From positions 1 to 64,000 of the forward strand of contig JAFXQX010000033.1 in the NCBI GenBank assembly GCA_017526745.1: a stretch of 64,000 nt of DNA, read 5' to 3'. The notes beneath the pieces were generated by a model. That model was not told the DNA's origin, did no database searches, and saw only the letters and a program-made list of their open reading frames with translations. The stretch comes from Lachnospiraceae bacterium (GTDB taxonomy: Bacteria > Bacillota > Clostridia > Lachnospirales > Lachnospiraceae). Below are positions 1-64,000 of this stretch, piece after piece. A program made the position numbers and the translations under genes. Position 1 is the first letter of the stretch, and each line of letters starts with the position of its first letter.

Positions 1-90
1 TAGTGGACCATTTTCGAAAGCAGGCGCTGAAAATGGTCCACTAACCCCGTCCCCCAGGTCCACTTCGGCCCCGTCCCCCTGTCTCACCCC
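1..90. repeat. Composite palindromic repeat at window edge
   Basis: Positions 1-15 (TAGTGGACCATTTTC) are the exact inverse of 29-43, a 15-bp stem with a 13-nt loop. Positions 44-90 carry two degenerate copies of a CCCCGTCCCCC core, followed by a GGTCCACTT and a CTGTCTCA arm. Read on the minus strand, the TGAGACA arm overlaps the stop codon of the Cys-rich gene at 84-86. The same arms and core recur at about 28.4, 30.0, 51.2, 51.8, 52.4 and 54.1 kb. The element may extend beyond the left edge. Confidence 0.75.
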
Positions 91-317
91 TTAAGGAGTT
101 TGATGATCTCGCCGTAATTGGCTGCGATGTGGCAAAATGTGCAGTCCGAGCAGTTCTTGATGCTTTTGCCGTCCTGTTCGATGTAGGTATAGGTGCCGGG
201 ACATTCCATGTGGTAGAGCGGACAGTAGCAAAACAGGCAATTTATGTCCTCTTCCATTTCGTGGCATGGATAAAACCTGCAATCTTTGTTGGAAAAAAAC
301 GATGCACTGTTTTTCAT
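84..317 (-). CDS. Cysteine-rich small domain protein of cobalamin clusters
   Basis: A 77-residue soluble protein with about nine cysteines in close pairs (FYPCH, CLFCYCPLYH, CSDCTFCH). This resembles the cysteine-rich small domain family that often ends anaerobic cobalamin operons. Its biochemical role is not established; the spacing suggests metal or Fe-S binding, which is inference. Its ATG overlaps the TGA of cbiA by 4 bases, so it is the last translated gene of the operon within the window. Its own stop codon is formed by the first bases of a palindromic repeat. Confidence 0.75.
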   Translation of the reverse strand: MKNSASFFSNKDCRFYPCHEMEEDINCLFCYCPLYHMECPGTYTYIEQDGKSIKNCSDCTFCHIAANYGEIIKLLKG

Positions 318-1801
318 GATTTCATCTCCTTTGTCAAGAAATCATCTGCGGCGGCATGGCCGAGAAATGCCGGTATGGCGTCGGGTTTGGACGGATAATA
401 CAGGTGCGGCCAGCCGAAAAGGCAGTTGTCCTTTAAGATCATACCCGTATACTCTTTGCCTGTTGATGGTTTACATAACTGATAATCATCTGCCGCAGCG
501 CTGCTCTCATAATAGTGAAACTCATGGCCGCGCATGCCGGTAAAGTGTTCCGCTGCCCCGGAAAAAGTGCGTTGGCCTAAAGAGCCGTTGGGGCCGGTTA
601 TCATCATATATCCGAAGTTGACGAGGTGTCCTGCATAACGGCATGTGCCCTTAACGACACCTGCCATATCATATTCTATGCCCGCCTTATCCGTGATCGA
701 ATCGTGAAGGTACATGAAGCCGCCGCATTCAGCAATGACCGGCATACCGGATCTTACGGCATGCCGCACTGATCCGAGCATCGAGACGTTCCGGCTCAGT
801 TTTTCAAGAAAGAGTTCGGGATAGCCTCCGCCAAGCAGCAAGGCATCGGCGCCCTCGGGAACAGCTTCGTCGTTAAGCGGTGAAAAATACACTATATTCA
901 TCCCCAAATCCTTGAGAAACGTAAGGTTTTGAGGGTAGTAGAAACAGAAGGCCTCGTCCCTTGCAACAGCCAGTGTTAGCGGCTGAGCATGTCCGGTATT
1001 ATTCTGTCTACGGCCGGCTTTGACAGGGTTTTTGACAGAACGCTCTGACATGCGCGCAGCCGAGTTCATAAGGGACACTACCCGTGAAAAATCGCACCCC
1101 TGCTCCATTATCTTTGCATAACGTGAGATCTTCTCGTTGATATCCGCGATCTCACCGGGGAGTTTTAACCCGAGATGCCGGCTGTTGATGCCGATATCGT
1201 CGGTTTTGGGAATGTGACCGAAAAATGTGACATCGGGCCGGTCCTTTGAGATCTCGGCTTTTATGACCGGCAGAAGTCTTTCGTAATACGCATCGGACAT
1301 TTGGTTCAAGATTATGCCCCGTATCAGGCAGCCAAAATCATCCGCCAGGATTCCTTTAATGAGCGATATTACTGTCCTTCCGGCTCCTATAGCGTTTATG
1401 ACAAGGATAACGGGAGTATCCGTCAGCATTGCGATCTCATAACACGAACCTTTCACGGAGCCGGGCGAGATCCCGTCGTATATTCCCATGGCGCCTTCGA
1501 TCACAGCAAAATGCCCGCCTTCGGCCGCTTTATCGTATACGAGCGATCTTACGCCGTCTTCTCCTGCAAGGAACGTATCAAGATTAAGACTGTCGATGCC
1601 AAGGACCTTTTTATGAAACATAGGATCGATATAGTCGGGACCGCATTTAAAAGAGACCGGGGAGAGACCCTTGTCCTTAAGAAGACATAGTAATCCGCAT
1701 GTTATAACGGTCTTTCCGGAGCCGCTCGCAGCTCCTGCGATCATCACCCTGGGCATTTGGGCCACAATATCCGCCGCATGTTCGCAGGCCTTTTGATCCA
1801 T
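314..1801 (-). CDS. cbiA: Cobyrinate a,c-diamide synthase CbiA
   Basis: CbiA amidates the a and c side chains of cob(II)yrinate using glutamine and ATP. The N-terminal half has a P-loop (AGAASGSGKT) of the dethiobiotin synthetase-like fold. The C-terminal half is a class I glutamine amidotransferase with the nucleophile in AECGGFMYL and a late histidine in GHEFHY. I prefer the ATG at 1801 (495 residues) because AAGGA sits 7 nt before it; an upstream ATG at 1822 would overlap cbiJE by 11 nt. The gene lies between cbiJE and the small Cys-rich gene in the riboswitch-controlled operon. Confidence 0.93.
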   Translation of the reverse strand: MDQKACEHAADIVAQMPRVMIAGAASGSGKTVITCGLLCLLKDKGLSPVSFKCGPDYIDPMFHKKVLGIDSLNLDTFLAGEDGVRSLVYDKAAEGGHFAVIEGAMGIYDGISPGSVKGSCYEIAMLTDTPVILVINAIGAGRTVISLIKGILADDFGCLIRGIILNQMSDAYYERLLPVIKAEISKDRPDVTFFGHIPKTDDIGINSRHLGLKLPGEIADINEKISRYAKIMEQGCDFSRVVSLMNSAARMSERSVKNPVKAGRRQNNTGHAQPLTLAVARDEAFCFYYPQNLTFLKDLGMNIVYFSPLNDEAVPEGADALLLGGGYPELFLEKLSRNVSMLGSVRHAVRSGMPVIAECGGFMYLHDSITDKAGIEYDMAGVVKGTCRYAGHLVNFGYMMITGPNGSLGQRTFSGAAEHFTGMRGHEFHYYESSAAADDYQLCKPSTGKEYTGMILKDNCLFGWPHLYYPSKPDAIPAFLGHAAADDFLTKEMKS

Positions 1802-1811
1802 TTTGCTGTCC

Positions 1812-3314
1812 TTAATGTTCATCCGGCATATATTTCCTGTTTTTAAATAACACTGTTATTAATCCTGCACCCGAAAGATCACAAGCTTCATCCACATCAA
1901 ACATTAAGATCTCCTCGTTATCGTAGGACAGATCGCATCCGGCAAAGATAGCGGCGTCGATGCCGCACTCCTTCATAGCTTTTGCCACCGCTCCAAGGTC
2001 ATCTTTTGATGACATTATCGCAAAGACTTTCGGGTTTGATGAAACAGCGCCCACGAGTTCCTGCAAGTTATGTAAACTGTTGTTCCCATGGAGGCTCATG
2101 ATCTTTGCATCATCATAACTTACAAACAGTCTTGAGGCCAGATATGATACGGACGAAATCCCCGGAAGCATGATGATATCAGCATCTTTGTCCCACTTGC
2201 GAAGCTTTTCGTAAACATCTTTTGCTCCGCTGTAAAAGCCGGTGTCTCCGGAAAAGAGGATGGTTGGATTAGTTATGTCAACCTCTCGTTCCATGATCTC
2301 TATGATGTCATCGGCAAGATATGTCATGTAGCGCCTCAGGGGACCGCCCTTTGCCGATCCGAGCATCCGTTTAGCCCCAAAGAGCGCATCGGCCGACACA
2401 ATCGCCGCCTTTACCGCGCATGTCATGACCGGTGCGGATCCCATGCCGATCCCGGCAAGGGTTATGGTCCTTAGAGGATGATATATGTTCCCGGTAATGG
2501 CCCGGTAAGCTTCTCCGAGCGAGATGCCCTCCGCAGCCGGAAAAACATCTGGTCTTGTTATCACATGGATCTGTACTCCAAGATCGGCTGCAGCCCTTAC
2601 CTTCTCGTCGTATCCTCCGGATATCCCGCCGTCCTTTGTCAAAAGATGGCTGATCTTACAGTCTGTGATCACAGCCCGGTTCATCTCATACGAAAAAGGG
2701 CCATGCATCGCAATGATCTTTTGCGGTGAAAATCCCAGTTCTTCACAGATCCCAAGGCTTTGCGCTGAAGGCAGTACGCGCACATACGTCCTCTCCAGAG
2801 TAGCTTTTGAAACGGCGTGCGTGTATTTGGAAAGCTCCTTGCTGCCAGTGGTGATCAGGATATTACCCGAAAGAGAATCTGCTGTTTGAGCGAAGGCATC
2901 CATGCTGTCATACCGGTTGACATAATTTCCGCCTTCGAAAGTCTCGGCGGGAGTCTCGGCGAAAGACTCGCCGGGATCTTTGCCGGATGCCGCATCCATT
3001 GCCCCCCTGATCACCCTTAACAGAGCGGCTCCTGCAGGTATTGCCGAAGCAATGTTTTTACTTACTTCAACCGCATACGGATGTGTTGCATCTACAACAA
3101 AATCGCCATCCGTAAATCCGTTCTCTTCAAAAAACGACCGCATCCGTGCTTTATCCATCCGGCCTTCGTGAAGGATGATGTAAGGATCATCCTTTTGCAT
3201 CATATCGGCACCATAACCGGTGGCTACACATACATGATGCCGGATATGGTCTCTTCGAAGCATGTCCGACAGGCGTCTTCCTTCAGTTGTTCCCGCAAAG
3301 ATCACAACATTCAT
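1812..3314 (-). CDS. cbiJE: Fused precorrin-6A reductase / precorrin-6Y C5-methyltransferase (CbiJ-CbiE)
   Basis: A 500-residue two-domain protein. Residues 1 to about 280 are CbiJ/CobK: they start with VIFAGTTEGR and contain DATHPYA, NILITTGSKE and IAMHGPFS. This domain reduces cobalt-precorrin-6A. Residues 283-500 are CbiE, a corrin C-methyltransferase of the SAM-dependent tetrapyrrole methylase fold, starting LAGIGMGS and containing FSGDTGFYSGA. The C15-methylating and decarboxylating partner CbiT, often fused to CbiE, is absent from this protein and from the window. The start overlaps the end of cbiH by 4 nt. Fusion of the reductase to CbiE is less usual than CbiE-CbiT. Confidence 0.92.
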   Translation of the reverse strand: MNVVIFAGTTEGRRLSDMLRRDHIRHHVCVATGYGADMMQKDDPYIILHEGRMDKARMRSFFEENGFTDGDFVVDATHPYAVEVSKNIASAIPAGAALLRVIRGAMDAASGKDPGESFAETPAETFEGGNYVNRYDSMDAFAQTADSLSGNILITTGSKELSKYTHAVSKATLERTYVRVLPSAQSLGICEELGFSPQKIIAMHGPFSYEMNRAVITDCKISHLLTKDGGISGGYDEKVRAAADLGVQIHVITRPDVFPAAEGISLGEAYRAITGNIYHPLRTITLAGIGMGSAPVMTCAVKAAIVSADALFGAKRMLGSAKGGPLRRYMTYLADDIIEIMEREVDITNPTILFSGDTGFYSGAKDVYEKLRKWDKDADIIMLPGISSVSYLASRLFVSYDDAKIMSLHGNNSLHNLQELVGAVSSNPKVFAIMSSKDDLGAVAKAMKECGIDAAIFAGCDLSYDNEEILMFDVDEACDLSGAGLITVLFKNRKYMPDEH

Positions 3315-4045
3315 TTCGTCTTATAGCCTCTCGGTGTTATCAGCCATCCTCCCCTGATGATCGTTGCGGAATTGCCGATAAACACCGTAGTCGTCATATC
3401 CGCATCTATTGAGCAAAGCTCCTTGAGAGTGCATATCTGTGCCGTGCTTCCGCTTCTGGCTATATTTTTTGTGTATCCGCATGGCAGGTTGGGCGGAAGC
3501 TTGGTTAACATAACTTCGCAGGCTTTCTTCAGATGACCGCTTCTTGTCCGGCTGGCGGGATTATAGAGCACGATACAAAGATCGGCCTCAGCGGCAAGTT
3601 TCAGCCGCTTTTCTATCAGATCCCACGGAGTCAGAAGATCGCTTAACGAGATCACGCAAAAATCATGTCCCACGGGTGCACCGAGCATTGCAGAACCCGA
3701 CAGCGCCGCCGTGACTCCGCATATGACCTCGACATCGGAAAACCCACTCCTGGATGCGATCTCAAGCATCGGGGAAGCCATGCCGTACACTCCGGCATCC
3801 CCGCTGCATACAAGCGCCACCGTTTTGCCCTCACGAGCCAGACTGATACATCTTTCACAGCGGTCTGTCTCCTCGCGCATTCCGCTTTCAATGATATCTT
3901 TGCCTTTACATATATCCCTTATAAGATCGGTGTATACTTTATATCCGATAATCACATCGCTCGATCTGAGTGCATCGGCCGCCTCCTGCGTCATCATCTT
4001 CGTATCTCCGGGGCCGATCCCTATAACATAAATCTTTCCTGACAT
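3311..4045 (-). CDS. cbiH: Cobalt-precorrin-3B C17-methyltransferase CbiH
   Basis: A 244-residue tetrapyrrole methylase that methylates C17 and drives ring contraction in the anaerobic corrin pathway. The N-terminus IYVIGIGPGD, the central CSGDAGVYGMA and the late NPASRTR are typical of CbiH/CobJ. It overlaps cbiJE by 4 nt. An 85-nt gap without obvious structure separates it from cbiG upstream. Confidence 0.93.
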   Translation of the reverse strand: MSGKIYVIGIGPGDTKMMTQEAADALRSSDVIIGYKVYTDLIRDICKGKDIIESGMREETDRCERCISLAREGKTVALVCSGDAGVYGMASPMLEIASRSGFSDVEVICGVTAALSGSAMLGAPVGHDFCVISLSDLLTPWDLIEKRLKLAAEADLCIVLYNPASRTRSGHLKKACEVMLTKLPPNLPCGYTKNIARSGSTAQICTLKELCSIDADMTTTVFIGNSATIIRGGWLITPRGYKTK

Positions 4046-4130
4046 AACTTACCGCCTTACTTATCCGCTTACGTTCACCCTTTACCATCTGATCAGATAC
4101 TACCCTGTTACCCGGCTCAGGCTGAAATGC

Positions 4131-5099
4131 TCAATCTTTGCCGAACCGGTCAGATCTTGATGCCACGGCAACTGTCATGCCGTTATGTGCCGTCTTTTTA
4201 ACAACCAGTTGTCCTCGGTCTCCGGCCGCAAGTACTGCTGACCTTTCACAAATATTGCCGACCCCTACCGTGTTTTCCACAAACTCCGATTCCGAAAAAT
4301 CACCCTGCATTCTTTTTAAGAGTGCAGGCTCAAACGTTATGAGCGGAAGATCGTATTTACCGGCAAATGCCGAAAGTGCCGGGTCGTTTTCCTTGATATC
4401 GACGGTAGCTACGGCATAAACATCATCTGTTGCTATGTTATTATCGCTTAATACACTGAGTATGAACTCTTCAAGTTCTTCCGCCTGCCTGCCTTTTTTC
4501 ATCCCGATCCCCAGCGTGTATCTTTTGGGAGAAAGAAGCAGATCATATTCCCTGTCCGTGTTGTCGGCAACAATTATGTCAACCTTATGGGCCGGGGGAT
4601 AATCCTTTACGGATATGGTCACGCGCTTATTCTCTATCGCCTTTGCGGAAACCTTTTTGATACCCTCGCGGTTCATGATATTAAGGCGCTTTTCCCTGGC
4701 AAAGACATCAGCGGAAAACGCAGAGTTAACATCGGTCGACGTGGTTATAACGGGGACTGCCCCCAACAGCTTTGCTATAACTGCAGCGATCTTATTGGCT
4801 CCCTGCGCATGACCGGACAGTATCGGGATGACAAAGGATGCGGTATCATCTATAACTATCACCGGGCTGTCTGTAAGCTTGTCCTTAACATACGGGGATA
4901 CCGCCCGCACAGCTATCCCGCAGGCTCCTATGAAAATGAGGGCACATTTTTCGAAAAAGCCCTCCCGGGCAAAATCATCGGGCGAGGTACCGTCTGTGGC
5001 GCATTCTGCAGGCTCAATCCCATGTTCTTCGTATGCCCTGTTCAGTTTATTTGCTATGATCTTTCCCCTGTCGGAGAAGAATATGATCTTTTTTCTCAT
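4131..5099 (-). CDS. cbiG: Cobalt-precorrin-5A hydrolase CbiG
   Basis: CbiG opens the delta-lactone of cobalt-precorrin-5A and releases the two-carbon fragment as acetaldehyde. The 322-residue protein has the expected N-terminal region with LSGHAQGANK and VITTSTDVN, and a C-terminal domain beginning LGIGMKKG. The start ATG at 5099 has no clear ribosome site, so translation may depend on coupling within the operon. A 100-nt spacer lies between it and cbiF upstream. Confidence 0.92.
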   Translation of the reverse strand: MRKKIIFFSDRGKIIANKLNRAYEEHGIEPAECATDGTSPDDFAREGFFEKCALIFIGACGIAVRAVSPYVKDKLTDSPVIVIDDTASFVIPILSGHAQGANKIAAVIAKLLGAVPVITTSTDVNSAFSADVFAREKRLNIMNREGIKKVSAKAIENKRVTISVKDYPPAHKVDIIVADNTDREYDLLLSPKRYTLGIGMKKGRQAEELEEFILSVLSDNNIATDDVYAVATVDIKENDPALSAFAGKYDLPLITFEPALLKRMQGDFSESEFVENTVGVGNICERSAVLAAGDRGQLVVKKTAHNGMTVAVASRSDRFGKD

Positions 5100-5199
5100 A
5101 TTATGTATTTCAACCGATACAACCGATCCTATTTCGGTCCAATGGTGTTTCGATCAACGATTGCGCATGTTATTTATAAGTGTTATTCAGATATGTTAT

Positions 5200-5967
5200 T
5201 TAATCTTCTGTCGGTCTCGCATCTCTGAAACCCGTTGAAAACAGCGGATCATATAGTTTTGATCTGCCATAAGATACATGTGTTATTATATCTCCGACGA
5301 GTACGATCGCGGTTTTTGTGATACCGTTCTCCTTTCCCGTCACCTCAAGCGATCCGACAGTGCAGACAAATGCCTGTTCTTCGGGCCATGTAGCCTTGTA
5401 TACAATTGCTGCGGGGGTGTTATTTTTTAACCCTCCCTCGATCAGGCGGCGGGACAGTTCCCCGAGCATTCCCGATGACAGATAGATGGCCATGGAGGCA
5501 TTATGGGCCGCAAGAGACTGTATGCTCTCCTTTTCGGGAACAGAAGTCACACCTTCCATCCTTGTGATGATCAGTGTCTGGGACACATCGGGAAGGGTAT
5601 ATTCAATGTTAAGAGATGCCGCGGCACCAAAACACGCACTCACTCCGGGACACGACTCGTATTTCCTTCCTGCAGCATCGAGTATATCCATCTGCTCTCT
5701 TACTGCACCGTAAAGGCTCTGATCGCCGGTATGGAGTCTTACCACTTTTTTATCAGCGGCATCTGCGGTTAACATAACATCGGTCACTTCATCTATCGTC
5801 ATAGTGGCACTGTTATGGATCTGTGCGTCCTTTGATGCATATTCAAGAAGTTTGGGATTAACCAGGCTTCCGGCATATATGATCACATCTGCCTGTTGAA
5901 TAAGCCGCATCCCGCGGACTGTTATTAGATCCGGGGCACCCGGGCCCGCTCCCACAAAATATATCAT
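5200..5967 (-). CDS. cbiF: Cobalt-precorrin-4 C11-methyltransferase CbiF
   Basis: A 255-residue SAM-dependent tetrapyrrole methylase acting at C11. The start IYFVGAGPGAPDLIT, the motif HTGDQSLYGA and the late region KATWPEE are typical of CbiF/CobM. Its ATG overlaps the stop of the cbiCD fusion by 4 nt, implying translational coupling. Confidence 0.94.
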   Translation of the reverse strand: MIYFVGAGPGAPDLITVRGMRLIQQADVIIYAGSLVNPKLLEYASKDAQIHNSATMTIDEVTDVMLTADAADKKVVRLHTGDQSLYGAVREQMDILDAAGRKYESCPGVSACFGAAASLNIEYTLPDVSQTLIITRMEGVTSVPEKESIQSLAAHNASMAIYLSSGMLGELSRRLIEGGLKNNTPAAIVYKATWPEEQAFVCTVGSLEVTGKENGITKTAIVLVGDIITHVSYGRSKLYDPLFSTGFRDARPTED

Positions 5968-7853
5968 TTTCCCTGCTCCGTAACCTGCTGCATAAGCTCC
6001 AGGGCGCCGTCAGTTGCTCCGGAAAGACCATATGCGGTCGAATAGACGATACATTCCGAGCGCATATTGCGCGAGCGTTTATTAAGGTGATAGTAAATCT
6101 TTTCCATGATGACCTCAAAACACCTGTCGGCAGAGCCGGCAGATCTTAAGTATCCGTAAGCCTCTTCGGTAGATACGCTGTTAAGGATATGGCGGATCGT
6201 TTCATTATCGACTCCGGCAGCAACAGCCGCCGCTGCCATCAGTTCCATCCTGCAGTCAGCCATCGCAGAATGAGTGTTCATTATACCTCCCGACAGTTTT
6301 ACGAGCTTTCCCGCATGCCCGACCAGAAGAAGCTTCACAAAGCCGAGATCCCTTGCAAAATCAACTGTCTCTCCTATGAAGTTCGAGCATTTGACAGCAT
6401 TTTCCAGGTCATATCCGAAATGGTCCTTCATAAAATCCAGGCCGTAGTTTCCGGGGGTTATCACGGCAATATCGGCTCCCATAGCCTTTTTTTGCGACAG
6501 TTCAGCCTTTATCGTATCGATTATGGCCTTGGTGCTCATCGGTTCGACAATCCCGCTCGTCCCGATGATCGAAATGCCGCCTTCTATGCCGAATCTCTTA
6601 TTGAAAGTCTTTTGGGCGATCTTCTCTCCGCCTGGCACCGATATGACGATCTTTACGGCACCGAAGTATTCATGCTCGTCAGCGGTTGACATAACTTCCT
6701 GCGTTATCATCGCACGCGGCACGGAGTTAATGGCCCACTCTCCTACCTGCCTGTCAAGTCCCGGTCTTGTAAGCTTTCCGATCCCGGCTCCTCCCTCGAT
6801 GATAACACGTTCATTATCCGATGATACATCTTGGGCCGGAACGTTCGCATTGTCCGGTGCCGTCATATCCGGTACAAGAGAGGCCTCGGCATATATGAGC
6901 AATCCGGCAGTGACATCGGGATCATCGCTTTCGGGCTTCCTGACCGCACATGATGCACCGGATTCGGTTAACATAACATCGTGCAGCGGTGCTTCATACG
7001 ATATCCCGGCCGGTGTCAGAACCTTTATATGATCAAGCTTTCTTTGCTCCAGCAGCATTACCGTTGCTGCCTTTGCCGCGGCTTGGGCACATGTGCCCGT
7101 TGTAAATCCGAATCCCTTTTTTGCGCCTGCTCTGTTCTTAGTCCTCGCCTCATCTGACGGTTTTCCGGCCCCGGGATCAGACCATTCGCCATCCTCTGTC
7201 ATGCCGTACAAACATGCATTTACGATCGCCGCTGCCACGTTACTGCCGCCTTTTTGCCCTTTGTTGACTATATAAGGGACAGGCGTATCCATTATCATCT
7301 CTTTGGCGGCTACAACGTTTACAAACCCTACCGGAGCCCCGACCACGAATGCCGGGACATAGTCATTTTTATCATAATGATCTTTGAGGGCGATAAGTGC
7401 GGTCGGGGCATTTCCGATCACAAATATCACAGGACCGCCAAGTGCCATGGCCCTTTCCATTGAGACCTGCGCACGCGTGACTTTACGCTCTTTTGCCTCT
7501 TTTCTCACGTCCTCATTTGCCATGAAGCAATAATACCGGCATCCGTACCGGTCAAGAACAGTCTTGTTAATCCCCGAAAGAGCCATATTCGTGTCGCATA
7601 CTATGGTGGCTCCCTCCTTTATGAGCGAGGTAAACTCCCCCACGGCGTTTTCGGACAGGCAGAGGCTTTGGGCATAGTCAAAATCGGCCGTCGTATGTAT
7701 GCACCTTTTGATGATGCTAATAACTACCGGGTCGGTATCATCATCAACCCTTACTCCATCGTTGATCGACACGATGCGATCACGAAGTTTATCTTCGATT
7801 ATCTCAAAACTCCTCTTCTCTATCATCGAGGGTTCGACGTATTCAAGTCTCAT
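5964..7853 (-). CDS. cbiCD: Fused cobalt-precorrin-8 methylmutase / cobalt-precorrin-5B C1-methyltransferase (CbiC-CbiD)
   Basis: A 629-residue fusion. Residues 1 to about 217 are CbiC, which moves the C11 methyl to C12. The probable catalytic His is in CIHTTADFDYA, with GNAPTAL and GAPVGFV typical of the family. After a hydrophilic linker, residues from about 247 on are CbiD (GFTTGTCAQAA), the C1-methyltransferase. I choose the ATG at 7853 because a GGAG sits 5 nt before it and it overlaps cobD by only 11 nt; an in-frame start at 7946 would overlap by 104 nt. A single protein thus carries two non-consecutive pathway steps. Confidence 0.92.
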   Translation of the reverse strand: MRLEYVEPSMIEKRSFEIIEDKLRDRIVSINDGVRVDDDTDPVVISIIKRCIHTTADFDYAQSLCLSENAVGEFTSLIKEGATIVCDTNMALSGINKTVLDRYGCRYYCFMANEDVRKEAKERKVTRAQVSMERAMALGGPVIFVIGNAPTALIALKDHYDKNDYVPAFVVGAPVGFVNVVAAKEMIMDTPVPYIVNKGQKGGSNVAAAIVNACLYGMTEDGEWSDPGAGKPSDEARTKNRAGAKKGFGFTTGTCAQAAAKAATVMLLEQRKLDHIKVLTPAGISYEAPLHDVMLTESGASCAVRKPESDDPDVTAGLLIYAEASLVPDMTAPDNANVPAQDVSSDNERVIIEGGAGIGKLTRPGLDRQVGEWAINSVPRAMITQEVMSTADEHEYFGAVKIVISVPGGEKIAQKTFNKRFGIEGGISIIGTSGIVEPMSTKAIIDTIKAELSQKKAMGADIAVITPGNYGLDFMKDHFGYDLENAVKCSNFIGETVDFARDLGFVKLLLVGHAGKLVKLSGGIMNTHSAMADCRMELMAAAAVAAGVDNETIRHILNSVSTEEAYGYLRSAGSADRCFEVIMEKIYYHLNKRSRNMRSECIVYSTAYGLSGATDGALELMQQVTEQGK

Positions 7854-8913
7854 ATACGCTCCGTAATGCACTAATGAGCAGTTCATTGTCTTTATGACCC
7901 CGGACAGCGATCCTGTAGAATCTTCCATCCAATCCGTCAAAATCACAGCAGTCTCTTATCAGGATCCCCTGCCGGATAAGCTTCTCATAAGTGTTTATTT
8001 GACCTCTGCGGATCTCATCCTTGAAGAGGATAAAATCCGTATCGCTGTTGAAAACCTTAAATCCGATATCCAATAATCCTTCTGAAAGAAATGAACGCTC
8101 AGTTTTGATGATATCCATTGATTTTTCAAGGAATTCGCGGGTTTTGCCGCTGTCGGATATCCTTCGCATCAGTGCAGATGCAATAGACGAGATGTTCCAT
8201 TCCGGAAGATGCTCCCGGACCGTTTCTATGTTTTCCGGACTGCTTATGACATAGCCCATCCTGATACCGGGCAGGGCAAAACTTTTTGTAAATGATCTGA
8301 TGATATACAGATTTTCATACTTTTGGGCAAGACCGGCTCTTTTCTCAATTGTGCATTTTTGACCTGCATCTGAGAGCATGTAAAAGCTCTCATCCAGAAT
8401 GACCTTTATACCCATCTCATATGACCTGTCAAGAATCCTGATCAGCAGGTCTTCATCTATGTTTTTGCCGGATGGATTTCCGGGATCGCACAAAAAGACC
8501 AGATCGATATCACCCGTTATGCATGAGAGGACTTCTTCATCCGGTCCAAATCCGTTCTCTTCTTTTGTATAGTAGGATCTGACATCGCACCCCTTTTGCG
8601 AAGCCAGCGCATGATCATACCCGCCAAAGCAGGGGCGCACAAGAAGCGCTGTCTCAGGCGATACGGCATGTACTACAGCCATAAACAGCTCCGATGAGCC
8701 CGATCCTGCATATACACGATCGACGGATATACCGCACGAGGCCGCAAGTGCCTGTCGTACGTCGTGCTGGTCGATCTCGGGATACCTTTTTGCGGCATCT
8801 GTACCCTCTTTTACGGCCCGGGCAATAAGATCAGCCATACCGGGATCGAAATACGGGTTGAGATTTACCGAAAAATCAATATCAATGCCGCAAGTAATAT
8901 TGCCGCCGTGCAT
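7843..8913 (-). CDS. cobD: L-threonine-O-3-phosphate decarboxylase CobD (PLP enzyme)
   Basis: A 356-residue fold-type I aminotransferase-like protein. It starts HGGN, a feature of the threonine-phosphate decarboxylases that make aminopropanol phosphate for the cobalamin nucleotide loop. The PLP lysine is expected in SFTKSFALPGIR, and YAGSGSSELF marks the cofactor phosphate site. GGAGG lies 4 nt before the ATG. It overlaps cbiB, which joins aminopropanol phosphate to the corrin. Histidinol-phosphate aminotransferase is the main alternative, but the context supports CobD. Confidence 0.88.
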   Translation of the reverse strand: MHGGNITCGIDIDFSVNLNPYFDPGMADLIARAVKEGTDAAKRYPEIDQHDVRQALAASCGISVDRVYAGSGSSELFMAVVHAVSPETALLVRPCFGGYDHALASQKGCDVRSYYTKEENGFGPDEEVLSCITGDIDLVFLCDPGNPSGKNIDEDLLIRILDRSYEMGIKVILDESFYMLSDAGQKCTIEKRAGLAQKYENLYIIRSFTKSFALPGIRMGYVISSPENIETVREHLPEWNISSIASALMRRISDSGKTREFLEKSMDIIKTERSFLSEGLLDIGFKVFNSDTDFILFKDEIRRGQINTYEKLIRQGILIRDCCDFDGLDGRFYRIAVRGHKDNELLISALRSVYET

Positions 8914-9860
8914 AATGCCTCCGTAATAAACATAAGGACCGCTGCTCTTTTTATATCCATTGCCTCAACGGGCCTTGTATCATCGCCTATAAAGGGCTTT
9001 GTCACGATCTTTCCCCCATAGGATGCATCTCCGAGAAGCCGGATACCAAGCGCGCCTGCCGCAGTGCTCTCCGTCTGGCAGGCGTTGGGGCTTTTCTGTG
9101 ACCTTCTGTCCCTGCGCCAAACGGAAAATGCCCGTCTTCCGTTGTAATCTGTGCAAAAGAGCCCCAGAATATATGATCCTGCTATCATAAGAATTGCCGC
9201 AAGCCGCGACGGGAGAAGGTTTAAGGCATCATCCGCCCTTGCAGCCGCCTTTCCGAAGTACTCATAACGCTCGCTCCTGTACCCGATCATCGAATCCATG
9301 GTATTAACCGCTTTATAGCACATTCCGAGGGCGGGGCCGCCGAGAGCTGTATATAACAGCGGCGCGATCACACCGTCCGACGTGTTCTCCGCCACAGTCT
9401 CGACCGCAGCACGTATTACGGCATCTTTATCAAGAGATGCCGTGTCCCTGCCGACTATCATGGAAAGGCAGTATCTGGCCCCCTTAATGTCATCCGCAGC
9501 TATCCTCTCGTAAACCTTATATGCCTCATCCTTAAGGTTTTTCGCCGCAAGGATATAAAAGGTCATGACTGCCTCGACAGCTACAAATACGGCTTTTCCG
9601 GCATAATATGCTCCGAAAAGTGCAGCCAGGAAGGTAATAGCAGTCACAAGGACCGTTATTACGGTAAGGATGACTCCCCGGGCAAAATTTTCCTCATCAC
9701 TGTCCCTCTCCTCCTTATAAAGCCTCTTTTCAAGGCCCGATATAAGCGCACCGACAGCTCTTACGGGATGCGGGAGTGATGGCGGATCACCGATCAGAAG
9801 ATCGAGCAATACACCCGTCAGTAATCCTGTCGTATGTAATATCAGTAATTGTTTCATCAT
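8865..9860 (-). CDS. cbiB: Adenosylcobinamide-phosphate synthase CbiB
   Basis: A 331-residue integral membrane protein that attaches (R)-1-aminopropan-2-yl phosphate or aminopropanol to adenosylcobyric acid. The family motif GDPPSLPHPVRAVG lies near the N-terminus, and AENTSDGVIAPLLY and KAVNTMDSMIGY are typical. Hydrophobic segments occur at both ends and in the middle. It overlaps cobD by 49 nt and cobC by up to 74 nt; a shorter start is possible for the latter junction. Confidence 0.93.
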   Translation of the reverse strand: MMKQLLILHTTGLLTGVLLDLLIGDPPSLPHPVRAVGALISGLEKRLYKEERDSDEENFARGVILTVITVLVTAITFLAALFGAYYAGKAVFVAVEAVMTFYILAAKNLKDEAYKVYERIAADDIKGARYCLSMIVGRDTASLDKDAVIRAAVETVAENTSDGVIAPLLYTALGGPALGMCYKAVNTMDSMIGYRSERYEYFGKAAARADDALNLLPSRLAAILMIAGSYILGLFCTDYNGRRAFSVWRRDRRSQKSPNACQTESTAAGALGIRLLGDASYGGKIVTKPFIGDDTRPVEAMDIKRAAVLMFITEALCTAAILLAALILIFR

Positions 9861-10422
9861 CTGCCGTTAAATACAGTGCATAGCCGTCAAGGTTCGGGAT
9901 CAGGTAATCGTGGTATCTTCCGCCGCAAAGACCGCTCATTATCGCCATTATGCATCCGCCGTGGCATACGATCGCGATCTTTTCGGCATCATTTGCCCGT
10001 CTGAGAATGTTATGTAAACTCGTCATGGTCCTTCGGCGAAAATCATCTATGCTCTCTCCGTTAGGAAAGGTGAGGGTCCCGTCGGATTCGATCCACTGCC
10101 GGTATCTGGGATCATCAGAAAGCTCCCGGGCAGATTTTCCCTCAAAATCACCGAAATCGATCTCGGTAAGCGTATCTTCGATGATGACCGGGCGGTCATA
10201 GTATATAAGGGCCGCCGTATTTTTTGCCCGTTTAAGGGGTCCGGAAAATACGACAGATCCTTCCGTCAGTCTTCTTATGCCGTCCCTTTTTTCTTCGATC
10301 ATGCGGATACCGTCAGATGACAGGTCCTCATCGATCCCCCGGCCCATATACTTTCCAAGTGCATTAAAAGCGGTTATCCCGTGCCGGATAAGATATATTG
10401 TCTTTCCTGATTTTCCCTGCAT
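9787..10422 (-). CDS. cobC: Alpha-ribazole phosphatase CobC (histidine phosphatase)
   Basis: A 211-residue histidine phosphatase with the catalytic motif LIRHG near the N-terminus and a second catalytic histidine in IVCHGG. In a cobalamin operon it most likely dephosphorylates alpha-ribazole phosphate or adenosylcobalamin phosphate. The ATG at 10422 shares its A with the TAA stop of cobS (TAATG), and an AGGAG precedes it. An in-frame start further upstream at 10467 is less likely because it lies well inside cobS. Confidence 0.87.
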   Translation of the reverse strand: MQGKSGKTIYLIRHGITAFNALGKYMGRGIDEDLSSDGIRMIEEKRDGIRRLTEGSVVFSGPLKRAKNTAALIYYDRPVIIEDTLTEIDFGDFEGKSARELSDDPRYRQWIESDGTLTFPNGESIDDFRRRTMTSLHNILRRANDAEKIAIVCHGGCIMAIMSGLCGGRYHDYLIPNLDGYALYLTADDETITDITYDRITDGCIARSSDR

Positions 10423-11213
10423 TATGTAAACCACTCCTGTGCGAGTACCGATACCGCAAATGCACATATGGCAAATACCGTACTTACCGTGATGTAATAT
10501 CCTGCGGTATCACCCGTGACTCCGCCAAAATTCTTTGCAACCATCCGTTTGTAGATGAATGTATATATTGCAAAGGAGAGCATTATCACTCCGGTATTTA
10601 TCACATCGATATATACCATGAACGAAAGAGCGGCGATAAGCGTGATCATAAGAAAGACTATTGGGGCACTTCCCTCATCTTCCGCCTCTTTTACGAGCAG
10701 GCCGTCGTCTTTTGCCTTCTTCATGACGAGCGATGTAAGGGCTCCCATGGTGCGCGAGAGCACAAATATGCCGCAGACGAGCACGAAGAGCGGTTTTGCT
10801 TCCCTGGTCTCTATGTTCAGTATGAGAAGCAGGCCCGCAAAAGCAAACAGTCCGGCCATTGCAAGCCTTATAACCGCAAAAGACCCGATATGAGGGTCCT
10901 TAAGTATCGCAAGCTTCTCCTCTTTGGACCGGTATGAAGAGACTGCGTCGCAAACGTCCATAAAACCGTCCAGATGAAAGCCTCCTGTTATAACAAGCGG
11001 GACCAGGAGCGATATCGCGGCCTTTGCGGGGATCAGTACCGGAAAATACGACAAGAGCCTCATAAGGGCAAACATTACGACCGCAATGACAGCCCCTACT
11101 ATGGGAAGGAACATGATACATCCCTTAATATCCTCTTCTTTTGCCTCAAAGCGCGGCACCGGTATCTTTGAGTAAAGCGAAAATGCCGCCAGAAACTTCC
11201 TGATAGTCTTCAT
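10422..11213 (-). CDS. cobS: Adenosylcobinamide-GDP ribazoletransferase CobS
   Basis: A 263-residue polytopic membrane protein that joins adenosylcobinamide-GDP to alpha-ribazole, the last assembly step. The family signature GGFHLDGFMDVCDA is followed by LKDPHIGSF. The ATG at 11213 follows GAGGAG and begins the usual FLAAFSLYSKIPVP start; an in-frame ATG at 11279 adds a charged, unlikely extension. Upstream lies a 10-nt tandem repeat that fills the gap to cobU. Confidence 0.92.
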   Translation of the reverse strand: MKTIRKFLAAFSLYSKIPVPRFEAKEEDIKGCIMFLPIVGAVIAVVMFALMRLLSYFPVLIPAKAAISLLVPLVITGGFHLDGFMDVCDAVSSYRSKEEKLAILKDPHIGSFAVIRLAMAGLFAFAGLLLILNIETREAKPLFVLVCGIFVLSRTMGALTSLVMKKAKDDGLLVKEAEDEGSAPIVFLMITLIAALSFMVYIDVINTGVIMLSFAIYTFIYKRMVAKNFGGVTGDTAGYYITVSTVFAICAFAVSVLAQEWFT

Positions 11214-11290
11214 GATATCGTGATCTCCTCTGTTTTCCTCTGTCCTGACCTCTTTTATCTCCTGTTTCATATGTTCCATATCAGTAAATA

Positions 11291-11360
11291 TTAATCCATA
11301 TTAATCAATAATGATCCTTATTGATCCATATTTATCCTCATTAATACTCATTAATCCTCA
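11291..11360. repeat. Seven tandem imperfect 10-nt repeats
   Basis: Seven consecutive decamers of the type TTAATCCATA / TTAATCCTCA fill the gap between cobU and cobS and run into the cobU stop codon. They differ at a few positions each but keep an exact 10-nt period. On the minus strand they read as repeated GGATTAATA-like units. No hairpin or ORF is evident. The 10-nt period matches about one helical turn. Confidence 0.7.
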
Positions 11361-11942
11361 CGGAACCGGATCCATGTCCTTCATATCATAAACGATATCA
11401 GCCACTTTACAAAGCCTTGTATTGATCATGTCCAGGACCGTTTTATACATGGCGGTTTCCTCATCATCGCCGGGGGCGGCCTCATACTGCCCGGATACAA
11501 CTATGAGGTGTGCCACCTTCCCGGCCAGATCGACCATTTTTCGTACGATGACATCTGCCAGATACTCTTTGTCCTGTGCCGGGTATTCTTTGCATGCTTC
11601 CGTATCCCTGCCGGAACGTCTGTAAAAATCACCCTCTTCCAGGGATAGTCCGCCAAACAGCAGATTTGCCGTAAGGTTTGTTACACATTCAAGCACTGCA
11701 ACGCTTGTGTCCGGATCATCCATCTGATCCGCTGCGCCTTCAATGTCCGTTGCGATCTCAAGCGTCACAAATCCCTTTCCTTTGCGCTGCCTGCGGTGTC
11801 TTTTTATCCTGGCGATGCCGTCCTCATCACAGACAACCATTGTCGCTATATAATATCTATTCTTAAGCCCTGTTTTGACTGCAAGATCTTCGGCAAAAAG
11901 CGATTTCCCGCTGTCGGGCTTTCCGATAACGAGTGTTATCAT
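11358..11942 (-). CDS. cobU: Adenosylcobinamide kinase / adenosylcobinamide-phosphate guanylyltransferase CobU
   Basis: A 194-residue bifunctional enzyme that phosphorylates adenosylcobinamide and then transfers GMP from GTP. The N-terminal P-loop is GKPDSGKS, and the guanylylated histidine is expected in RIKRHRRQR. The YYIATM segment after the P-loop is typical. The ATG overlaps the TGA of cobT by 4 nt. It is separated from cobS by the decamer array. Confidence 0.93.
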   Translation of the reverse strand: MITLVIGKPDSGKSLFAEDLAVKTGLKNRYYIATMVVCDEDGIARIKRHRRQRKGKGFVTLEIATDIEGAADQMDDPDTSVAVLECVTNLTANLLFGGLSLEEGDFYRRSGRDTEACKEYPAQDKEYLADVIVRKMVDLAGKVAHLIVVSGQYEAAPGDDEETAMYKTVLDMINTRLCKVADIVYDMKDMDPVP

Positions 11943-13015
11943 TTATCGAACCTCTCATATGGTATTATACCCGCATCGCCGAAACTCTCCAACCCATTGT
12001 ATACACGCAAAACCATGTCCAGGAGCGGGAAGAGCATCACTGCACCGGTCCCTTCACCAATTGAAAGATCTGCATTGATAACAGGTGTGATTCCAAGTAT
12101 CCCATGTACCATTCCGGTTATCTTCTCGCGGCCGGAATGTGAAGCGAGCATGGCTTTTTCGCACCCCGGATAGATAAGGCTTGCGGCAAGTGCGGCAACG
12201 GCACTTATCGCACCGTCGATCACAACGGGGATACGGCAGTCGCTGCAGCCCTTAAATACCCCGACAAGGCCTGCTATGTCAAGACCCCCGAGGGATGAAA
12301 GCGCCAAAAATGCATTCTCCGGGCCGGTAACGGGATAGCCGGAAACCTGACGCCCGCTGCGCATAAGGCCGGACTGATGGCGCTCCAGTGCTGTTTCTAT
12401 GACCCCTATCTTACGTGCCAGGCCGACATCGGACAGTCCCGCACCTCTTCCTGTCACATCGGAAGGAGAGGCTCCGGTTAGGGCGCAAAAAAGTGCCGCA
12501 GATGTAGTGGTATTTCCGATGCCCATCTCACCGGTCGCAACAATCCGGATGCCATCGTCAAGACATCTGCGTGCGATCTCTTCTCCTGCGCGTATCGCAC
12601 GGCGGCACTCATCTTCCGACATCGCTCTCTCATTTACGATATCCCTCGTGCCGCGCATGACTTTCATATCAATAAGGCCCGGTACCGGGTGGTCACTGTC
12701 GATCCCTATATCTACCGGCATAAGGGAGATATCCGTCCCCTGCGTCATCAGACCTACCGAGCTTTTATCTTTTGCCATAAGGGCTGCCACTTTTGCGGTG
12801 ACGGATCTGTCTGTCTGTGAGATGCCGCGAGCTGTCACTCCGTTATCGGCTATCATGATAACAAGCGCCTTTTTTGATATGTCAGGCTCGGGCGTACCCA
12901 AAACGGCACCGATCCGGCATATCATGTCCTCAAAAGAGCCGAATCCGTCTATCGGTTTGGCAAGTGCGTCAAAGCGGGCCTTTATGACAGTTTCCACATC
13001 ATCTCTTCCCATCAT
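11939..13015 (-). CDS. cobT: Nicotinate-nucleotide-dimethylbenzimidazole phosphoribosyltransferase CobT
   Basis: A 358-residue enzyme that activates the lower-ligand base to its alpha-ribotide phosphate. MIADNGVTARGIS, GEMGIGNTTTSAAL and SIGEGTGAVM (with the expected catalytic Glu) are family hallmarks, and the length is normal. It overlaps cobU and the btuD-cobQ gene by 4 nt each. No dedicated lower-ligand synthesis gene (bzaA-F or bluB) is seen in the window. Confidence 0.94.
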   Translation of the reverse strand: MMGRDDVETVIKARFDALAKPIDGFGSFEDMICRIGAVLGTPEPDISKKALVIMIADNGVTARGISQTDRSVTAKVAALMAKDKSSVGLMTQGTDISLMPVDIGIDSDHPVPGLIDMKVMRGTRDIVNERAMSEDECRRAIRAGEEIARRCLDDGIRIVATGEMGIGNTTTSAALFCALTGASPSDVTGRGAGLSDVGLARKIGVIETALERHQSGLMRSGRQVSGYPVTGPENAFLALSSLGGLDIAGLVGVFKGCSDCRIPVVIDGAISAVAALAASLIYPGCEKAMLASHSGREKITGMVHGILGITPVINADLSIGEGTGAVMLFPLLDMVLRVYNGLESFGDAGIIPYERFDK

Positions 13016-15342
13016 ACGTCTGTACCGTTTTTGCTGCTTATCTTCATTATCTTACATATGGCATCCATATCAAGGCTTTCTTCAAGGACATCTGCCAGAT
13101 GCTCATACTGTTTTTCCTTGTATTCCCGCCTTCCGGTAATGCCGCCTAGATCGATATCTTTTGCTGCCATGTCTGAAAGGATGCGTATTATACCCGAAGA
13201 AATGCCCCTTTCATCAAACAGTCCGTGGACATACGTTCCGTAGATATTGCCGCTGCAGTATCCGCTGCCGTCCGAGGTGAACTCGGAAAGAGGGGCAAGA
13301 CATTCGGTCGTCCCCATATGGATCTCATATCCCGTGATCTTCTCCCCGGTAAGGGAAGATAATGCACCGGATGCCGAGGAGACGGTCCCTTCAAACTGCC
13401 TGCGGACCTTTTGGGCCGTAATGACGGTAGATACGGGAAGAAGGCCAAGGCCTGAGGTCTTGCCGCCGCCTTCGCACCCTTCCGGGTCGCTTATTGACAT
13501 ACCCAGCATCTGGTAGCCTCCGCAGATGCCTATAACGATGCCCGATCCGGACGCAAATGACCTTAGTGCATCAGCCATGCCGGACTCTTCGAGCCAGTTC
13601 ATGTCGCTTATCGTGTTCTTGGTCCCGGGTATGACCACAAGATCGCATCCGGCAAGGCCTTTTCGATCGTCAATATATCTGACCGAGACATCATCCGCCT
13701 GGGAGAATACGTCAAGATCAGTGAAATTGGCGATATGGGGAAGCTTTACGACAGCTATGTCTATTGTCCCACGCTTGCTGTCATGCAGTTTTTCCGACAG
13801 TGAGTCCTCGTCATCTATGTCAAGCTTCATATATGGAACGACACCAAGGACCAGTATCCCCGTCTTTTGCTCAAGCAGCTTTATTCCGGGCTCAAGAAGG
13901 GCTCTGTCTCCCCTGAACATGTTGATCACGAGGCCCTTTATCCTGGCTCTTTCAGATGGCTCGAGCAGCTCGAGCGTTCCCACAAGCTGCGCAAATACGC
14001 CGCCACGGTCGATATCGCCGACAAGGATGACCGGAGAGTCCGTCATCCTGGCAAGTCCCATGTTCACAATGTCATTTTCCTTAAGATTGATCTCGGCGAT
14101 AGATCCCGCACCCTCGATGACCACCGCATCGGATGAGTCGTAAGCCTTCCGGAAAGCTTCATCTATAACGGGGATAAGGTCCTTTTTATATTGAAAGTAC
14201 TCTTTTGCATTCATGTTGCCGGCCGGAATGCCGTTTACTATGACCTGCGAGCCCTTATCGGTCACGGGTTTTAACAGGACGGGATTCATGAAGACCTTCG
14301 GATCCCTGTTGCAGCACTCTGCCTGGACAACCTGGGCCCGCCCCATCTCAAGGCCTTCGGCGGTCACATATGAATTGTTCGCCATATTCTGCGATTTGAA
14401 CGGGGATACCTTATATCCGCGGCGTGTCAGCACCCTGCAGAGTCCGGCGGCTATCACGCTCTTTCCGACATTCGACATGGTACCTGCTACCATAATGACG
14501 CCGGGACAGTATTCCGGATCATCCCGGTGCTGCCCGTCATCCGGAAGAGGCTTTTTACCGGAGAGCTTATGACCCGCTTCCTTCTCATCGATCCAGGGCC
14601 TTGCTCCAAGAAGAGAGACATCGGTATCCTCAAGCTTATAAAGACTCCTTATGAAGCCTTCCTCAAATACCTCACGGGGTGTTCCGATCCTTCGGATCTT
14701 CCCGTCGGACATTGCTATAACGGTATCGGACAGCTTCATGGCTGTCTCCGGCTCATGGACCGACATCAGTATCCCTATACCGTTTGATACGGCAAGTTCC
14801 CTTATCCTCGAGAGTATATCGATCCTGTATCGTATATCAAGAAATGAGGTCGGCTCGTCAAGGACCATGATCTTCGGCTCCTGGCAGATCGCACGGGCCA
14901 GCATCACGCGCTGCCTCTGCCCGTCGCTGATGTTGGCAAACGGCTTCATCTCAATACTTTTTGTATCCGTCGCGCAAAGCGCCTCCTCAACCTTTTGACG
15001 GTCGGTATCCGACAGACGGCCGAAAATACCCGTATATGCGTACCTTCCGCTTTCTATCACTTCCCGGCATGTCATAAGTTCAGGGGAAACCTTTACGGTT
15101 GAGACCATGGAAAGGTTTCTTGCCACGTCCTTACGGGGCATTTCATCCCTGTTTTTGCCATCGATAAAGACAACGCCAGCGCGCTTTGCAAGAGAGCCCG
15201 TCACGGTCTTAAGGAGGGTTGATTTTCCGCTCCCGTTGGGGCCTATAACGGTGACTATCCTGCCCGGCGCCACCGTAAACGATATGTTCTTTACAAGATT
15301 GCTGTCATAGCCGATCGACAGATCTTTCGTCTCAAGACTCAT
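13012..15342 (-). CDS. btuD-cobQ: BtuD-type ABC ATPase fused to cobyric acid synthase CobQ
   Basis: A single 776-residue reading frame. Residues 1 to about 250 are a complete FecE/BtuD-type ABC ATPase: Walker A GPNGSGKST at 34-42, the signature region ISDGQRQRV near 138, Walker B IMVLDEPTS, and an H-loop in MSVHEP. A hydrophilic linker (about 250-279) leads to full-length CobQ/CbiP: P-loop AGTMSNVGKS near 287, FKSQNMANNSYV, glutaminase nucleophile in GICGGYQMLG, and GTYVHGLF. CobQ amidates the b, d, e and g side chains of adenosylcobyrinate diamide. The ATPase should energise the adjacent BtuC. The start overlaps btuC by 4 nt. No stop or frameshift separates the halves. Confidence 0.9.
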   Translation of the reverse strand: MSLETKDLSIGYDSNLVKNISFTVAPGRIVTVIGPNGSGKSTLLKTVTGSLAKRAGVVFIDGKNRDEMPRKDVARNLSMVSTVKVSPELMTCREVIESGRYAYTGIFGRLSDTDRQKVEEALCATDTKSIEMKPFANISDGQRQRVMLARAICQEPKIMVLDEPTSFLDIRYRIDILSRIRELAVSNGIGILMSVHEPETAMKLSDTVIAMSDGKIRRIGTPREVFEEGFIRSLYKLEDTDVSLLGARPWIDEKEAGHKLSGKKPLPDDGQHRDDPEYCPGVIMVAGTMSNVGKSVIAAGLCRVLTRRGYKVSPFKSQNMANNSYVTAEGLEMGRAQVVQAECCNRDPKVFMNPVLLKPVTDKGSQVIVNGIPAGNMNAKEYFQYKKDLIPVIDEAFRKAYDSSDAVVIEGAGSIAEINLKENDIVNMGLARMTDSPVILVGDIDRGGVFAQLVGTLELLEPSERARIKGLVINMFRGDRALLEPGIKLLEQKTGILVLGVVPYMKLDIDDEDSLSEKLHDSKRGTIDIAVVKLPHIANFTDLDVFSQADDVSVRYIDDRKGLAGCDLVVIPGTKNTISDMNWLEESGMADALRSFASGSGIVIGICGGYQMLGMSISDPEGCEGGGKTSGLGLLPVSTVITAQKVRRQFEGTVSSASGALSSLTGEKITGYEIHMGTTECLAPLSEFTSDGSGYCSGNIYGTYVHGLFDERGISSGIIRILSDMAAKDIDLGGITGRREYKEKQYEHLADVLEESLDMDAICKIMKISSKNGTDV

Positions 15343-16355
15343 AACGTTTTGGAAGAACTCCTTCTTCGTCTTATCATGACCGCTATCACTACCGGAACAA
15401 GAAACACCGCAGTCACGGAACTTACCGATACTTCGGTCGGTGCAAACACAGTCCTTGCCATACCGTCACAGGCAAGCGTGACCAAAGCCCCCGTGATAAA
15501 GCAGCCCGGTATCATGACCGCCGGCGAGCTTGTCTTTGCCATGCCCTTGAACAGATGCGGGACTGCGATCCCGACAAAGGATATCGGTCCCGCAAATGCG
15601 GTGACCGTAGCGGCAAGCAGGCTTGATATGAGTATCAGGGAAACCCTGAGGAAAGTTATGTTAACCCCCGAGGATCTTGCATAATCCTCACCAAGTCTTA
15701 ATGCCCCTATCGGTTTAACAAGAAATGCCGCCAGAACAAAGCATATCCCAACGATAACGCCCATTATTAAAACGTCGGCCGAATTCATTCCGGAAAAACT
15801 TCCCATCGACCAGTTGTGAAGGTTTGCAATGTTCGCATCGTCGGCAAAAGTCACAACGAGGTCGGTTACGGCCGAGCATATATATCCGGTCATTATCCCG
15901 CATACCACGAGTATCCCCGTGTTTTTGACACGAAGGGACATAAGCAGAACAAATCCCATAGCGATCATGGCTCCGCAAAAGGCAGCACCCACGAGAAAGA
16001 ACGACCCGGGCTTTCCGCCTTTTGAGATATAGAAGATGAGGGCAAGCGCAACCGTAAGCTTTGCACCCGACGATATCCCCAGGACAAAAGGGCCGACGAT
16101 CGGATTGTCAAAAAATGTCTGGAGCATGTATCCGGAAAGAGCCAGGGCTCCCCCGAGGATAACGGCGGCACAGATTCTGGGGATCCTGATGCCAAATACA
16201 ACTGCAGAGGCGACCTCATCGGCATTACTGCCAAAAAGGATCGAAAAAAGGTCACCGGCATTTACTGCCACCGTACCCGTTATCAGGTTTATAAATGCCG
16301 CTGCAATAAGTGCTGCCACAAGGACTGCGAAAGCGGCTGTTATTCTCCTGTTCAT
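15339..16355 (-). CDS. btuC: FecCD-family corrinoid ABC permease BtuC
   Basis: A 338-residue membrane permease of the vitamin B12/siderophore FecCD family with about ten hydrophobic segments. IRIPRICAAVILGGALALSG, FVGIAVPHLFK and GEDYARSSGVN are typical. It sits between the binding lipoprotein and the ATPase, with 4-nt overlaps on both sides. Its place in a cobalamin-riboswitch operon makes cobalamin or cobinamide the likely substrate; a cobalt or heme substrate cannot be excluded. Confidence 0.9.
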   Translation of the reverse strand: MNRRITAAFAVLVAALIAAAFINLITGTVAVNAGDLFSILFGSNADEVASAVVFGIRIPRICAAVILGGALALSGYMLQTFFDNPIVGPFVLGISSGAKLTVALALIFYISKGGKPGSFFLVGAAFCGAMIAMGFVLLMSLRVKNTGILVVCGIMTGYICSAVTDLVVTFADDANIANLHNWSMGSFSGMNSADVLIMGVIVGICFVLAAFLVKPIGALRLGEDYARSSGVNITFLRVSLILISSLLAATVTAFAGPISFVGIAVPHLFKGMAKTSSPAVMIPGCFITGALVTLACDGMARTVFAPTEVSVSSVTAVFLVPVVIAVMIRRRRSSSKTL

Positions 16356-18016
16356 AGTTTCCTGAATATGCCTCCGCCGTCACCTGATCCTCTTATGATC
16401 CCCGACAGTGACGTGATAAACTCTGTCATCTTCGTTGTTTTCTGGAAAAATCCCTCATCAAGGCAGTAAACATTCCCTTCCCTTACCGCACGGAACTGCA
16501 AAAACAGCGGATTGGTGTGGGTAAGATCATCGGTTGACAGGATACTGCCCTCGATCGTTGAATTATATATGATGATGTCGGCATCCTTCGCTTTGGCAAA
16601 AAAGTCCTCCATCTGCATGTTAACGGTACCCATGCCGGAGCTTTCAAAGCTTTTGTCATCAGCCGGGACGTAGCGTCCGCCCGCCATTTCGATCATTTTG
16701 GTGATGTAGTCTCCGGGAGATCTTACGACCACGGTATTATTCGCATTTACCGAGAAGAATGCCACACTTTTCCCGGTTTTTGCACTCAGCGCTTCAAGTG
16801 CGGATACCTGACCGGCAAAATACTCTTCTGCCTCATCTTCTTTTGAAAAGAGCACTCCGTACAGCTTGATCCACTCAAGTCTTGCCAGAGGATCGCTTTC
16901 GTAGCTGGATGTTTCGACTATGACCGGGATGCCGAGCTCCTCGAGCTTTTCCTTCACCTCGGGATCATGGTATATCATCGTGTTCTCGACCGCAAGATCG
17001 CAGCCGTCGGAAAGAAGCAGCTCATAATCGGGCGCCCTGTATTTTCCGGCATAGACCATCCGACCCGAATCCAGATACTCCTTTGCTTCCCCAATATACC
17101 ATTTATCCACCGGAAGCGGCGAAAATCGCACATGATCCATGGCTCCTATCTGCCTGACAAGATCCATGGCGGAAGTGGAGACAAGATATGTCTTGCCGGG
17201 CGGGCAGCCAATAACCGTGATATCTTCATCAAGACCTTCGGGGGGAGCCGCTCCTTTGGGCACGAGCAGGTAGTCGCCGACCCCGTAGATCCTGATAAGA
17301 CTGTATCTGCCGTAACTGATCACGTCGAATCCCTGTGCATATGACAGCTCCAGCTTCCCATCGGGCTTCATACCGGCGATGACCCTGTCCGGGCCATCCC
17401 CCCTTACGCCAAACGCTTCCTTCGCAGTCAATCTGTCCGCATCGGCATCCGAATCTTCCGCATCATCACCGCCCTGATCCGGCGAATCCCCCTTCCAGAT
17501 GATGCGGTATTCGATCTCATGGGGCGTGCTCATGGCAAGTGTATCGCCGATAAGATCAAGAGGCTCGTCAAAGCTTTCCACCGGCACTGTAAATGTCGAG
17601 TTCTCACCCGGTGTCTCATTCTCGTATTTTTGTCCTCCGACTATGACATAGTCGTATTTACTGCTGGAGAATACGAGCTTTGCGTATGATTTTCCCTCCC
17701 GGGTCGTAACCTCGACCGGAGAGATCACATGGGCTTTTCCGGATCCGCCTTCAAATGTTATGTCAACCAGTCTCGTCTCTGCGGCATTTTGATCCGAAGC
17801 CGCATGGTCCGAGTATCCGTCCTTCGCAGATGCAGTCGCAGACACAGAATCACTCCCGGACGCAGATGTAGCCGCTGACGCAGAAGCACTCCCGGACGCA
17901 GAAGTAACCCCCTGCGGTGCGCAGGAGGTTACAAACAACAATATCAGTATGGCAAATATGCCGGAAAGCCCGGCCTTTTCTTTACTTCGGTGCTTTGACC
18001 GAAACCTTGTGGTCAT
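16352..18016 (-). CDS. BtuF-like substrate-binding lipoprotein with extra N-terminal beta domain
   Basis: A 554-residue lipoprotein with a lipobox ending in VTSC (Cys about 32), then a Ser/Ala/Gly-rich repetitive tether of about 40 residues. A beta-rich domain follows (SGKAHVISPVEVTTREGKSY to STPHEIEYRI) that resembles iron-transport-associated, NEAT-like sandwiches. An acidic linker leads to a TroA/BtuF-type periplasmic-binding domain (FDVISYGRYSLIRIYG onward). The ATG at 18016 is preferred because GGG lies 8 nt before it; a GTG at 18025 is also in frame. The gene overlaps cbiK by 35 nt. The double-domain layout suggests capture of a tetrapyrrole or metal ligand at the surface before transfer to BtuC. 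Confidence 0.8.
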   Translation of the reverse strand: MTTRFRSKHRSKEKAGLSGIFAILILLFVTSCAPQGVTSASGSASASAATSASGSDSVSATASAKDGYSDHAASDQNAAETRLVDITFEGGSGKAHVISPVEVTTREGKSYAKLVFSSSKYDYVIVGGQKYENETPGENSTFTVPVESFDEPLDLIGDTLAMSTPHEIEYRIIWKGDSPDQGGDDAEDSDADADRLTAKEAFGVRGDGPDRVIAGMKPDGKLELSYAQGFDVISYGRYSLIRIYGVGDYLLVPKGAAPPEGLDEDITVIGCPPGKTYLVSTSAMDLVRQIGAMDHVRFSPLPVDKWYIGEAKEYLDSGRMVYAGKYRAPDYELLLSDGCDLAVENTMIYHDPEVKEKLEELGIPVIVETSSYESDPLARLEWIKLYGVLFSKEDEAEEYFAGQVSALEALSAKTGKSVAFFSVNANNTVVVRSPGDYITKMIEMAGGRYVPADDKSFESSGMGTVNMQMEDFFAKAKDADIIIYNSTIEGSILSTDDLTHTNPLFLQFRAVREGNVYCLDEGFFQKTTKMTEFITSLSGIIRGSGDGGGIFRKL

Positions 18017-19625
18017 ACCATTCACCCTTTTTTCCTATAAGAGCAAGGTCAAAATCATTGTCGAGATAGGGTACCGGGACATCAAATCCGTATACTTCCT
18101 CACTCGTGCCGTCCTCATATTCCACGGTATCAGTTGTGGGCTCAAGCAAAACAGCACCGTCCTTCTGGGCATCCTCTGCCAGTCCGGGGAACAGATTGGT
18201 AATGTTCTTGGATGTAAGGCTGATATGGATCGTCATCTGACCGTCCTTAACCGTAAGTTCGCCCTTGCCGTCCTTTGCATCATTAACATGGAACATCGAA
18301 CTGTCCGTTACAAATTCCGCTTCATACTCGCCGTCGGCAAGCTCTGCTGCAGTGCCCTCTTTGGCAGTTCCTATCACCTCGCCGGTCTTACCTGCCATGG
18401 CATCCTTTGTGTGTGAAACGTACAGGTCCTGAACGGTCCCTATCCTTCCAAGTCCCGCTATCTGGCACTCTACCGAATCAAATGCGCCCGAGCCCGTGAA
18501 AACGTTCTTCCAGCTGTCAGGCTCGTCGCCTGCCATGTCGTTGTGCGCATGATCGCCTGCAACCACCATGAGCGGGCGGAGGATGACCTTTTTATATCCG
18601 CCCTTCTTTACATCTTCCATTACATTTTCGCATGCGGTCTCTTCGGGCTCACCCTCAACCGTTCCGATAAATACGTTCTTGTATCCGAGATCGGCCATCT
18701 GGGTTGCCATCTGGCTGTAACTGACCTTGGCCACATGTGCCGTTCCGTGTCCCATAAGAACAAAAGCCGCACCATCGTCAGCTGCCGCATCGATGCTGTC
18801 ATATCCTGCGTCCTCAACAGCCTGGGCAACAACCGCTTCGGCAACCGTCTTCTTGTCCGCATTTACAACGGTCGCATCCTTTCCGACATCCCCGAGTAGA
18901 GGCTCGGCGATGACAACCTTGTCAAACTTGTCGGCAAATGATGCAGCAGCTTCCTTTAACTCGTCATACTCGGCACCGTGCATCAGATGAGTCGGCTGGA
19001 TCACAAGTTCCCTGACGCCGTTTGATACAGCACGCTCAAGTGCCTGGTCCATGTTGTCGATCTTCTCGCCGTCCCTTGCCTGTACGTGGTTAACTATGAT
19101 CTGGGCCGTGAACGCACGTCTTACGCCGTATTCGGGAAATGCCGCTGCAATGGCCTTTTCGACTCCTCCGATATCCTCAGACCGGGAATCATTAAATGAC
19201 GTACCGAAACTTGCGACAAGTATCTCCTTATCGCCGATATCATCGGCATTTAAGGGATCGTCCTTTGATGCATCACCCGTATCGGCTCCGAAATAATCAG
19301 GATCGGCAAACTCGCCTTCAACGAGCTCTTTTTGCGCATCGGTCAGAGCATCCCACTTCTTTCTGGCCTCCTCACACAGAAGATCTGTTTCCTCATTCCA
19401 CTCCTGAACGTAGATCGAATCGATAAGCGCAGCCACTTCGTCTGCCTTCTCCTGATCGATATCAGCCTGTTCGGCAGCAGTCGGCTCATCTGCCGTCCCG
19501 GTGACAGCTTCGGTCTTCTCATCTTCTGCCTTCGGCGTGATATCGACCGCCACATCGGCACAGCCTGCAAGAGCTGCTGCAGCGACCGCCGCTGCGATCG
19601 ACAATACAATCTTACGTGTTCTCAT
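17982..19625 (-). CDS. cbiK: Sirohydrochlorin cobaltochelatase CbiK, predicted lipoprotein
   Basis: A 547-residue protein. Residues 1-22 form a lipoprotein signal ending in LAGC. Residues about 23-130 are an acidic spacer. Residues about 133-410 are a CbiK chelatase domain (VASFGTSFNDS, QPTHLMHG with H213 and H216, GHGTAH with H293, GDHAHNDMAG with H358 and H360). Residues about 425-547 are an extra beta-rich domain like that in the neighbouring binding lipoprotein. AAGGAGG lies 9 nt before the ATG at 19625. Most CbiK proteins are cytoplasmic; surface attachment suggests metal loading, or possibly metal removal, outside the membrane. First gene after the riboswitch. Confidence 0.88.
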   Translation of the reverse strand: MRTRKIVLSIAAAVAAAALAGCADVAVDITPKAEDEKTEAVTGTADEPTAAEQADIDQEKADEVAALIDSIYVQEWNEETDLLCEEARKKWDALTDAQKELVEGEFADPDYFGADTGDASKDDPLNADDIGDKEILVASFGTSFNDSRSEDIGGVEKAIAAAFPEYGVRRAFTAQIIVNHVQARDGEKIDNMDQALERAVSNGVRELVIQPTHLMHGAEYDELKEAAASFADKFDKVVIAEPLLGDVGKDATVVNADKKTVAEAVVAQAVEDAGYDSIDAAADDGAAFVLMGHGTAHVAKVSYSQMATQMADLGYKNVFIGTVEGEPEETACENVMEDVKKGGYKKVILRPLMVVAGDHAHNDMAGDEPDSWKNVFTGSGAFDSVECQIAGLGRIGTVQDLYVSHTKDAMAGKTGEVIGTAKEGTAAELADGEYEAEFVTDSSMFHVNDAKDGKGELTVKDGQMTIHISLTSKNITNLFPGLAEDAQKDGAVLLEPTTDTVEYEDGTSEEVYGFDVPVPYLDNDFDLALIGKKGEWYDHKVSVKAPK

Positions 19626-19647
19626 AATATCATTCCTCCTTGTGCAA

Positions 19648-19678
19648 TAAAAAATCACTCAACCGTCAGGCGAGTGAC
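19648..19678 (-). terminator. Rho-independent terminator, likely riboswitch expression platform
   Basis: On the minus strand a short stem (TCACTC pairing with GAGTGA, plus positions 19655-19660 and 19672-19677) is followed at once by a run of T residues. It ends a few bases before the cbiK ribosome site and about 80 nt after the cobalamin aptamer, the expected place for a transcription attenuator. A second weaker stem (CAAGGGG with CTCCTTTG) lies just upstream, near 19698-19720. Confidence 0.6.
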
Positions 19679-19754
19679 CGATAACAGCACAAAATAACAA
19701 AGGAGCGTCCGCCCCTTGTTTAGTGTGCACATCGATCAGTTACTCGTGATCACG

Positions 19755-20036
19755 GTGCAGGTAAACGGCAGGTCTCCTGGCTCGTATATCATCGCATACG
19801 TTACGGCCTTCCCGATCATATGATCAGTGACCTCACTAGGACGTCCGGCCATCAGGATCGGCTGTGCCGATGTGGCCTCGCGGTGCAGGAAGGAAACTTC
19901 CCTCTGCCCGGGGACATCCTTCCAACATATGCTCCATACTTACAGTGACGAGTTCGCTCAGGTCTTACACCTGATTCCCTTTTAACCCCTGCGCGGGATC
20001 ACCCGGCAGCGGCACCGTAAACCTTTGGGTATTACC
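19755..20036 (-). promoter_or_regulatory. Adenosylcobalamin riboswitch
   Basis: On the minus strand the leader begins with AGGTTTACGGTGCCGC-type sequence near 20030 and a purine-rich G..GGGAATC..GGTG core. It ends with the highly conserved GCCAGGAGACCTGCC at 19767-19781, the usual 3' segment of cobalamin aptamers. It precedes the whole cobalamin operon and is followed by a terminator-like stem before cbiK. High adenosylcobalamin is expected to lower expression. Confidence 0.92.
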
Positions 20037-20041
20037 TGAAA

Positions 20042-20070
20042 ATATTATCACATCATTGTTTTTTCGGCAA
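20042..20070 (-). promoter_or_regulatory. Sigma-A-type promoter of the cobalamin operon
   Basis: On the minus strand TTGCCG (20065-20070) and TAATAT (20042-20047) are 17 nt apart, just before the riboswitch. The promoter overlaps the opposite-facing MATE promoter at 20056-20084, so RNA polymerase could not occupy both at once. Confidence 0.6.
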
Positions 20071-20084
20071 GGCGACTATATAAT
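20056..20084 (+). promoter_or_regulatory. Promoter of the MATE gene, predicting a leaderless transcript
   Basis: TTGTTT at 20056-20061 and a perfect TATAAT at 20079-20084 have a 17-nt spacer. Only 8 nt separate the -10 box from the GTG start at 20093, so the transcript would begin at or next to the start codon. Confidence 0.6.
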
Positions 20085-20092
20085 CATTTATT

Positions 20093-21478
20093 GTGTTTAA
20101 GAAGATTATCGGAGACAGACAATTCTATAAGAGAGTATTTGCGATAGCGCTGCCGATAATGGCGCAGAACGGCATATCAAATGTCGTAAACATGCTCGAT
20201 AACCTGATGGTCGGAAGGATAGGGACCGAGCAGCTGTCCGGCGTATCTATAGCAAATGACCTTCTGTTCGTGTACCAGTTGTGCCTGTTCGGGGCTGTTG
20301 GCGGTGCGGGGATCTTTACCGCACAGTACTACGGGCAGAAAAATACCGAAGGCGTAAGGGATACTCTTAGGATCAAGCTCATCATCTGCGGCCTGATCAT
20401 GCTGGCGGGACTGCTGTTATTCGGTCTTTGCGACAGGACACTAATATCATACTATCTTCATGAAGGCTCACAGACCGGTGACCTTGCGTCAACGCTTTCC
20501 TACGGACATATCTACATGATGTTCATGCTGGCGGGACTGCTTCCCCAGGCTGCCGAATTCGTATACTCTTCCATGCTGCGTGAGACCGGGGAGACTGTCA
20601 TTCCGATGCGCGCAAGTTTTGCGGCGGTGTTCATCAATCTGGTATTAAACTACGTACTCATATACGGCAGGCTCGGATTCCCGGTACTCGGCGTTGCAGG
20701 AGCTGCCATAGCAACGGTCATATCAAGGATAGTTCAGGCATCCATCGTCATACTATGGACACACCAGCATAATGATGAGAAACCGTATATCAACGGGGCA
20801 TATGCAAGCTTCCGTTTACCTGCCGGACTTGTAAAGAAAGTATGTATCACGGGACTTCCGCTTGTATTAAACGAGTTCTTATGGTCAACAGGTATTGTAC
20901 TGCAGAAACAGAGCTACTCCATGCGCGGACTGGCTGTAGTTGCCGCCAACAACATCAATTCAACGTTCTTTAATGTATTCTCCATATGTTTTGTGGCTTT
21001 CGGGGATGCGGTTGCGATAATAGTCGGACAGCTCCTTGGGGCCGGAAAGATGAAAGAGGCAAAAGAAACCGGCATCAAGATAAACGTATTTGTTACGTTC
21101 TCATGCATTGTCGTGGGAATGATACTGTTCTTTGTCGCCGGATATCTGCCCGAATTCTACAACACGACGGCTGAAGTAAAAGATCTCGCCAGTGATTTTC
21201 TGCGGGTTACGGGTGTACTGATGCCGCTGTTCGGTCTGTGCCACAGCCTGTACTTTACTATAAGGGCAGGCGGAAAGACGATACTGACGTTTCTGTTTGA
21301 CAGTGCATTCCTGATCGTGATAGGTGTACCGCTCGCATATTTCCTGACAAGATACACAAGCCTTGATATAGTGACCATATATGCGATCTGCGAGGGAACT
21401 GCGCTCGTGAAAGTGATATTGGGATTTGCGATATCATCGAGCGGGGTGTGGATGCAGAATATAGTGGAAGATGTGTAG
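20093..21478 (+). CDS. MATE family multidrug/cation antiporter
   Basis: A 461-residue protein with about twelve membrane segments and the MATE fold. The N-terminal PIMAQNGISNVVNMLDNLMVG is characteristic, and the two halves repeat the pattern (second half GLPLVLNEFLWSTG). Exporters of this family use Na+ or H+ gradients to expel cationic drugs or metabolites; the substrate here is unknown. The start is a GTG with no ribosome site and with a -10 box 8 nt before it. It diverges from the cobalamin operon, but nothing shows that it carries corrinoids. Confidence 0.88.
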   Translation: MFKKIIGDRQFYKRVFAIALPIMAQNGISNVVNMLDNLMVGRIGTEQLSGVSIANDLLFVYQLCLFGAVGGAGIFTAQYYGQKNTEGVRDTLRIKLIICGLIMLAGLLLFGLCDRTLISYYLHEGSQTGDLASTLSYGHIYMMFMLAGLLPQAAEFVYSSMLRETGETVIPMRASFAAVFINLVLNYVLIYGRLGFPVLGVAGAAIATVISRIVQASIVILWTHQHNDEKPYINGAYASFRLPAGLVKKVCITGLPLVLNEFLWSTGIVLQKQSYSMRGLAVVAANNINSTFFNVFSICFVAFGDAVAIIVGQLLGAGKMKEAKETGIKINVFVTFSCIVVGMILFFVAGYLPEFYNTTAEVKDLASDFLRVTGVLMPLFGLCHSLYFTIRAGGKTILTFLFDSAFLIVIGVPLAYFLTRYTSLDIVTIYAICEGTALVKVILGFAISSSGVWMQNIVEDV

Positions 21479-21483
21479 GGCGG

Positions 21484-21547
21484 CTCGCCGATGATCAAGG
21501 AGACTCGCCGATCAGAATTCGACTGCGTCGAATAACGGCTCGTCAAT
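21484..21547. repeat. Short direct repeats and hairpin after the MATE gene
   Basis: CTCGCCGAT occurs at 21484 and 21504 and a variant, CTCGTCAAT, at 21539. A perfect 7-bp hairpin (ATTCGAC TGC GTCGAAT) lies between the second and third. No T-run follows on the plus strand, so this is not a convincing terminator. No gene is visible here. Confidence 0.4.
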
Positions 21548-21568
21548 AATCTTTGGCTACATATAAAA

Positions 21569-21622
21569 ACAACATCCGCTTCGCGGATGTCGCCGTGTCA
21601 GGATTGTTACACAATCCTGACA
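21569..21622 (-). repeat. Two-hairpin palindromic element, copy A
   Basis: On the minus strand, a 12-bp stem (TGTCAGGATTGT, loop GTA, inverse arm), a CGGCG linker and an 8-bp stem (ACATCCGC, loop GAA, GCGGATGT) follow in order. A TTGTTTTTAT tail comes next, so the second stem can also serve as a terminator for tRNA-Thr. The element starts exactly 2 nt after the tRNA discriminator base. Copies B (24220) and C (36013) share the architecture. Confidence 0.8.
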
Positions 21623-21624
21623 TA

Positions 21625-21697
21625 TGCTGACGTCGGGAATCGGACCCGAGACCTCCGCACTACCAATGCGGTGCGCTACCTACTGTGCCACGTCAGC
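21625..21697 (-). tRNA. tRNA-Thr(GGT)
   Basis: A full 73-nt cloverleaf on the minus strand. The acceptor GCTGACG pairs with CGTCAGC plus discriminator A. The anticodon loop TTGGTAG gives anticodon GGT, and the T-arm contains GGTCCGATTCC. The 3' CCA is not encoded. Its promoter overlaps the end of hslO. Confidence 0.95.
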
Positions 21698-21710
21698 TAA
21701 ACCGAATGAA

Positions 21711-21739
21711 ATTCTATCACAGGCCAAAGTATTAGTCAA
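21711..21739 (-). promoter_or_regulatory. Promoter of tRNA-Thr, inside the hslO 3' end
   Basis: On the minus strand TTGACT (21734-21739) and TAGAAT (21711-21716) have a 17-nt spacer and lie 14 nt before the tRNA. The -35 box includes the last codon and stop of hslO (ATT GAC TAA). Confidence 0.75.
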
Positions 21740-22655
21740 TACGGGCTTCCTGCAATAAGGTGCGCATCTCGTCGGGTGAGAACATGTATGCTTTATTGCA
21801 GAAGCTGCATTTCATTTCTATGTCTTTTCCCTCATTTATCATTGAGGACAGCTCATCTTTGCCAAGGCTGATCAGGGCCTTTTGGACACGCTCGCGGTTG
21901 CAGTTACATGAAAACTTCACGGGATTTTCGTCCGTGAATTCGACATCATAGCCTTCAAGGATCATTGACAGCATATCGGAAGCAGTATGTCCTTCGTCAA
22001 GGAGAGTTGTGACCGTCGGCATGGATGACAGCCGTGATTCAAGATCGGAGATGATCTTCTCATCCGCACCGGGCATCAGCTGGATCATGAATCCGCCGGC
22101 ATGCTTTACGGTATTGTTCTTCTCCATCAGAACGCCAAGCCCCACGGCAGACGGAACCTGCTCGGAGACCGCATAATAATATGCTATGTCCTCGGCTATC
22201 TCGCCTGTTACAAGCTCAACCTGACCGACATACGGATCCTTGAGGCCAAGGTCCTTGATGACATACAGCGTCCCGTTTCCCAGCGCTCCGCCGACATCTA
22301 GCTTGGATACGGCCCCCGACGGGCCTTCATGAACCTTTGCCGGAAGAATAACGTCCGGTACGAGGGCATATCCCTTAACCTTAACCAGTCCGCTGTCAGG
22401 CTCCGGCGCATTTGCCGTCACCGTGATCCCTTTCATCGGGCCGTCGCCGCGAATCTGAAGCGTTACAAGATCGTCATCACCCTTCATCATAACAGCCATC
22501 ATTGCCGAAGCCGTAAGAGTGCGGCCAAGTGCGGCAGCTGCCACAGGGCTGAGATCATGAGCCATTCTTGCCGCCTCGGCGGTATCTTTCGTATATGCCG
22601 CAAAGGCTCTTATATTTCCTTTTGCCGCCGTTGCGCGGACTATAACATCACCCAT
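21732..22655 (-). CDS. hslO: Redox-regulated chaperone Hsp33 (HslO)
   Basis: A 307-residue Hsp33: an N-terminal chaperone core (SPVAAAALGRTLTASAMM) and a C-terminal zinc redox switch with four cysteines, CNC and CSFC. Oxidation releases zinc and activates holdase activity in the cytoplasm. Length and motifs are normal. AGGATAGG precedes the ATG, which overlaps the end of the fucosyltransferase gene by 8 nt. Last protein gene of the sigH-containing run. Confidence 0.95.
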   Translation of the reverse strand: MGDVIVRATAAKGNIRAFAAYTKDTAEAARMAHDLSPVAAAALGRTLTASAMMAVMMKGDDDLVTLQIRGDGPMKGITVTANAPEPDSGLVKVKGYALVPDVILPAKVHEGPSGAVSKLDVGGALGNGTLYVIKDLGLKDPYVGQVELVTGEIAEDIAYYYAVSEQVPSAVGLGVLMEKNNTVKHAGGFMIQLMPGADEKIISDLESRLSSMPTVTTLLDEGHTASDMLSMILEGYDVEFTDENPVKFSCNCNRERVQKALISLGKDELSSMINEGKDIEMKCSFCNKAYMFSPDEMRTLLQEARID

Positions 22656-23628
22656 GTCCTATCCTGATCCTGTTCTTAAGGCCTCTTACCGCTCTTCTCG
22701 GAAGATAGAGCATCCTGTCCGCCTTTTCGTGGAATCTCGCCTCGTCCTCGTAATATTTCCCCTGATAGATACGGTTTCGCCTTATCGCCGCATCAGGCTC
22801 CTGGGAACATATCCTGTACAGATAGTCCGACAGATAATCGGGCTCAAGGCACTTTTTTGCAAGCGAATCATCCTTTATGATCGGGGCTTTTGCCATCGAC
22901 AGATACAGTCCGTCGTCGGCATCGACCTTTTTTACGTACTCAACGACCGAATCAAACGAGTTAAAATCATGGCAGTTGATGAAACTGTCGGGATTGAACT
23001 CTTTTGCTATATCGGGATTTCCCCAGTATATCGGAACGGTCGCGGAAGCAAAAGCCTCCATGATCTTCTCGGTGGTATAACCGCGGGATGAGCTGTTCTC
23101 AAATGCGATCGAGAACTTGTATCCCCGGGCAAAATCGATCTTGTCCGCAACAGGGCCGCCCACGTTATTCCTGAACTTCCCGCCGCTTGCGATCTCCTTA
23201 TACTTTGAAAGAGAGTCGATCATCACGATCCGCTCTCCTGCCGATACGGCATTGCTGATCACATAATTGCAGAACTTCCTGCCAAGAAGTTCTTCATCGG
23301 TCATCTCATGTTTTCTTCTTGCCAGCGAGCATGCGCGCGGATACAGGATATAATGGGGGAATCTTAAATACCTGTCGTAGAAATCCATCTCGGGAAAGCC
23401 GAGGGCATAATCGACGAGATTAAAATCAGGTGCGATGTTCTCACCCGTATAGAAGATCTTGGCACAGGAATACTTCAGGTGCCTGCGGCCGAATATCGAA
23501 CAGAAAACAAAGTCGGGATCCTCCGAGATCTCAACCTTAAAGTGTTTCTTCAGCGCATCGGTTATGAAATTCTCTTCCGGATCGAAAACGTCCCAGAAGT
23601 CGGTAAATGCGATCTTTATCGTATCCAT
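22648..23628 (-). CDS. GT10 family alpha-1,3/4-fucosyltransferase-like protein
   Basis: A 326-residue glycosyltransferase with the GT10 signature in the C-terminal half: KFSIAFENSSSRGYTTEKI, then ATVPIYWGNPDI. This is the GDP-fucose binding region of bacterial and animal fucosyltransferases. It probably decorates a surface glycan with fucose or a related sugar; the acceptor is unknown. It starts directly after the sigH stop codon and overlaps hslO, an unusual location for a glycan gene, so it may be a later arrival in this operon. Confidence 0.85.
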   Translation of the reverse strand: MDTIKIAFTDFWDVFDPEENFITDALKKHFKVEISEDPDFVFCSIFGRRHLKYSCAKIFYTGENIAPDFNLVDYALGFPEMDFYDRYLRFPHYILYPRACSLARRKHEMTDEELLGRKFCNYVISNAVSAGERIVMIDSLSKYKEIASGGKFRNNVGGPVADKIDFARGYKFSIAFENSSSRGYTTEKIMEAFASATVPIYWGNPDIAKEFNPDSFINCHDFNSFDSVVEYVKKVDADDGLYLSMAKAPIIKDDSLAKKCLEPDYLSDYLYRICSQEPDAAIRRNRIYQGKYYEDEARFHEKADRMLYLPRRAVRGLKNRIRIGHG

Positions 23629-24294
23629 CTACTGCAGTATCTTTCTTACCTTGGTCTTTATCCTTGAAAGTGCGTTATCGGTCGACTTGGCATCACGCCC
23701 GAGTATCCTTGCGATATCAGTGTACTCAAGGCCCGTAAGCCGAAGGTTTAGAACCTTTCGTTCAAAATCACTCAAGCTCTCGTTTATCTTCTGCTCCAGG
23801 ATCTCTGTCTGCTCGCGGTCTATGACCATATCCTCGGGACTCTTTCCGGTCTCGGACAAGAGTTTTTCAAGAAGTGCAGGCCCGTCCGACGAGTCACTAT
23901 CCTTTTCCTCGTCATATATGGATACATACGAGTTAAGAGGGGCATGTTTCTTGCGCTTTCCGGCCTCAACGGCCTTGTACATCTGACGTGAAACGCACAG
24001 GTCCGCAAAGGTGTAAAAACTCGCATCCCTTCCCGCATCATAGTCCCTTACCGCATTGTAAAGTCCTATCATGCCTTCCTGGATAAGGTCCTCCCTGTCG
24101 GCACCGAGTATGAACATGCTGCCCGCCTTTTTGCGGACAAGTTCCTTGTATCTGTCGATGATGATCTCTATAGCCTTTGAATCGCCGTCGCGGAGGGCGA
24201 TTATCAGTTCTTCGTCTGATGTCAGGATGGTATCACCATCCTGACACGGCGACATCCGCAACGCGGATGTTGGTTGTCTGTCCTTATTTTTCAT
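23629..24294 (-). CDS. sigH: RNA polymerase sigma factor SigH-like, with repeat-encoded N-terminus
   Basis: A 221-residue sigma-70 family factor: region 2 (ADREDLIQEGMIGLYNAVRDYD, FYTFADLCVSRQM) and region 4 (FERKVLNLRLTGLEYTDIA). Order after cysS-mrnC-rlmB matches the stationary-phase/early sporulation factor SigH. The start at 24294 is supported by TAAGGA 5 nt upstream and lies 7 nt after the rlmB stop. Residues 8-25 are encoded by a palindromic element (copy B), which pushes the conserved start (SDEELIIALRDGD) back by about 18 residues. The next in-frame ATG, at 24255, lies inside the element and has no ribosome site. Confidence 0.88.
   Translation of the reverse strand: MKNKDRQPTSALRMSPCQDGDTILTSDEELIIALRDGDSKAIEIIIDRYKELVRKKAGSMFILGADREDLIQEGMIGLYNAVRDYDAGRDASFYTFADLCVSRQMYKAVEAGKRKKHAPLNSYVSIYDEEKDSDSSDGPALLEKLLSETGKSPEDMVIDREQTEILEQKINESLSDFERKVLNLRLTGLEYTDIARILGRDAKSTDNALSRIKTKVRKILQ
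24220..24273 (+). repeat. Two-hairpin palindromic element, copy B, inside sigH
   Basis: An 11-bp stem (TGTCAGGATGG, loop TATCA, inverse arm to 24246), a CGGCG linker (24247-24251) and an 8-bp stem (ACATCCGC, loop AAC, GCGGATGT, 24252-24270) then TGG. Arms and linker match copy A except at the inner stem end and loops, with a compensated change in stem 1. The 54-nt element is a multiple of three and is read antisense to its orientation as sigH residues 8-25. Confidence 0.8.
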
Positions 24295-24301
24295 TATGTC
24301 C

Positions 24302-25042
24302 TTACATCAGTCTCTGTCTTACCACCTCATACATCAGAACACCTGCGGCAACCGATGCATTGAGCGAGTCTATATCGCCTTTCATCGGGATAGAGCAGAC
24401 ATAGTCACATTTTTCCTTGACAAGACGGGATACGCCCTCGCCCTCGCTTCCTATCACAAGTCCGACCGGGCCCGTAAGGTTCTGCTCGTACATGCTGACA
24501 CCGTCCATATCGGCGCATGCAAACCAGATCCCTTTCTTCTTCAGGTCATCGATGCATCTGGCTATGTTTGTAACCTTTGCAACAGGTGTATAGTTTAGTG
24601 CTCCCGCGCTCGTTCTTGCAACGGTGGCCGACAGGCCGACCGCACGATTTTTCGGGATGATCACTCCGTGTGCGCCGGAAAGGTTGGCTGTCCTTATGAT
24701 AGCTCCGAGGTTATGAGGATCGTTTATCGAATCGAGCACGATGATAAAGGGGTCCTCTCCCGCCTCTTCGGCCTTTTTGAGTATGTCATCGACCTCAACG
24801 TAGTCGTAGGCGGCGCACTTGGCAACAACGCCCTGGTGATGCCCGCCAGGACACATCACATCAAGCCTGTCCTTGTCGACATACTTTACGGTGATGCCAT
24901 GCTTATTTGCTTCCTTTTTGATCGTATTTATCGGGCCAGGAGCTGCAGAATCGAGTATGAACAGCTTGTCAACCGTCCGGCCCGCCCGAAGCGCCTCAAG
25001 CACGGCATTTCTGCCTTCTATTGTAAGTTCGTCTTTTTCCAT
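24302..25042 (-). CDS. rlmB: 23S rRNA (guanosine-2'-O-)-methyltransferase RlmB/TrmH family
   Basis: A 246-residue SPOUT methyltransferase. The N-terminal substrate-binding domain starts TIEGRNAVLEALRAG. The knotted C-terminal domain carries NPHNLGAIIRTA, LVIGSEGEGVS and SLNASVAAGVLMYE. It methylates a ribose in 23S rRNA or tRNA. I take the ATG at 25042, directly after the mrnC stop (TGATATG); an ATG at 25060 lies inside mrnC. The gene ends 7 nt before sigH. Confidence 0.92.
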   Translation of the reverse strand: MEKDELTIEGRNAVLEALRAGRTVDKLFILDSAAPGPINTIKKEANKHGITVKYVDKDRLDVMCPGGHHQGVVAKCAAYDYVEVDDILKKAEEAGEDPFIIVLDSINDPHNLGAIIRTANLSGAHGVIIPKNRAVGLSATVARTSAGALNYTPVAKVTNIARCIDDLKKKGIWFACADMDGVSMYEQNLTGPVGLVIGSEGEGVSRLVKEKCDYVCSIPMKGDIDSLNASVAAGVLMYEVVRQRLM

Positions 25043-25043
25043 A

Positions 25044-25478
25044 TCAGTTTCCCGAAACATCCGCTGCGATCTTTATTATCTCCAGGACTCGGTCCATGTC
25101 GCCGCGAAGATACAGCCAGCCGATCAGGGCCTCCAGTCCCGTGGCCTTCCTGTAATCCCCGACGGGAGCGTTCTTAGCCACGGTTTGTGATTTTGCGTTC
25201 CTGCCCCGTTTATATATCGCAAGTTCCTCTTCGCGAAGAAGACCCTGCTCGGTAAGATAGTCCGCCGCTTTGGCCTGGCTGACCGCCTTGATGATCTTAA
25301 CCGCCTTGGCATCAAGCCTGTTGGCGCTGCAGTTGCCCGCAAGGACCACCGCTGTCTTGACCACGGCCCCGTATATGCTGTCGCCGATGAACGCGAGCGC
25401 GAGCGGTGAGTATTGGGACGGATCGTCGCCGGTAAGGCCGAATCGCTCTTTAATGCCGTCTATCATGCCAGATTCCAT
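25044..25478 (-). CDS. mrnC: Mini-ribonuclease III MrnC
   Basis: A 144-residue RNase III catalytic domain without a dsRNA-binding domain, involved in 23S rRNA 3' maturation. LALAFIGDSIYGAVV contains the acidic catalytic site, and TGLEALIGWLYL the second acidic motif. The gene overlaps cysS by 16 nt, the usual arrangement in Firmicutes. Confidence 0.94.
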   Translation of the reverse strand: MESGMIDGIKERFGLTGDDPSQYSPLALAFIGDSIYGAVVKTAVVLAGNCSANRLDAKAVKIIKAVSQAKAADYLTEQGLLREEELAIYKRGRNAKSQTVAKNAPVGDYRKATGLEALIGWLYLRGDMDRVLEIIKIAADVSGN

Positions 25479-26869
25479 CTGGCGCCCTCGCGGGTATCCT
25501 TGATCACGACGCCCTTTTCCTTAAGCTCGTCCCTGATGCTGTCCGCAAGCGCAAAATCCTTTGCCTTCTTGGCCTCCGCCCTTTTGGCGATCATCTCTTC
25601 GACATATGCGGCAAGTTCCGGATCGACTGCGGGTGCATTCTCATTTTCGGTCTTCTCCAGTAGTTTGAGGCCGAGCACGCTGTCATAGTCGTTTATTATC
25701 GCGATCTTCGTCGCACCGTCAAGATCAGCCTTTAAAACGTCGTACACAAGTGTCAGTCCCATCGCGGTGTTAACATCGTTGCCTACGGCATCTGCAAACT
25801 TGTCGTGCCATGTCTTAACCAAAGCGTCATCAAGGCTTCCTTCAGCCTTGATGGCAAGGGCCCTGTTCCTGAGCTTTTTGTAGGTGGCAGCTGCCTGGTC
25901 GAGCGCATCGAAAGAGAACACGAGCGGCTTTCTGTAGTGGCTCTGGAGCGTGAAGAACCTGTATGCGAGAGGATCGTAGCCCTTCTCCTCCAGAAGCGAT
26001 ACGGTCAGAAACTCGCCCTTTGACTTGCTCATCTTGCCGGTCTCATCATTTAAGTGATGGACATGGAACCAGTAATTGCACCATTTATGACCCGTGAACG
26101 CCTCAGACTGGGCGATCTCATTCGTGTGATGCGGGAAGATGTTGTCGACTCCGCCGCAGTGAATGTCCATGTACTCGCCAAGATGCTTCATGCTGATGCA
26201 CGAGCATTCAATATGCCATCCGGGGTAACCAACGCCCCAGGGGCTGTCCCACTTCAGGGCCTGGTCTTCGAACTTGGACTTGGTGAACCAGAGGACAAAA
26301 TCATTCTTGTTGCGTTTATTCTCATCCTCGGAAACATCGTCCCTTACGCCCACCATAAGTTCTTCTTCGTTCTGGTCGCCGAAGACAAAATAATTGTCAA
26401 GTTTTGATGTGTCAAAATAGATGTTCTCGCCGGCCTTATATGCATAACCCTTTTCGAGGAGCACTTCTATCATATGGATGAACTCATCGATGCAGTTCGT
26501 TGCGGGCTCAACGACATCGGGAGTCTTGATGTTAAGCTTTGCGCAGTCCGCAAAGAAAGCGTCCGTATAAAACTTTGCGATCTCCATGACGGTCTTGTGC
26601 TCGCGTTTTGCGCCCTTTAGCATCTTGTCCTCGCCGGTATCGGCATCTGATGACAGATGTCCCACATCGGTTATGTTCATGACACGCTTAACGTCATAGC
26701 CGCTAAACCTTAAGAGTTTTTCGAGCACGTCCTCCATGATGTAGCTTCGAAGGTTTCCGATATGCGCATAATGGTATACGGTAGGTCCGCATGTGTACAT
26801 GCCGACCTTTCCTTCTTCGTTCGGGACAAACTCCTCGACTTTTCTTGTAAGTGAATTGTATAACTTCAT
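25463..26869 (-). CDS. cysS: Cysteinyl-tRNA synthetase
   Basis: A 468-residue class I synthetase. It has the zinc-binding Cys in MYTCGPTVYHYAHIGN (HIGN replaces HIGH), the C/H pair in WHIECS, and KMSKSKG for catalysis. The C-terminal helical domain is present. AGGAG lies before the ATG. An 18-nt gap separates it from ispF. No T-box leader is visible, so regulation is probably through the upstream nadE promoter. Confidence 0.96.
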   Translation of the reverse strand: MKLYNSLTRKVEEFVPNEEGKVGMYTCGPTVYHYAHIGNLRSYIMEDVLEKLLRFSGYDVKRVMNITDVGHLSSDADTGEDKMLKGAKREHKTVMEIAKFYTDAFFADCAKLNIKTPDVVEPATNCIDEFIHMIEVLLEKGYAYKAGENIYFDTSKLDNYFVFGDQNEEELMVGVRDDVSEDENKRNKNDFVLWFTKSKFEDQALKWDSPWGVGYPGWHIECSCISMKHLGEYMDIHCGGVDNIFPHHTNEIAQSEAFTGHKWCNYWFHVHHLNDETGKMSKSKGEFLTVSLLEEKGYDPLAYRFFTLQSHYRKPLVFSFDALDQAAATYKKLRNRALAIKAEGSLDDALVKTWHDKFADAVGNDVNTAMGLTLVYDVLKADLDGATKIAIINDYDSVLGLKLLEKTENENAPAVDPELAAYVEEMIAKRAEAKKAKDFALADSIRDELKEKGVVIKDTREGARWNLA

Positions 26870-26887
26870 TGGAACATCTCCTGTCTG

Positions 26888-27604
26888 TTACTTCTTTTTA
26901 TTCTTCCTGTCTTTCTTTTTGAGCTGCTTCTTATCAGGATCTTTCCTGCCGGATCCTTTCCTGCCGGTCTTGTCCTTTTTTCCGGTTCCGGACGTTTTCT
27001 CCGCCGGGCTGATCTTCTCTGTATCATTCGGCAATACCCTCGGACAGCCTGACATATTGCCCGAAGGATCGCAACAAGGTCTGTCACAGCATGCAGGCGG
27101 ACAGCATTCTGCAGCGGAAGATGTCAGTTCATCAACCGATGACAGGATGCACGCTGCCTGGGCGCTCATGCCTTCACCGCCTCCGGTAAACCCAAGGCCT
27201 TCCTCCGTCGTTGCCTTAACATTTACCTGGGATATATCGATCCCGAGAGTTGCTGCGATGTTTTCGCGCATTGTATCGATATAAGGCCGCATCTTGGGGC
27301 GCTCTGCGATTATCGTGGCATCAATGTTCTCTATGATATACCCGTTCTCCGACAGAAGCTCTCCGACGCATTCCAGAAGTTTCAGTGATGAAATGCCTCT
27401 GTACCTCTCATCCGTATCCGGAAAATGCTTCCCGATATCACCAAGGGCAGCCGCCCCGAGAAGGGCATCCATTACGGCATGGAGCAGCACATCCGCATCC
27501 GAGTGGCCGAGAAGCCCTCTCTCATAAGGGATCTCAACTCCTCCAAGGATAAGCTTCCTGTTTTCCACTATGCGGTGTACATCATATCCTAATCCGATCC
27601 TCAT
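26888..27604 (-). CDS. ispF: 2-C-methyl-D-erythritol 2,4-cyclodiphosphate synthase IspF with Cys/Lys-rich tail
   Basis: Residues 1 to about 158 are a normal IspF of the MEP isoprenoid pathway: zinc ligands D8 and H10 (GYDVHR) and H42 ([10 protein letters not shown]), and ERPKMRPY. Residues about 159-238 are an extra tail. It has seven cysteines in doublets (CC at 167, 172 and 177, and C187), followed by a strongly basic Lys/Arg/Gly stretch to the end. The enzyme is usually 155-165 residues. The tail is not recognised; metal or nucleic-acid binding is possible, but it may be a weakly selected read-on. The stop lies 18 nt before cysS. Confidence 0.92.
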
Positions 27605-27622
27605 CAGTGTTCTCTCTTTCTT

Positions 27623-28360
27623 TCAGGCCTTTACTTCCAGTCCCGGATCAAACGACGGCATCAGCTGCAGTTTGAAGAGGTTCTGACGGTGCTTGCGGTC
27701 AATGAGTTCCTTTGTGGCCGGATCATCGATCTCGCCCGTACGTATATATCTGTCGAGCACCGCATATGTGAATCCGAGATTGTCCTCGTCGGTCTTGCCG
27801 CACAGTCCGTCACTCGGAACCTTGTCTATAAGCGCATCGGGAAGCCCGAGGAATCGCCCTATCTCCTTGACCTCCGCTACAGTCAGATGACTTAAGGGTG
27901 AAAAATCACCTGCCGCATCTCCGTACCTGGTCGAATATCCTACCCAGTCCTCAGACAGATTACAGGTGTTTACAACTCTTCCGTTATTGCTCTGGGATAC
28001 TGCATATACAGTGGCCATCCTGATCCTGGGCCCGAGATTGATCCTGCTTTGATCCGACAACTCCTGCGGGATCGCCGCAACCAGTGCATCATATGATCCC
28101 TTTATGTTCACGGTCACGTTCCGGATCCCAAGATGATCGCACAAAAGGTGCGCCATATCGATATCCGGCTGCTCTCCGTTTGGCATAAGGACACCTATGA
28201 CCCTGTCCTTTCCGAGAGCCTCTGCGCAGACCGCAGCGGCAACGGATGAATCCTTACCGCCCGATATCCCGAGCACGGCATTGCATCCCTTACCGTTTTC
28301 CTCAAAAAAATCCCTGATCCATGCGACACACTCATCCGTCGCTTTCTTTACATCAAACAT
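27623..28360 (-). CDS. nadE: NH3-dependent NAD+ synthetase NadE
   Basis: A 245-residue amidating NAD+ synthetase. It has the ATP pyrophosphatase P-loop SGGKDSS, then NLSEDWVGYSTRYGDAAGDF, and a late KVPSDGLCGKTDE. It lacks a glutaminase domain, so ammonia is the nitrogen donor. AAAGGATG lies before the ATG. It is the first gene of the run nadE-ispF-cysS-mrnC-rlmB-sigH-GT10-hslO. Confidence 0.94.
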   Translation of the reverse strand: MFDVKKATDECVAWIRDFFEENGKGCNAVLGISGGKDSSVAAAVCAEALGKDRVIGVLMPNGEQPDIDMAHLLCDHLGIRNVTVNIKGSYDALVAAIPQELSDQSRINLGPRIRMATVYAVSQSNNGRVVNTCNLSEDWVGYSTRYGDAAGDFSPLSHLTVAEVKEIGRFLGLPDALIDKVPSDGLCGKTDEDNLGFTYAVLDRYIRTGEIDDPATKELIDRKHRQNLFKLQLMPSFDPGLEVKA

Positions 28361-28384
28361 AACCCCATCCTTTCAGATCAACAT

Positions 28385-28410
28385 GCCTTGTCATTATACA
28401 TTAACAAGGC
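28385..28410 (-). promoter_or_regulatory. nadE -10 box flanked by an inverted repeat (candidate operator)
   Basis: GCCTTGT (28385-28391) and ACAAGGC (28404-28410) form 7-nt inverted arms around a 12-nt centre. On the minus strand the centre contains TATAAT (28393-28398), about 33 nt before the nadE ATG. A repressor bound here would cover the -10 region. No convincing -35 box is visible. Confidence 0.4.
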
Positions 28411-28416
28411 CAAAAA

Positions 28417-28448
28417 TGGAACAGTGGGGACGCCCCCCCACTGTTCCA
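28417..28448 (-). terminator. GGGGACG-type palindrome acting as flagellin terminator
   Basis: TGGAACAGTGGGG and its inverse flank a short GC centre, giving a stem of about 14 bp. On the minus strand it is followed by ATTTTTGG, so it fits a Rho-independent terminator 14 nt after the flagellin stop. Its TGGAACA arm and GGGGACG core place it in the same family as the repeats at 51.2-52.4 kb. Confidence 0.75.
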
Positions 28449-28462
28449 CTGTTTCATTTTTA

Positions 28463-29854
28463 TCAGGATAATAACTGAAGAACGCTCTGGGGATTCTGCA
28501 TTGTCTGCGAGAGCATGGCCGATCCGGCCTGTGAAAGGATGTTTGCAGCGGTAAGCTTAAGCATTTCCACAGACATATCGGTATCCCTGATCCTCGACTC
28601 TGCTTCGGTCAGGTTTTCAGACTTGTTGTTATTGTTATCATAGGAATGCTCAAGACGGTTCTGGAAAGCACCGTAGGCACTGCGCATGTCACTGACTCTT
28701 TCAAGTGTCATGTCTATCTGCGCTATAGCCCCACGAGCAGCCGACTGGGTACTGACATCAACGTTATCAACGCCCAGAACAGTCGCATTCATACGGTATG
28801 TTTCTATATACTCGCAATCATCGGTTATATTGCTGCACTGGATACGAAATGTGTTGGTGATATCAGCAGAATATATGCCTGTCAGCGATTTACAGTCTAT
28901 CGCTCCGGATTTGTAGGAATTGGTATAACGGGTTGAATAATATGTTTTTGCAGCAGTCTCACTGGGCTGAGTATCGTTTGCATATATGATCAGTCCCTTT
29001 CCATCATCGGTTTTTTTCATGGTATTGGAATGGCTTACAGCTATACCATTCGGATTGGTACTGTATGGTCTCCCTGCAGGTTGATTACGATTAACAAATT
29101 CATATACCCTGTTAACCACCTCTGCTCCACTTGTGCATCCACTGATATCGACCGAATAGTAGTGATGCTGACCTGCTCCCAGATTTGTTGCCGAAGACGG
29201 AGTACCGTCTGTCGTAAATTTGAAATCAAATACTTCTCCGCACGACTGGCTGCAATTAAACGAAAAACCGCCACCGTTAAGCCTGTTCACGTTATACTTC
29301 GTAATATTGGAAAAATCAATCGATGCGGACGAATGCCACTGGCCGTTTATGTTTATTGCTTCACTCAGATACCCCTTATCTGCTCCATCACACCCCACGA
29401 GTTTGGTGATCTTCTCACCGTCAACATCACCCGTAATATCATCCAGTATATGCATTGTATTGAATTCAGTGCTCTTTCCGATCCTCGTGATCTCAGCCGA
29501 CAGCTCATTTATCTCAGACTGTATCGCTGCCCTGTCGGCAGCTGTATTTGTTCCATTTGCCGCCTTTATCGAAAGTTCTGTCATGCGATGAAGCATACCG
29601 TGTACCTCGGCAAGTGCGCCGTCGGCTATCTGCATGACACTGATCCCGTCCTGGATATTGTCAGAGCCCTGGTTCATACCCCTTATAAGTGATCTCATTT
29701 TTTCGGAGATAGTAAGACCGGCTGCGTCATCTGCAGCACTATTGATCCTGTATCCGGAAGAAAGCTTCTCCATAGACTTCTTCTGAGAAGCACCGGTTAT
29801 ATTGAATTGCCTCTGCGCATTCATTGCGCCAAGATTATTGACTACGGAAAGCAA
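28463..29854 (-). CDS. Flagellin with cysteine-containing central domain
   Basis: A 463-residue flagellin. The conserved N-terminal D0/D1 helices (SSGYRINSAADDAAGLTISE) and C-terminal helix (ILSQAGSAMLSQTMQNPQSVL) are intact, so it should polymerise into filaments. The central 150-370 region is variable and holds seven cysteines (for example CSQSC, SGCTSG, DDCEY), unusual for a flagellin. The start is a TTG immediately after an in-frame TGA, with GAGGG 7 nt upstream. It has its own sigma-D promoter and terminator, and it follows the flagellinolysin gene. Confidence 0.9.
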   Translation of the reverse strand: MLSVVNNLGAMNAQRQFNITGASQKKSMEKLSSGYRINSAADDAAGLTISEKMRSLIRGMNQGSDNIQDGISVMQIADGALAEVHGMLHRMTELSIKAANGTNTAADRAAIQSEINELSAEITRIGKSTEFNTMHILDDITGDVDGEKITKLVGCDGADKGYLSEAININGQWHSSASIDFSNITKYNVNRLNGGGFSFNCSQSCGEVFDFKFTTDGTPSSATNLGAGQHHYYSVDISGCTSGAEVVNRVYEFVNRNQPAGRPYSTNPNGIAVSHSNTMKKTDDGKGLIIYANDTQPSETAAKTYYSTRYTNSYKSGAIDCKSLTGIYSADITNTFRIQCSNITDDCEYIETYRMNATVLGVDNVDVSTQSAARGAIAQIDMTLERVSDMRSAYGAFQNRLEHSYDNNNNKSENLTEAESRIRDTDMSVEMLKLTAANILSQAGSAMLSQTMQNPQSVLQLLS

Positions 29855-29941
29855 TCAAGTTCCCTCTCGATAAGCGTGTTTCCTTTATCGGGATCCTTCC
29901 CAATCGCGATCCGCATCCTTGTGGATCAACTTACATAATTT

Positions 29942-29968
29942 ATATCGGTCATCACAATAAAATCATTA
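29942..29968 (-). promoter_or_regulatory. Sigma-D (sigma-28) promoter of the flagellin gene
   Basis: On the minus strand TAATGATT, 11 nt, then ACCGATAT, close to the flagellar consensus TAAAGTTT-N11-GCCGATAA. It lies about 90 nt before the TTG start, in the gap after the flagellinolysin gene. Confidence 0.75.
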
Positions 29969-29977
29969 GAAAAAGAA

Positions 29978-30014
29978 AATGAAACAGCAGGAACTTTCCC
30001 CACTGTCTCATTTA
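29978..30014. repeat. Degenerate palindromic repeat at the flagellinolysin 3' end
   Basis: AATGAAACAG and CTGTCTCATT form imperfect arms around a GGAACTTTCCCC centre, overlapping the stop codon of the flagellinolysin gene. Arm and core resemble the TGAGACA/TGGAACA family. On the minus strand a T-rich stretch follows, so it may act as a weak terminator. Confidence 0.5.
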
Positions 30015-31964
30015 CTGAAGAAGCTGCAGTACATTCTGCGGTGTCTGCATCGCCTGTGCAAGCATTGCGTTGCCTGCCTGGATCAGGATATTTGATTTGG
30101 TATAGTTGACCATTTCTCTGGCCATATCGGTATCTCTGATGAGAGACTCGGCAGCTGTCGTATTTTCGACGATATTGTCAAGGTTTGCGATCGTATGCTC
30201 CAAGCGGTTCTGCGTAGCACCGTAATATGATCTTACAGCCGAAATCCTTGCATCAGCTTTCTGTACAAGACCTATCGTATTTCTGGCACTGTTTATCGTT
30301 GATACATCCATTTCCCTGTTGTCGAACAGGGATTCTACGGAAATGTTGTACTGGTTCACGCGGATCTGCTGCTCTTCTTTGTTTGCAGCACCGGCCTGAA
30401 TTATAAAGCCGTTGCGGTCATTTCCTTCGCCACCGCCACCGCCGCCGGTTGACGGAAGACTCTCGGGAAAAGAAAAGCCTGTACCAAAAGCATTTGAATA
30501 CCACTGGTTGTCTTTATTAATGTTATAACTGCCATACGAACCGGATGGACTGGCAAATATCGCATCTTCACTCTGGTTTAATGCACCAAGCACCGATCCT
30601 GCACCGCCGGTACCCCTTGCCGCTAAAAGATCATGCATAAATGTGACTGTATCGGCATCTCCGCCGCTGAATCTGGTCTCAAAATCGGAAACGCATGTAT
30701 ATTTGCCACCGGTCACAGTATTGATCGCATTATCAAGTATCGTGGAACTGTTCGATCCTTCGGTTCCGATATTATTCGCTATCTGTGTGAACAGATTATC
30801 AAGACCTTTTGCGATATTTGTGCTGTTTACAGCTGTCTCGCCGCTTGCCAGCTGTCCGAGATACATAGCTGCCGCATAGCCGGCACCGTATGGCATTGTC
30901 TTCAGTTGTGAAACATATGACTTTATCTCTTCATCCGTTGCGGAAGGTGTGATCTCATAGCTCATCCAGCCGTTGTCACCGCTTGATGTCTGCGCTGTAC
31001 CTTCCTTAAACCATTTGGGAAATGTTCCGAGCATACCGGATGTGAGCGTATCATCCATAACAAGGTGCGTCATCTCATGTGCGATCGTTGCGGCAAGGTC
31101 AGCCTTCTCGGCCGCTGTCATCGTATCAAACTTATCAACCGGATAATCTGCCGTATCGATCCACATCTTGTAAGATGTCACTGTGCTTGTGGAATTTGAC
31201 GAGATCATCATACTTGCAGTCGCAAGCGTACCACCTTTTGCCTGAGGACTCATCTCCAGGCCTATCTGGACATTTCCTGTTGATGCCCTGTTAAACAGGT
31301 TCGGATAAGCCTGTGCAAGCTTACTTACAGCCGATGAAGCAGCACTTACGACAAAATCCGCCATGGAGGAATTCTTGATCGAATCCGGATTTTCCGTTCC
31401 TCTCGCCTGGATCTTATCGTTTGTTTCCGATGCGATCTTATTGCCTTCCGCATCGATAAACTCAAGCTCATATATCCTGTTTCCTGCGAAAACGGTCCTG
31501 CCGCTCGCCTTAATCGCCCCATCAACAGCAGTCTGCGGGTTTAATCCCCCATCAGGGAAAACGCGCAGATCATTAAATACCGCCGACTGGTGTACTCTGT
31601 CGATCTCTTCGGATATCTGTGCAACTTCCGCCTGCAGAGCCTGTCTGTCAGCATCGGTATTTGTAGCATTTGAAGCCTGGATCGAAAGCTCGGTGCAACG
31701 TTTTAACATGGCCTGTACTTCGTCCAGCGCACCGTCCGCTATCTGACAGAAGGATACGCCATCCTGCGTATTTGAAGAAGCCTGTGTCAGTCCCCTGATC
31801 TGGCTCCTCATCTTCTCCGAGATCGTAAGGCCTGCAGCATCATCAGCGGCACGGTTGATCTTATAGCCGGAAGAGAGTTTCTCGGACGATTTACCTTTAA
31901 TGGTGGTTGAAAGGCCGAGCATTCTATTCGCATTCATTGAAGAAAGGTTATGCTGTACTATCAT
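30012..31964 (-). CDS. Flagellinolysin: flagellin with inserted zinc metalloprotease domain
   Basis: A 650-residue flagellin whose N-terminal (1 to about 150) and C-terminal (about 545-650) polymerisation domains are normal. The central region contains a zinc protease: HEMTH at 296-300 (two His ligands and catalytic Glu297) and a third likely ligand, E321, in FKEGTAQ. A Gly-rich hinge (about 507-516) follows. Proteolytic flagellins of this layout are known as flagellinolysins, exposing many protease copies along the filament. The gene lies 12 nt after a zinc-ribbon gene and shares its sigma-D promoter. GGGAGA precedes the ATG. The substrate is unknown. Confidence 0.9.
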   Translation of the reverse strand: MIVQHNLSSMNANRMLGLSTTIKGKSSEKLSSGYKINRAADDAAGLTISEKMRSQIRGLTQASSNTQDGVSFCQIADGALDEVQAMLKRCTELSIQASNATNTDADRQALQAEVAQISEEIDRVHQSAVFNDLRVFPDGGLNPQTAVDGAIKASGRTVFAGNRIYELEFIDAEGNKIASETNDKIQARGTENPDSIKNSSMADFVVSAASSAVSKLAQAYPNLFNRASTGNVQIGLEMSPQAKGGTLATASMMISSNSTSTVTSYKMWIDTADYPVDKFDTMTAAEKADLAATIAHEMTHLVMDDTLTSGMLGTFPKWFKEGTAQTSSGDNGWMSYEITPSATDEEIKSYVSQLKTMPYGAGYAAAMYLGQLASGETAVNSTNIAKGLDNLFTQIANNIGTEGSNSSTILDNAINTVTGGKYTCVSDFETRFSGGDADTVTFMHDLLAARGTGGAGSVLGALNQSEDAIFASPSGSYGSYNINKDNQWYSNAFGTGFSFPESLPSTGGGGGGEGNDRNGFIIQAGAANKEEQQIRVNQYNISVESLFDNREMDVSTINSARNTIGLVQKADARISAVRSYYGATQNRLEHTIANLDNIVENTTAAESLIRDTDMAREMVNYTKSNILIQAGNAMLAQAMQTPQNVLQLLQ

Positions 31965-31976
31965 CCCGTCTCCCGC

Positions 31977-32372
31977 CTAATCCCACATTCCCGCAATTTC
32001 TGCAGTCATTTTGCCGTTACATTTGGGGCACAAAAGAGAGTTCATCCGTGCCTTATCGTTATCATCTATAAGCATACAGTTATTGCCGCACCTGCATGTT
32101 GCAGCCACAGTAGTATTTTCTTCATTATTCATGATGCTAAAAGTGGGGATTTCAATATAGGACCTGCAAGAGCTGCAGTATCCGATCATCTTACGATATG
32201 ACCAGCGATATCCCTTATCCGATGCCGGAAGGATCCTTCTGATACGCTCTGCCGATACTTCGTCAAAATATCCGAGGACCGTATCAAGCCGGTTATCAGC
32301 CATTCCATGTCCGATACCAAGCTCGTAAGAATTACCGCAGTCATTGCATTTAAGACGGATAGTTTCGCCCAT
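31977..32372 (-). CDS. Uncharacterised zinc-ribbon protein upstream of flagellinolysin
   Basis: A 131-residue soluble protein with four cysteine pairs: CNDC near residue 9, CSSC near 66, CRCGNNC near 93 and CPKC near 115. These could form two zinc ribbons. I do not recognise the family. AAGGA lies 6 nt before the ATG, and a near-consensus sigma-D promoter lies about 80 nt upstream, so it is co-transcribed with the flagellinolysin 12 nt downstream. This suggests a flagellum-linked role, for example an export, assembly or protease-control partner, but nothing in the sequence decides it. Confidence 0.75.
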   Translation of the reverse strand: MGETIRLKCNDCGNSYELGIGHGMADNRLDTVLGYFDEVSAERIRRILPASDKGYRWSYRKMIGYCSSCRSYIEIPTFSIMNNEENTTVAATCRCGNNCMLIDDNDKARMNSLLCPKCNGKMTAEIAGMWD

Positions 32373-32450
32373 TTCTCATCCTTAATCAATAAGCGCTTAT
32401 ACTCTGGGCTCCGTCCCAAAAGCGGTACACATCCATGCATACCACTATGT

Positions 32451-32477
32451 ATATCGGATGATATTGTGGAAACTTTA
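32451..32477 (-). promoter_or_regulatory. Sigma-D (sigma-28) promoter of the zinc-ribbon/flagellinolysin unit
   Basis: On the minus strand a perfect TAAAGTTT, 11 nt, then TCCGATAT, matching the flagellar consensus at all -35 positions and six of eight -10 positions. Upstream, at 32499-32519, lies an AT-rich palindrome (TGATTTATTT / AAATAAATCA) which may be an operator or the terminator of the preceding gene. Confidence 0.82.
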
Positions 32478-32543
32478 TACTTTTGTCACAAAATGATGTG
32501 ATTTATTTCAAATAAATCATATGTCGAGGTAAAGTGTGATAAT

Positions 32544-34130
32544 TCACTTATAAACGATCGTGTAATTCGGATATGTGATATCCCCGAGGAAACCTTCTGT
32601 CGCAAGATATGCCGTGATATGTCCCAGTTCGTTGTCTATCAGATATACTGTGTTTCCGGACAGATCCAGTTCATCGGGCATCATCCACTCCACGCCGTTA
32701 AAACTCCTGTCCTGGGGCTCATTATCCCTGAAAAAATCATACGGCGACGTTTCTGTATAAAGCGCCACAGACAGATGCTTCATCCATCCGTCATTCATCA
32801 TCGCAACCACCGGTTTCCCGTTTGCGATCCTCTTTGCTAGTGCGGCTGCTTCTCCGGCCTGAAGGTCACAGCCGAGGCTGTCGCCGATATCGTATGCATC
32901 AGCTATAAGTCCGACATGAGAATAAAAATATCTTGAGAACAGCACAAACGGTATGATGTACGCGATAAAAACCGCAGCAATAAAGACCTTCTTCCACTTT
33001 ATCTTATCGAACGCTGCCTTGATCCCATATACGGCAAACAGAAGATATACCGGGAATATCCCGTTTATCCTGTTGATATTCGGCTCCCTTATGAACAGAT
33101 AGAATATACGGGATACGACATAATACATCCAGACGAACAGCCACGGATCCATAACCCTGGCCCTGATGCTCTTTATGACTGCTGCTGCTGAAGCTGCCAT
33201 GCCGATCAGGATAAAGGGTATCGAGACATAATACATGGTACCGAAACGCGGATCTGCATCGTATGCCTGATGATCCGCCACATATGTGAACCTGAAGGAA
33301 TCTTTCAGATTCACTATGATGTTTGACGCTGATATCTCATCAGCCCTCCAGTGCGGGGATCTCCAGAAATCAACAAGTCCCATGAACGAGAAAGGCTCCA
33401 ATGCCCCCATCATAACAAGCTGCTGCACAAACAGGGGTATTCCGAGAAGAACAAACGGGATCCCGGCACAAAGAGCATTCTTAAGCGTCAGTTTCCTGTA
33501 TGCGAGAAGTGCAATAAATGTAAGAAGCAGAAATATCGGTACAACGACATATGCCATGGAGTAGGTATACAGTGACAGACCCCAGAAAAGGCCCGCAAGA
33601 AAATAGAAGACCGGCTTATCCGAGGCGATCGCATGCATCTGGAAATACATGGAGATAATAACAAAGCTCATAAACAGATATGCTTCCAGTCCCCAGTGCT
33701 CACTCATCATAAACACCGGCATGACCGTCATCAGTGCCAGTGCTATAGCTCCTGCCCAGCGGTCAAGCATCTGCCTGACAAGAAAAAACAAAGATGCAAA
33801 CGCTCCCAGGGCACATATGACTGCCGGAAGCCTGAAGTTGAATATGGAGATCCCTCCAAGTTTGATCGGAATGATCGCAAGATACGTATAAAGCGCATTC
33901 TGGCCTTCACCAAAGCACCTGAAATAAACAGGAAAATGCATCTGAAACTGATCCACACCATAATCACCCAGGCAGACCGCATCATAAAACGCACCCAGTT
34001 CATCGATATGCATCCTGTGCTGTCCGAACGGAACATCATCAAGTCTGAAGAGCCTTGTGCCTATGAACAAAACAGATACTGAGATAATCAGAAGAGCAAA
34101 GATCAGTTTTTGACGTTTATCATTTTCCAT
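32544..34130 (-). CDS. GT39-like membrane glycosyltransferase
   Basis: A 528-residue membrane protein of the GT-C fold. A signal-anchor helix is followed by a loop with HIDELGAF (acidic residues typical of the first GT-C loop) and EGQNALYTY, then about ten more membrane helices and a C-terminal extracellular part. It is expected to transfer a sugar from a lipid carrier to an outside acceptor; donor and acceptor are unknown. AAGGAG lies before the ATG at 34130; a longer reading frame to 34205 overlaps the neighbour. It resembles the gene at 56436-58103 in both the N-terminal motif and the C-terminal ITAYL-EGFL region. Confidence 0.75.
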   Translation of the reverse strand: MENDKRQKLIFALLIISVSVLFIGTRLFRLDDVPFGQHRMHIDELGAFYDAVCLGDYGVDQFQMHFPVYFRCFGEGQNALYTYLAIIPIKLGGISIFNFRLPAVICALGAFASLFFLVRQMLDRWAGAIALALMTVMPVFMMSEHWGLEAYLFMSFVIISMYFQMHAIASDKPVFYFLAGLFWGLSLYTYSMAYVVVPIFLLLTFIALLAYRKLTLKNALCAGIPFVLLGIPLFVQQLVMMGALEPFSFMGLVDFWRSPHWRADEISASNIIVNLKDSFRFTYVADHQAYDADPRFGTMYYVSIPFILIGMAASAAAVIKSIRARVMDPWLFVWMYYVVSRIFYLFIREPNINRINGIFPVYLLFAVYGIKAAFDKIKWKKVFIAAVFIAYIIPFVLFSRYFYSHVGLIADAYDIGDSLGCDLQAGEAAALAKRIANGKPVVAMMNDGWMKHLSVALYTETSPYDFFRDNEPQDRSFNGVEWMMPDELDLSGNTVYLIDNELGHITAYLATEGFLGDITYPNYTIVYK

Positions 34131-35865
34131 CAGGTATGCTCCTTTTCTTATTGGAAAGCTTCGAAATGATACTGCACCCCGACAGAAGATAAGAAATACA
34201 TGCAATAAATGTCAAGGCTGAGACTATTTCCGAGATCCTCCAGAAGAGCGGTTCGCGCCAGTATACGTGAAGTATCCCCTCATAATTTGCCGGAAGGAGC
34301 ACGCCCACTGTACGGTTTCCTCCGTCATGTATCTCAAATACCTTCGACGGATCCTCAACATCCGTCGCATAATAGTACGGATAGTTGAACACCGGCAACT
34401 GGATCCAGCCGTACTCCGGTCCCGTCACACATGCTATGAGAAAATCATTGCTGTCGCGTGAGAGCACCTCCATACTAAGCATTCCTTCATGAACTATACC
34501 GAGCGGCAGATCGTCCACAGTCGTATTCTCCAGGCGAAAATCCATTGCATAGTATTCCCAGACGCCCAGGTCCTGTGTATCGACAAAATCCGCTCTCTTT
34601 TCATAGGAGATGGAATAATAGCACAGCTGGGCAACATTGAATACGCAGAAAATGCATACCGCCGCAGCGCAGACATACCTTACGGCCGAAGATCTTGAAA
34701 CGATAACGAACATATCTCCGGCAAGCATCGACATAAACACAATGGCAAATGCCAGATATCTCATGGGAAATTCAATTGCGGTAAGTATCCCGCCAAGCAC
34801 CGGGACATTATCTTCGATCGCATTCCACGGAAAATACGCTGAAGACATGACCAAAAGGACAAGCGCAGCAACCGTTTCGAATACTATACGCTTATCAATA
34901 CCTTTCTTTTTTATCAGAACGAAAACGCAGTATCCTATAGCAGCTATAAGAACAAGCACAAGGACCGGCCCGGGTGTCTGCTGTATCGAGCCTCCGTTTG
35001 TACCTCCGAACGGATTACAGATAAAATCAAACAGATCAGCAAGTGTTGGTCCCGCACCTTCTATACTGTTCTTTTTCTGAAGTGCAAAAGCGATGCCGGC
35101 ATTAAGATACGTATCCAGAAAGGGAATAATGAAAAATGCGGCCAGGAATATCATCAGTATCCCCGAGGCAACAATACTTCCAAACTGTCTTATGCGCTGT
35201 CCCCTGATACCGAAAAGAAAAACGCTTATCGGTGCAAATAATGCCAGTACCACCACAAGCATACTCGTCGTAAGAGTATGGGAACAGATCACGGCAAGAA
35301 ATGCCAGGGCCAGGAGCACCGTGTATCTCCTGCGATTTTTGCTGTCAGCGGCCTTGATGATCAGATAGATAAGAGCTGCTATTGCCGGGAAAAAGGTTAT
35401 GGCAAGCGTTTCGCCTATCGCCGATCTGACATAGGCGTCAACAAGTCTGTAAGACGATGCCGCATATGCTGCAGTGGCGATCACGGGCGCCCACCCCTTG
35501 TTGAAAACCCTGAATGAAAAATACGCGATAACTACCGTAGCAGTGTTCACAATGAGCATGAACAGGCGGAATGATGTCATGACCGAAAATCCCAGTTTGC
35601 GGAACACGGCACCAATATACAGAAAGATATCCCCATACAATATCGATACGGGGTATCCGTAGCCGTTCATCCAGCCGGACTGCATGCGGACTGGAAGATT
35701 CCTGAAAGACACGTCCTGCCTGATCCCCTCGATCCTCTGAAGATGGAACAGCAGGTCATGGCCCTTGGCCATACTCATGAACAATACAGGCCAGGATATC
35801 AGTATCACAATCGCACAAAGCGCCGCAAATCGAAGGCGGCTATTCGTTTTTTCATCAAATTGCAT
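34120..35865 (-). CDS. Large multispanning membrane protein, GT-C/YfhO-like
   Basis: A roughly 581-residue protein with about twelve membrane helices. The first extracytoplasmic loop contains KGHDLLFHLQRIEG and GYGYPVSILYGD, as in a family of GT-C-like proteins annotated as 6-pyruvoyl-tetrahydropterin-synthase-related or YfhO-like. The C-terminal third is a soluble domain outside the membrane. I take the ATG at 35865 because longer starts (to 35919) would overlap the tRNA-Val promoter on the other strand; AAGGA is somewhat distant. It overlaps the GT39-like gene by 11 nt, so the two are co-translated. Confidence 0.7.
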   Translation of the reverse strand: MQFDEKTNSRLRFAALCAIVILISWPVLFMSMAKGHDLLFHLQRIEGIRQDVSFRNLPVRMQSGWMNGYGYPVSILYGDIFLYIGAVFRKLGFSVMTSFRLFMLIVNTATVVIAYFSFRVFNKGWAPVIATAAYAASSYRLVDAYVRSAIGETLAITFFPAIAALIYLIIKAADSKNRRRYTVLLALAFLAVICSHTLTTSMLVVVLALFAPISVFLFGIRGQRIRQFGSIVASGILMIFLAAFFIIPFLDTYLNAGIAFALQKKNSIEGAGPTLADLFDFICNPFGGTNGGSIQQTPGPVLVLVLIAAIGYCVFVLIKKKGIDKRIVFETVAALVLLVMSSAYFPWNAIEDNVPVLGGILTAIEFPMRYLAFAIVFMSMLAGDMFVIVSRSSAVRYVCAAAVCIFCVFNVAQLCYYSISYEKRADFVDTQDLGVWEYYAMDFRLENTTVDDLPLGIVHEGMLSMEVLSRDSNDFLIACVTGPEYGWIQLPVFNYPYYYATDVEDPSKVFEIHDGGNRTVGVLLPANYEGILHVYWREPLFWRISEIVSALTFIACISYLLSGCSIISKLSNKKRSIPDGK

Positions 35866-35885
35866 CGTTTTCAAATCACTTTTCC

Positions 35886-35914
35886 TTGACAATGCCACTT
35901 CTGTCTTATATAAT
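35886..35914 (+). promoter_or_regulatory. Consensus promoter of the tRNA-Val/tRNA-Met unit
   Basis: TTGACA at 35886-35891 and TATAAT at 35909-35914 with a 17-nt spacer: a perfect sigma-A promoter. It ends 23 nt before tRNA-Val. Confidence 0.92.
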
Positions 35915-35937
35915 TTCAAATGTTCTGCAAAGAACTG

Positions 35938-36010
35938 GGGATCTTAGCTCAGCTGGGAGAGCATCTGCCTTACAAGCAGAGGGTCATAGGTTCGAGCCCT
36001 ATAGGTCCCA
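35938..36010 (+). tRNA. tRNA-Val(TAC)
   Basis: A 73-nt cloverleaf. GGGATCT pairs with AGGTCCC plus discriminator A. The anticodon loop CTTACAA gives TAC, and the T-arm is GGTTCGAGCCC. CCA is not encoded. The palindromic element copy C begins 2 nt later. Confidence 0.95.
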
Positions 36011-36012
36011 GA

Positions 36013-36088
36013 TGTCATGAGGTGGCACTTGCGAAGCAAGTGACGGAGTCCTGATGACACGGCGACGTTCGGCGAAGCCGAATGTTGG
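36013..36088 (+). repeat. Two-hairpin palindromic element, copy C
   Basis: TGTCAT pairs with ATGACA at the outside (36013-36018, 36054-36059), enclosing an inner hairpin CACTTGC GAA GCAAGTG. The CGGCG linker (36060-36064) and a 9-bp stem ACGTTCGGC GAA GCCGAATGT (one G-T pair) then TGG follow. Layout, linker and outer bases match copies A and B, while the stem sequences differ with compensating changes. It lies between the two tRNAs. Confidence 0.7.
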
Positions 36089-36101
36089 TTTACAATCTTC
36101 A

Positions 36102-36136
36102 GTAAGGAATCCCCACTGGCGTGGGTCACTCCTTAC
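36102..36136 (+). repeat. Third hairpin between tRNA-Val and tRNA-Met
   Basis: GTAAGGA pairs with TCCTTAC and inside it CCCAC with GTGGG around TGGC. It lies 7 nt before tRNA-Met. It may be a processing signal in the tRNA precursor; no T-run follows. Confidence 0.55.
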
Positions 36137-36143
36137 AACATCT

Positions 36144-36217
36144 GGCGAGGTGGCTCAACTGGCTAGAGCGTCCGGTTCATACCCGGGAGGTTGAGAGTTC
36201 AAGTCTCTCCCTCGCTA
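36144..36217 (+). tRNA. tRNA-Met(CAT)
   Basis: A 74-nt cloverleaf. GGCGAGG pairs with CCTCGCT (one G-T) plus discriminator A. The anticodon loop TTCATAC gives CAT. The elongator form is likely, but a lysidine-modified Ile tRNA cannot be ruled out by eye. Its last 19 nt overlap the 3' end of the opposite-strand membrane protein gene. Confidence 0.9.
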
Positions 36218-38043
36218 TTACCAAAAAGTCCGGTTTCCGGACTTTTTTTATGTTTTTTGTCCTTTGACCCGTTTTGCATAAAGTAGGCCGTCACTCCAAA
36301 CAGGGCTGTAAAGAGCGGGAACGGCATTATATAATGAGTTCCCTCCTGCGGGATCGATATCATAAGAGCGCATGCATATAACACTACAGGCAGCATTGCG
36401 ATGAGAAGGCCTGCATGGCGCTTTCTAAGCAGCACAAACGATATCATGAGCATAAGGAAAACATACAGTCCTCCTCTGTAGACCACGCACCTTCCGATCG
36501 CGGTAGATCCCATAAATTCCTTCACATTTTCCGCCGCAAAGAAATAATCTCCTTTTCGCATATGATGGATCTCGGTATGATCCACTGCAAAACCCGGGGC
36601 ATACATGACAAGTCCGTTGGCCTCGGCTATCTCCCAGACCATTGAGTTGACATCGAAGAATGACAATATGCACTGTTTGGGATAATGGGTCAGATAGTAC
36701 CAGTCTACCGCTATAATATCTTTTGCGATCGCCGGATCATTGAGCTTGTAAACATTGTCTCCGATTGCATGCCACGGCCTATCGGTCGTATCGGCATCAA
36801 ACGGGCAGTAGTACTCGGCCCATTCTTCCATCGGGATGATCTGCTCCATTTTGGCAACTATATCTTCATCTATCACCAGACCGGTCTCACGGCTCCTGTA
36901 GGCCATGGAAGCAGCCAGGTTCATGGGGATGGTGTAGTTGATGTAAGCAGGATTTCTTTCCGCATTAAGGAGCCCGAAAGCTATTCCCTCGGTCATAATA
37001 AGGAACGCGACAAGAGTTGATACAAATACCGCAAAGAGTCCTGACAGATCTTTCTTTTTTATGTCCTTATCTGCGCTTTTATTGGCGATCTCGCGTATCA
37101 TCAATACGATAAGAGTGACAAGGACTATCTGCCACAGGGAATGACGGAAACACGAGGCCAGGAATGCGAAGATACCCATATTGATGTACTGCCTTTTTGT
37201 ATGCTTACGGGCAAGTATATAGTCAAGCAGCGATATGGCAAATGCCAGGAGCATCGGAGTGCTCACATTGTCTTTTCGCATCTCGGATATGTACATGCAG
37301 CTGTAGGATCCGAATATCATATACAGATACATGTATGTCCATCCGATCCTCGGATACTGCGGAAATCTCTTAACGAGAACGCCCACCGCATAATTTGCCG
37401 CTATCACATACATCAGTACCTGAACAATTGTCAGCACAAATACCTTGCGTGTCAGGAACGTACAGATCTTAACAAGGAATATATATCCGACCGTATGCCA
37501 GTCACTGTACTTTGTCGGCTCTCCCCAGATCCACTGCTTCTCAAAATCACTGTTCATGAGCCCGGGATAGTATGCGATGACAAAAAAGAATATCACGGCA
37601 ATGAACATCCACACCGGATAGTACAGTCCGAGAAACCTTCCGTCTCCGGTTTCGGAAGTATCCAGCTTTGCGGGTTTATCAGCCAGGGCGAGTGACAGGA
37701 TATAGTCAATATCTATGATAAGACACGCCAGAACGACCGGGAAATACAGGACTTTAAATACAATGGTGATCGGCTCCGCATGCATCATCCGCATCGTCTT
37801 TAATACTTCCTCGAGCGAAAGCATGACCATGAACAGGCCGGTAAAACAGATATCCCATTTTATGTTCTTCCTGTTCCCGAACGGTCTAAAATCCTTTGCG
37901 AACACCAAAATGAGACAGCATATCGCTACGGGAGTGATCGAAAAAGTGATCGCATCACAGATATATGAAGTTCCCGTCAATCCGATGACTGTAATCAGAA
38001 CGATATTCAGAACAAACAGAATACTTTTGAATGTCTTGTTCAA
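36199..38043 (-). CDS. DUF6020-like multispanning membrane protein
   Basis: A 614-residue protein with about twelve membrane helices and a periplasmic loop with YYPGLMNSDFEKQW and DWHTVGYIF. It resembles the DUF6020 group of GT-C-like proteins in Lachnospiraceae; a glycosyltransferase role is inferred only. The start is a TTG with GGAG 8 nt upstream. The last residues (KSPETGLFGN) are encoded by the terminator hairpin, and the stop codon lies inside tRNA-Met on the other strand, so the tail is probably a recent extension. Confidence 0.7.
   Translation of the reverse strand: MNKTFKSILFVLNIVLITVIGLTGTSYICDAITFSITPVAICCLILVFAKDFRPFGNRKNIKWDICFTGLFMVMLSLEEVLKTMRMMHAEPITIVFKVLYFPVVLACLIIDIDYILSLALADKPAKLDTSETGDGRFLGLYYPVWMFIAVIFFFVIAYYPGLMNSDFEKQWIWGEPTKYSDWHTVGYIFLVKICTFLTRKVFVLTIVQVLMYVIAANYAVGVLVKRFPQYPRIGWTYMYLYMIFGSYSCMYISEMRKDNVSTPMLLAFAISLLDYILARKHTKRQYINMGIFAFLASCFRHSLWQIVLVTLIVLMIREIANKSADKDIKKKDLSGLFAVFVSTLVAFLIMTEGIAFGLLNAERNPAYINYTIPMNLAASMAYRSRETGLVIDEDIVAKMEQIIPMEEWAEYYCPFDADTTDRPWHAIGDNVYKLNDPAIAKDIIAVDWYYLTHYPKQCILSFFDVNSMVWEIAEANGLVMYAPGFAVDHTEIHHMRKGDYFFAAENVKEFMGSTAIGRCVVYRGGLYVFLMLMISFVLLRKRHAGLLIAMLPVVLYACALMISIPQEGTHYIMPFPLFTALFGVTAYFMQNGSKDKKHKKSPETGLFGNSEGET
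36223..36249. terminator. Bidirectional terminator after tRNA-Met
   Basis: AAAAAGTCCGG and CCGGACTTTTT are separated by TTT, with flanking A- and T-runs on both sides. It would stop the tRNA transcript on the plus strand. On the minus strand it lies inside the last codons of the membrane protein gene. Confidence 0.9.
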
Positions 38044-38070
38044 CAGTATTTCTCCTGCAGACAGCTGATT

Positions 38071-39249
38071 TTAGTGATGGAATAATCTTACTCCGTTGCA
38101 TACCATGACCATACCGTACTCATCGCACGCTTCGATAACGAGGTCGTCCCTTACGGATCCGCCGGGCTGAACAACGTAAGATACCCCGCTCTTTGCGGCT
38201 CTGTCGATGCTGTCGCGGAAAGGGAAGAACGCATCAGATCCGAGTGATACGCCGGTCATCTGATCAAGCCATTCTCTCTTTTCTTCTGCCGTATATACAT
38301 CAGGCCTTGTCTTAAAATACTTCTGCCATACCTTATCACCGATGACATCCATGTATGTATCGCCTATATAGTTGTCGATCGCATTGTCGCGGTCCGCGCG
38401 GCCTATGCCTTCGGCAAAATCAAGCCCCATTACCTTCGGGCTCTGACGCAGGAGCCAGTTGTCAGCCTTCTGTCCCGCAAGGCGCGCGCAGTGAACTCTT
38501 GACTGCTGACCCGCACCTATACCTATGGCCTGGCCGTCCTTAACGTAGCATACGGAATTGGACTGGGTGTATTTGAGCGTGATAAGCGAGATCAGAAGAT
38601 CATGTCTGGCATCTTCTGACAGCTCTTTATTTTTTGTTACGATGTTTTCAAGAAGGGAATCATCAATGACAATATCGTTCCTGCCCTGTTCAAACGTAAC
38701 GCCGAAGACTTCCTTATGCTCGATCGGAGCAGGCGTATACTCCGGGTCTATCTGGATGACCGCATAGTTTCCCTTTTTCTTTGCAGATAATATCTTAAGA
38801 GCTTCGGGTTCATAACCCGGAGCAATGATGCCGTCAGACACTTCTCTTTTAAGCATCATCGCGGTCGGAATATCGCATACATCGGAAAGGGCGACAAAAT
38901 CACCGAATGAAGACATCCTGTCCGCCCCTCTAGCTCTTGCGTATGCGCAGGCAAGAGGTGAGAGATCGCCCAGATCGTCAACAAAATATATCTTTTTGAG
39001 CGTATCCGACAGCGGCTTTCCAATCGCAGCTCCAGCAGGGCTTACGTGCTTAAAGCTTGTTGCTGCGGGATATCCCGTTGCAGCTTTTAACTCCTTTACA
39101 AGCTGCCAGCCGTTAAAGGCATCAAGCAGGTTGATATATCCCGGACGGCCGTTTAAAACGGCGATCGGAAGTTCACCTCCGTCTGCCCTGTATATCCTTG
39201 ACGGTTTCTGGTTAGGGTTGCATCCGTATTTCAGTTCCAATTCCTTCAT
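38071..39249 (-). CDS. purH: Stand-alone AICAR transformylase (PurH C-terminal domain type)
   Basis: A 392-residue protein with the AICAR formyltransferase fold but no N-terminal IMP cyclohydrolase domain. It starts with LKYGCNPNQKP. The catalytic Lys-His pair is in SFKHVSPAGAA; LKYTQSNSVCYV, GAGQQSRVHC and GSDAFFPFRD are typical. It formylates AICAR to FAICAR. The missing cyclisation step is supplied by the PurO-like gene about 3.5 kb upstream. GAGGAG lies 7 nt before the ATG at 39249. Confidence 0.93.
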   Translation of the reverse strand: MKELELKYGCNPNQKPSRIYRADGGELPIAVLNGRPGYINLLDAFNGWQLVKELKAATGYPAATSFKHVSPAGAAIGKPLSDTLKKIYFVDDLGDLSPLACAYARARGADRMSSFGDFVALSDVCDIPTAMMLKREVSDGIIAPGYEPEALKILSAKKKGNYAVIQIDPEYTPAPIEHKEVFGVTFEQGRNDIVIDDSLLENIVTKNKELSEDARHDLLISLITLKYTQSNSVCYVKDGQAIGIGAGQQSRVHCARLAGQKADNWLLRQSPKVMGLDFAEGIGRADRDNAIDNYIGDTYMDVIGDKVWQKYFKTRPDVYTAEEKREWLDQMTGVSLGSDAFFPFRDSIDRAAKSGVSYVVQPGGSVRDDLVIEACDEYGMVMVCNGVRLFHH

Positions 39250-39309
39250 AGTAATACTCCTCAAAAAATATGTGGGGAAGAGCTTCCTGCTTCGATAAGA
39301 AAGCTGTTC

Positions 39310-39990
39310 TTACCCGTGATAATCGCCATTATACTGGATCAGAGTTACGTCCCTAACACCGGAAATAGTCTTGAGACGACCTGATATTCCATCATCTTTT
39401 TTCATGTCTATTTGAACCGTCATCTCCGTACTGTCATCCTTTTCGATAATACTCTTAACAGAGTGAACGTATGTCTTAAACTCAGACAAAACAGCTTCCT
39501 TAGCATCGTCTCCGGAATAGTGAAGGATACATACATACGCATTTTTTCTCTCTTTCATGCGGCTCATACCGATGATTATGACAAGCATGATCACCATTCC
39601 TATCGCTGCTAACACATACATACTGGCTCCTATTGTAATTCCTTCAGTTATTGCCCAGAATAAGTACATGATGTCCAGAGGCTCTTTGATCGCTGTACGA
39701 TATCTTACAATTGAGAGTGCTCCAACCATACCAAGCGAAATGACAATGTTGGTTGAAATGGCAAGTGTTACCATACATGTAAGTGCTGTCATTCCGATAA
39801 GCGTCACCGCAAAAGATCTGCTATATACAACGCCGGAGAAAAACCGCTTGTATATTCTATAGATGATATAACCGATAAGCAAGGCAACAAGCATGTCGAC
39901 CACTATCGTAGTATATACGCCTGATGATAGCGAATTGTCATATAAGGCTGATTGGAGAACAGAATTCTTAATCACGTCTTTTACACTCAT
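39310..39990 (-). CDS. DUF4956 membrane protein
   Basis: A 226-residue protein with about four membrane helices in the first 140 residues (VVDMLVALLIGYIIYRIY, VALSIVRYRTAIKEPLD region) and a soluble C-terminal domain. It matches the DUF4956 family, which is regularly found beside VTC-domain and CotH proteins. The function is not known. It overlaps the VTC gene by 4 nt. The gene and its two upstream neighbours are more AT-rich than the purine genes around them. Confidence 0.82.
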   Translation of the reverse strand: MSVKDVIKNSVLQSALYDNSLSSGVYTTIVVDMLVALLIGYIIYRIYKRFFSGVVYSRSFAVTLIGMTALTCMVTLAISTNIVISLGMVGALSIVRYRTAIKEPLDIMYLFWAITEGITIGASMYVLAAIGMVIMLVIIIGMSRMKERKNAYVCILHYSGDDAKEAVLSEFKTYVHSVKSIIEKDDSTEMTVQIDMKKDDGISGRLKTISGVRDVTLIQYNGDYHG

Positions 39991-40688
39991 TTTACAAATA
40001 ACCTCCTTAGTGTATCAACACTCATTACATACTTTGATGTTGCTATCCTGCAGCTATTATCCGGCATAATATTTCTAAAAACATCCGGCAGGAACTGTGT
40101 ATATTTGATCTCCATGATCACATTATCCGGGCTAAGCACACTGTAGGCGGTACCCCCATCGGAAAAAAAATCGTAATCCGGCACGGATGCTTTTATACTC
40201 ATATCAAATGTAATCCTAACATCTCCATACTCGTAAATGAACGGAATCCTGCAATAGTCTATTATAACTTCGGGGTGAAGATTATCTGTCCTGCATCTTA
40301 TGGCAAAATCAAATGCAACTCTTTCTTCTTTTTCTAAAAGGAATGCCGTTTCTCCCATTATGATCGAATTGAAGTCACCGATTGAAAGCTTTATTGATTC
40401 CTTGCGGACATATGATCCTTCTTTTATCTTCTTTTCCAGAAATATTACACTATTATCATGATCATAAGCACGTATTCGATATTTATGTCTTGCGCATACT
40501 CCATCTTCCTTATCTTCATATGCCGACATAATCATATCATCATAATACAGACTTCTGACAAAATAACCGTTCTCCTTTGCATGAGGATCTACCTTTGCAA
40601 ACTCGGATAATCTGGCTATGCAACAGTCCATATCGCATTTACTGATAACATACTTTAATTCATGTCGAAAACATGCATCATTGCGCAT
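39987..40688 (-). CDS. VTC-domain protein (polyphosphate polymerase-like)
   Basis: A 233-residue soluble protein of the VTC/CYTH triphosphate-tunnel superfamily. It starts FRHELKYVIS and has RIRAYDHD, IFLEKKIKEG and RKESIKLS, basic strands that line the tunnel in polyphosphate polymerases. Activity here is inferred from the family. It overlaps cotH by 11 nt and the DUF4956 gene by 4 nt, forming a tight three-gene module. Confidence 0.85.
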   Translation of the reverse strand: MRNDACFRHELKYVISKCDMDCCIARLSEFAKVDPHAKENGYFVRSLYYDDMIMSAYEDKEDGVCARHKYRIRAYDHDNSVIFLEKKIKEGSYVRKESIKLSIGDFNSIIMGETAFLLEKEERVAFDFAIRCRTDNLHPEVIIDYCRIPFIYEYGDVRITFDMSIKASVPDYDFFSDGGTAYSVLSPDNVIMEIKYTQFLPDVFRNIMPDNSCRIATSKYVMSVDTLRRLFVK

Positions 40689-42696
40689 TTAGAAATTCAT
40701 CCTCATATACCTTAAGATAATCATATCGATTTCTGTAAAAATCCCTAAGCATCTCAACTGACTCGTTAAAAGAATCGAGTGCCTCTTTCTCAGTGAGATT
40801 TGAATATCTCATTTTATCCAGAACCATTTGATCCCTTATTATATAATATATATCATCTATATGTTTAAGTATCTTCTGCTGTTCAAACTCATGACTGCAC
40901 ATATAGTTGATCCTGTTGACAATATCCACTCGAAAGCTTTCGTCATCGCTTAAAAGTTTCATAAATGGATAATAAGATTCTGTCAAAGTATCAAATATCG
41001 GATCGTCAACATCTTCCATCGAGCGCGAATTCATATCAAAAATTACGGGTCTTAACTTTCCATCACCGAATTCTGTTCCTTCATCTGTTCCTGTCTTCCA
41101 GAACCTGACATTATTATCGGGCCAATCACCGCAATGAGCAGTTATTATATTTGCAGCGTAATAGTCTAAAAGACTTTCTCTATCAAAATTATACTCATTC
41201 CACTCGTCTTCACTAACGAAGTCTTCCTTATTTTTTATAATAACATCATCTTCATTCACTCCATACTTATCTGCAAAGAAAGTGTTATCCATTCTTTCGG
41301 TCAGCCAATAAAATCCCCAGTACTCCCCGTTCAGGAACAGACTGGCCGGAATGCGGTCTGTTGTGACACATTTCGTGTCGGACATAGCAACATTCATTAT
41401 GGTGTCGACCATCTTTGTACCCGTCTCTTGGCCACATTTATCAATTGCAAGTGAATGGAGCTGATAGTCTTTTCCTTGAAGGGTAAATGATTCTTTATAG
41501 TTCCCTCCATACGCCGGACGGAATATAACGCTGAAGCTCTTTTGGACGTCCCATCTTGAGCCCATGCCTTTAACCCTTACACCGGCCTCAGTTTTAAGTG
41601 TCATCATATGATTTTCATCATATATCTCAAAACTGATCGGTCTTTCAGATTCACGACCCTCCCTCGAGAAATTTGCCTTCCTGTTAGGGTCATAATCTTC
41701 CGGCTCTCCTGCTTGAACAAAATCATCATAATACTTACCAAGTACGTAAATACCGTCTTCATAAGAAAAGAAATCATCCGGATTTACTGAAATCGAGACA
41801 ACTGCCATGTTATCATATGCTTTTCTTTTATTGAATCCAACAAAATACGTGTACGAACAAATGTCGGTATATCTTCCAAGCCGGTCTTTTGCCACTGCTT
41901 TAACCACAGTACATTTATCAACGGGAAAAGTAGGCAGTTCCGTTTCTTTATCGACATAATATGGAGAAACTTCCGGTATTGCAGAATATATATTCTTTTC
42001 ATCTGTTCTGTCACGGATAAGGATCGGTGCATTATAAAGTGTTCCATTCGCTATAGGATCACTTCCATCAAGTGTATAGTAAATGTCCCGTCCCCAGTTT
42101 GATGAGGAGAGTCTTAACTCAAATTCAGCATCATAAAATCCCGGAGTTTCAGAGGCAAGTACCTCCCCATCTATTACAGGATCAAGAACTCTTCCTTCAT
42201 TATTTGAATATCCGGGTGTAGGCTCTTTGATCTCCCACTCAAACGAGCCATCCGTAAGTCTTGAATATGTTGTATCATATTTCAGTTTGGGAAGATTCAC
42301 ACGATCTATATAATGGTTTTCGGAATCAAGGAGATTGACCGTACAACCTTCAGATCCAATCCTGAAACCCGGATCAAACAGAAAGAATGAGCCCGGCGCA
42401 AGTACGGTTCCATCGGGAACAATATACTTTTCCTTATTCAAATCTGTTGATTTATTAAGAACAAATCCTGAAATATCAGTATAATCCTGAGTGGGGTTGT
42501 ATACCTCTATCCAATCAGGATATTGACCATATTCATCCATACAACATGCAACATTAGATGAACACACTTCATTTATCAAAACATTCCCCTGAGTGTGTTT
42601 ATAAATGCTTACTCCGTATAAAACAATAAATACACTGATAACGATCAGGCATACAAAATAAAAATACTTCTTGAAGAACAATATGATTTTGCTCAT
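40678..42696 (-). CDS. CotH kinase family protein with lamin-tail and chitobiase-like domains
   Basis: A 672-residue protein with an N-terminal membrane anchor (residues about 9-28). A lamin-tail-like domain follows (LINEVCSSN, PDWIEVYNP, SGFVLNK), then a beta-sandwich typical of chitobiase C-termini (IYYTLDGSDP). The CotH kinase domain comes last (AGVRVKGMGSR, WGFYWLTERMDNTFF, DMNSRSMED). CotH proteins phosphorylate surface or spore-coat proteins. It starts 8 nt after the purO stop. The code is clearly AT-richer than flanking purine genes, which suggests insertion of this module. Confidence 0.85.
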   Translation of the reverse strand: MSKIILFFKKYFYFVCLIVISVFIVLYGVSIYKHTQGNVLINEVCSSNVACCMDEYGQYPDWIEVYNPTQDYTDISGFVLNKSTDLNKEKYIVPDGTVLAPGSFFLFDPGFRIGSEGCTVNLLDSENHYIDRVNLPKLKYDTTYSRLTDGSFEWEIKEPTPGYSNNEGRVLDPVIDGEVLASETPGFYDAEFELRLSSSNWGRDIYYTLDGSDPIANGTLYNAPILIRDRTDEKNIYSAIPEVSPYYVDKETELPTFPVDKCTVVKAVAKDRLGRYTDICSYTYFVGFNKRKAYDNMAVVSISVNPDDFFSYEDGIYVLGKYYDDFVQAGEPEDYDPNRKANFSREGRESERPISFEIYDENHMMTLKTEAGVRVKGMGSRWDVQKSFSVIFRPAYGGNYKESFTLQGKDYQLHSLAIDKCGQETGTKMVDTIMNVAMSDTKCVTTDRIPASLFLNGEYWGFYWLTERMDNTFFADKYGVNEDDVIIKNKEDFVSEDEWNEYNFDRESLLDYYAANIITAHCGDWPDNNVRFWKTGTDEGTEFGDGKLRPVIFDMNSRSMEDVDDPIFDTLTESYYPFMKLLSDDESFRVDIVNRINYMCSHEFEQQKILKHIDDIYYIIRDQMVLDKMRYSNLTEKEALDSFNESVEMLRDFYRNRYDYLKVYEDEFLNAQ

Positions 42697-42704
42697 ATTC
42701 GGAT

Positions 42705-43418
42705 CTACTCGTTTTTATTGAATATCTTTGTTTTTACCTCGCCTGTGGCGATGTCTGTAAAACGTACGAACAGGGATACCTTATTGTCAAGATTGAGGTT
42801 CTCCCACATTTTTTTCGAAAACGTTTCCATATCACCTTCTATCGAGACAAACTTGGGCTCTCCTTCAAATGACGGGAGCGGGTTCCCATCCTTCATATAC
42901 GTATGGATAAAATGTCCTTCGCCCGCAAGAGGATTGTCATACGAGAACGTAAACCTTAAGCACTGCTCGGGATTACCGTTATCACTCTTTAAAATGGACA
43001 TCCCATATGTGAATTTGCCGTTCTTAACTGTCAGTATGCCCGAGATACGGGGAGTGTAGTTGGGTGCGTCCGGTTCAAACTCGCGGCTTTTAAGAGACTG
43101 TTCAAATGTAAGTCCGCTCTCAAGGCCGTCATATATGGTGTCTGTCTGATCGCCGTTTGTTACAATCGTAGTATCCCCGAGTACTCTTACGGGAGAATAA
43201 ATGATGAGTGACGGATCTTCGACTTTGCTCTCGTCAAACGCTTTTGTCCTGATCCCTTCACCGTCTTCAACAAGCACACGGTTTCTCGAGTTGGAACTTC
43301 TGCCCATAATAAAATAAGCCGTTACGGCATACTTTCCGTCGGCAGACCTTCCGATCACGATACCCCTTCCGGGATACGAGTTGGAATCAAGCTCTTTAAA
43401 CAGGTTCAGTTTCTCCAT
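42705..43418 (-). CDS. purO: IMP cyclohydrolase, PurO-like
   Basis: A 237-residue protein of the archaeal-type IMP cyclohydrolase family (YPGRGIVIGRSADGKYAVTA, IMGRSSNSRNRV, SGILTVKNGKF). It closes FAICAR to IMP, completing de novo purine synthesis together with the stand-alone transformylase. AAAGGAGGG precedes the ATG. The CotH module lies between the two purine genes. Confidence 0.9.
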   Translation of the reverse strand: MEKLNLFKELDSNSYPGRGIVIGRSADGKYAVTAYFIMGRSSNSRNRVLVEDGEGIRTKAFDESKVEDPSLIIYSPVRVLGDTTIVTNGDQTDTIYDGLESGLTFEQSLKSREFEPDAPNYTPRISGILTVKNGKFTYGMSILKSDNGNPEQCLRFTFSYDNPLAGEGHFIHTYMKDGNPLPSFEGEPKFVSIEGDMETFSKKMWENLNLDNKVSLFVRFTDIATGEVKTKIFNKNE

Positions 43419-43436
43419 ACGTCCCTCCTTTGATGA

Positions 43437-46091
43437 TCATGCCAGATACTTCTTCTCAAAATCCGCTCTCGGCATGGGCTTGTCAAAATAGAAGCCCTGT
43501 ACAAGCCGGATGTTCATATTCTCCAGAGCCTTGAACTGATCGATCGTCTCTATCCCTTCAACGCAAACACGCACGCCGAGGGCCTCCGCGAGTTCACCGA
43601 TCATCTTAACGAATGACTGTGCATAATGATCCGTCGCGATATCCGTAACAAAAGTCTGATCCACCTTGATGACGTCAAGCGGTATCTCGCGGATATGATT
43701 GAGCGATGAATACCCGGTTCCGAAATCATCAAGCGCTATGCGTATTCCGAGCTTCTTGATATCGCCCAGTATCCTCTTCATACGCTCCATATCATTGATG
43801 GCGAGCGACTCGGTAACCTCAAGCGTAAGGTTTCTCGGATTGACACCGACCTCTTTTATCGTTTTTCCGATGGACTCTACTATGTCGTTTTGCATAAGCT
43901 GGACAACGGACAGGTTCACGTTGACCTTGTAATACGGATGCCCGTTCTCATTCCAGTATTTAACAGCCTCACACGCACTCTTTAACACATGAAGCCCTAT
44001 GGGATTGATAAGCCCCAGATACTCGGCAAGCGGGATAAAATCACCCGGCTGGATGAATCCGAGCTCCGTCGAATTCCATCTAACGAGCGCTTCCGCACCT
44101 GTGCAGGGATTTCCGGGCTTTGTGATATCTATGATAGGCTGATAATAAACCTCAAACTGCTCGTAATCCGTTGCAGTGGCAGCCCTCATGCTCTTTTCCA
44201 TGTCAAGGCGCTTGTATGCCTCGGCATCAGAAGAATCCGTATAGTGGGCCATTTTGTTCTTGCCGGACTTCTTGGCGGTATACATCGCGATATCGGCCTT
44301 ACGGATAAGGTCCTGAACAGTCTCGCCCTCATCGGGGAAGGTTACGATACCGATACTCGATGTGCAGTAATAATCCGCTCCCTTAAGGAACCACGGCTTG
44401 TTGAACACGACCCTGATGCTCTCGATTATCTCCTCGAACCTGTCATAGCTTGTATGGGGAACAAGTATTACGAACTCATCGCCGCCCATACGGTAGCAGG
44501 TGTTCTCAACACCGTTTATCCTCTGCAGGCTGTTGGATATGGCCTTTAAGAGCACATCGCCGTACTGGTGGCCCAGTCCGTCATTGATATGTTTAAAATC
44601 ATCCAGGTCAAGATAGATGACTGCGCCTTTTCCTCCGCACTCCTTGGCTTCGTCGACTATGCGCAGCAGATCTCTTTCGCAGCACATCCTGTTATAAAGC
44701 CCTGTCAGGAAATCATTGTTCGCCTGCTGCTCTATCTTCTTCTGGTACTGCTTCTTCTCGGTAACATCGATGATCGCGTACAGCACTACCTTGCGGCCGT
44801 CCACCCAGGTCATGCTGGTTGATGTAACGTCGTACCAGCGATTTTTATCCCTGTAGTGAACCTCACGATAGGAAGATGCGGTGTTGTAGCGGCTGCTCTC
44901 CTCAAAGAGGCCCACTATCGCCCCGCTCATGATCTCGTGCTCGAAGGTATTCCGGCACATGCGGTTAACGTACACTATGTTCGAACTGTTGACATCGCGC
45001 ACGTATATGACGGAACCGACGTTATCGAGAATGGTCTCGAGCGACTTGTATGAACTGGTAATGGAATTTCTCTGGATACGGTTCGTGGCACTTGACTGAA
45101 TGACCTTGGTGGCATCCCCGAAGAACTTGACCTCGTCGATGCCCCATTCACGGTTGATCTTGTTGTCAACGTAGAATGCGTACATCGCAGTCTTGCCGTT
45201 TATCGCGATCGGAATGGCCACTGCCGCGGTAATGCCTATGGAATCAAGCCAATCGCGGTTCTTCTCTTCTATGCGCGTACGATAAGATATTATCTTGGTC
45301 TGGTCGCCTATCTGGGCCAGGAACGACTGGGACATGATATCAATAACGGGATTGAGCGGCGACTCACCGGATGCCACGTAGCTTCCGATGATCTCGATGC
45401 CGTTACCGTCCCTGTTGGGGCGAAGTACATATGCATGCGAGATATCGGCATATCTTCCGGTATAGTCGAGCACCCTGTTGGCGATCACTTCAAAAGCGTC
45501 ATCGCTTCCAAGCTGGGATACAACGCCCGTCATTGCCTCGCTTCTTCGAAGCGCCTTCTGCATCTCCTCTGTCGAAGAAAGAGCGCGCTTTGCATCCGCC
45601 GCAGCGTTGGCCGCATTATAGCTTTCGCCGTATACTTTCTTGGAAACTTCGCGGATAAGATCTATTGATGCGCTAAACTTCGGAAGTGTTGTCGTGGACT
45701 CGAAATTGCTGATATCGTTCTCGCCGCCGCCATCCGGCATCACTCCGCAGACAAACCAGGCAAACGCAGGTGTTCCGCCGATCCTGACGCCGATCGTCGC
45801 TATCTTGAGATTGGGATATTCGGTATCCTCGATGACCTGCTCTTCAACCGTATCGAACAATACCCTGTTGATCGCAGCCCTTATCTGGAGCTCATTAAGA
45901 AGTGAGACGACCCTTGATATCCCGTCGGGATCGCCCGACATCTCGGTCATCCTCCTGCCGGATTCGTCCACACAAAAAATGAACAGGTTTGCAACCTGCG
46001 CATAAGCATCCTGCATGACCTGCAGACTTGCGGTATCTATCATAAACTTGCCGGAGACCTTCCGATCCCCAGATCCTGTCTCAAAACCCAT
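43437..46091 (-). CDS. GGDEF-EAL protein with PocR-like, GAF and PAS sensor domains
   Basis: An 884-residue cytoplasmic cyclic-di-GMP enzyme. Residues about 18-155 resemble the PocR sensory domain (VANLFIFCVDESGRRM), about 190-335 a GAF domain and about 350-445 a PAS domain. A GGDEF domain has intact GGDEF at 536-540 but no RxxD inhibitory site just upstream. The EAL domain starts at 667-669 and keeps EVTES, DDFGTGYSS, KVDQ and VEGIE. Both synthase and phosphodiesterase sites look intact. The ATG at 46091 has no ribosome site, and a promoter ends 7 nt before it, suggesting a leaderless mRNA. The purO gene follows after 18 nt. Confidence 0.9.
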   Translation of the reverse strand: MGFETGSGDRKVSGKFMIDTASLQVMQDAYAQVANLFIFCVDESGRRMTEMSGDPDGISRVVSLLNELQIRAAINRVLFDTVEEQVIEDTEYPNLKIATIGVRIGGTPAFAWFVCGVMPDGGGENDISNFESTTTLPKFSASIDLIREVSKKVYGESYNAANAAADAKRALSSTEEMQKALRRSEAMTGVVSQLGSDDAFEVIANRVLDYTGRYADISHAYVLRPNRDGNGIEIIGSYVASGESPLNPVIDIMSQSFLAQIGDQTKIISYRTRIEEKNRDWLDSIGITAAVAIPIAINGKTAMYAFYVDNKINREWGIDEVKFFGDATKVIQSSATNRIQRNSITSSYKSLETILDNVGSVIYVRDVNSSNIVYVNRMCRNTFEHEIMSGAIVGLFEESSRYNTASSYREVHYRDKNRWYDVTSTSMTWVDGRKVVLYAIIDVTEKKQYQKKIEQQANNDFLTGLYNRMCCERDLLRIVDEAKECGGKGAVIYLDLDDFKHINDGLGHQYGDVLLKAISNSLQRINGVENTCYRMGGDEFVILVPHTSYDRFEEIIESIRVVFNKPWFLKGADYYCTSSIGIVTFPDEGETVQDLIRKADIAMYTAKKSGKNKMAHYTDSSDAEAYKRLDMEKSMRAATATDYEQFEVYYQPIIDITKPGNPCTGAEALVRWNSTELGFIQPGDFIPLAEYLGLINPIGLHVLKSACEAVKYWNENGHPYYKVNVNLSVVQLMQNDIVESIGKTIKEVGVNPRNLTLEVTESLAINDMERMKRILGDIKKLGIRIALDDFGTGYSSLNHIREIPLDVIKVDQTFVTDIATDHYAQSFVKMIGELAEALGVRVCVEGIETIDQFKALENMNIRLVQGFYFDKPMPRADFEKKYLA

Positions 46092-46098
46092 ACAATAA

Positions 46099-46127
46099 AT
46101 AATACCTTAAAACATGCCTGTTTTCAA
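46099..46127 (-). promoter_or_regulatory. Promoter of the GGDEF-EAL gene, predicting a leaderless transcript
   Basis: On the minus strand TTGAAA (46122-46127), a 17-nt spacer and TATTAT (46099-46104) are followed by 7 nt and the ATG. The -35 box overlaps the end of the upstream membrane protein gene region. Confidence 0.7.
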
Positions 46128-46128
46128 C

Positions 46129-47700
46129 TCAGTCGGCAAACTTTACGACTATGGTCTCATCAAACATTTGAACGGACCCTTCGGCGGGGTATACCGGCAT
46201 CGCATTTATCTCGTCCGAAAACGCCTCGAGCCTGTCTCCGTCCGCCTCCACCCTGTCAAACGAGCACCACATGTTCATGGTCCTCTCCCAGGCAAAATCA
46301 TTTATGATCGAGTTGCCCTGGTACGGCGGAAGATATATCGGATCAAACAGCTTGTTTCCGGAAAAATCATCGTCATTTTTCTGACGGTCATTGATATAGG
46401 CTATCGGCGTCCCGGGTGTATAGCCTTCGACAGACTGAATGCGCTCTATGAGGCGGTTATAATAGTTTATCGCCTCAGCCTGCATCAGATCGGCCTTGAG
46501 GTAGCACACATTAGCATAGCGTGCGAACATAAAGCCCATGATCAGAATGACGGCAAGAGCTATTCTGTAAAGCCATTCCGACAGCGTTTTTACGGGTAAT
46601 GAACCGTTTTCGGATTTAGTCTCATTCCCGGATCCGGTCCGTGACCTGTCCCCGGTCAAACGTTCCATAAAATATGCGGCGATAAATACCATAAAGGCTT
46701 CACCGTATCCCATGCCGCCGTGGGCATCTTTTTCCTCAACCATCACATAGATGAAATAAGCAAAAAGAGGACTTGCGGCAAGTATTATGCACAATTGAAG
46801 GATCTTGGCCCTGTTATCCTTAATACGGATCGCAAGCATGATGAACATGACAGCGGTAAGCACGATAAGGATCATATGCAGGTATTTTGTCATCCAGGGA
46901 TACATATTGGCGGAAACGCCGTTGTAGTTGATGAAGTCTGCGGGCTTGATGAACCTTTTATATGCCGTAAAGATCCGGTATATATAGCCGGAGATGCCGG
47001 TTTTTCCGAAACTTGACACTCCCTTGTAGTCATACATTGCAAGGTGCGTGATCGAAAGAGCGATCTTATTGTACAGAAAATACTGCACCATGAAGAAGGC
47101 GGCGGCCGCCGCATTTTTGACCCCGAGGATAAGATAATCCTTCCAGGTCATGTCATCTTCCGAGTATACCTCATCAAGCATGAACAGGAGCAGTACTATG
47201 AGATTGACTGCGATATTGGACTGATAAAGTCCCACAGACAGTGCCATCAGAAATGTACAGAGTATAAAACGCGGGACGGTCTTTTTTTCATAGAACAGAT
47301 ATGCGCCGTATACTCCGGCAAGCGCGCCGAGATAATAGAAAGGCGCCGTGAACACGTATCCGAAGATGTTGGTGATCGCCGGGAAACACACCATCACTCC
47401 GGTAACTGCGATGGTAAGAAGACGATCATTGATGCGAAGCCTCTTAAAGATCAGATGACAGATAAGAGCAAGTGCTATGATCGTGATGATCCCGTTAAAA
47501 AGAGGCAGGCTGTAATTCCTGCTCAAAAAAACATTTTCGGTGATCTTTCCGGACAGTCCCAGAAACCAGCGTCCGAGCCCGTATGTCTCGCCGACGCCGT
47601 TAAACCACGGAACATCGTCGTGATATGAATACTTGTTGAACATTGCCATCCCGTGAGCAAATATCCCCCACAGGATCGCACAAACAAAAGTGATGAGCAT
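46129..47700 (-). CDS. GtrII-like glucosyltransferase-domain membrane protein
   Basis: A 523-residue membrane protein with about ten helices. The first outside loop SYHDDVPWFNGVGETYGLGRW carries the acidic pair typical of GtrII-type glucosyltransferases that modify surface polymers. SVGLYQSNIAVNL is also typical. The C-terminal 80 residues are soluble. Donor and acceptor are unknown. Its start joins the stop of the upstream permease-like gene, so they are probably co-transcribed. Confidence 0.78.
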   Translation of the reverse strand: MLITFVCAILWGIFAHGMAMFNKYSYHDDVPWFNGVGETYGLGRWFLGLSGKITENVFLSRNYSLPLFNGIITIIALALICHLIFKRLRINDRLLTIAVTGVMVCFPAITNIFGYVFTAPFYYLGALAGVYGAYLFYEKKTVPRFILCTFLMALSVGLYQSNIAVNLIVLLLFMLDEVYSEDDMTWKDYLILGVKNAAAAAFFMVQYFLYNKIALSITHLAMYDYKGVSSFGKTGISGYIYRIFTAYKRFIKPADFINYNGVSANMYPWMTKYLHMILIVLTAVMFIMLAIRIKDNRAKILQLCIILAASPLFAYFIYVMVEEKDAHGGMGYGEAFMVFIAAYFMERLTGDRSRTGSGNETKSENGSLPVKTLSEWLYRIALAVILIMGFMFARYANVCYLKADLMQAEAINYYNRLIERIQSVEGYTPGTPIAYINDRQKNDDDFSGNKLFDPIYLPPYQGNSIINDFAWERTMNMWCSFDRVEADGDRLEAFSDEINAMPVYPAEGSVQMFDETIVVKFAD

Positions 47701-48485
47701 TACTTTGCTTTCCTGTTATAGCAAACGATCCCGACAACAGCCGCAATGATCCCATACACAAAGCCGAGCGTTATGATAAGCGGAACGCTTCTGTCGGGAT
47801 ATGACGGATATGGCACAAGGCCGAAAGACTGGGTGATCGTATATCTTCTTACGATCCTGAAAAATTCGATGTCAAATGTATCAAGCGAAAAGATCCTGAT
47901 AAGCTGGGGGATGATAACCGTAATGACAGCAAATCCCGCAAATGCTTTCCACTTTGCCTCGAAAACGACTAAAAACATGACCGCAAAACTGATCCCCGCA
48001 AACCATAGAGGAAAAGACAGGGCCGCCTTTTCGAGGAAGCTTGCAATGACTCCCCACGCGATCATGCCCTCGCTTATATGAAACAGCAAGGTGATCACGT
48101 ATAAAAGGATAAATGAGACAACAAGATAAAAAACTGCAAGTCCGATCGTTACTATAAGCTTTGCCAGATAGAACTCTGTCGGGGATAAGCTTGCCCTTCC
48201 CGTGCCGTCATCAACCTTGATCCCGTTTTTGTATGGCTGAGTATACTTGAGTCCTACAGCTGCCAGTGCAAGGACGATACAGCTGTAATACGGGATCAGA
48301 AAGCACCAGGTGGCATATTCGAAAACGTTGTATGAAAAGGTACCCTCATTCGATCCGTAAATGATCCGGAATGCGATGACTGCTACGTTTGCGAGCACAA
48401 TGAGGCCCAGGGCGCCGAAAAAATAGTATTTGGAGATCTTGGATGCAAGAGCTCTTTTCAGATCATTTAAGATATATTTAACCAT
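47700..48485 (-). CDS. Six-helix membrane protein, ABC-2-permease-like
   Basis: A 261-residue protein with six predicted membrane helices and a short cytoplasmic N-terminus (LNDLKRALASKISKYYF). The pattern resembles ABC-2-type permeases, but no ATPase gene lies nearby, so the assignment is weak. It is placed between guaB and the GtrII-like gene with nearly no spacers. Confidence 0.6.
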   Translation of the reverse strand: MVKYILNDLKRALASKISKYYFFGALGLIVLANVAVIAFRIIYGSNEGTFSYNVFEYATWCFLIPYYSCIVLALAAVGLKYTQPYKNGIKVDDGTGRASLSPTEFYLAKLIVTIGLAVFYLVVSFILLYVITLLFHISEGMIAWGVIASFLEKAALSFPLWFAGISFAVMFLVVFEAKWKAFAGFAVITVIIPQLIRIFSLDTFDIEFFRIVRRYTITQSFGLVPYPSYPDRSVPLIITLGFVYGIIAAVVGIVCYNRKAK

Positions 48486-48486
48486 T

Positions 48487-49953
<1,467 letters not shown>

Positions 49954-50457
49954 TTAGAATTCCATTATCTTACGCGGGAATACATTTTTTATAGCCCGCA
50001 GCATCTCACCGTCAGGTTCTATATCAACAAGCACAAGGCCTTCATTGCCGCCCTCATATACTATGGAGTATCTCTTCGCATCGGGCTCACCGGATGTGAA
50101 ATCGTATGATTTTACTCCCCGCGCCCTATAAGGATCCAGTTCGTGAGAGGTTACGGGTGCCATTATCTGCATGCGGTTAAGATCGACGGTATAGACGTGC
50201 TTGCGCTTCTCCTTGGACATGATCTTGTCTATGGAGATCTCCCTGTCGATGTACAGATACTCATATTCAATATCAAACATGGGAATAACAAAATACGCGA
50301 CCGCGGCAAAGATAAGAGCTCCGATGATAAAAACAAAATTGCCGAGTATCGCGATTAGAAGGCAGACGGTTGCGATCGCATATAACAGTATCCGTCCCGG
50401 TCCGAGGAAGGGACTTGTGCGTCTTTTGACCAAAACCTCTACATATGTATCATTCAT
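49954..50457 (-). CDS. DUF6106-like small membrane protein
   Basis: A 167-residue protein with two membrane helices (about residues 24-62) and a soluble C-terminal half rich in beta strands (YEYLYIDREISIDKI onward). It resembles the DUF6106 proteins of Lachnospiraceae, whose role is unknown. I take the ATG at 50457 with AAGGA 12 nt upstream; an ATG at 50478 is the alternative. It sits 12 nt before guaB. Confidence 0.68.
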   Translation of the reverse strand: MNDTYVEVLVKRRTSPFLGPGRILLYAIATVCLLIAILGNFVFIIGALIFAAVAYFVIPMFDIEYEYLYIDREISIDKIMSKEKRKHVYTVDLNRMQIMAPVTSHELDPYRARGVKSYDFTSGEPDAKRYSIVYEGGNEGLVLVDIEPDGEMLRAIKNVFPRKIMEF

Positions 50458-50529
50458 TACATACACCAATCCTTTCATACATAATAATATCGACGGCAGG
50501 ATCGTGCAATAGTAAGAATTGCCTATTTT

Positions 50530-52635
50530 TCATTCTGCGACGACAAGTGTTTTGGTATCATTTTCCTTTACCACCCTGTAGAGCGTTCCGGGCTGCAAAG
50601 GGGTGTGGTCCGCTGTCAGTTCGGCGCTCTCATTCCAGTCGCCGGGGTATGCAGCAGCGGCGTTATCGGCCACATACACATAGGCCTCAAGGTGATCGTC
50701 GATATAGCTTAACAGTTCTCCCTCAGCGATCGCGGGCGTATTGACCACGCAGTCTATCGGCTGGGGGACTGCGGAATATACAAGAAACTGGGTGTAAGGA
50801 TCCCACTGATCGGCTATAAGCGTAAGTCTTGCGCTGCCGTCGTGGGGAAGGTCAAGGCCGGCGATCCCGGATGCGGCCCACTCTTTGTCAGCTGCCTCGG
50901 CGGTCTCCTTGTAGTTTTGCTCGTAGTTTTCCCTGTAATCTGCAGGCACCAGGTACTCCGCCATGTCCGCATAAGGAAGCAGGACAACGAAAACGGCAAG
51001 GGATACGTACAGTGCGGTCTTGGCGCCGCTTATGCGGTCATTGCATGCCATCCCGATCAGGCTGCACGCGTACAGCATAAAGGCTCCGCCCAGATACTGC
51101 GTGATATACCTGTCAAACTCCACGAGCCCGTGCGCTTCCCACTCATCAAATATAAACAGATACATCCCCAGATGCGCGGCCGCAAAGATAACCAATCCCG
51201 CCATCACCACCACAATTGAGACAGGGGGACGGAGGTGTTGTCTCAACTTTTTTGAGACTGGGGGACGGAGGTGTTGTCTCAACTTCTGTCCCTTGGTCTC
51301 GCTCCGTTGTATAAAGAACACGATAAAAATAAACAGCACGAGCACAAACGCCGTGACCCCTATACGGTTTCCGGTCAGCGGAACGGTGAAGAAATGCCTG
51401 ATATAATTCAGCGTAACTTCCCGTGTATACGGAGGAAAAGCAAACGCTCCGCCCTTAACCCCGGCCTTCACACGGTTCGACAGATACCCGTTATTCCACG
51501 ATCTTCTAAGAAACCACTGCCAGCTGAGAAACGCTCCAAGCGTAAACACGCACAAGACTGCAGTCACGGCACAAAGCTGCATCGCCTTTTTCCTGCTTTT
51601 TTCAGCATTTGACATGCCCTCATGCACAGCAAACATGATAACCGCCATGATCGCCAGCACCGGCCCGCTCGTTTTGATCAATGCCAGGAAAGCCAGAGCG
51701 CAGGCAATGCACACCAGCCTGAACGCCTCATCCGGAAAGACGGGGGAACGTGAGACAGGGGGACGGAGGTATTGTCTCAAATTTTTTGAGACAATACCTC
51801 CGTCCCCCTGTCTCACGTCCCCCCGTCTCAGAGTTGTCGGGTTGTATAAAAACACATAATAGAGCACATATCCGAAAGTCAGTGCCAGAAGAAGATCCAC
51901 TCCGAGCCTGTAGTAAAACTGCGCAGTGAGGATATGCGGGAATATGACATAAAGGATGACAGCTGCAATTCTTATCCCCGTCCTCTTTGCGCCCTGGTTA
52001 AGATCAGCATCTTCGCTACCCTGTGCAGCATCCCCAAGCTCCACCGTGCCGGATCCGCCATCAAATGCCGCTGACAGCACCGGAAGAAGAAGTACGTAGA
52101 TCAGGCATATATTGGTCCGGAACATGGAAGCTTCGGAAAACTCACTTCGTCCGAACATCACAAGATACTGAAGTATCTGTATTACCGGAGTATAATCCTT
52201 ATAGTCTACGGAACAGTTCTCGAACAGAGTCGGGAGCTTATCTATCGCAAATATATTCTTAGTGTAGATCGCCCAGTACGACAGATCGTCATAGAAGTAT
52301 ATCTTCCGATAAGACATGAGCAGGCAGAACACCACGCACACAAAAATGAGACAGAGGGACGGAGGAACTGTCTCAATGAACTTTTGGAACGACAGGGACC
52401 GTCCCCTGTGTTCCATTTTGTTGTGTCCGGTAAGTATTAAAGATACTATAAGTGTGATAACAGAAATGACACACATCGTCCAAAATGCAATGGGCAACGT
52501 GAAAAACAGCGAAAAAAGATATGCTCCACAGGCGGCGGCAAATACGGCTGCCGGAAGCATCTCATGCAATCTCTTATTGAATATCAGACATCCCGCAACG
52601 GAAAGCGGGATCAAAGTCAGGCATACGAATAACAT
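50530..52635 (-). CDS. GT-C-like membrane protein carrying repeat-encoded insertions
   Basis: A 701-residue protein with about twelve membrane helices, an early loop YFYDDLSYWAIYTKN with an acidic pair as in GT-C enzymes, and a soluble C-terminal part. Three hydrophilic stretches, near residues 74-97, 269-300 and 450-474, are encoded by palindromic repeats (peptides like LRQHLRPPVS occur twice in tandem, and LRQYLRPPVS once). All are in frame and fall in loops between helices. The start at 52635 has no ribosome site; a weak TAATGT box lies 10 nt upstream. The true function is unknown; a role in surface glycans fits the context. Confidence 0.7.
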   Translation of the reverse strand: MLFVCLTLIPLSVAGCLIFNKRLHEMLPAAVFAAACGAYLFSLFFTLPIAFWTMCVISVITLIVSLILTGHNKMEHRGRSLSFQKFIETVPPSLCLIFVCVVFCLLMSYRKIYFYDDLSYWAIYTKNIFAIDKLPTLFENCSVDYKDYTPVIQILQYLVMFGRSEFSEASMFRTNICLIYVLLLPVLSAAFDGGSGTVELGDAAQGSEDADLNQGAKRTGIRIAAVILYVIFPHILTAQFYYRLGVDLLLALTFGYVLYYVFLYNPTTLRRGDVRQGDGGIVSKNLRQYLRPPVSRSPVFPDEAFRLVCIACALAFLALIKTSGPVLAIMAVIMFAVHEGMSNAEKSRKKAMQLCAVTAVLCVFTLGAFLSWQWFLRRSWNNGYLSNRVKAGVKGGAFAFPPYTREVTLNYIRHFFTVPLTGNRIGVTAFVLVLFIFIVFFIQRSETKGQKLRQHLRPPVSKKLRQHLRPPVSIVVVMAGLVIFAAAHLGMYLFIFDEWEAHGLVEFDRYITQYLGGAFMLYACSLIGMACNDRISGAKTALYVSLAVFVVLLPYADMAEYLVPADYRENYEQNYKETAEAADKEWAASGIAGLDLPHDGSARLTLIADQWDPYTQFLVYSAVPQPIDCVVNTPAIAEGELLSYIDDHLEAYVYVADNAAAAYPGDWNESAELTADHTPLQPGTLYRVVKENDTKTLVVAE
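51216..51287 (-). repeat. Tandem pair of 36-nt palindromic repeats inside coding sequence
   Basis: Two near-identical 36-nt units start at 51216 and 51252. Each has TTGAGAC and GTCTCAA arms around a GGGGGACGGAGGTGTT core. They are in frame (12 codons each) and encode the peptide KKLRQHLRPPVS twice, with the first Lys pair varied. They differ at only two or three positions, so the duplication looks recent. Confidence 0.85.
51748..51818. repeat. Head-to-head repeat pair forming a 34-bp inverted repeat inside coding sequence
   Basis: Arms 51748-51781 and 51785-51818 are perfect inverses with a 3-nt spacer; imperfect matching continues to about 51736 and 51831. Each arm is a copy of the TGAGACAGGGGGACGGAGG repeat. 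The structure is a multiple of three in effect and keeps the reading frame of the membrane protein open (peptide region VRQGDGGIVSKNLRQYLRPP). It should form a strong RNA hairpin within the mRNA. Confidence 0.88.
52347..52415. repeat. Two adjacent palindromic repeats with different arms
   Basis: 52347-52375 has TGAGACA/TGTCTCA-type arms around AGGGACGGAGGAAC. 52385-52415 has TGGAAC and GTTCCA arms with a GACAGGGACCGTCCC core. Both lie in frame near residue 74-97 of the membrane protein. Together they show that the two arm types belong to one family. Confidence 0.8.
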
Positions 52636-52758
52636 ATCGGTAAATACATTACCATATTTTCAATGCTTATCGCAATAATCCGCTCTGTATAACTTATCAG
52701 TGTTCTTAAATGTATCATACATAAAACTCCCCTACCCTCCTGTTAATAGCTTCATTAT

Positions 52759-52890
52759 TTACAGCAATGTCTCAACCGTGTCAACAAGCTTTACGGGAAT
52801 AGCGTCAGCTCCGTTTCCATTCCAATTCTGTTTAAGAGAACGTATAGATTTCAGTTTTTCGCTATGCTGCTTATTTACATCAAAACTCAT
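52759..52890 (-). CDS. Small 43-residue ORF, NWNGxGA-type fragment
   Basis: An ATG at 52890 with AAGGAG 10 nt upstream opens a 43-codon frame ending TAA at 52759. It encodes a hydrophilic peptide with LKQNWNGNGADAIP near the middle. This pattern is common at the start of longer uncharacterised proteins (about 100-200 residues), so this is probably a truncated remnant or a reduced gene. The rest of the 52636-52928 gap shows no other gene. Confidence 0.5.
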   Translation of the reverse strand: MSFDVNKQHSEKLKSIRSLKQNWNGNGADAIPVKLVDTVETLL

Positions 52891-52928
52891 AATCTCATAC
52901 TCCTTTCGTAAAATCAGTTATTAGTCGA

Positions 52929-53729
52929 TCAGTGATTGCACGCAATAAACCTCAAAAACTCAACCGCATGATCGATCCGCCCGGAATTTGCCGCTATGGT
53001 AAAAATCACCCGATCATCTTCCGTGGCCGCCACCGGATATGCCCCGTTCTCGCCCATGTTGTTCAGGTAGGAGCAGTTATCAAGGTAAATCCCGGCACAA
53101 TACGGTGTCAGATCCTCTCCCTCGTAGTCTTCGATCTCGTCTGCCGCCGGATCAAAGTAATACAGTTCGTAATCCCTGTCGATCAGCTCATCCATCAGAT
53201 CCTTCGGAACGACCTCGTCAAAATGTGCATAGTTGCCGCAGTTTGCTGCGCCCTCCATAATATCCTTCGGGCCGATCAGGACATCGAGCGTTCCCGCTGC
53301 ATAGTTTGCAACAAGCCGTTCCTGAAACGCTATCATAGTCGTATCGTACCTGTCATTTAACAAAGTGGTGCCCGTATCCAGGCTGAACCGCTCAGTTGCC
53401 GTATCGATCCCGGCTTCCTTTACAAAATCATCATAAACGGTGTTTGCAGGATCGGATCCGAGGTATGTGTTCAGCATCTGTACATACAGATAGGTGGGCT
53501 TGGAGTTCTCACGCCAGTCACGGATAAAGTTTATCGCAAGGATCGCAACGATCAGAGTGCCTATGAACCACCATTTATAATAATCCCAAATATACCGGGC
53601 TTTCTTCTTTCCTGACAGGTCGGAAAACTTCGTCTCTTCCCTGGCCGAATTCTCCCGTATCATATCGGCCAGCCCGTCCGACCGGGCCGAATCCTTCTTG
53701 TTGTCCTTCTCATCAAGCGATATTCTCAT
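52929..53729 (-). CDS. Membrane-anchored extracytoplasmic protein of unknown function
   Basis: A 266-residue protein: a cytoplasmic N-terminus of about 50 residues, one membrane helix (WWFIGTLIVAILAINFI, about residues 53-70), then a soluble extracytoplasmic domain rich in Asp and Tyr. KARYIWDYYKWWFIG is a recurrent pattern in Lachnospiraceae hypothetical proteins. The outer domain has a periplasmic-binding-like look (LDVLIGPKDIMEGAA, RIDHAVEFLRFI), which is only suggestive. GAGGAG lies before the ATG. It diverges from the GT2/GtrA gene. Confidence 0.7.
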   Translation of the reverse strand: MRISLDEKDNKKDSARSDGLADMIRENSAREETKFSDLSGKKKARYIWDYYKWWFIGTLIVAILAINFIRDWRENSKPTYLYVQMLNTYLGSDPANTVYDDFVKEAGIDTATERFSLDTGTTLLNDRYDTTMIAFQERLVANYAAGTLDVLIGPKDIMEGAANCGNYAHFDEVVPKDLMDELIDRDYELYYFDPAADEIEDYEGEDLTPYCAGIYLDNCSYLNNMGENGAYPVAATEDDRVIFTIAANSGRIDHAVEFLRFIACNH

Positions 53730-53751
53730 AGCCAGTCTCCTCTTTTGTCAT

Positions 53752-53780
53752 ACACTATCACAATTGCAGAGCGCTCTCAA
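53752..53780 (-). promoter_or_regulatory. Probable promoter of the 53729 gene
   Basis: On the minus strand TTGAGA (53775-53780), 17 nt, TAGTGT (53752-53757), about 22 nt before the ATG. The -10 box is weak. Confidence 0.45.
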
Positions 53781-53815
53781 GCGAAAATCAGCCGCCAAAA
53801 AATTCCCCATTGAAC

Positions 53816-53844
53816 TTGATTAACACATGATATTGGGTTATAAA
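53816..53844 (+). promoter_or_regulatory. Promoter of the GT2-GtrA gene, predicting a leaderless transcript
   Basis: TTGATT at 53816-53821 and TATAAA at 53839-53844 with a 17-nt spacer. Seven nt separate the -10 box from the ATG at 53852, and no ribosome site is present. Confidence 0.65.
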
Positions 53845-53851
53845 TCTTGTT

Positions 53852-54943
53852 ATGGACAAATTGATAGTCATTCCCGCCCTCAATCCGGGGGATGGGCTTA
53901 TCGCATACATCGACCGGTTAAAAGACCACGGATTCGATCATATCCTCATTGTTGACGACGGAAGCCGTAAGAGCTGCCGCCGTATTTTTGATGAGGCAGA
54001 AAACAAAGGCTGTATGATCCTTCGTCATGATGTCAACTTGGGGAAAGGACGCGCATTAAAAGATGCCATGGCCTTCTACCTTGACTCCTATGCCGGAGAC
54101 ACTGAGACAACACCTCCGTCCCCCTGTCTCAATTTTGCGGGGATCATCACGGCGGATTCCGACGGGCAGCATACTGCGGAGGATGTGGCAAAAGTCGCAA
54201 AGGCGATGGATGAGCATCCGGATTCGCTGATACTCGGATCACGAGATTTCGATACGGGAAATGTTCCGCCAAAGAGTAAGTTCGGGAACAAGTGCACGAT
54301 AACTGCGCTGAAGTTGTTTATAGGCGGAAACGTGAGCGATACACAGACGGGGCTGCGCGGGATACCCAATTCGCTGATCGGGCGGTATTCTGCGCTCAAA
54401 GGCGAGAGATTCGAATACGAGACCGTGATGCTCGTTGATGCGATCCATGAAGGAACAGACATAGTCGAGGTTCCGATCAGGACAGTCTATATCGACAATA
54501 ACACCGAGACGCACTTTAATCCCATAAAGGATTCTGCAAAAATATATGCCGTGATCCTTGGTACTTTCTTCAGGTATACTCTGTCCTCACTGTCTTCGTT
54601 TCTGGTGGATTACGGGATATTCTGCGCGATGATCTTCATGCTCGGAGTCTCAAAAGACTCCGCAGGCCGCTCGGTATGGATCGCAACGGTCGTTGCAAGG
54701 ATATGCTCCTCGATATTTAACTATACGATCAACAAGAAAGTTGTGTTCAAAAGCGATCGCGGACACGCGACCATAATCATGTACTACATTCTCTGTGTAT
54801 GCCAGATGGCTGCAAGTGCCGCATTTGTATCTCTTATCGGCTCAACCGGATTCCCTGTTCAGATAGCAAAGATTATCGTCGACAGCATCCTTTTCCTGAT
54901 AAGTTTCCGCATTCAGAAGACCCTGATATTCACCCGCCATTAA
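53852..54943 (+). CDS. GT2 glycosyltransferase fused to GtrA-type membrane domain
   Basis: A 363-residue protein. Residues 1 to about 225 are a GT2 domain like dolichyl/undecaprenyl-phosphate mannosyl- or glucosyltransferases (VIPALNPGDGL, VDDGSR, ITADSDGQH, LGSRDF). Residues about 230-360 are a four-helix GtrA domain (FFRYTLSSLSSFLVDYG, NYTINKKVVF), thought to help move the lipid-linked sugar. About 12 residues (DTETTPPSPCLN) just before the ITADSDGQ strand come from a palindromic repeat. The start is likely leaderless. Confidence 0.85.
   Translation: MDKLIVIPALNPGDGLIAYIDRLKDHGFDHILIVDDGSRKSCRRIFDEAENKGCMILRHDVNLGKGRALKDAMAFYLDSYAGDTETTPPSPCLNFAGIITADSDGQHTAEDVAKVAKAMDEHPDSLILGSRDFDTGNVPPKSKFGNKCTITALKLFIGGNVSDTQTGLRGIPNSLIGRYSALKGERFEYETVMLVDAIHEGTDIVEVPIRTVYIDNNTETHFNPIKDSAKIYAVILGTFFRYTLSSLSSFLVDYGIFCAMIFMLGVSKDSAGRSVWIATVVARICSSIFNYTINKKVVFKSDRGHATIIMYYILCVCQMAASAAFVSLIGSTGFPVQIAKIIVDSILFLISFRIQKTLIFTRH
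54103..54131 (+). repeat. Palindromic repeat inside the GT2 domain
   Basis: TGAGACA (54103-54109) and TGTCTCA (54125-54131) flank ACACCTCCGTCCCCC, the inverse orientation of the 51.2-kb units. It is read in frame in the loop before the strand that carries the donor-binding Asp residues. Confidence 0.82.
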
Positions 54944-54953
54944 TTTAAAAATC

Positions 54954-54987
54954 TCCAATTATAAGCGAAAATTGCTTTATAATTGGA
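54954..54987 (-). terminator. Terminator between convergent GT2-GtrA and rfbH
   Basis: TCCAATTATAA (54954-54964) and TTATAATTGGA (54977-54987) form an 11-bp stem. On the minus strand a GATTTTTAAATT run follows. The stem includes the rfbH stop codon. Confidence 0.6.
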
Positions 54988-56353
54988 CGGCCTTTATTAT
55001 GGCCCCTATCATATGGTCGAGCATTTCTTTTGTCATTCCCGGATATACCCCTACCCAGAATGACGAATTCATTATCGTATCCGTATTATGAAGATCTCCG
55101 ACGATCCGGTATGCGCTCAAGTCGCCCCGTATGTCATCAAAGCAGGGGTGTTTGGTAAGATTTCCCGCAAACAGCGCACGGGTCTGCACTCCGGATGCCT
55201 CAACGGCAGATACGACTGTACTTCTGTCGACACCCTCCCGGCATGTCATCATGAATCCGAACCAGCTCGGATCGGAATGTGCAGATGCAACCGGCAGTAT
55301 CAGCTTATCCTCAATATCAAGACCCTCAGACGCCGCACAGGCCTTCAATCCGTTGCGAAGATAAGCAAAGTTTTCTTTTCTCTTTTCCACAAAGTTCGGG
55401 AACTTCTTAAGCTGCGCGCATCCAACCGCCGCCTGCATATCGGTGGCCTTCAGATTATATCCGAAGTGCGAATAGACATACTTATGGTCATATCCGAACG
55501 GAAGCTGTCCGTACTGTCCGTCAAACCTGTGTCCGCAAAGGTTATCCCTTCCCGAAGGGCATACGCAGTCTCTTCCCCAGTCACGCATGCTCCGGATTAT
55601 CCTGTTAAGGAGCGGATCATCCGTATAAACGGCCCCGCCTTCTCCCATCGTCATATGATGGGGCGGATAGAAACTTGATGTTCCGATATCGCCGACAGTG
55701 CCCGTAAAGTGCCAACCGTCCTCCATCTCATAGCGGCTCCCTAGAGCATCGCAGTTATCCTCGATCAGCCACAGATCATGCTTGTCGCAAAAAGCCCTTA
55801 CCGCACGCAGATCAAAAGGATTCCCCAGCGTGTGTGCCACCATCACTGCCTTTGTCCTGTCTGAAAACGCATCCTCAAGGGCAGATACATCAATGTTGTA
55901 TTCCGGTATCGTAACATCCACGAACACCGGCACAGCCCCGTACTGGATTATCGGAGCGACCGTTGTCGGAAAGCCAGCTGCAACGGTTATAACCTCATCG
56001 CCCCTGCGAACCCGCCTGTCCTTACCGTTCACATCTTCCAAAAGCGGCGACGTCAGTGCCATAAACGCATTAAGATTGGCACTCGAGCCGGAATTGACAA
56101 GGGAGCAAAATCGTACGCCCAGGTATCCGGCAAACGCTTTTTCAAACTCATCCGTATACCTTCCCGCGGTAAGCCAGAACTCCAATGCGGAATCCACGAG
56201 ATTTGTCATCTCGTCCCGGTCATAAACACGGGATGCGTACGAGATCCTGTCCCCTTCTTCATATTCTTTCTTTTTGTGGAAGCTGTCGGCATACTCTGCC
56301 ACAAGGTCAAGTATATGCTGCCGTGCTTCCTTTTCATTCATATTCTCAAACAT
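54977..56353 (-). CDS. rfbH: CDP-4-keto-6-deoxy-D-glucose-3-dehydratase RfbH
   Basis: A 458-residue DegT-family PMP enzyme that removes the 3-hydroxyl of CDP-4-keto-6-deoxyglucose on the way to 3,6-dideoxyhexoses. The start region YASRVYDRDEMTNLVDSALEFWLT and the active-site block SFYPPHHMTMGEGGA are typical: His replaces the usual PLP-binding Lys. The ATG at 56353 lies 7 nt after TATAAT and has no ribosome site; a second ATG at 56341 is in frame. The CDP-glucose synthase RfbF lies 7 kb away, and the 4,6-dehydratase RfbG is not seen. Confidence 0.92.
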   Translation of the reverse strand: MFENMNEKEARQHILDLVAEYADSFHKKKEYEEGDRISYASRVYDRDEMTNLVDSALEFWLTAGRYTDEFEKAFAGYLGVRFCSLVNSGSSANLNAFMALTSPLLEDVNGKDRRVRRGDEVITVAAGFPTTVAPIIQYGAVPVFVDVTIPEYNIDVSALEDAFSDRTKAVMVAHTLGNPFDLRAVRAFCDKHDLWLIEDNCDALGSRYEMEDGWHFTGTVGDIGTSSFYPPHHMTMGEGGAVYTDDPLLNRIIRSMRDWGRDCVCPSGRDNLCGHRFDGQYGQLPFGYDHKYVYSHFGYNLKATDMQAAVGCAQLKKFPNFVEKRKENFAYLRNGLKACAASEGLDIEDKLILPVASAHSDPSWFGFMMTCREGVDRSTVVSAVEASGVQTRALFAGNLTKHPCFDDIRGDLSAYRIVGDLHNTDTIMNSSFWVGVYPGMTKEMLDHMIGAIIKAVQL

Positions 56354-56360
56354 GGCAAAT

Positions 56361-56369
56361 ATTATAGCA
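56361..56369 (-). promoter_or_regulatory. Extended -10 promoter of rfbH, predicting a leaderless transcript
   Basis: On the minus strand TGCTATAAT, an extended -10 box with perfect TATAAT (56361-56366), is followed by 7 nt and the ATG at 56353. No good -35 box is visible. Confidence 0.6.
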
Positions 56370-56384
56370 TCAAAACATCAGTTA

Positions 56385-56393
56385 TGGTATACT
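56385..56393 (+). promoter_or_regulatory. Extended -10 promoter of the GT39-like gene at 56436
   Basis: TGGTATACT on the plus strand, about 43 nt before the ATG. The same TATGGTATA context recurs before the gene at 60111. It diverges from the rfbH promoter. Confidence 0.5.
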
Positions 56394-56435
56394 CCACTAG
56401 AACTTCGTATACCGTTAGGAGGCCGACAGTCTGAT

Positions 56436-58103
56436 ATGTATACAGCCTTTGCCCTTTCAGGGCTAGTAATCACACTGATCATTACCGCATGTTCCATATA
56501 TCGCATAAAAAAGGGAACTGTCAGCCATATAAGAATACTGTCCTCGATAGGACGATTCATCGATGATCACTACATTGCCGCCATTCTCCTGATACTGTCC
56601 GTATATCTTGTCTCAAGGATACTGAAGATCGAATCATTTCCAAGCGGCATACATGTTGACGAGCTCTCCATGGCAGTCGACGCAAAAAGTCTGATGCTGA
56701 ACGGACATGACCGCTCCGGCCTGTCCTATCCCCCATACTTTCCGAATTACGGCGGCGGGCAGAATGCACTGTATACGTATATACAGGCATTTATCTTAAA
56801 CTTTATACCCGCATCGATCTTTGCCTTCCGCATCCAGGCGGTTTTCTGGGGAGCCATGTGCCTTTTGGCCATGTACGGGATTGTATATGAGATTACCGAA
56901 AATCACGGTTTTGCACTTACAGGCCCGATACTTGTAACCACTCTTCCCGTATATTTCATGTCGGAGCGCTGGGGTCTGGAATCATATCTTCTGCTTCCGT
57001 TCTGTACGATCGTCATGTACTTCATTATCAAGGCAGTTAAGACGCAAAAGCCGGCATTCTGGCTTCTTGCCGGACTGCTCATGGGCGCATCTCTTTACAC
57101 CTACGCAGTCTCCTACATCATATGGCCTTTGTTCCTGGTACTCTTTGTTCTATACCTGCTGTATATCAAAGAACTTCACGTAAAGCAGGCTGTGGCTTTT
57201 ATGATTCCTCTTACCGTAGTATCCATGCCTCTTATATTGTTCCAGATGGTAAACTTTCGCATACTGGCACCTTTCAGGTTATGGATATCGGACTATGTTC
57301 CGCTTCCGATAGCGCGGGAGCAGGAACTCGGGCTTCAATTTGTCCTTGAGAATTTCAGGTTCTACGGCGAACTCTTTCTTGGCGGAGAAGCCCTGACATA
57401 CAATTCATTAAGAGAATTCGGAACGATCTACCTGTTCCTTCTTCCTTTTGTTGTCGCAGGACTGATCATATGCATCAAAAAAAGCTTTAGATCCTTCAAG
57501 GATAAAAGCCTTTCAGTCCACGTATTATTCGTTTACTTCTGGGTAGCCTCAACTATTTGTATGCATCTTGTAAAAGCACCGAACGTCAACCGTGTCAACG
57601 CTCTGTTCCTGCCTTTTACTGTCTTTATCGCAGTTGCATTCTATGAATTGCTGTCAAAAAGTCCTCTTGCAATTTCGTGGCTTACCGTCTGGCTTGCCGC
57701 ATCATTTTTATTCTTCGGATACTTCTACTTTTTTGTTCAGTACTCTGTCTATGAACCAAATGAACTGTTCTCCAGTTCATCGGCTATGAAAGCGATAGAA
57801 AGAAGCGTGAAATACTACAGAAAAGATACGGATACGCATATATACGTTCAATTTGCCGACGAGGCAGTATCACCCGTCCAACAGGTGTTCTATATGGCGG
57901 CAGAAAACGGGGACGTTTACAGTGATGACACTTCCACCTATGGATGTGTCACTTCAGGCCTTCCGGAAGAAATAAACATTAATGATAACGCCGTATATAT
58001 CATAGGAGACCAGTGGCCGCACATAACAGCATATCTGATATCCGAAGGATTTCTGGCAGATCAGAGCCTGCCGGGGTACTCCATACTGTTCAGGCTGAAC
58101 TGA
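56436..58103 (+). CDS. GT39-like membrane glycosyltransferase (paralogue)
   Basis: A 555-residue GT-C protein with an N-terminal helix, then GIHVDELSMAVDAKSL and GGGQNALYTYIQ in the first outer loop, about ten more helices and a soluble C-terminal portion (PHITAYLISEGFL). It is clearly related to the 32544-34130 gene in motif order and C-terminus. AGGAGG lies 13 nt before the ATG at 56436; a longer frame to 56274 would overlap rfbH and is rejected. It ends by overlapping the converging YdjC gene by 14 nt. Substrates are unknown. Confidence 0.75.
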   Translation: MYTAFALSGLVITLIITACSIYRIKKGTVSHIRILSSIGRFIDDHYIAAILLILSVYLVSRILKIESFPSGIHVDELSMAVDAKSLMLNGHDRSGLSYPPYFPNYGGGQNALYTYIQAFILNFIPASIFAFRIQAVFWGAMCLLAMYGIVYEITENHGFALTGPILVTTLPVYFMSERWGLESYLLLPFCTIVMYFIIKAVKTQKPAFWLLAGLLMGASLYTYAVSYIIWPLFLVLFVLYLLYIKELHVKQAVAFMIPLTVVSMPLILFQMVNFRILAPFRLWISDYVPLPIAREQELGLQFVLENFRFYGELFLGGEALTYNSLREFGTIYLFLLPFVVAGLIICIKKSFRSFKDKSLSVHVLFVYFWVASTICMHLVKAPNVNRVNALFLPFTVFIAVAFYELLSKSPLAISWLTVWLAASFLFFGYFYFFVQYSVYEPNELFSSSSAMKAIERSVKYYRKDTDTHIYVQFADEAVSPVQQVFYMAAENGDVYSDDTSTYGCVTSGLPEEININDNAVYIIGDQWPHITAYLISEGFLADQSLPGYSILFRLN

Positions 58104-59007
58104 CATCCGTCAGTTTGCGGCACTTTCTTGCGCCCTCTTTTTCTATATCACGATCGCTGCTTAAGTAAAAATCATCCGCGCTCTTTTGCGGTATCCCCCG
58201 GCAAAGCTCTTCTCCTGTCATCTTTCCGGGATGAAACAATATCTCCAAATCCCTTCCGTCCTTATCAGCCTTCTCTTTCATGGCGTCATAGTAAGTTGTA
58301 ATGCGCAAAGCATCCATCCTGCCGCTCATCATAAGGCCCCAGAGATACATCGGTCTGTGCCCGTATTTTTTGTAATATCTGTCGACAGGGCGTGATAGAA
58401 CTGACAGCAGGCGATTTTTCACAACGTTTGCCGGGCGAAAGCTCTTTATAAGATCAAAACGGCCGGCAAACGGCATAATAGGCTCTTTGGAGTTTCTGAT
58501 ATAATCCACCTCATATCCCTTTTCATCGATCACTTCAGTAAGAGCAGACCAGACGACAGGGATCATATGTGTATGCTGGTGACTGTCAATCCGAAGTCCC
58601 TTACTGTTGAAAGGAACGTTGCATGATAATGCCTTATCTGCGCACTTATTGACAAAGATCATGCCCTCTTCTATCTGGGCTGCGATCTCAGCCTTCAGCT
58701 GTTGTTTTACTTTCTGTCTGTAAAACGGAATGAACGAAGATAAGAATAAAGATGACCACGTATCCGTGATGTATGATGTCCCGGCATCCGACAGTCTGAT
58801 GCCTTCCACCAGATCAAGATGAACGGAGATCTTCGGAACAAACGGAAAATCAGGGATCGCCGACAGGAAAAGCTCACAACATTCTTCTGAGCTTAAAGAA
58901 TTAACTATCACGCTGATCCCATCAAGAATACCCTCCCGGATAAGATCTGTCATCTCCCGGGATGTGTTTACGGTCAGGGCATAATCGTCTGCGTGTATCT
59001 CAACCAT
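58090..59007 (-). CDS. YdjC/ChbG-family carbohydrate deacetylase
   Basis: A 305-residue polysaccharide-deacetylase-like protein. It has HADDYALTVN with the metal-binding Asp pair near the N-terminus, ISVHLDLVEG, and DSHQHTHMIP, all hallmarks of YdjC/ChbG. It probably removes an N-acetyl group from an amino sugar during or after glycan assembly. The ATG at 59007 has AAGGA 8 nt upstream and overlaps the GT2 gene stop by 8 nt. Confidence 0.87.
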   Translation of the reverse strand: MVEIHADDYALTVNTSREMTDLIREGILDGISVIVNSLSSEECCELFLSAIPDFPFVPKISVHLDLVEGIRLSDAGTSYITDTWSSLFLSSFIPFYRQKVKQQLKAEIAAQIEEGMIFVNKCADKALSCNVPFNSKGLRIDSHQHTHMIPVVWSALTEVIDEKGYEVDYIRNSKEPIMPFAGRFDLIKSFRPANVVKNRLLSVLSRPVDRYYKKYGHRPMYLWGLMMSGRMDALRITTYYDAMKEKADKDGRDLEILFHPGKMTGEELCRGIPQKSADDFYLSSDRDIEKEGARKCRKLTDVSSA

Positions 59008-60004
59008 TCTCATCATCCTTTGCAGGATCACGCCAAATAACCGAATCGATAATGTAGTGAGGTCTGCGCTTTGTCTCCATATAGATCTTGGCTATATACT
59101 CTCCGATAACTCCGAGCGAGAGAAGGATCGCTCCGGTCGCAACAAGCATCACGATAAGAAGGGTCGTATATCCGGGAACATTTTTGCCGTTGATCCAGTC
59201 AACAAGTGAAACTATACACAGGATAAGCCCGAGGAACACAACTATAACACCGCTTGCTCCTATGATATGTAAGGGCCGCGTGGAAAACGATGTGATGCCG
59301 TCCATGGCAAGGGTAAACATTTTCCTTAAAGTGTATTTGGATGTACCCGCCTCACGCTCCTTGACATCAAAATAGACTATATCAGACCTGAATCCCATGG
59401 TCGGGATAAGACCCCTTAAGAACATGTTTACTTCCGAGTATCCCGAAAGAGCTTTTAATGCTTTGGAAGAGATAAGGCGGTAATCCGCATGATTGGGTAT
59501 CACTGCGCTTCCAAGGGCACGCATCAGTTTATAATATATCGACGCAGTGGTCTTTTTCATCCAGCCGTCGGAGTTGCGGTCATTCCTAACGCCATAGACC
59601 ACTTCGCAGCCATCCTTGTATTTAGTTATAAAATCATCGAGCGCCTCAATATCCTGCTGCAGATCGGCATCTATCGTCACAACGATATCTGCTGTATCCT
59701 TTGCAGTCATCATCCCGGCAAGGATGGCATTCTGATGTCCGGAATTGCCTGCGAGCTTAACAACGCAGAAAATATCATCCTTCCGGCACAGATCGCTGAT
59801 GATGCGAAATGTATCATCACGGCTTCCGTCGTCCACGAACAATATCCTGCTCTTTTTTGCCACCATACCGTCTGCAACAAGCCTGCGTATCTTGTCCGAC
59901 AGCACCTGCGCGCTCTTTTCAATCACCTCTTCCTCGTTGTAACAGGGCACAACAAGCACAAGAAGCGGCATCGACCTTGAATTGTCTAAATCGGTTTTAT
60001 TCAT
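59000..60004 (-). CDS. GT2 undecaprenyl-phosphate glycosyltransferase (GtrB/ArnC-like)
   Basis: A 334-residue GT2 enzyme with a cytoplasmic catalytic domain (VPCYNEEEVI, VDDGSRDDTF, NSGHQNAILAGM, TIDADLQQD). Two C-terminal membrane helices follow, ending in GEYIAKIYMETKRRPHY. Such enzymes load a sugar on undecaprenyl phosphate for transfer outside by GT-C proteins, several of which are encoded here. The ATG at 60004 follows GGTGG; an in-frame start at 60046 is less likely. Confidence 0.9.
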   Translation of the reverse strand: MNKTDLDNSRSMPLLVLVVPCYNEEEVIEKSAQVLSDKIRRLVADGMVAKKSRILFVDDGSRDDTFRIISDLCRKDDIFCVVKLAGNSGHQNAILAGMMTAKDTADIVVTIDADLQQDIEALDDFITKYKDGCEVVYGVRNDRNSDGWMKKTTASIYYKLMRALGSAVIPNHADYRLISSKALKALSGYSEVNMFLRGLIPTMGFRSDIVYFDVKEREAGTSKYTLRKMFTLAMDGITSFSTRPLHIIGASGVIVVFLGLILCIVSLVDWINGKNVPGYTTLLIVMLVATGAILLSLGVIGEYIAKIYMETKRRPHYIIDSVIWRDPAKDDENG

Positions 60005-60051
60005 TGATCCACCTATCCTTTCCAAGAAGTATAACACAATCTGCAACCCTG

Positions 60052-60081
60052 TTGTTCGCTGTTCTTAAAATATGGTATAAT
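60052..60081 (+). promoter_or_regulatory. Promoter of the GT-C gene at 60111
   Basis: TTGTTC at 60052-60057, an 18-nt spacer and an extended -10 box TGGTATAAT (TATAAT 60076-60081). Confidence 0.6.
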
Positions 60082-60110
60082 CGCCGCGTAAACGTTAACC
60101 GGAGTGTTTC

Positions 60111-61805
60111 ATGTCAGTTACTATGAAGCGGAAAATCGCAGATTCAAGATTCGGATTCGCAGTTATAACCAATCTCATCACAGTGATCACATCCATTCTT
60201 CTGTTTCATCCCTTTTGGGAAGAATGCGATGACATCAACATGGCTCTTCTTGCTGAAGGTGCATACGGTTACCGCGAGCCGCACCTTCTGTATTCCAACA
60301 TCATATACGGCCGGATCTTATGCGCTCTTTCGGCGATCATGCCGACAGTGCGATGGCATGCAGTCTGCATGTATCTCTTCACGTTCATTGTCTCCACTGC
60401 ATTTGTTTATATACTTGCAAAGGATAAGAAGGGGCGGATACTGTCCCTTATATTCCTTGCGGCAGGTTTTTATGAGACTTATGTTTCATTCCAGTTTTCA
60501 AAGATCGCGACAGTTATCGCAATTCTTGCATACCTTGTCCTGTTTGAGATGGTAAAGGGCGGGGCGGCCGGAAAAGAGAGCAGGGTTCTTACTTTCGCTG
60601 CCTTTATCTGTATGTTCTATGCCATAATCCTGCGCTATGAGTCGTTTCTTCTTGCAACTCTTGTGGCCGGCGCATACGGCGTATGCCTTGTCGCAAAGGA
60701 CATCTTTTGCAAGGAGTTTTCACATAAGCTAAGATCATACTGCAGGTATTTCATCCCCGTCTTTGTCATGTTTTTCATCTGTTACGGAGTTCATCTGTAT
60801 TCATACTCTTCGGGCGGATGGAAGGACTATATGGATCATTTCAACTCGACAACAAAGCTGGTTGATTACCACTTCAATTCGCTTCTGTATGATCTTCACG
60901 GAGATGAACTTGAAGCCCTTGGTGTATCGGAAAATGATGCGATGATGCTCATAACATATCAGGGCGGGGCAAACTTCCCCTCTTTCGAACTTACAGAACA
61001 GATGATCGCACTTGATAAAGTGAGCGTAAACACAGACTTCATAAAAGCCTGGATAGCCAATATCTGTTCAGAATCATTTACTATGAACAGCCTGATCATC
61101 GGTCTTATCATGCTCATCGGACTGTTTGCGGCAGTTGTCACGGCAGAAAGCCACAGAGCCGTTTATGTTGGCGGGATACTTCTCCAAGTCCTTCTTGCCG
61201 CGGCCGTTCTGTTTTACTATCAGTACAGCAGCCGCTGGAGCCACAGGATCGTATATGCCCTTCTTCTGGCGCAGTTTACTCTCCTCATATACGTGATCAG
61301 CACCTTGGGATCACCGGATCCTGCCGGCCTTGCACGACCGGTTCCGTCAGTCATCCTGTCTCTTCTGGCCTTTGTGATCATCGGCCAGTGGTTCGGAAAT
61401 GCATTTTCCTACAATGAGTACAAAAGGGATTCATATGACTATAATCAGCTTATCGCTCACATGGAAGATAACAAAGACTGCTTGTTCGTATCAGATGTGT
61501 TCACAATGCTCGATTACGCAAAATATGATGTGTTTGATGCGGCAAAACAGGGGCAATTCGACAACTGCCTTTCAACCGACTCCGTAACAATGGTCGGAAC
61601 GCCTGTCAATCAAATGATAGCCGCAGGATTCGGTTACAACGATCCTCTGGAAGCCTTAACGGCAAGGGATGACAGAGTCATCCTGATAGACGCCATAAGT
61701 CCCGAAACAGAGCTTACATACTGCCGCGAACACGGGGACGGAGCCGAATACACACTCGAAGAAATAGATCGATCCGGCGGAATAACCCTCTATCGGATCA
61801 GGTGA
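60111..61805 (+). CDS. GT-C-like multispanning membrane protein
   Basis: A 564-residue protein with about eleven membrane helices. An early outer loop, FWEECDDINMALLAEGAYG, has adjacent acidic residues as in GT-C transferases, and the last 130 residues form a soluble outer domain. I do not recognise a named family. GGAG lies 6 nt before the ATG. It ends 1 nt before the converging epimerase gene. Confidence 0.65.
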   Translation: MSVTMKRKIADSRFGFAVITNLITVITSILLFHPFWEECDDINMALLAEGAYGYREPHLLYSNIIYGRILCALSAIMPTVRWHAVCMYLFTFIVSTAFVYILAKDKKGRILSLIFLAAGFYETYVSFQFSKIATVIAILAYLVLFEMVKGGAAGKESRVLTFAAFICMFYAIILRYESFLLATLVAGAYGVCLVAKDIFCKEFSHKLRSYCRYFIPVFVMFFICYGVHLYSYSSGGWKDYMDHFNSTTKLVDYHFNSLLYDLHGDELEALGVSENDAMMLITYQGGANFPSFELTEQMIALDKVSVNTDFIKAWIANICSESFTMNSLIIGLIMLIGLFAAVVTAESHRAVYVGGILLQVLLAAAVLFYYQYSSRWSHRIVYALLLAQFTLLIYVISTLGSPDPAGLARPVPSVILSLLAFVIIGQWFGNAFSYNEYKRDSYDYNQLIAHMEDNKDCLFVSDVFTMLDYAKYDVFDAAKQGQFDNCLSTDSVTMVGTPVNQMIAAGFGYNDPLEALTARDDRVILIDAISPETELTYCREHGDGAEYTLEEIDRSGGITLYRIR

Positions 61806-61806
61806 T

Positions 61807-62757
61807 TCATATCAGATAATTCTTTTTGACCCACTCAATCGTCCTTCGTGCGCCTTCGGCAAAATCAACTGCCGGGGAGAATCCCGTATCCCTTGTCAGT
61901 TCTGAAATATCAGCAACCAGGTGCATAACCTGTTTATCGGAATAAGGAAGCTGGCCAAATCCCAACTGCAGGTCCGGATCTATCTGATCCCTTATTATCT
62001 CTATGTATTCTTTAAGCGGTCTTCCGATGCCCGAACCTATCGGATATATACCGCCATCTTTCCCTTTGTCTGCAAGAAGCAGCAGGGCTGTTGCCGCATC
62101 TTCGGCATACAGATAATCCCATATCTGCTCTCCTTTGGTAAGAGCAGGCGTATGTCCCGACAAAAGTTCCCTGATAAGGGTCATTATCATGGTTCTTTCG
62201 CCATCATAAGGGCCGTAAATGCTGAGGATCCGTGTCCAGATGTGTCTCACACCAAGATCTGTGCATATCCTCCCGGTGGACTCCAACGCCTGAAGCTTGG
62301 CTCTTCCGTATTCGTTTTCGGGAGAACATGGAGTATCCGGTCTTAGAACACCGGATACTCTCCCATACTCAGCCTGGGAGCCGGCACCTACAAATACTTT
62401 GCAGCCAAGTCTTGACGCCAGACGGGCGGCATCATCTGCATATTTCCTGTTCTGTTCCTGCAGAAGGCTGTCGTTTCTGGCATCTCCAAACGTACCTCCC
62501 CACGCAAGATGGATCATTGCATCGGCGAAGGCACCCCCTTCAACACCCGGGGGCAATCCCAGGCTCATGCCGTCAGAGGAGTCATAATCAGAAAGTCCGC
62601 ACTTTACTACCGTAACCTTCGGATCATTCGGGATACGATCAACGCGCGAACTTTCAGGATTAACAAGGGCAATGACTTCAATGCCCTGTTCTATGCATTT
62701 TTTTACAAGCGCCATTCCGATAGTCCCGGTGGCGCCTGTGATCATTATTCTCTTCAT
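61807..62757 (-). CDS. NAD-dependent epimerase/dehydratase (nucleotide-sugar SDR)
   Basis: A roughly 316-residue extended SDR: Rossmann motif GATGTIG near the N-terminus, then the catalytic YGRAK, and SIYGPYDGERTMI. It probably acts on a nucleotide sugar. Next to rfbF and in a locus with rfbH, a CDP-abequose or CDP-paratose synthase-type reductase is plausible; it lacks the motifs of the 4,6-dehydratase RfbG. The start is uncertain: ATG at 62757 has no ribosome site, and a TTG at 62778 is in frame. Confidence 0.8.
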   Translation of the reverse strand: MKRIMITGATGTIGMALVKKCIEQGIEVIALVNPESSRVDRIPNDPKVTVVKCGLSDYDSSDGMSLGLPPGVEGGAFADAMIHLAWGGTFGDARNDSLLQEQNRKYADDAARLASRLGCKVFVGAGSQAEYGRVSGVLRPDTPCSPENEYGRAKLQALESTGRICTDLGVRHIWTRILSIYGPYDGERTMIMTLIRELLSGHTPALTKGEQIWDYLYAEDAATALLLLADKGKDGGIYPIGSGIGRPLKEYIEIIRDQIDPDLQLGFGQLPYSDKQVMHLVADISELTRDTGFSPAVDFAEGARRTIEWVKKNYLI

Positions 62758-62796
62758 AAATTCAAGGACGCTCGGCAATTAAATCTCTTCGCGATA

Positions 62797-63570
62797 TTAC
62801 CACACCTTCCAGGGGGCTTTTCCGGAATCCCACATTTCTTCAAGAAGATCCCGTTCACGTTTTGTATCCATGCACTGCCAGAATCCATCATGACGATAAC
62901 CCATAAGATTGCCTTCCCGGGCCATTTGCATCATGGGACCTTTTTCAAATACAGTTGCGTCACCCTCGATATAATCAAACACTTCAGGCTCAAGTACCAT
63001 GAACCCGCCGCTTATACGGGCATTGTCGGAAGCCTGTTTTTCCCTGAAGGATGTGATCCTGTCGTCTTCTGCCAGGTCAAGGACACCGAATCTCTGGTCG
63101 ACAGCGATCGCCGTAACAGTGGCAAGTTTTCCGTGGTTCCTGTGGTATTTGAGCAGTTCGTCCGGATCAACATCCGATACCGCATCACCATAGGTGAGCA
63201 TAAATGTCTCATCTCCGACATACTTCTGAACACGCTTTATACGCCCGCCGGTCATCGTATCCAGTCCGGTATCCACCAGCGTGACCTTCCAGGGCTCCGA
63301 CTCGTTGTTAAGAAGGGTCATTTTATTATCCTGCGTAAAATCAAATGCCACATCACAGTTATACAGATAATAGTCGGCAAACCAGTCCTTTATCATATGC
63401 TGTTTGTAACCGCAGCAGATGATAAAATCATTATAGCCCCTGGCGCTGTATCCTTTCATGATATGCCACAGTATCGGCTTTTCCCCGATCTCGATCATGG
63501 GCTTGGGTTTTAAATGACTTTCCTCGCTGATCCTTGTTCCGTATCCGCCCGCAAGTATGATCACTTTCAT
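62797..63570 (-). CDS. rfbF: Glucose-1-phosphate cytidylyltransferase RfbF
   Basis: A 257-residue nucleotidyltransferase making CDP-glucose from CTP and glucose-1-phosphate. It starts VIILAGGYGTRISEESHLKP, followed by KPMIEIGEKPILWHIMK, LTYGDAVSDVD and RHDGFWQCMDT, typical of RfbF. It is the entry point to CDP-3,6-dideoxyhexoses. The ATG overlaps the stop of the sulfatase-like gene by 4 nt. Confidence 0.94.
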   Translation of the reverse strand: MKVIILAGGYGTRISEESHLKPKPMIEIGEKPILWHIMKGYSARGYNDFIICCGYKQHMIKDWFADYYLYNCDVAFDFTQDNKMTLLNNESEPWKVTLVDTGLDTMTGGRIKRVQKYVGDETFMLTYGDAVSDVDPDELLKYHRNHGKLATVTAIAVDQRFGVLDLAEDDRITSFREKQASDNARISGGFMVLEPEVFDYIEGDATVFEKGPMMQMAREGNLMGYRHDGFWQCMDTKRERDLLEEMWDSGKAPWKVW

Positions 63571-64000
63571 TTGATCTCTTCTCCTATAACACTCCAGTTG
63601 TTCAGATCATATATGTTGTCATGCACAGACAGCCAGATCCTGTCATCAAACACATATTGCTCCCGCTCGAGCTTCTGCAGGCTGTTTACAGGATTGCCGG
63701 TATAGGGATTTACCGGGTCAGCTATAAGGTCCGAAAAAGCTATTGCAGGAACATCCGCATTGGTCATAAATTCATCGGATGTCTCCAGAGGTTTTGAACT
63801 GTCTGACGTACCTCCGTATGCAGGTGCGAAATCCTTCACCATTAGAAGCGGTGTGAATAGATCAAGGTCCGTCACCTGGTCATCTCCGACATTCATTATC
63901 ATATCATCAAATGCGAAAAAACTGTACCCATGGTCTGCAACGATTATTATCCTGGTATTATCGTAAAGGTCATTCTCTTTAAGATACCGTAGCCAGTCAC
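63567..64000 (-). CDS. Sulfatase-like hydrolase/transferase, C-terminal part
   Basis: The frame is open to the window edge, so only about 144 C-terminal residues are present. RIIIVADHGYSF is the late metal-binding Asp-His motif of the alkaline phosphatase superfamily, as in sulfatases and phosphoethanolamine or phosphoglycerol transferases. FTPLLMVKDF follows. In this locus it may add phosphoglycerol or phosphoethanolamine to a glycan. The N-terminus lies beyond position 64000. Confidence 0.75.
   Translation of the reverse strand, partial: DWLRYLKENDLYDNTRIIIVADHGYSFFAFDDMIMNVGDDQVTDLDLFTPLLMVKDFAPAYGGTSDSSKPLETSDEFMTNADVPAIAFSDLIADPVNPYTGNPVNSLQKLEREQYVFDDRIWLSVHDNIYDLNNWSVIGEEIK

Follow-up and report, generated by a model that had tools for sequence, protein, structure and literature searches.

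The three palindromic copies described here (A, B and C) belong to a family, T1, that we consider, with a probability of about 0.7, to be a genus-restricted, non-autonomous mobile palindromic repeat of the BOX/RPE/REP kind. The window, a stretch of 64,000 nucleotides, is part of a 2.6-Mb draft genome of a Lachnospiraceae bacterium (G000:C43), which we compared with 36 other genomes of the genus. The features of the window on which the argument draws, including copies of a sister family, T2, recognised with the model R2, are the following:

19750..20034, minus strand: cobalamin riboswitch with a T2 copy in its variable arm (Rfam match)
19839..19927, minus strand: T2 copy in the cobalamin riboswitch (R2 match at 19877-19927, the rest by eye)
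21569..21622, minus strand: T1 copy A; stem-loop 1 (21596-21622), CGG linker, stem-loop 2 with the CGAC/GTTG foot (21570-21592), then a T run
21625..21697, minus strand: tRNA-Thr(GGT), host feature of A (ARAGORN)
23629..24294, minus strand: sigH ORF, 221 aa; residues 25-220 match SigH, and residues 8-25, approximately, are read from copy B
24220..24273, plus strand: T1 copy B; stem-loop 1 (24220-24246), stem-loop 2 (24250-24272)
35938..36010, plus strand: tRNA-Val(TAC), host feature of C (ARAGORN)
36013..36088, plus strand: T1 copy C, long form; stem 1 with an internal loop (36013-36059), stem-loop 2 (36063-36087)
36098..36140, minus strand: degenerate T2 copy, identified and delimited by eye; 2 nt separate its TG edge from the tRNA-Met 5' end
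36143..36218, plus strand: tRNA-Met(CAT), downstream of C (ARAGORN)

All three copies are present at these coordinates and on these strands, and they share the two-hairpin layout that a sequence-only reading of the window had proposed. Of the details of that layout, the two hairpins stand; the linker, given there as CGGCG, shrinks to CGG, with stem 2 taking in the foot CGAC/GTTG, and stem 1 of C proves to be longer (47 nt, with an internal loop). None of 200 shuffles folded as well as A, B or C (0/200 for each; z of -7.3, -6.0 and -4.9, respectively). The 12-mer TGACACGGCGAC, searched with no mismatch, occurs at three places in the window, which are exactly A, B and C, and at ten places in the genome. 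When the window was scanned against Rfam, only the cobalamin riboswitch and three tRNAs passed the gathering score, and A, B and C matched no known RNA family at that score.

The reading that A and C begin 2 nt after tRNA-Thr and tRNA-Val is exact by ARAGORN, the gap being 2 nt both between tRNA-Thr and the first base of A (21622) and between tRNA-Val and the first base of C (36013). A promoter-like TTGACA-17-TATAAT at 35886-35914 goes with tRNA-Val(TAC), and a terminator-like site at 36223-36247 goes with tRNA-Met(CAT). Copy A coincides with a terminator-like site of its own (21594-21568; 0.3 expected by shuffles), from which we infer that it also resembles the terminator of tRNA-Thr. Copy B is situated between two genes, where, in antisense orientation, it provides in-frame sequence for the first codons of the sigH ORF (the start codon of which is a mechanical guess); relatives have a different sequence at the position of the sigH N-terminus where copy B sits.

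T1 elements consist of A/T, then TG-stem1-CA, CGG and CGAC-stem2-GTTG(G), and mostly measure 54-76 nt. A 3' tail, TTGTRAATC, follows GTTGG in many copies of relatives, and we excluded it from the T1 core because it is missing in most G000 copies. A covariance model (R1), built from a seed of nine gap-free copies, gave 135 matches at E<=1e-3 in 15 of the 37 genomes of the genus, with 14 matches in the own genome, reverse self-matches of the palindromes included. At least 12 T1 copies reside in the own genome, where 12 matches at 12 places, A, B and C among them, lie below 5e-6. Among 397 genomes sampled from the family (334 genera; E<=1e-7), T1 was found only in the own genome and in one other member of its genus; among 398 sampled from the phylum (E<=1e-5), only the own genome matched. 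Both samples were searched under filters that are stricter than that of the genus search and lose weak matches. Named genomes, scanned with a short pattern, yielded 50 stretches; 19 of these carry the title Lachnospiraceae, several of them from the rumen, and the remainder, titled Mycobacterium, Pantoea and the like, may match so short a pattern by chance. Carriage of T1 or T2 by phages was rejected, as one pattern of each family found 0 viral contigs with either. Among the papers listed by our searches of the open-licence literature, none dealt with the T1 family. We file T1, so far known from a single genus of gut Lachnospiraceae, as a new family of an already known kind, that of BOX/RPE/REP-like palindromic repeats, with which it was compared by description.

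For the counts that follow, 88 of the 135 R1 matches were used, with cut-offs of about 38 bits (which just admits C) and 45 bits; weaker matches and reverse self-matches were left out, L128 (39.6 bits, also beside tRNA-Met) being among those omitted. Merging of L043 and L063, copies of other genomes with element and near flanks identical, reduced the 88 to 86. Placement counts rest on 82 copies, after L163 (a near-duplicate of L144), L165, the second match at L065 (uncertain at its 5' end) and one member of the L104 tandem pair had been dropped, and the counts of upstream bases and of the foot rest on 80, L059 and L002 also being left out. The start of L059 was shifted by 10 nt to the visible stem end.

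Covariation was assessed on 36 distinct copies among 38 gap-free 54-nt copies with GCGAC or GCTAC at columns 30-34. In this set, GCGAC (30-34) and GTTG (50-53) are invariant, which is partly a matter of choice at columns 30-34, since the filter dropped a 39th gap-free copy, L133, with GTCGAC there; across 80 copies, GCGAC is kept in 78 (not in L133 and L150) and GTTG in 79 (not in L047). The foot CGAC/GTTG under hairpin 2 includes a G-T wobble, and, with the foot included, 97.5% of cells pair in the 36 copies. Both sides have changed in 15 of 22 pairs, and 104 compensated cells stand against a shuffled mean of 26.7, a level reached in 0/500 shuffles; with slid partners, which served as a control, covariation was far lower. 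Even the outer stem TGTCA/TGACA is swapped for TGACT/AGTCA and others in some copies.

The mispairs tell which strand matters. On the element strand, the 36 copies hold 37 G-T against 2 A-C (18 others), and all symmetric T1 hairpins hold 46 G-T against 5 A-C (30 others), a count made without two variable stem 1 pairs and without the fixed wobble, in which the other mispairs are uninformative on strand. Some of these changes are common by descent, so that independent mispair events are fewer than counted and the p-values are too small. A cruciform would accept G-T and A-C equally; thus, a single strand, be it DNA or RNA, is what matters. Of the earlier proposal that compensating stem changes preserve an RNA or cruciform structure, the compensation is upheld (15/22 pairs, 0/500 shuffles), while the cruciform as the selected form was rejected (G-T 46 vs A-C 5).

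The sister family T2 is represented in the cobalamin riboswitch of the window by a copy composed of stem 1, the linker CCGCGAG, stem 2 and GGACGTCC; at the same tRNA positions as T1, other species have hairpins with the linker CCGCGAG and the tail GAGCGTCC. At E<=1e-5, R2 found T2 in 21 of the 37 genomes of the genus, with 14 in the own genome and one in the window; the cobalamin riboswitch that carries this copy still scores 80 bits. Mispairs in T2 amount to 29 G-T and 0 A-C (10 others), counted in 39 of 54 R2 matches after removal of duplicates and weak ones, a set in which 16 of the 39 are loci chosen for other reasons; among the 23 copies found by R2 in the same set, six dock at a tRNA. 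In five species (L263, L265, L266, L067 and L305), T2 was also seen by eye a few nt from the 5' end of an FMN riboswitch, on the opposite strand.

Placement of T1 beside tRNAs is polar. In 16 of the 82 copies, a tRNA is found 1-4 nt away from the TG edge, and in none (0/82) does one come within 6 nt of the GTTGG edge. Less than one adjacent copy is expected by chance at intergenic fractions from 5% to 100%, an estimate in which these fractions are assumed and the tRNA number of G000 is applied to all genomes. The 16 cases represent about eight tRNA loci, several of which are common to different species, and are not all independent. Ten of them share the strand of the tRNA and adjoin its 3' end, in eight cases at a distance of exactly 2 nt; the remaining six adjoin the 5' end from the opposite strand. 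The sequence-only reading had suggested an element that targets tRNA 3' ends. Adjacency to tRNAs does exceed chance by far, but the 3' ends are not the target as such, since 6 of the 16 cases are antisense at 5' ends and 66 of the 82 copies lie elsewhere, with others at stop codons, palindromes and riboswitches. Likewise, the covariance-model search proposed there did bring further copies (14 matches in the own genome, 135 in the genus), covariation and an enrichment at tRNAs, albeit one that is not specific for 3' ends. Among the flanks of 30 tRNA genes of G000, viewed by eye, a T1 or T2 copy opens 11 of 60, two at 3' ends and nine at 5' ends, with degenerate or truncated copies among them, and the T2 copies beside G000 tRNAs are antisense at 5' ends in 8/8 cases (by eye). 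With 11 of 60 flanks occupied, mostly on the 5' side, docking is common to T1 and T2 and not specific for tRNA 3' ends. It reflects either a true choice of site or survival in short spacers; the 2-nt spacing and the tRNA polarity favour the former.

At protein genes, the picture is less sharp. Within -5..+22 nt, CDS-like ends accompany the TG edge in 24 of 81 copies and the other edge in 1 of 78, with some ORFs uncertain and at least three of the 24 ends doubtful (L055, L064 and L070). At 10-33 nt, such ends are found for the other edge in 21 of 78 copies and for the TG edge in 7 of 81; the former fit a short tail in the element or short spacers, so that the polarity is weaker than 24 vs 1. 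Both edges are near neighbours, and short spacers may explain part of the CDS-end polarity. The Pfam profiles of PrmA, PTA_PTB, DUF6062, an ABC permease and an aspartate aminotransferase are complete or nearly so at the TG edge, and T1 thus stands at the natural gene end in those genes; in several copies, the stop codon is supplied by T1 itself. Outside the GAGACA group (71 copies), TG is preceded by A in 59 copies, by T in 11 and by G in one. A general rule by which T1 inserts 3' of a hairpin found no support: among the 56 copies outside tRNA and GAGACA sites, a stem of at least 6 bp ends within 4 nt upstream in 4, against 1.6 expected by shuffles, and stems just downstream occur in 2, against 2.1 expected.

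It is also important to note that T1 is often part of larger composites, beside GAGACA palindromes or inside CGCTC repeats, and may travel as their passenger. GTCTCA is found on both sides in four of eight GAGACA-associated copies (L021, L030, L034 and L047), which are one composite subfamily. Identical T1 elements occur at two places in G013 (L064 and L075), though within similar composite repeats. At these two loci and at L138, L023, L134, L137 and L142 (G013, G004), T1 is seen in a larger composite with CGCTC-rich arms and a further TGTCA-like hairpin. At L018 (G000:C34), a RAYT-like Y1_Tnp with a C-terminal helix-turn-helix (3518-3847) is flanked by GAGACA...GGGGACGG...TGTCTCA palindromes and a partial T1 stem 1.

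The probable mobility of T1 is supported by site polymorphism among relatives. In ten compared genomes, the spacer from tRNA-Val to tRNA-Met measures 3 nt (TAT) in G013 and holds T1 in G000, G006 and G014, and the remaining genomes have a different sequence there, mostly hairpins; C and its G006 counterpart have an identical stem 2 and a different stem 1. The variable loop of the FMN riboswitch contains T1 in G002 and G033 and none in G022, G014 and G026; the two riboswitches with T1 score 97-99 bits under an Rfam model that leaves this loop free. In a loop of a ManC-like protein, T1 is present in frame in G036, G002, G013 and G004, and the loop is short (YGYIIP...FKEKP) and T1-free in G020, G026, G028 and others. 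Two further states of the ManC-like gene were observed: in G006 (L236), an inverted GAGACA palindrome pair lies in frame in the loop bearing T1 in other species, and in G000 (L234, G000:C43:68283-69596) there is a possible T1 deletion scar between short ATGT repeats. Other species differ at the tRNA-Thr site, which bears either hairpins that belong to different families or a terminator whose stem is T1-like. Many T1 copies share their site in several species, which also fits an old insertion with vertical descent. Since no target-site duplication was seen in 71 copies (mean longest match 3.79 vs 3.61 shuffled, sd 0.12), insertion is read from the comparison of sites, and its ends are approximate.

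Such evidence induces us to propose that a putative enzyme would recognise T1 as a folded single strand, most likely as ssDNA during replication and possibly as an RNA intermediate. Recognition would proceed via the conserved foot CGAC/GTTG and the shape of the stems, and the TG edge would be joined to an A/T base. Copies would survive where they are harmless, namely at mature tRNA ends, stop codons, riboswitch variable loops and a protein loop, and in transcripts T1 would amount to passive hairpins. It is tempting to go further and to see in T1 and T2 two arms of one mobile system, the putative enzyme of which would read strand shape and foot and join the TG edge after A/T beside structured RNA ends or stop codons; we offer this extension tentatively and with considerable doubt. 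If it is true, the stem would be free to drift under pairing alone, and the identity of the repeat would be kept as structure and not as sequence.

Other explanations deserve weighing. T1 might be a functional RNA 3'-end element, with hairpins selected for the processing, stability or termination of tRNAs or mRNAs and inherited vertically. Strand-specific pairing fits RNA, 24 of 81 copies lie behind a CDS-like end on the same strand, 10 of the 16 tRNA cases are on the tRNA strand and copy A is terminator-like. However, copy B and six of the tRNA cases run antisense to the gene beside them, which speaks against RNA processing, another suggestion of the earlier reading, as the general purpose of T1; copies are also found within the FMN riboswitch and coding sequence, the tRNA-Val/tRNA-Met site is empty in the relative G013, and the T2 copies beside G000 tRNAs, judged by eye, are antisense at 5' ends in all eight cases. 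We hold this explanation to be unlikely. We would give even less credence to the idea that T1 copies are REPs moved by an IS200/IS605-type RAYT (a Y1 transposase, PF01797). RAYT and IS200/IS605-type Y1 transposases do read single-strand folds, a property that suits the present case, and a single Y1_Tnp gene, which encodes a C-terminal HTH, is present in the own genome, with GAGACA palindromes and a partial T1 stem 1 in its flanks. Those flanks fit the GAGACA palindrome better than T1, and upstream of the edge there is no fixed target tetranucleotide but mainly A/T at -1. Moreover, Y1_Tnp was not found in seven of the eight genomes with at least ten matches (G002, G004, G006, G013, G022, G033 and G036), of which G002 and G036 are 99% complete and the others 70-89%. 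The candidate was rejected because Y1_Tnp presence, with several genomes incomplete, does not track T1 copies.

Passive spread through recombination or template switching between existing hairpins (e.g., terminators), with no dedicated enzyme, would be consistent with the hairpins of different families, or the terminator with a T1-like stem, at the tRNA-Thr site of other species, and with C and its G006 counterpart sharing stem 2 and differing in stem 1. We deem it very improbable, given that the foot bases are conserved, that T1 stands in the FMN and ManC loops where relatives show no such hairpin, and that outside tRNA/GAGACA sites a stem lies just upstream in 4 of 56 copies, with 1.6 expected. 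Overall, a mobile palindromic repeat is the reading of T1 that we prefer, and T1/T2 hairpins are seen in riboswitches, between tRNAs and in coding sequence, the host feature showing no visible loss.

Finally, we would like to compare T1 with known systems. BOX of Streptococcus pneumoniae is described as small modular interspersed repeats with strong RNA folds, regarded as parasitic, which in 36 cases contribute the stop codon of a gene at its very 3' end and are combined with T box riboswitches in one case (PMC3049150). By this description, T1 is like BOX in being a small repeat with a strong fold, in supplying stop codons and in its riboswitch placement. Unlike BOX, T1 was found in its own genus only, the phylum sample of 398 genomes giving the own genome alone; a short likeness between the BOXA1R primer and the linker region of T1 was noted by inspection only. 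RPE is described as palindromic, fused in frame in protein genes and also present in RNA genes such as those for tmRNA and RNase P RNA (PMC2229807). T1 is comparable to it as a palindrome that lies in frame in the ManC-like gene (four species) and in sigH (B), and in the FMN riboswitch (two species). By the same description, RPE measures 105-146 bp, has terminal inverted repeats and belongs to Rickettsia, whereas T1 has two unlike hairpins, no such repeats and hosts in another phylum.

REP/BIME and CGTC-tagged repeats are described as short hairpins that bear a fixed tag and mostly follow coding regions, though some lie in genes, the CGTC repeats being without a known transposase (PMC3733652). 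Set against that account, T1 has neither a GTAG nor a CGTC tag in the 36-copy alignment, where the conserved bases are GCGAC and GTTG; it has two hairpins per unit, and Y1_Tnp does not follow its copies. Membership in a REPtron was rejected, PF01797 not being found in seven of eight genomes with at least ten matches and the one in G000 being flanked mainly by GAGACA palindromes. T1 was likewise rejected as a MITE, its ends being different (TGTCA vs GTTGG) and 71 copies giving no duplication signal. T1 bears on the spread of palindromic repeats that lack a known enzyme, CGTC-REPs among them, and its natural replicates, filled and empty sites, tRNA-end polarity and strand-specific signal make a direct test of single-strand recognition feasible.
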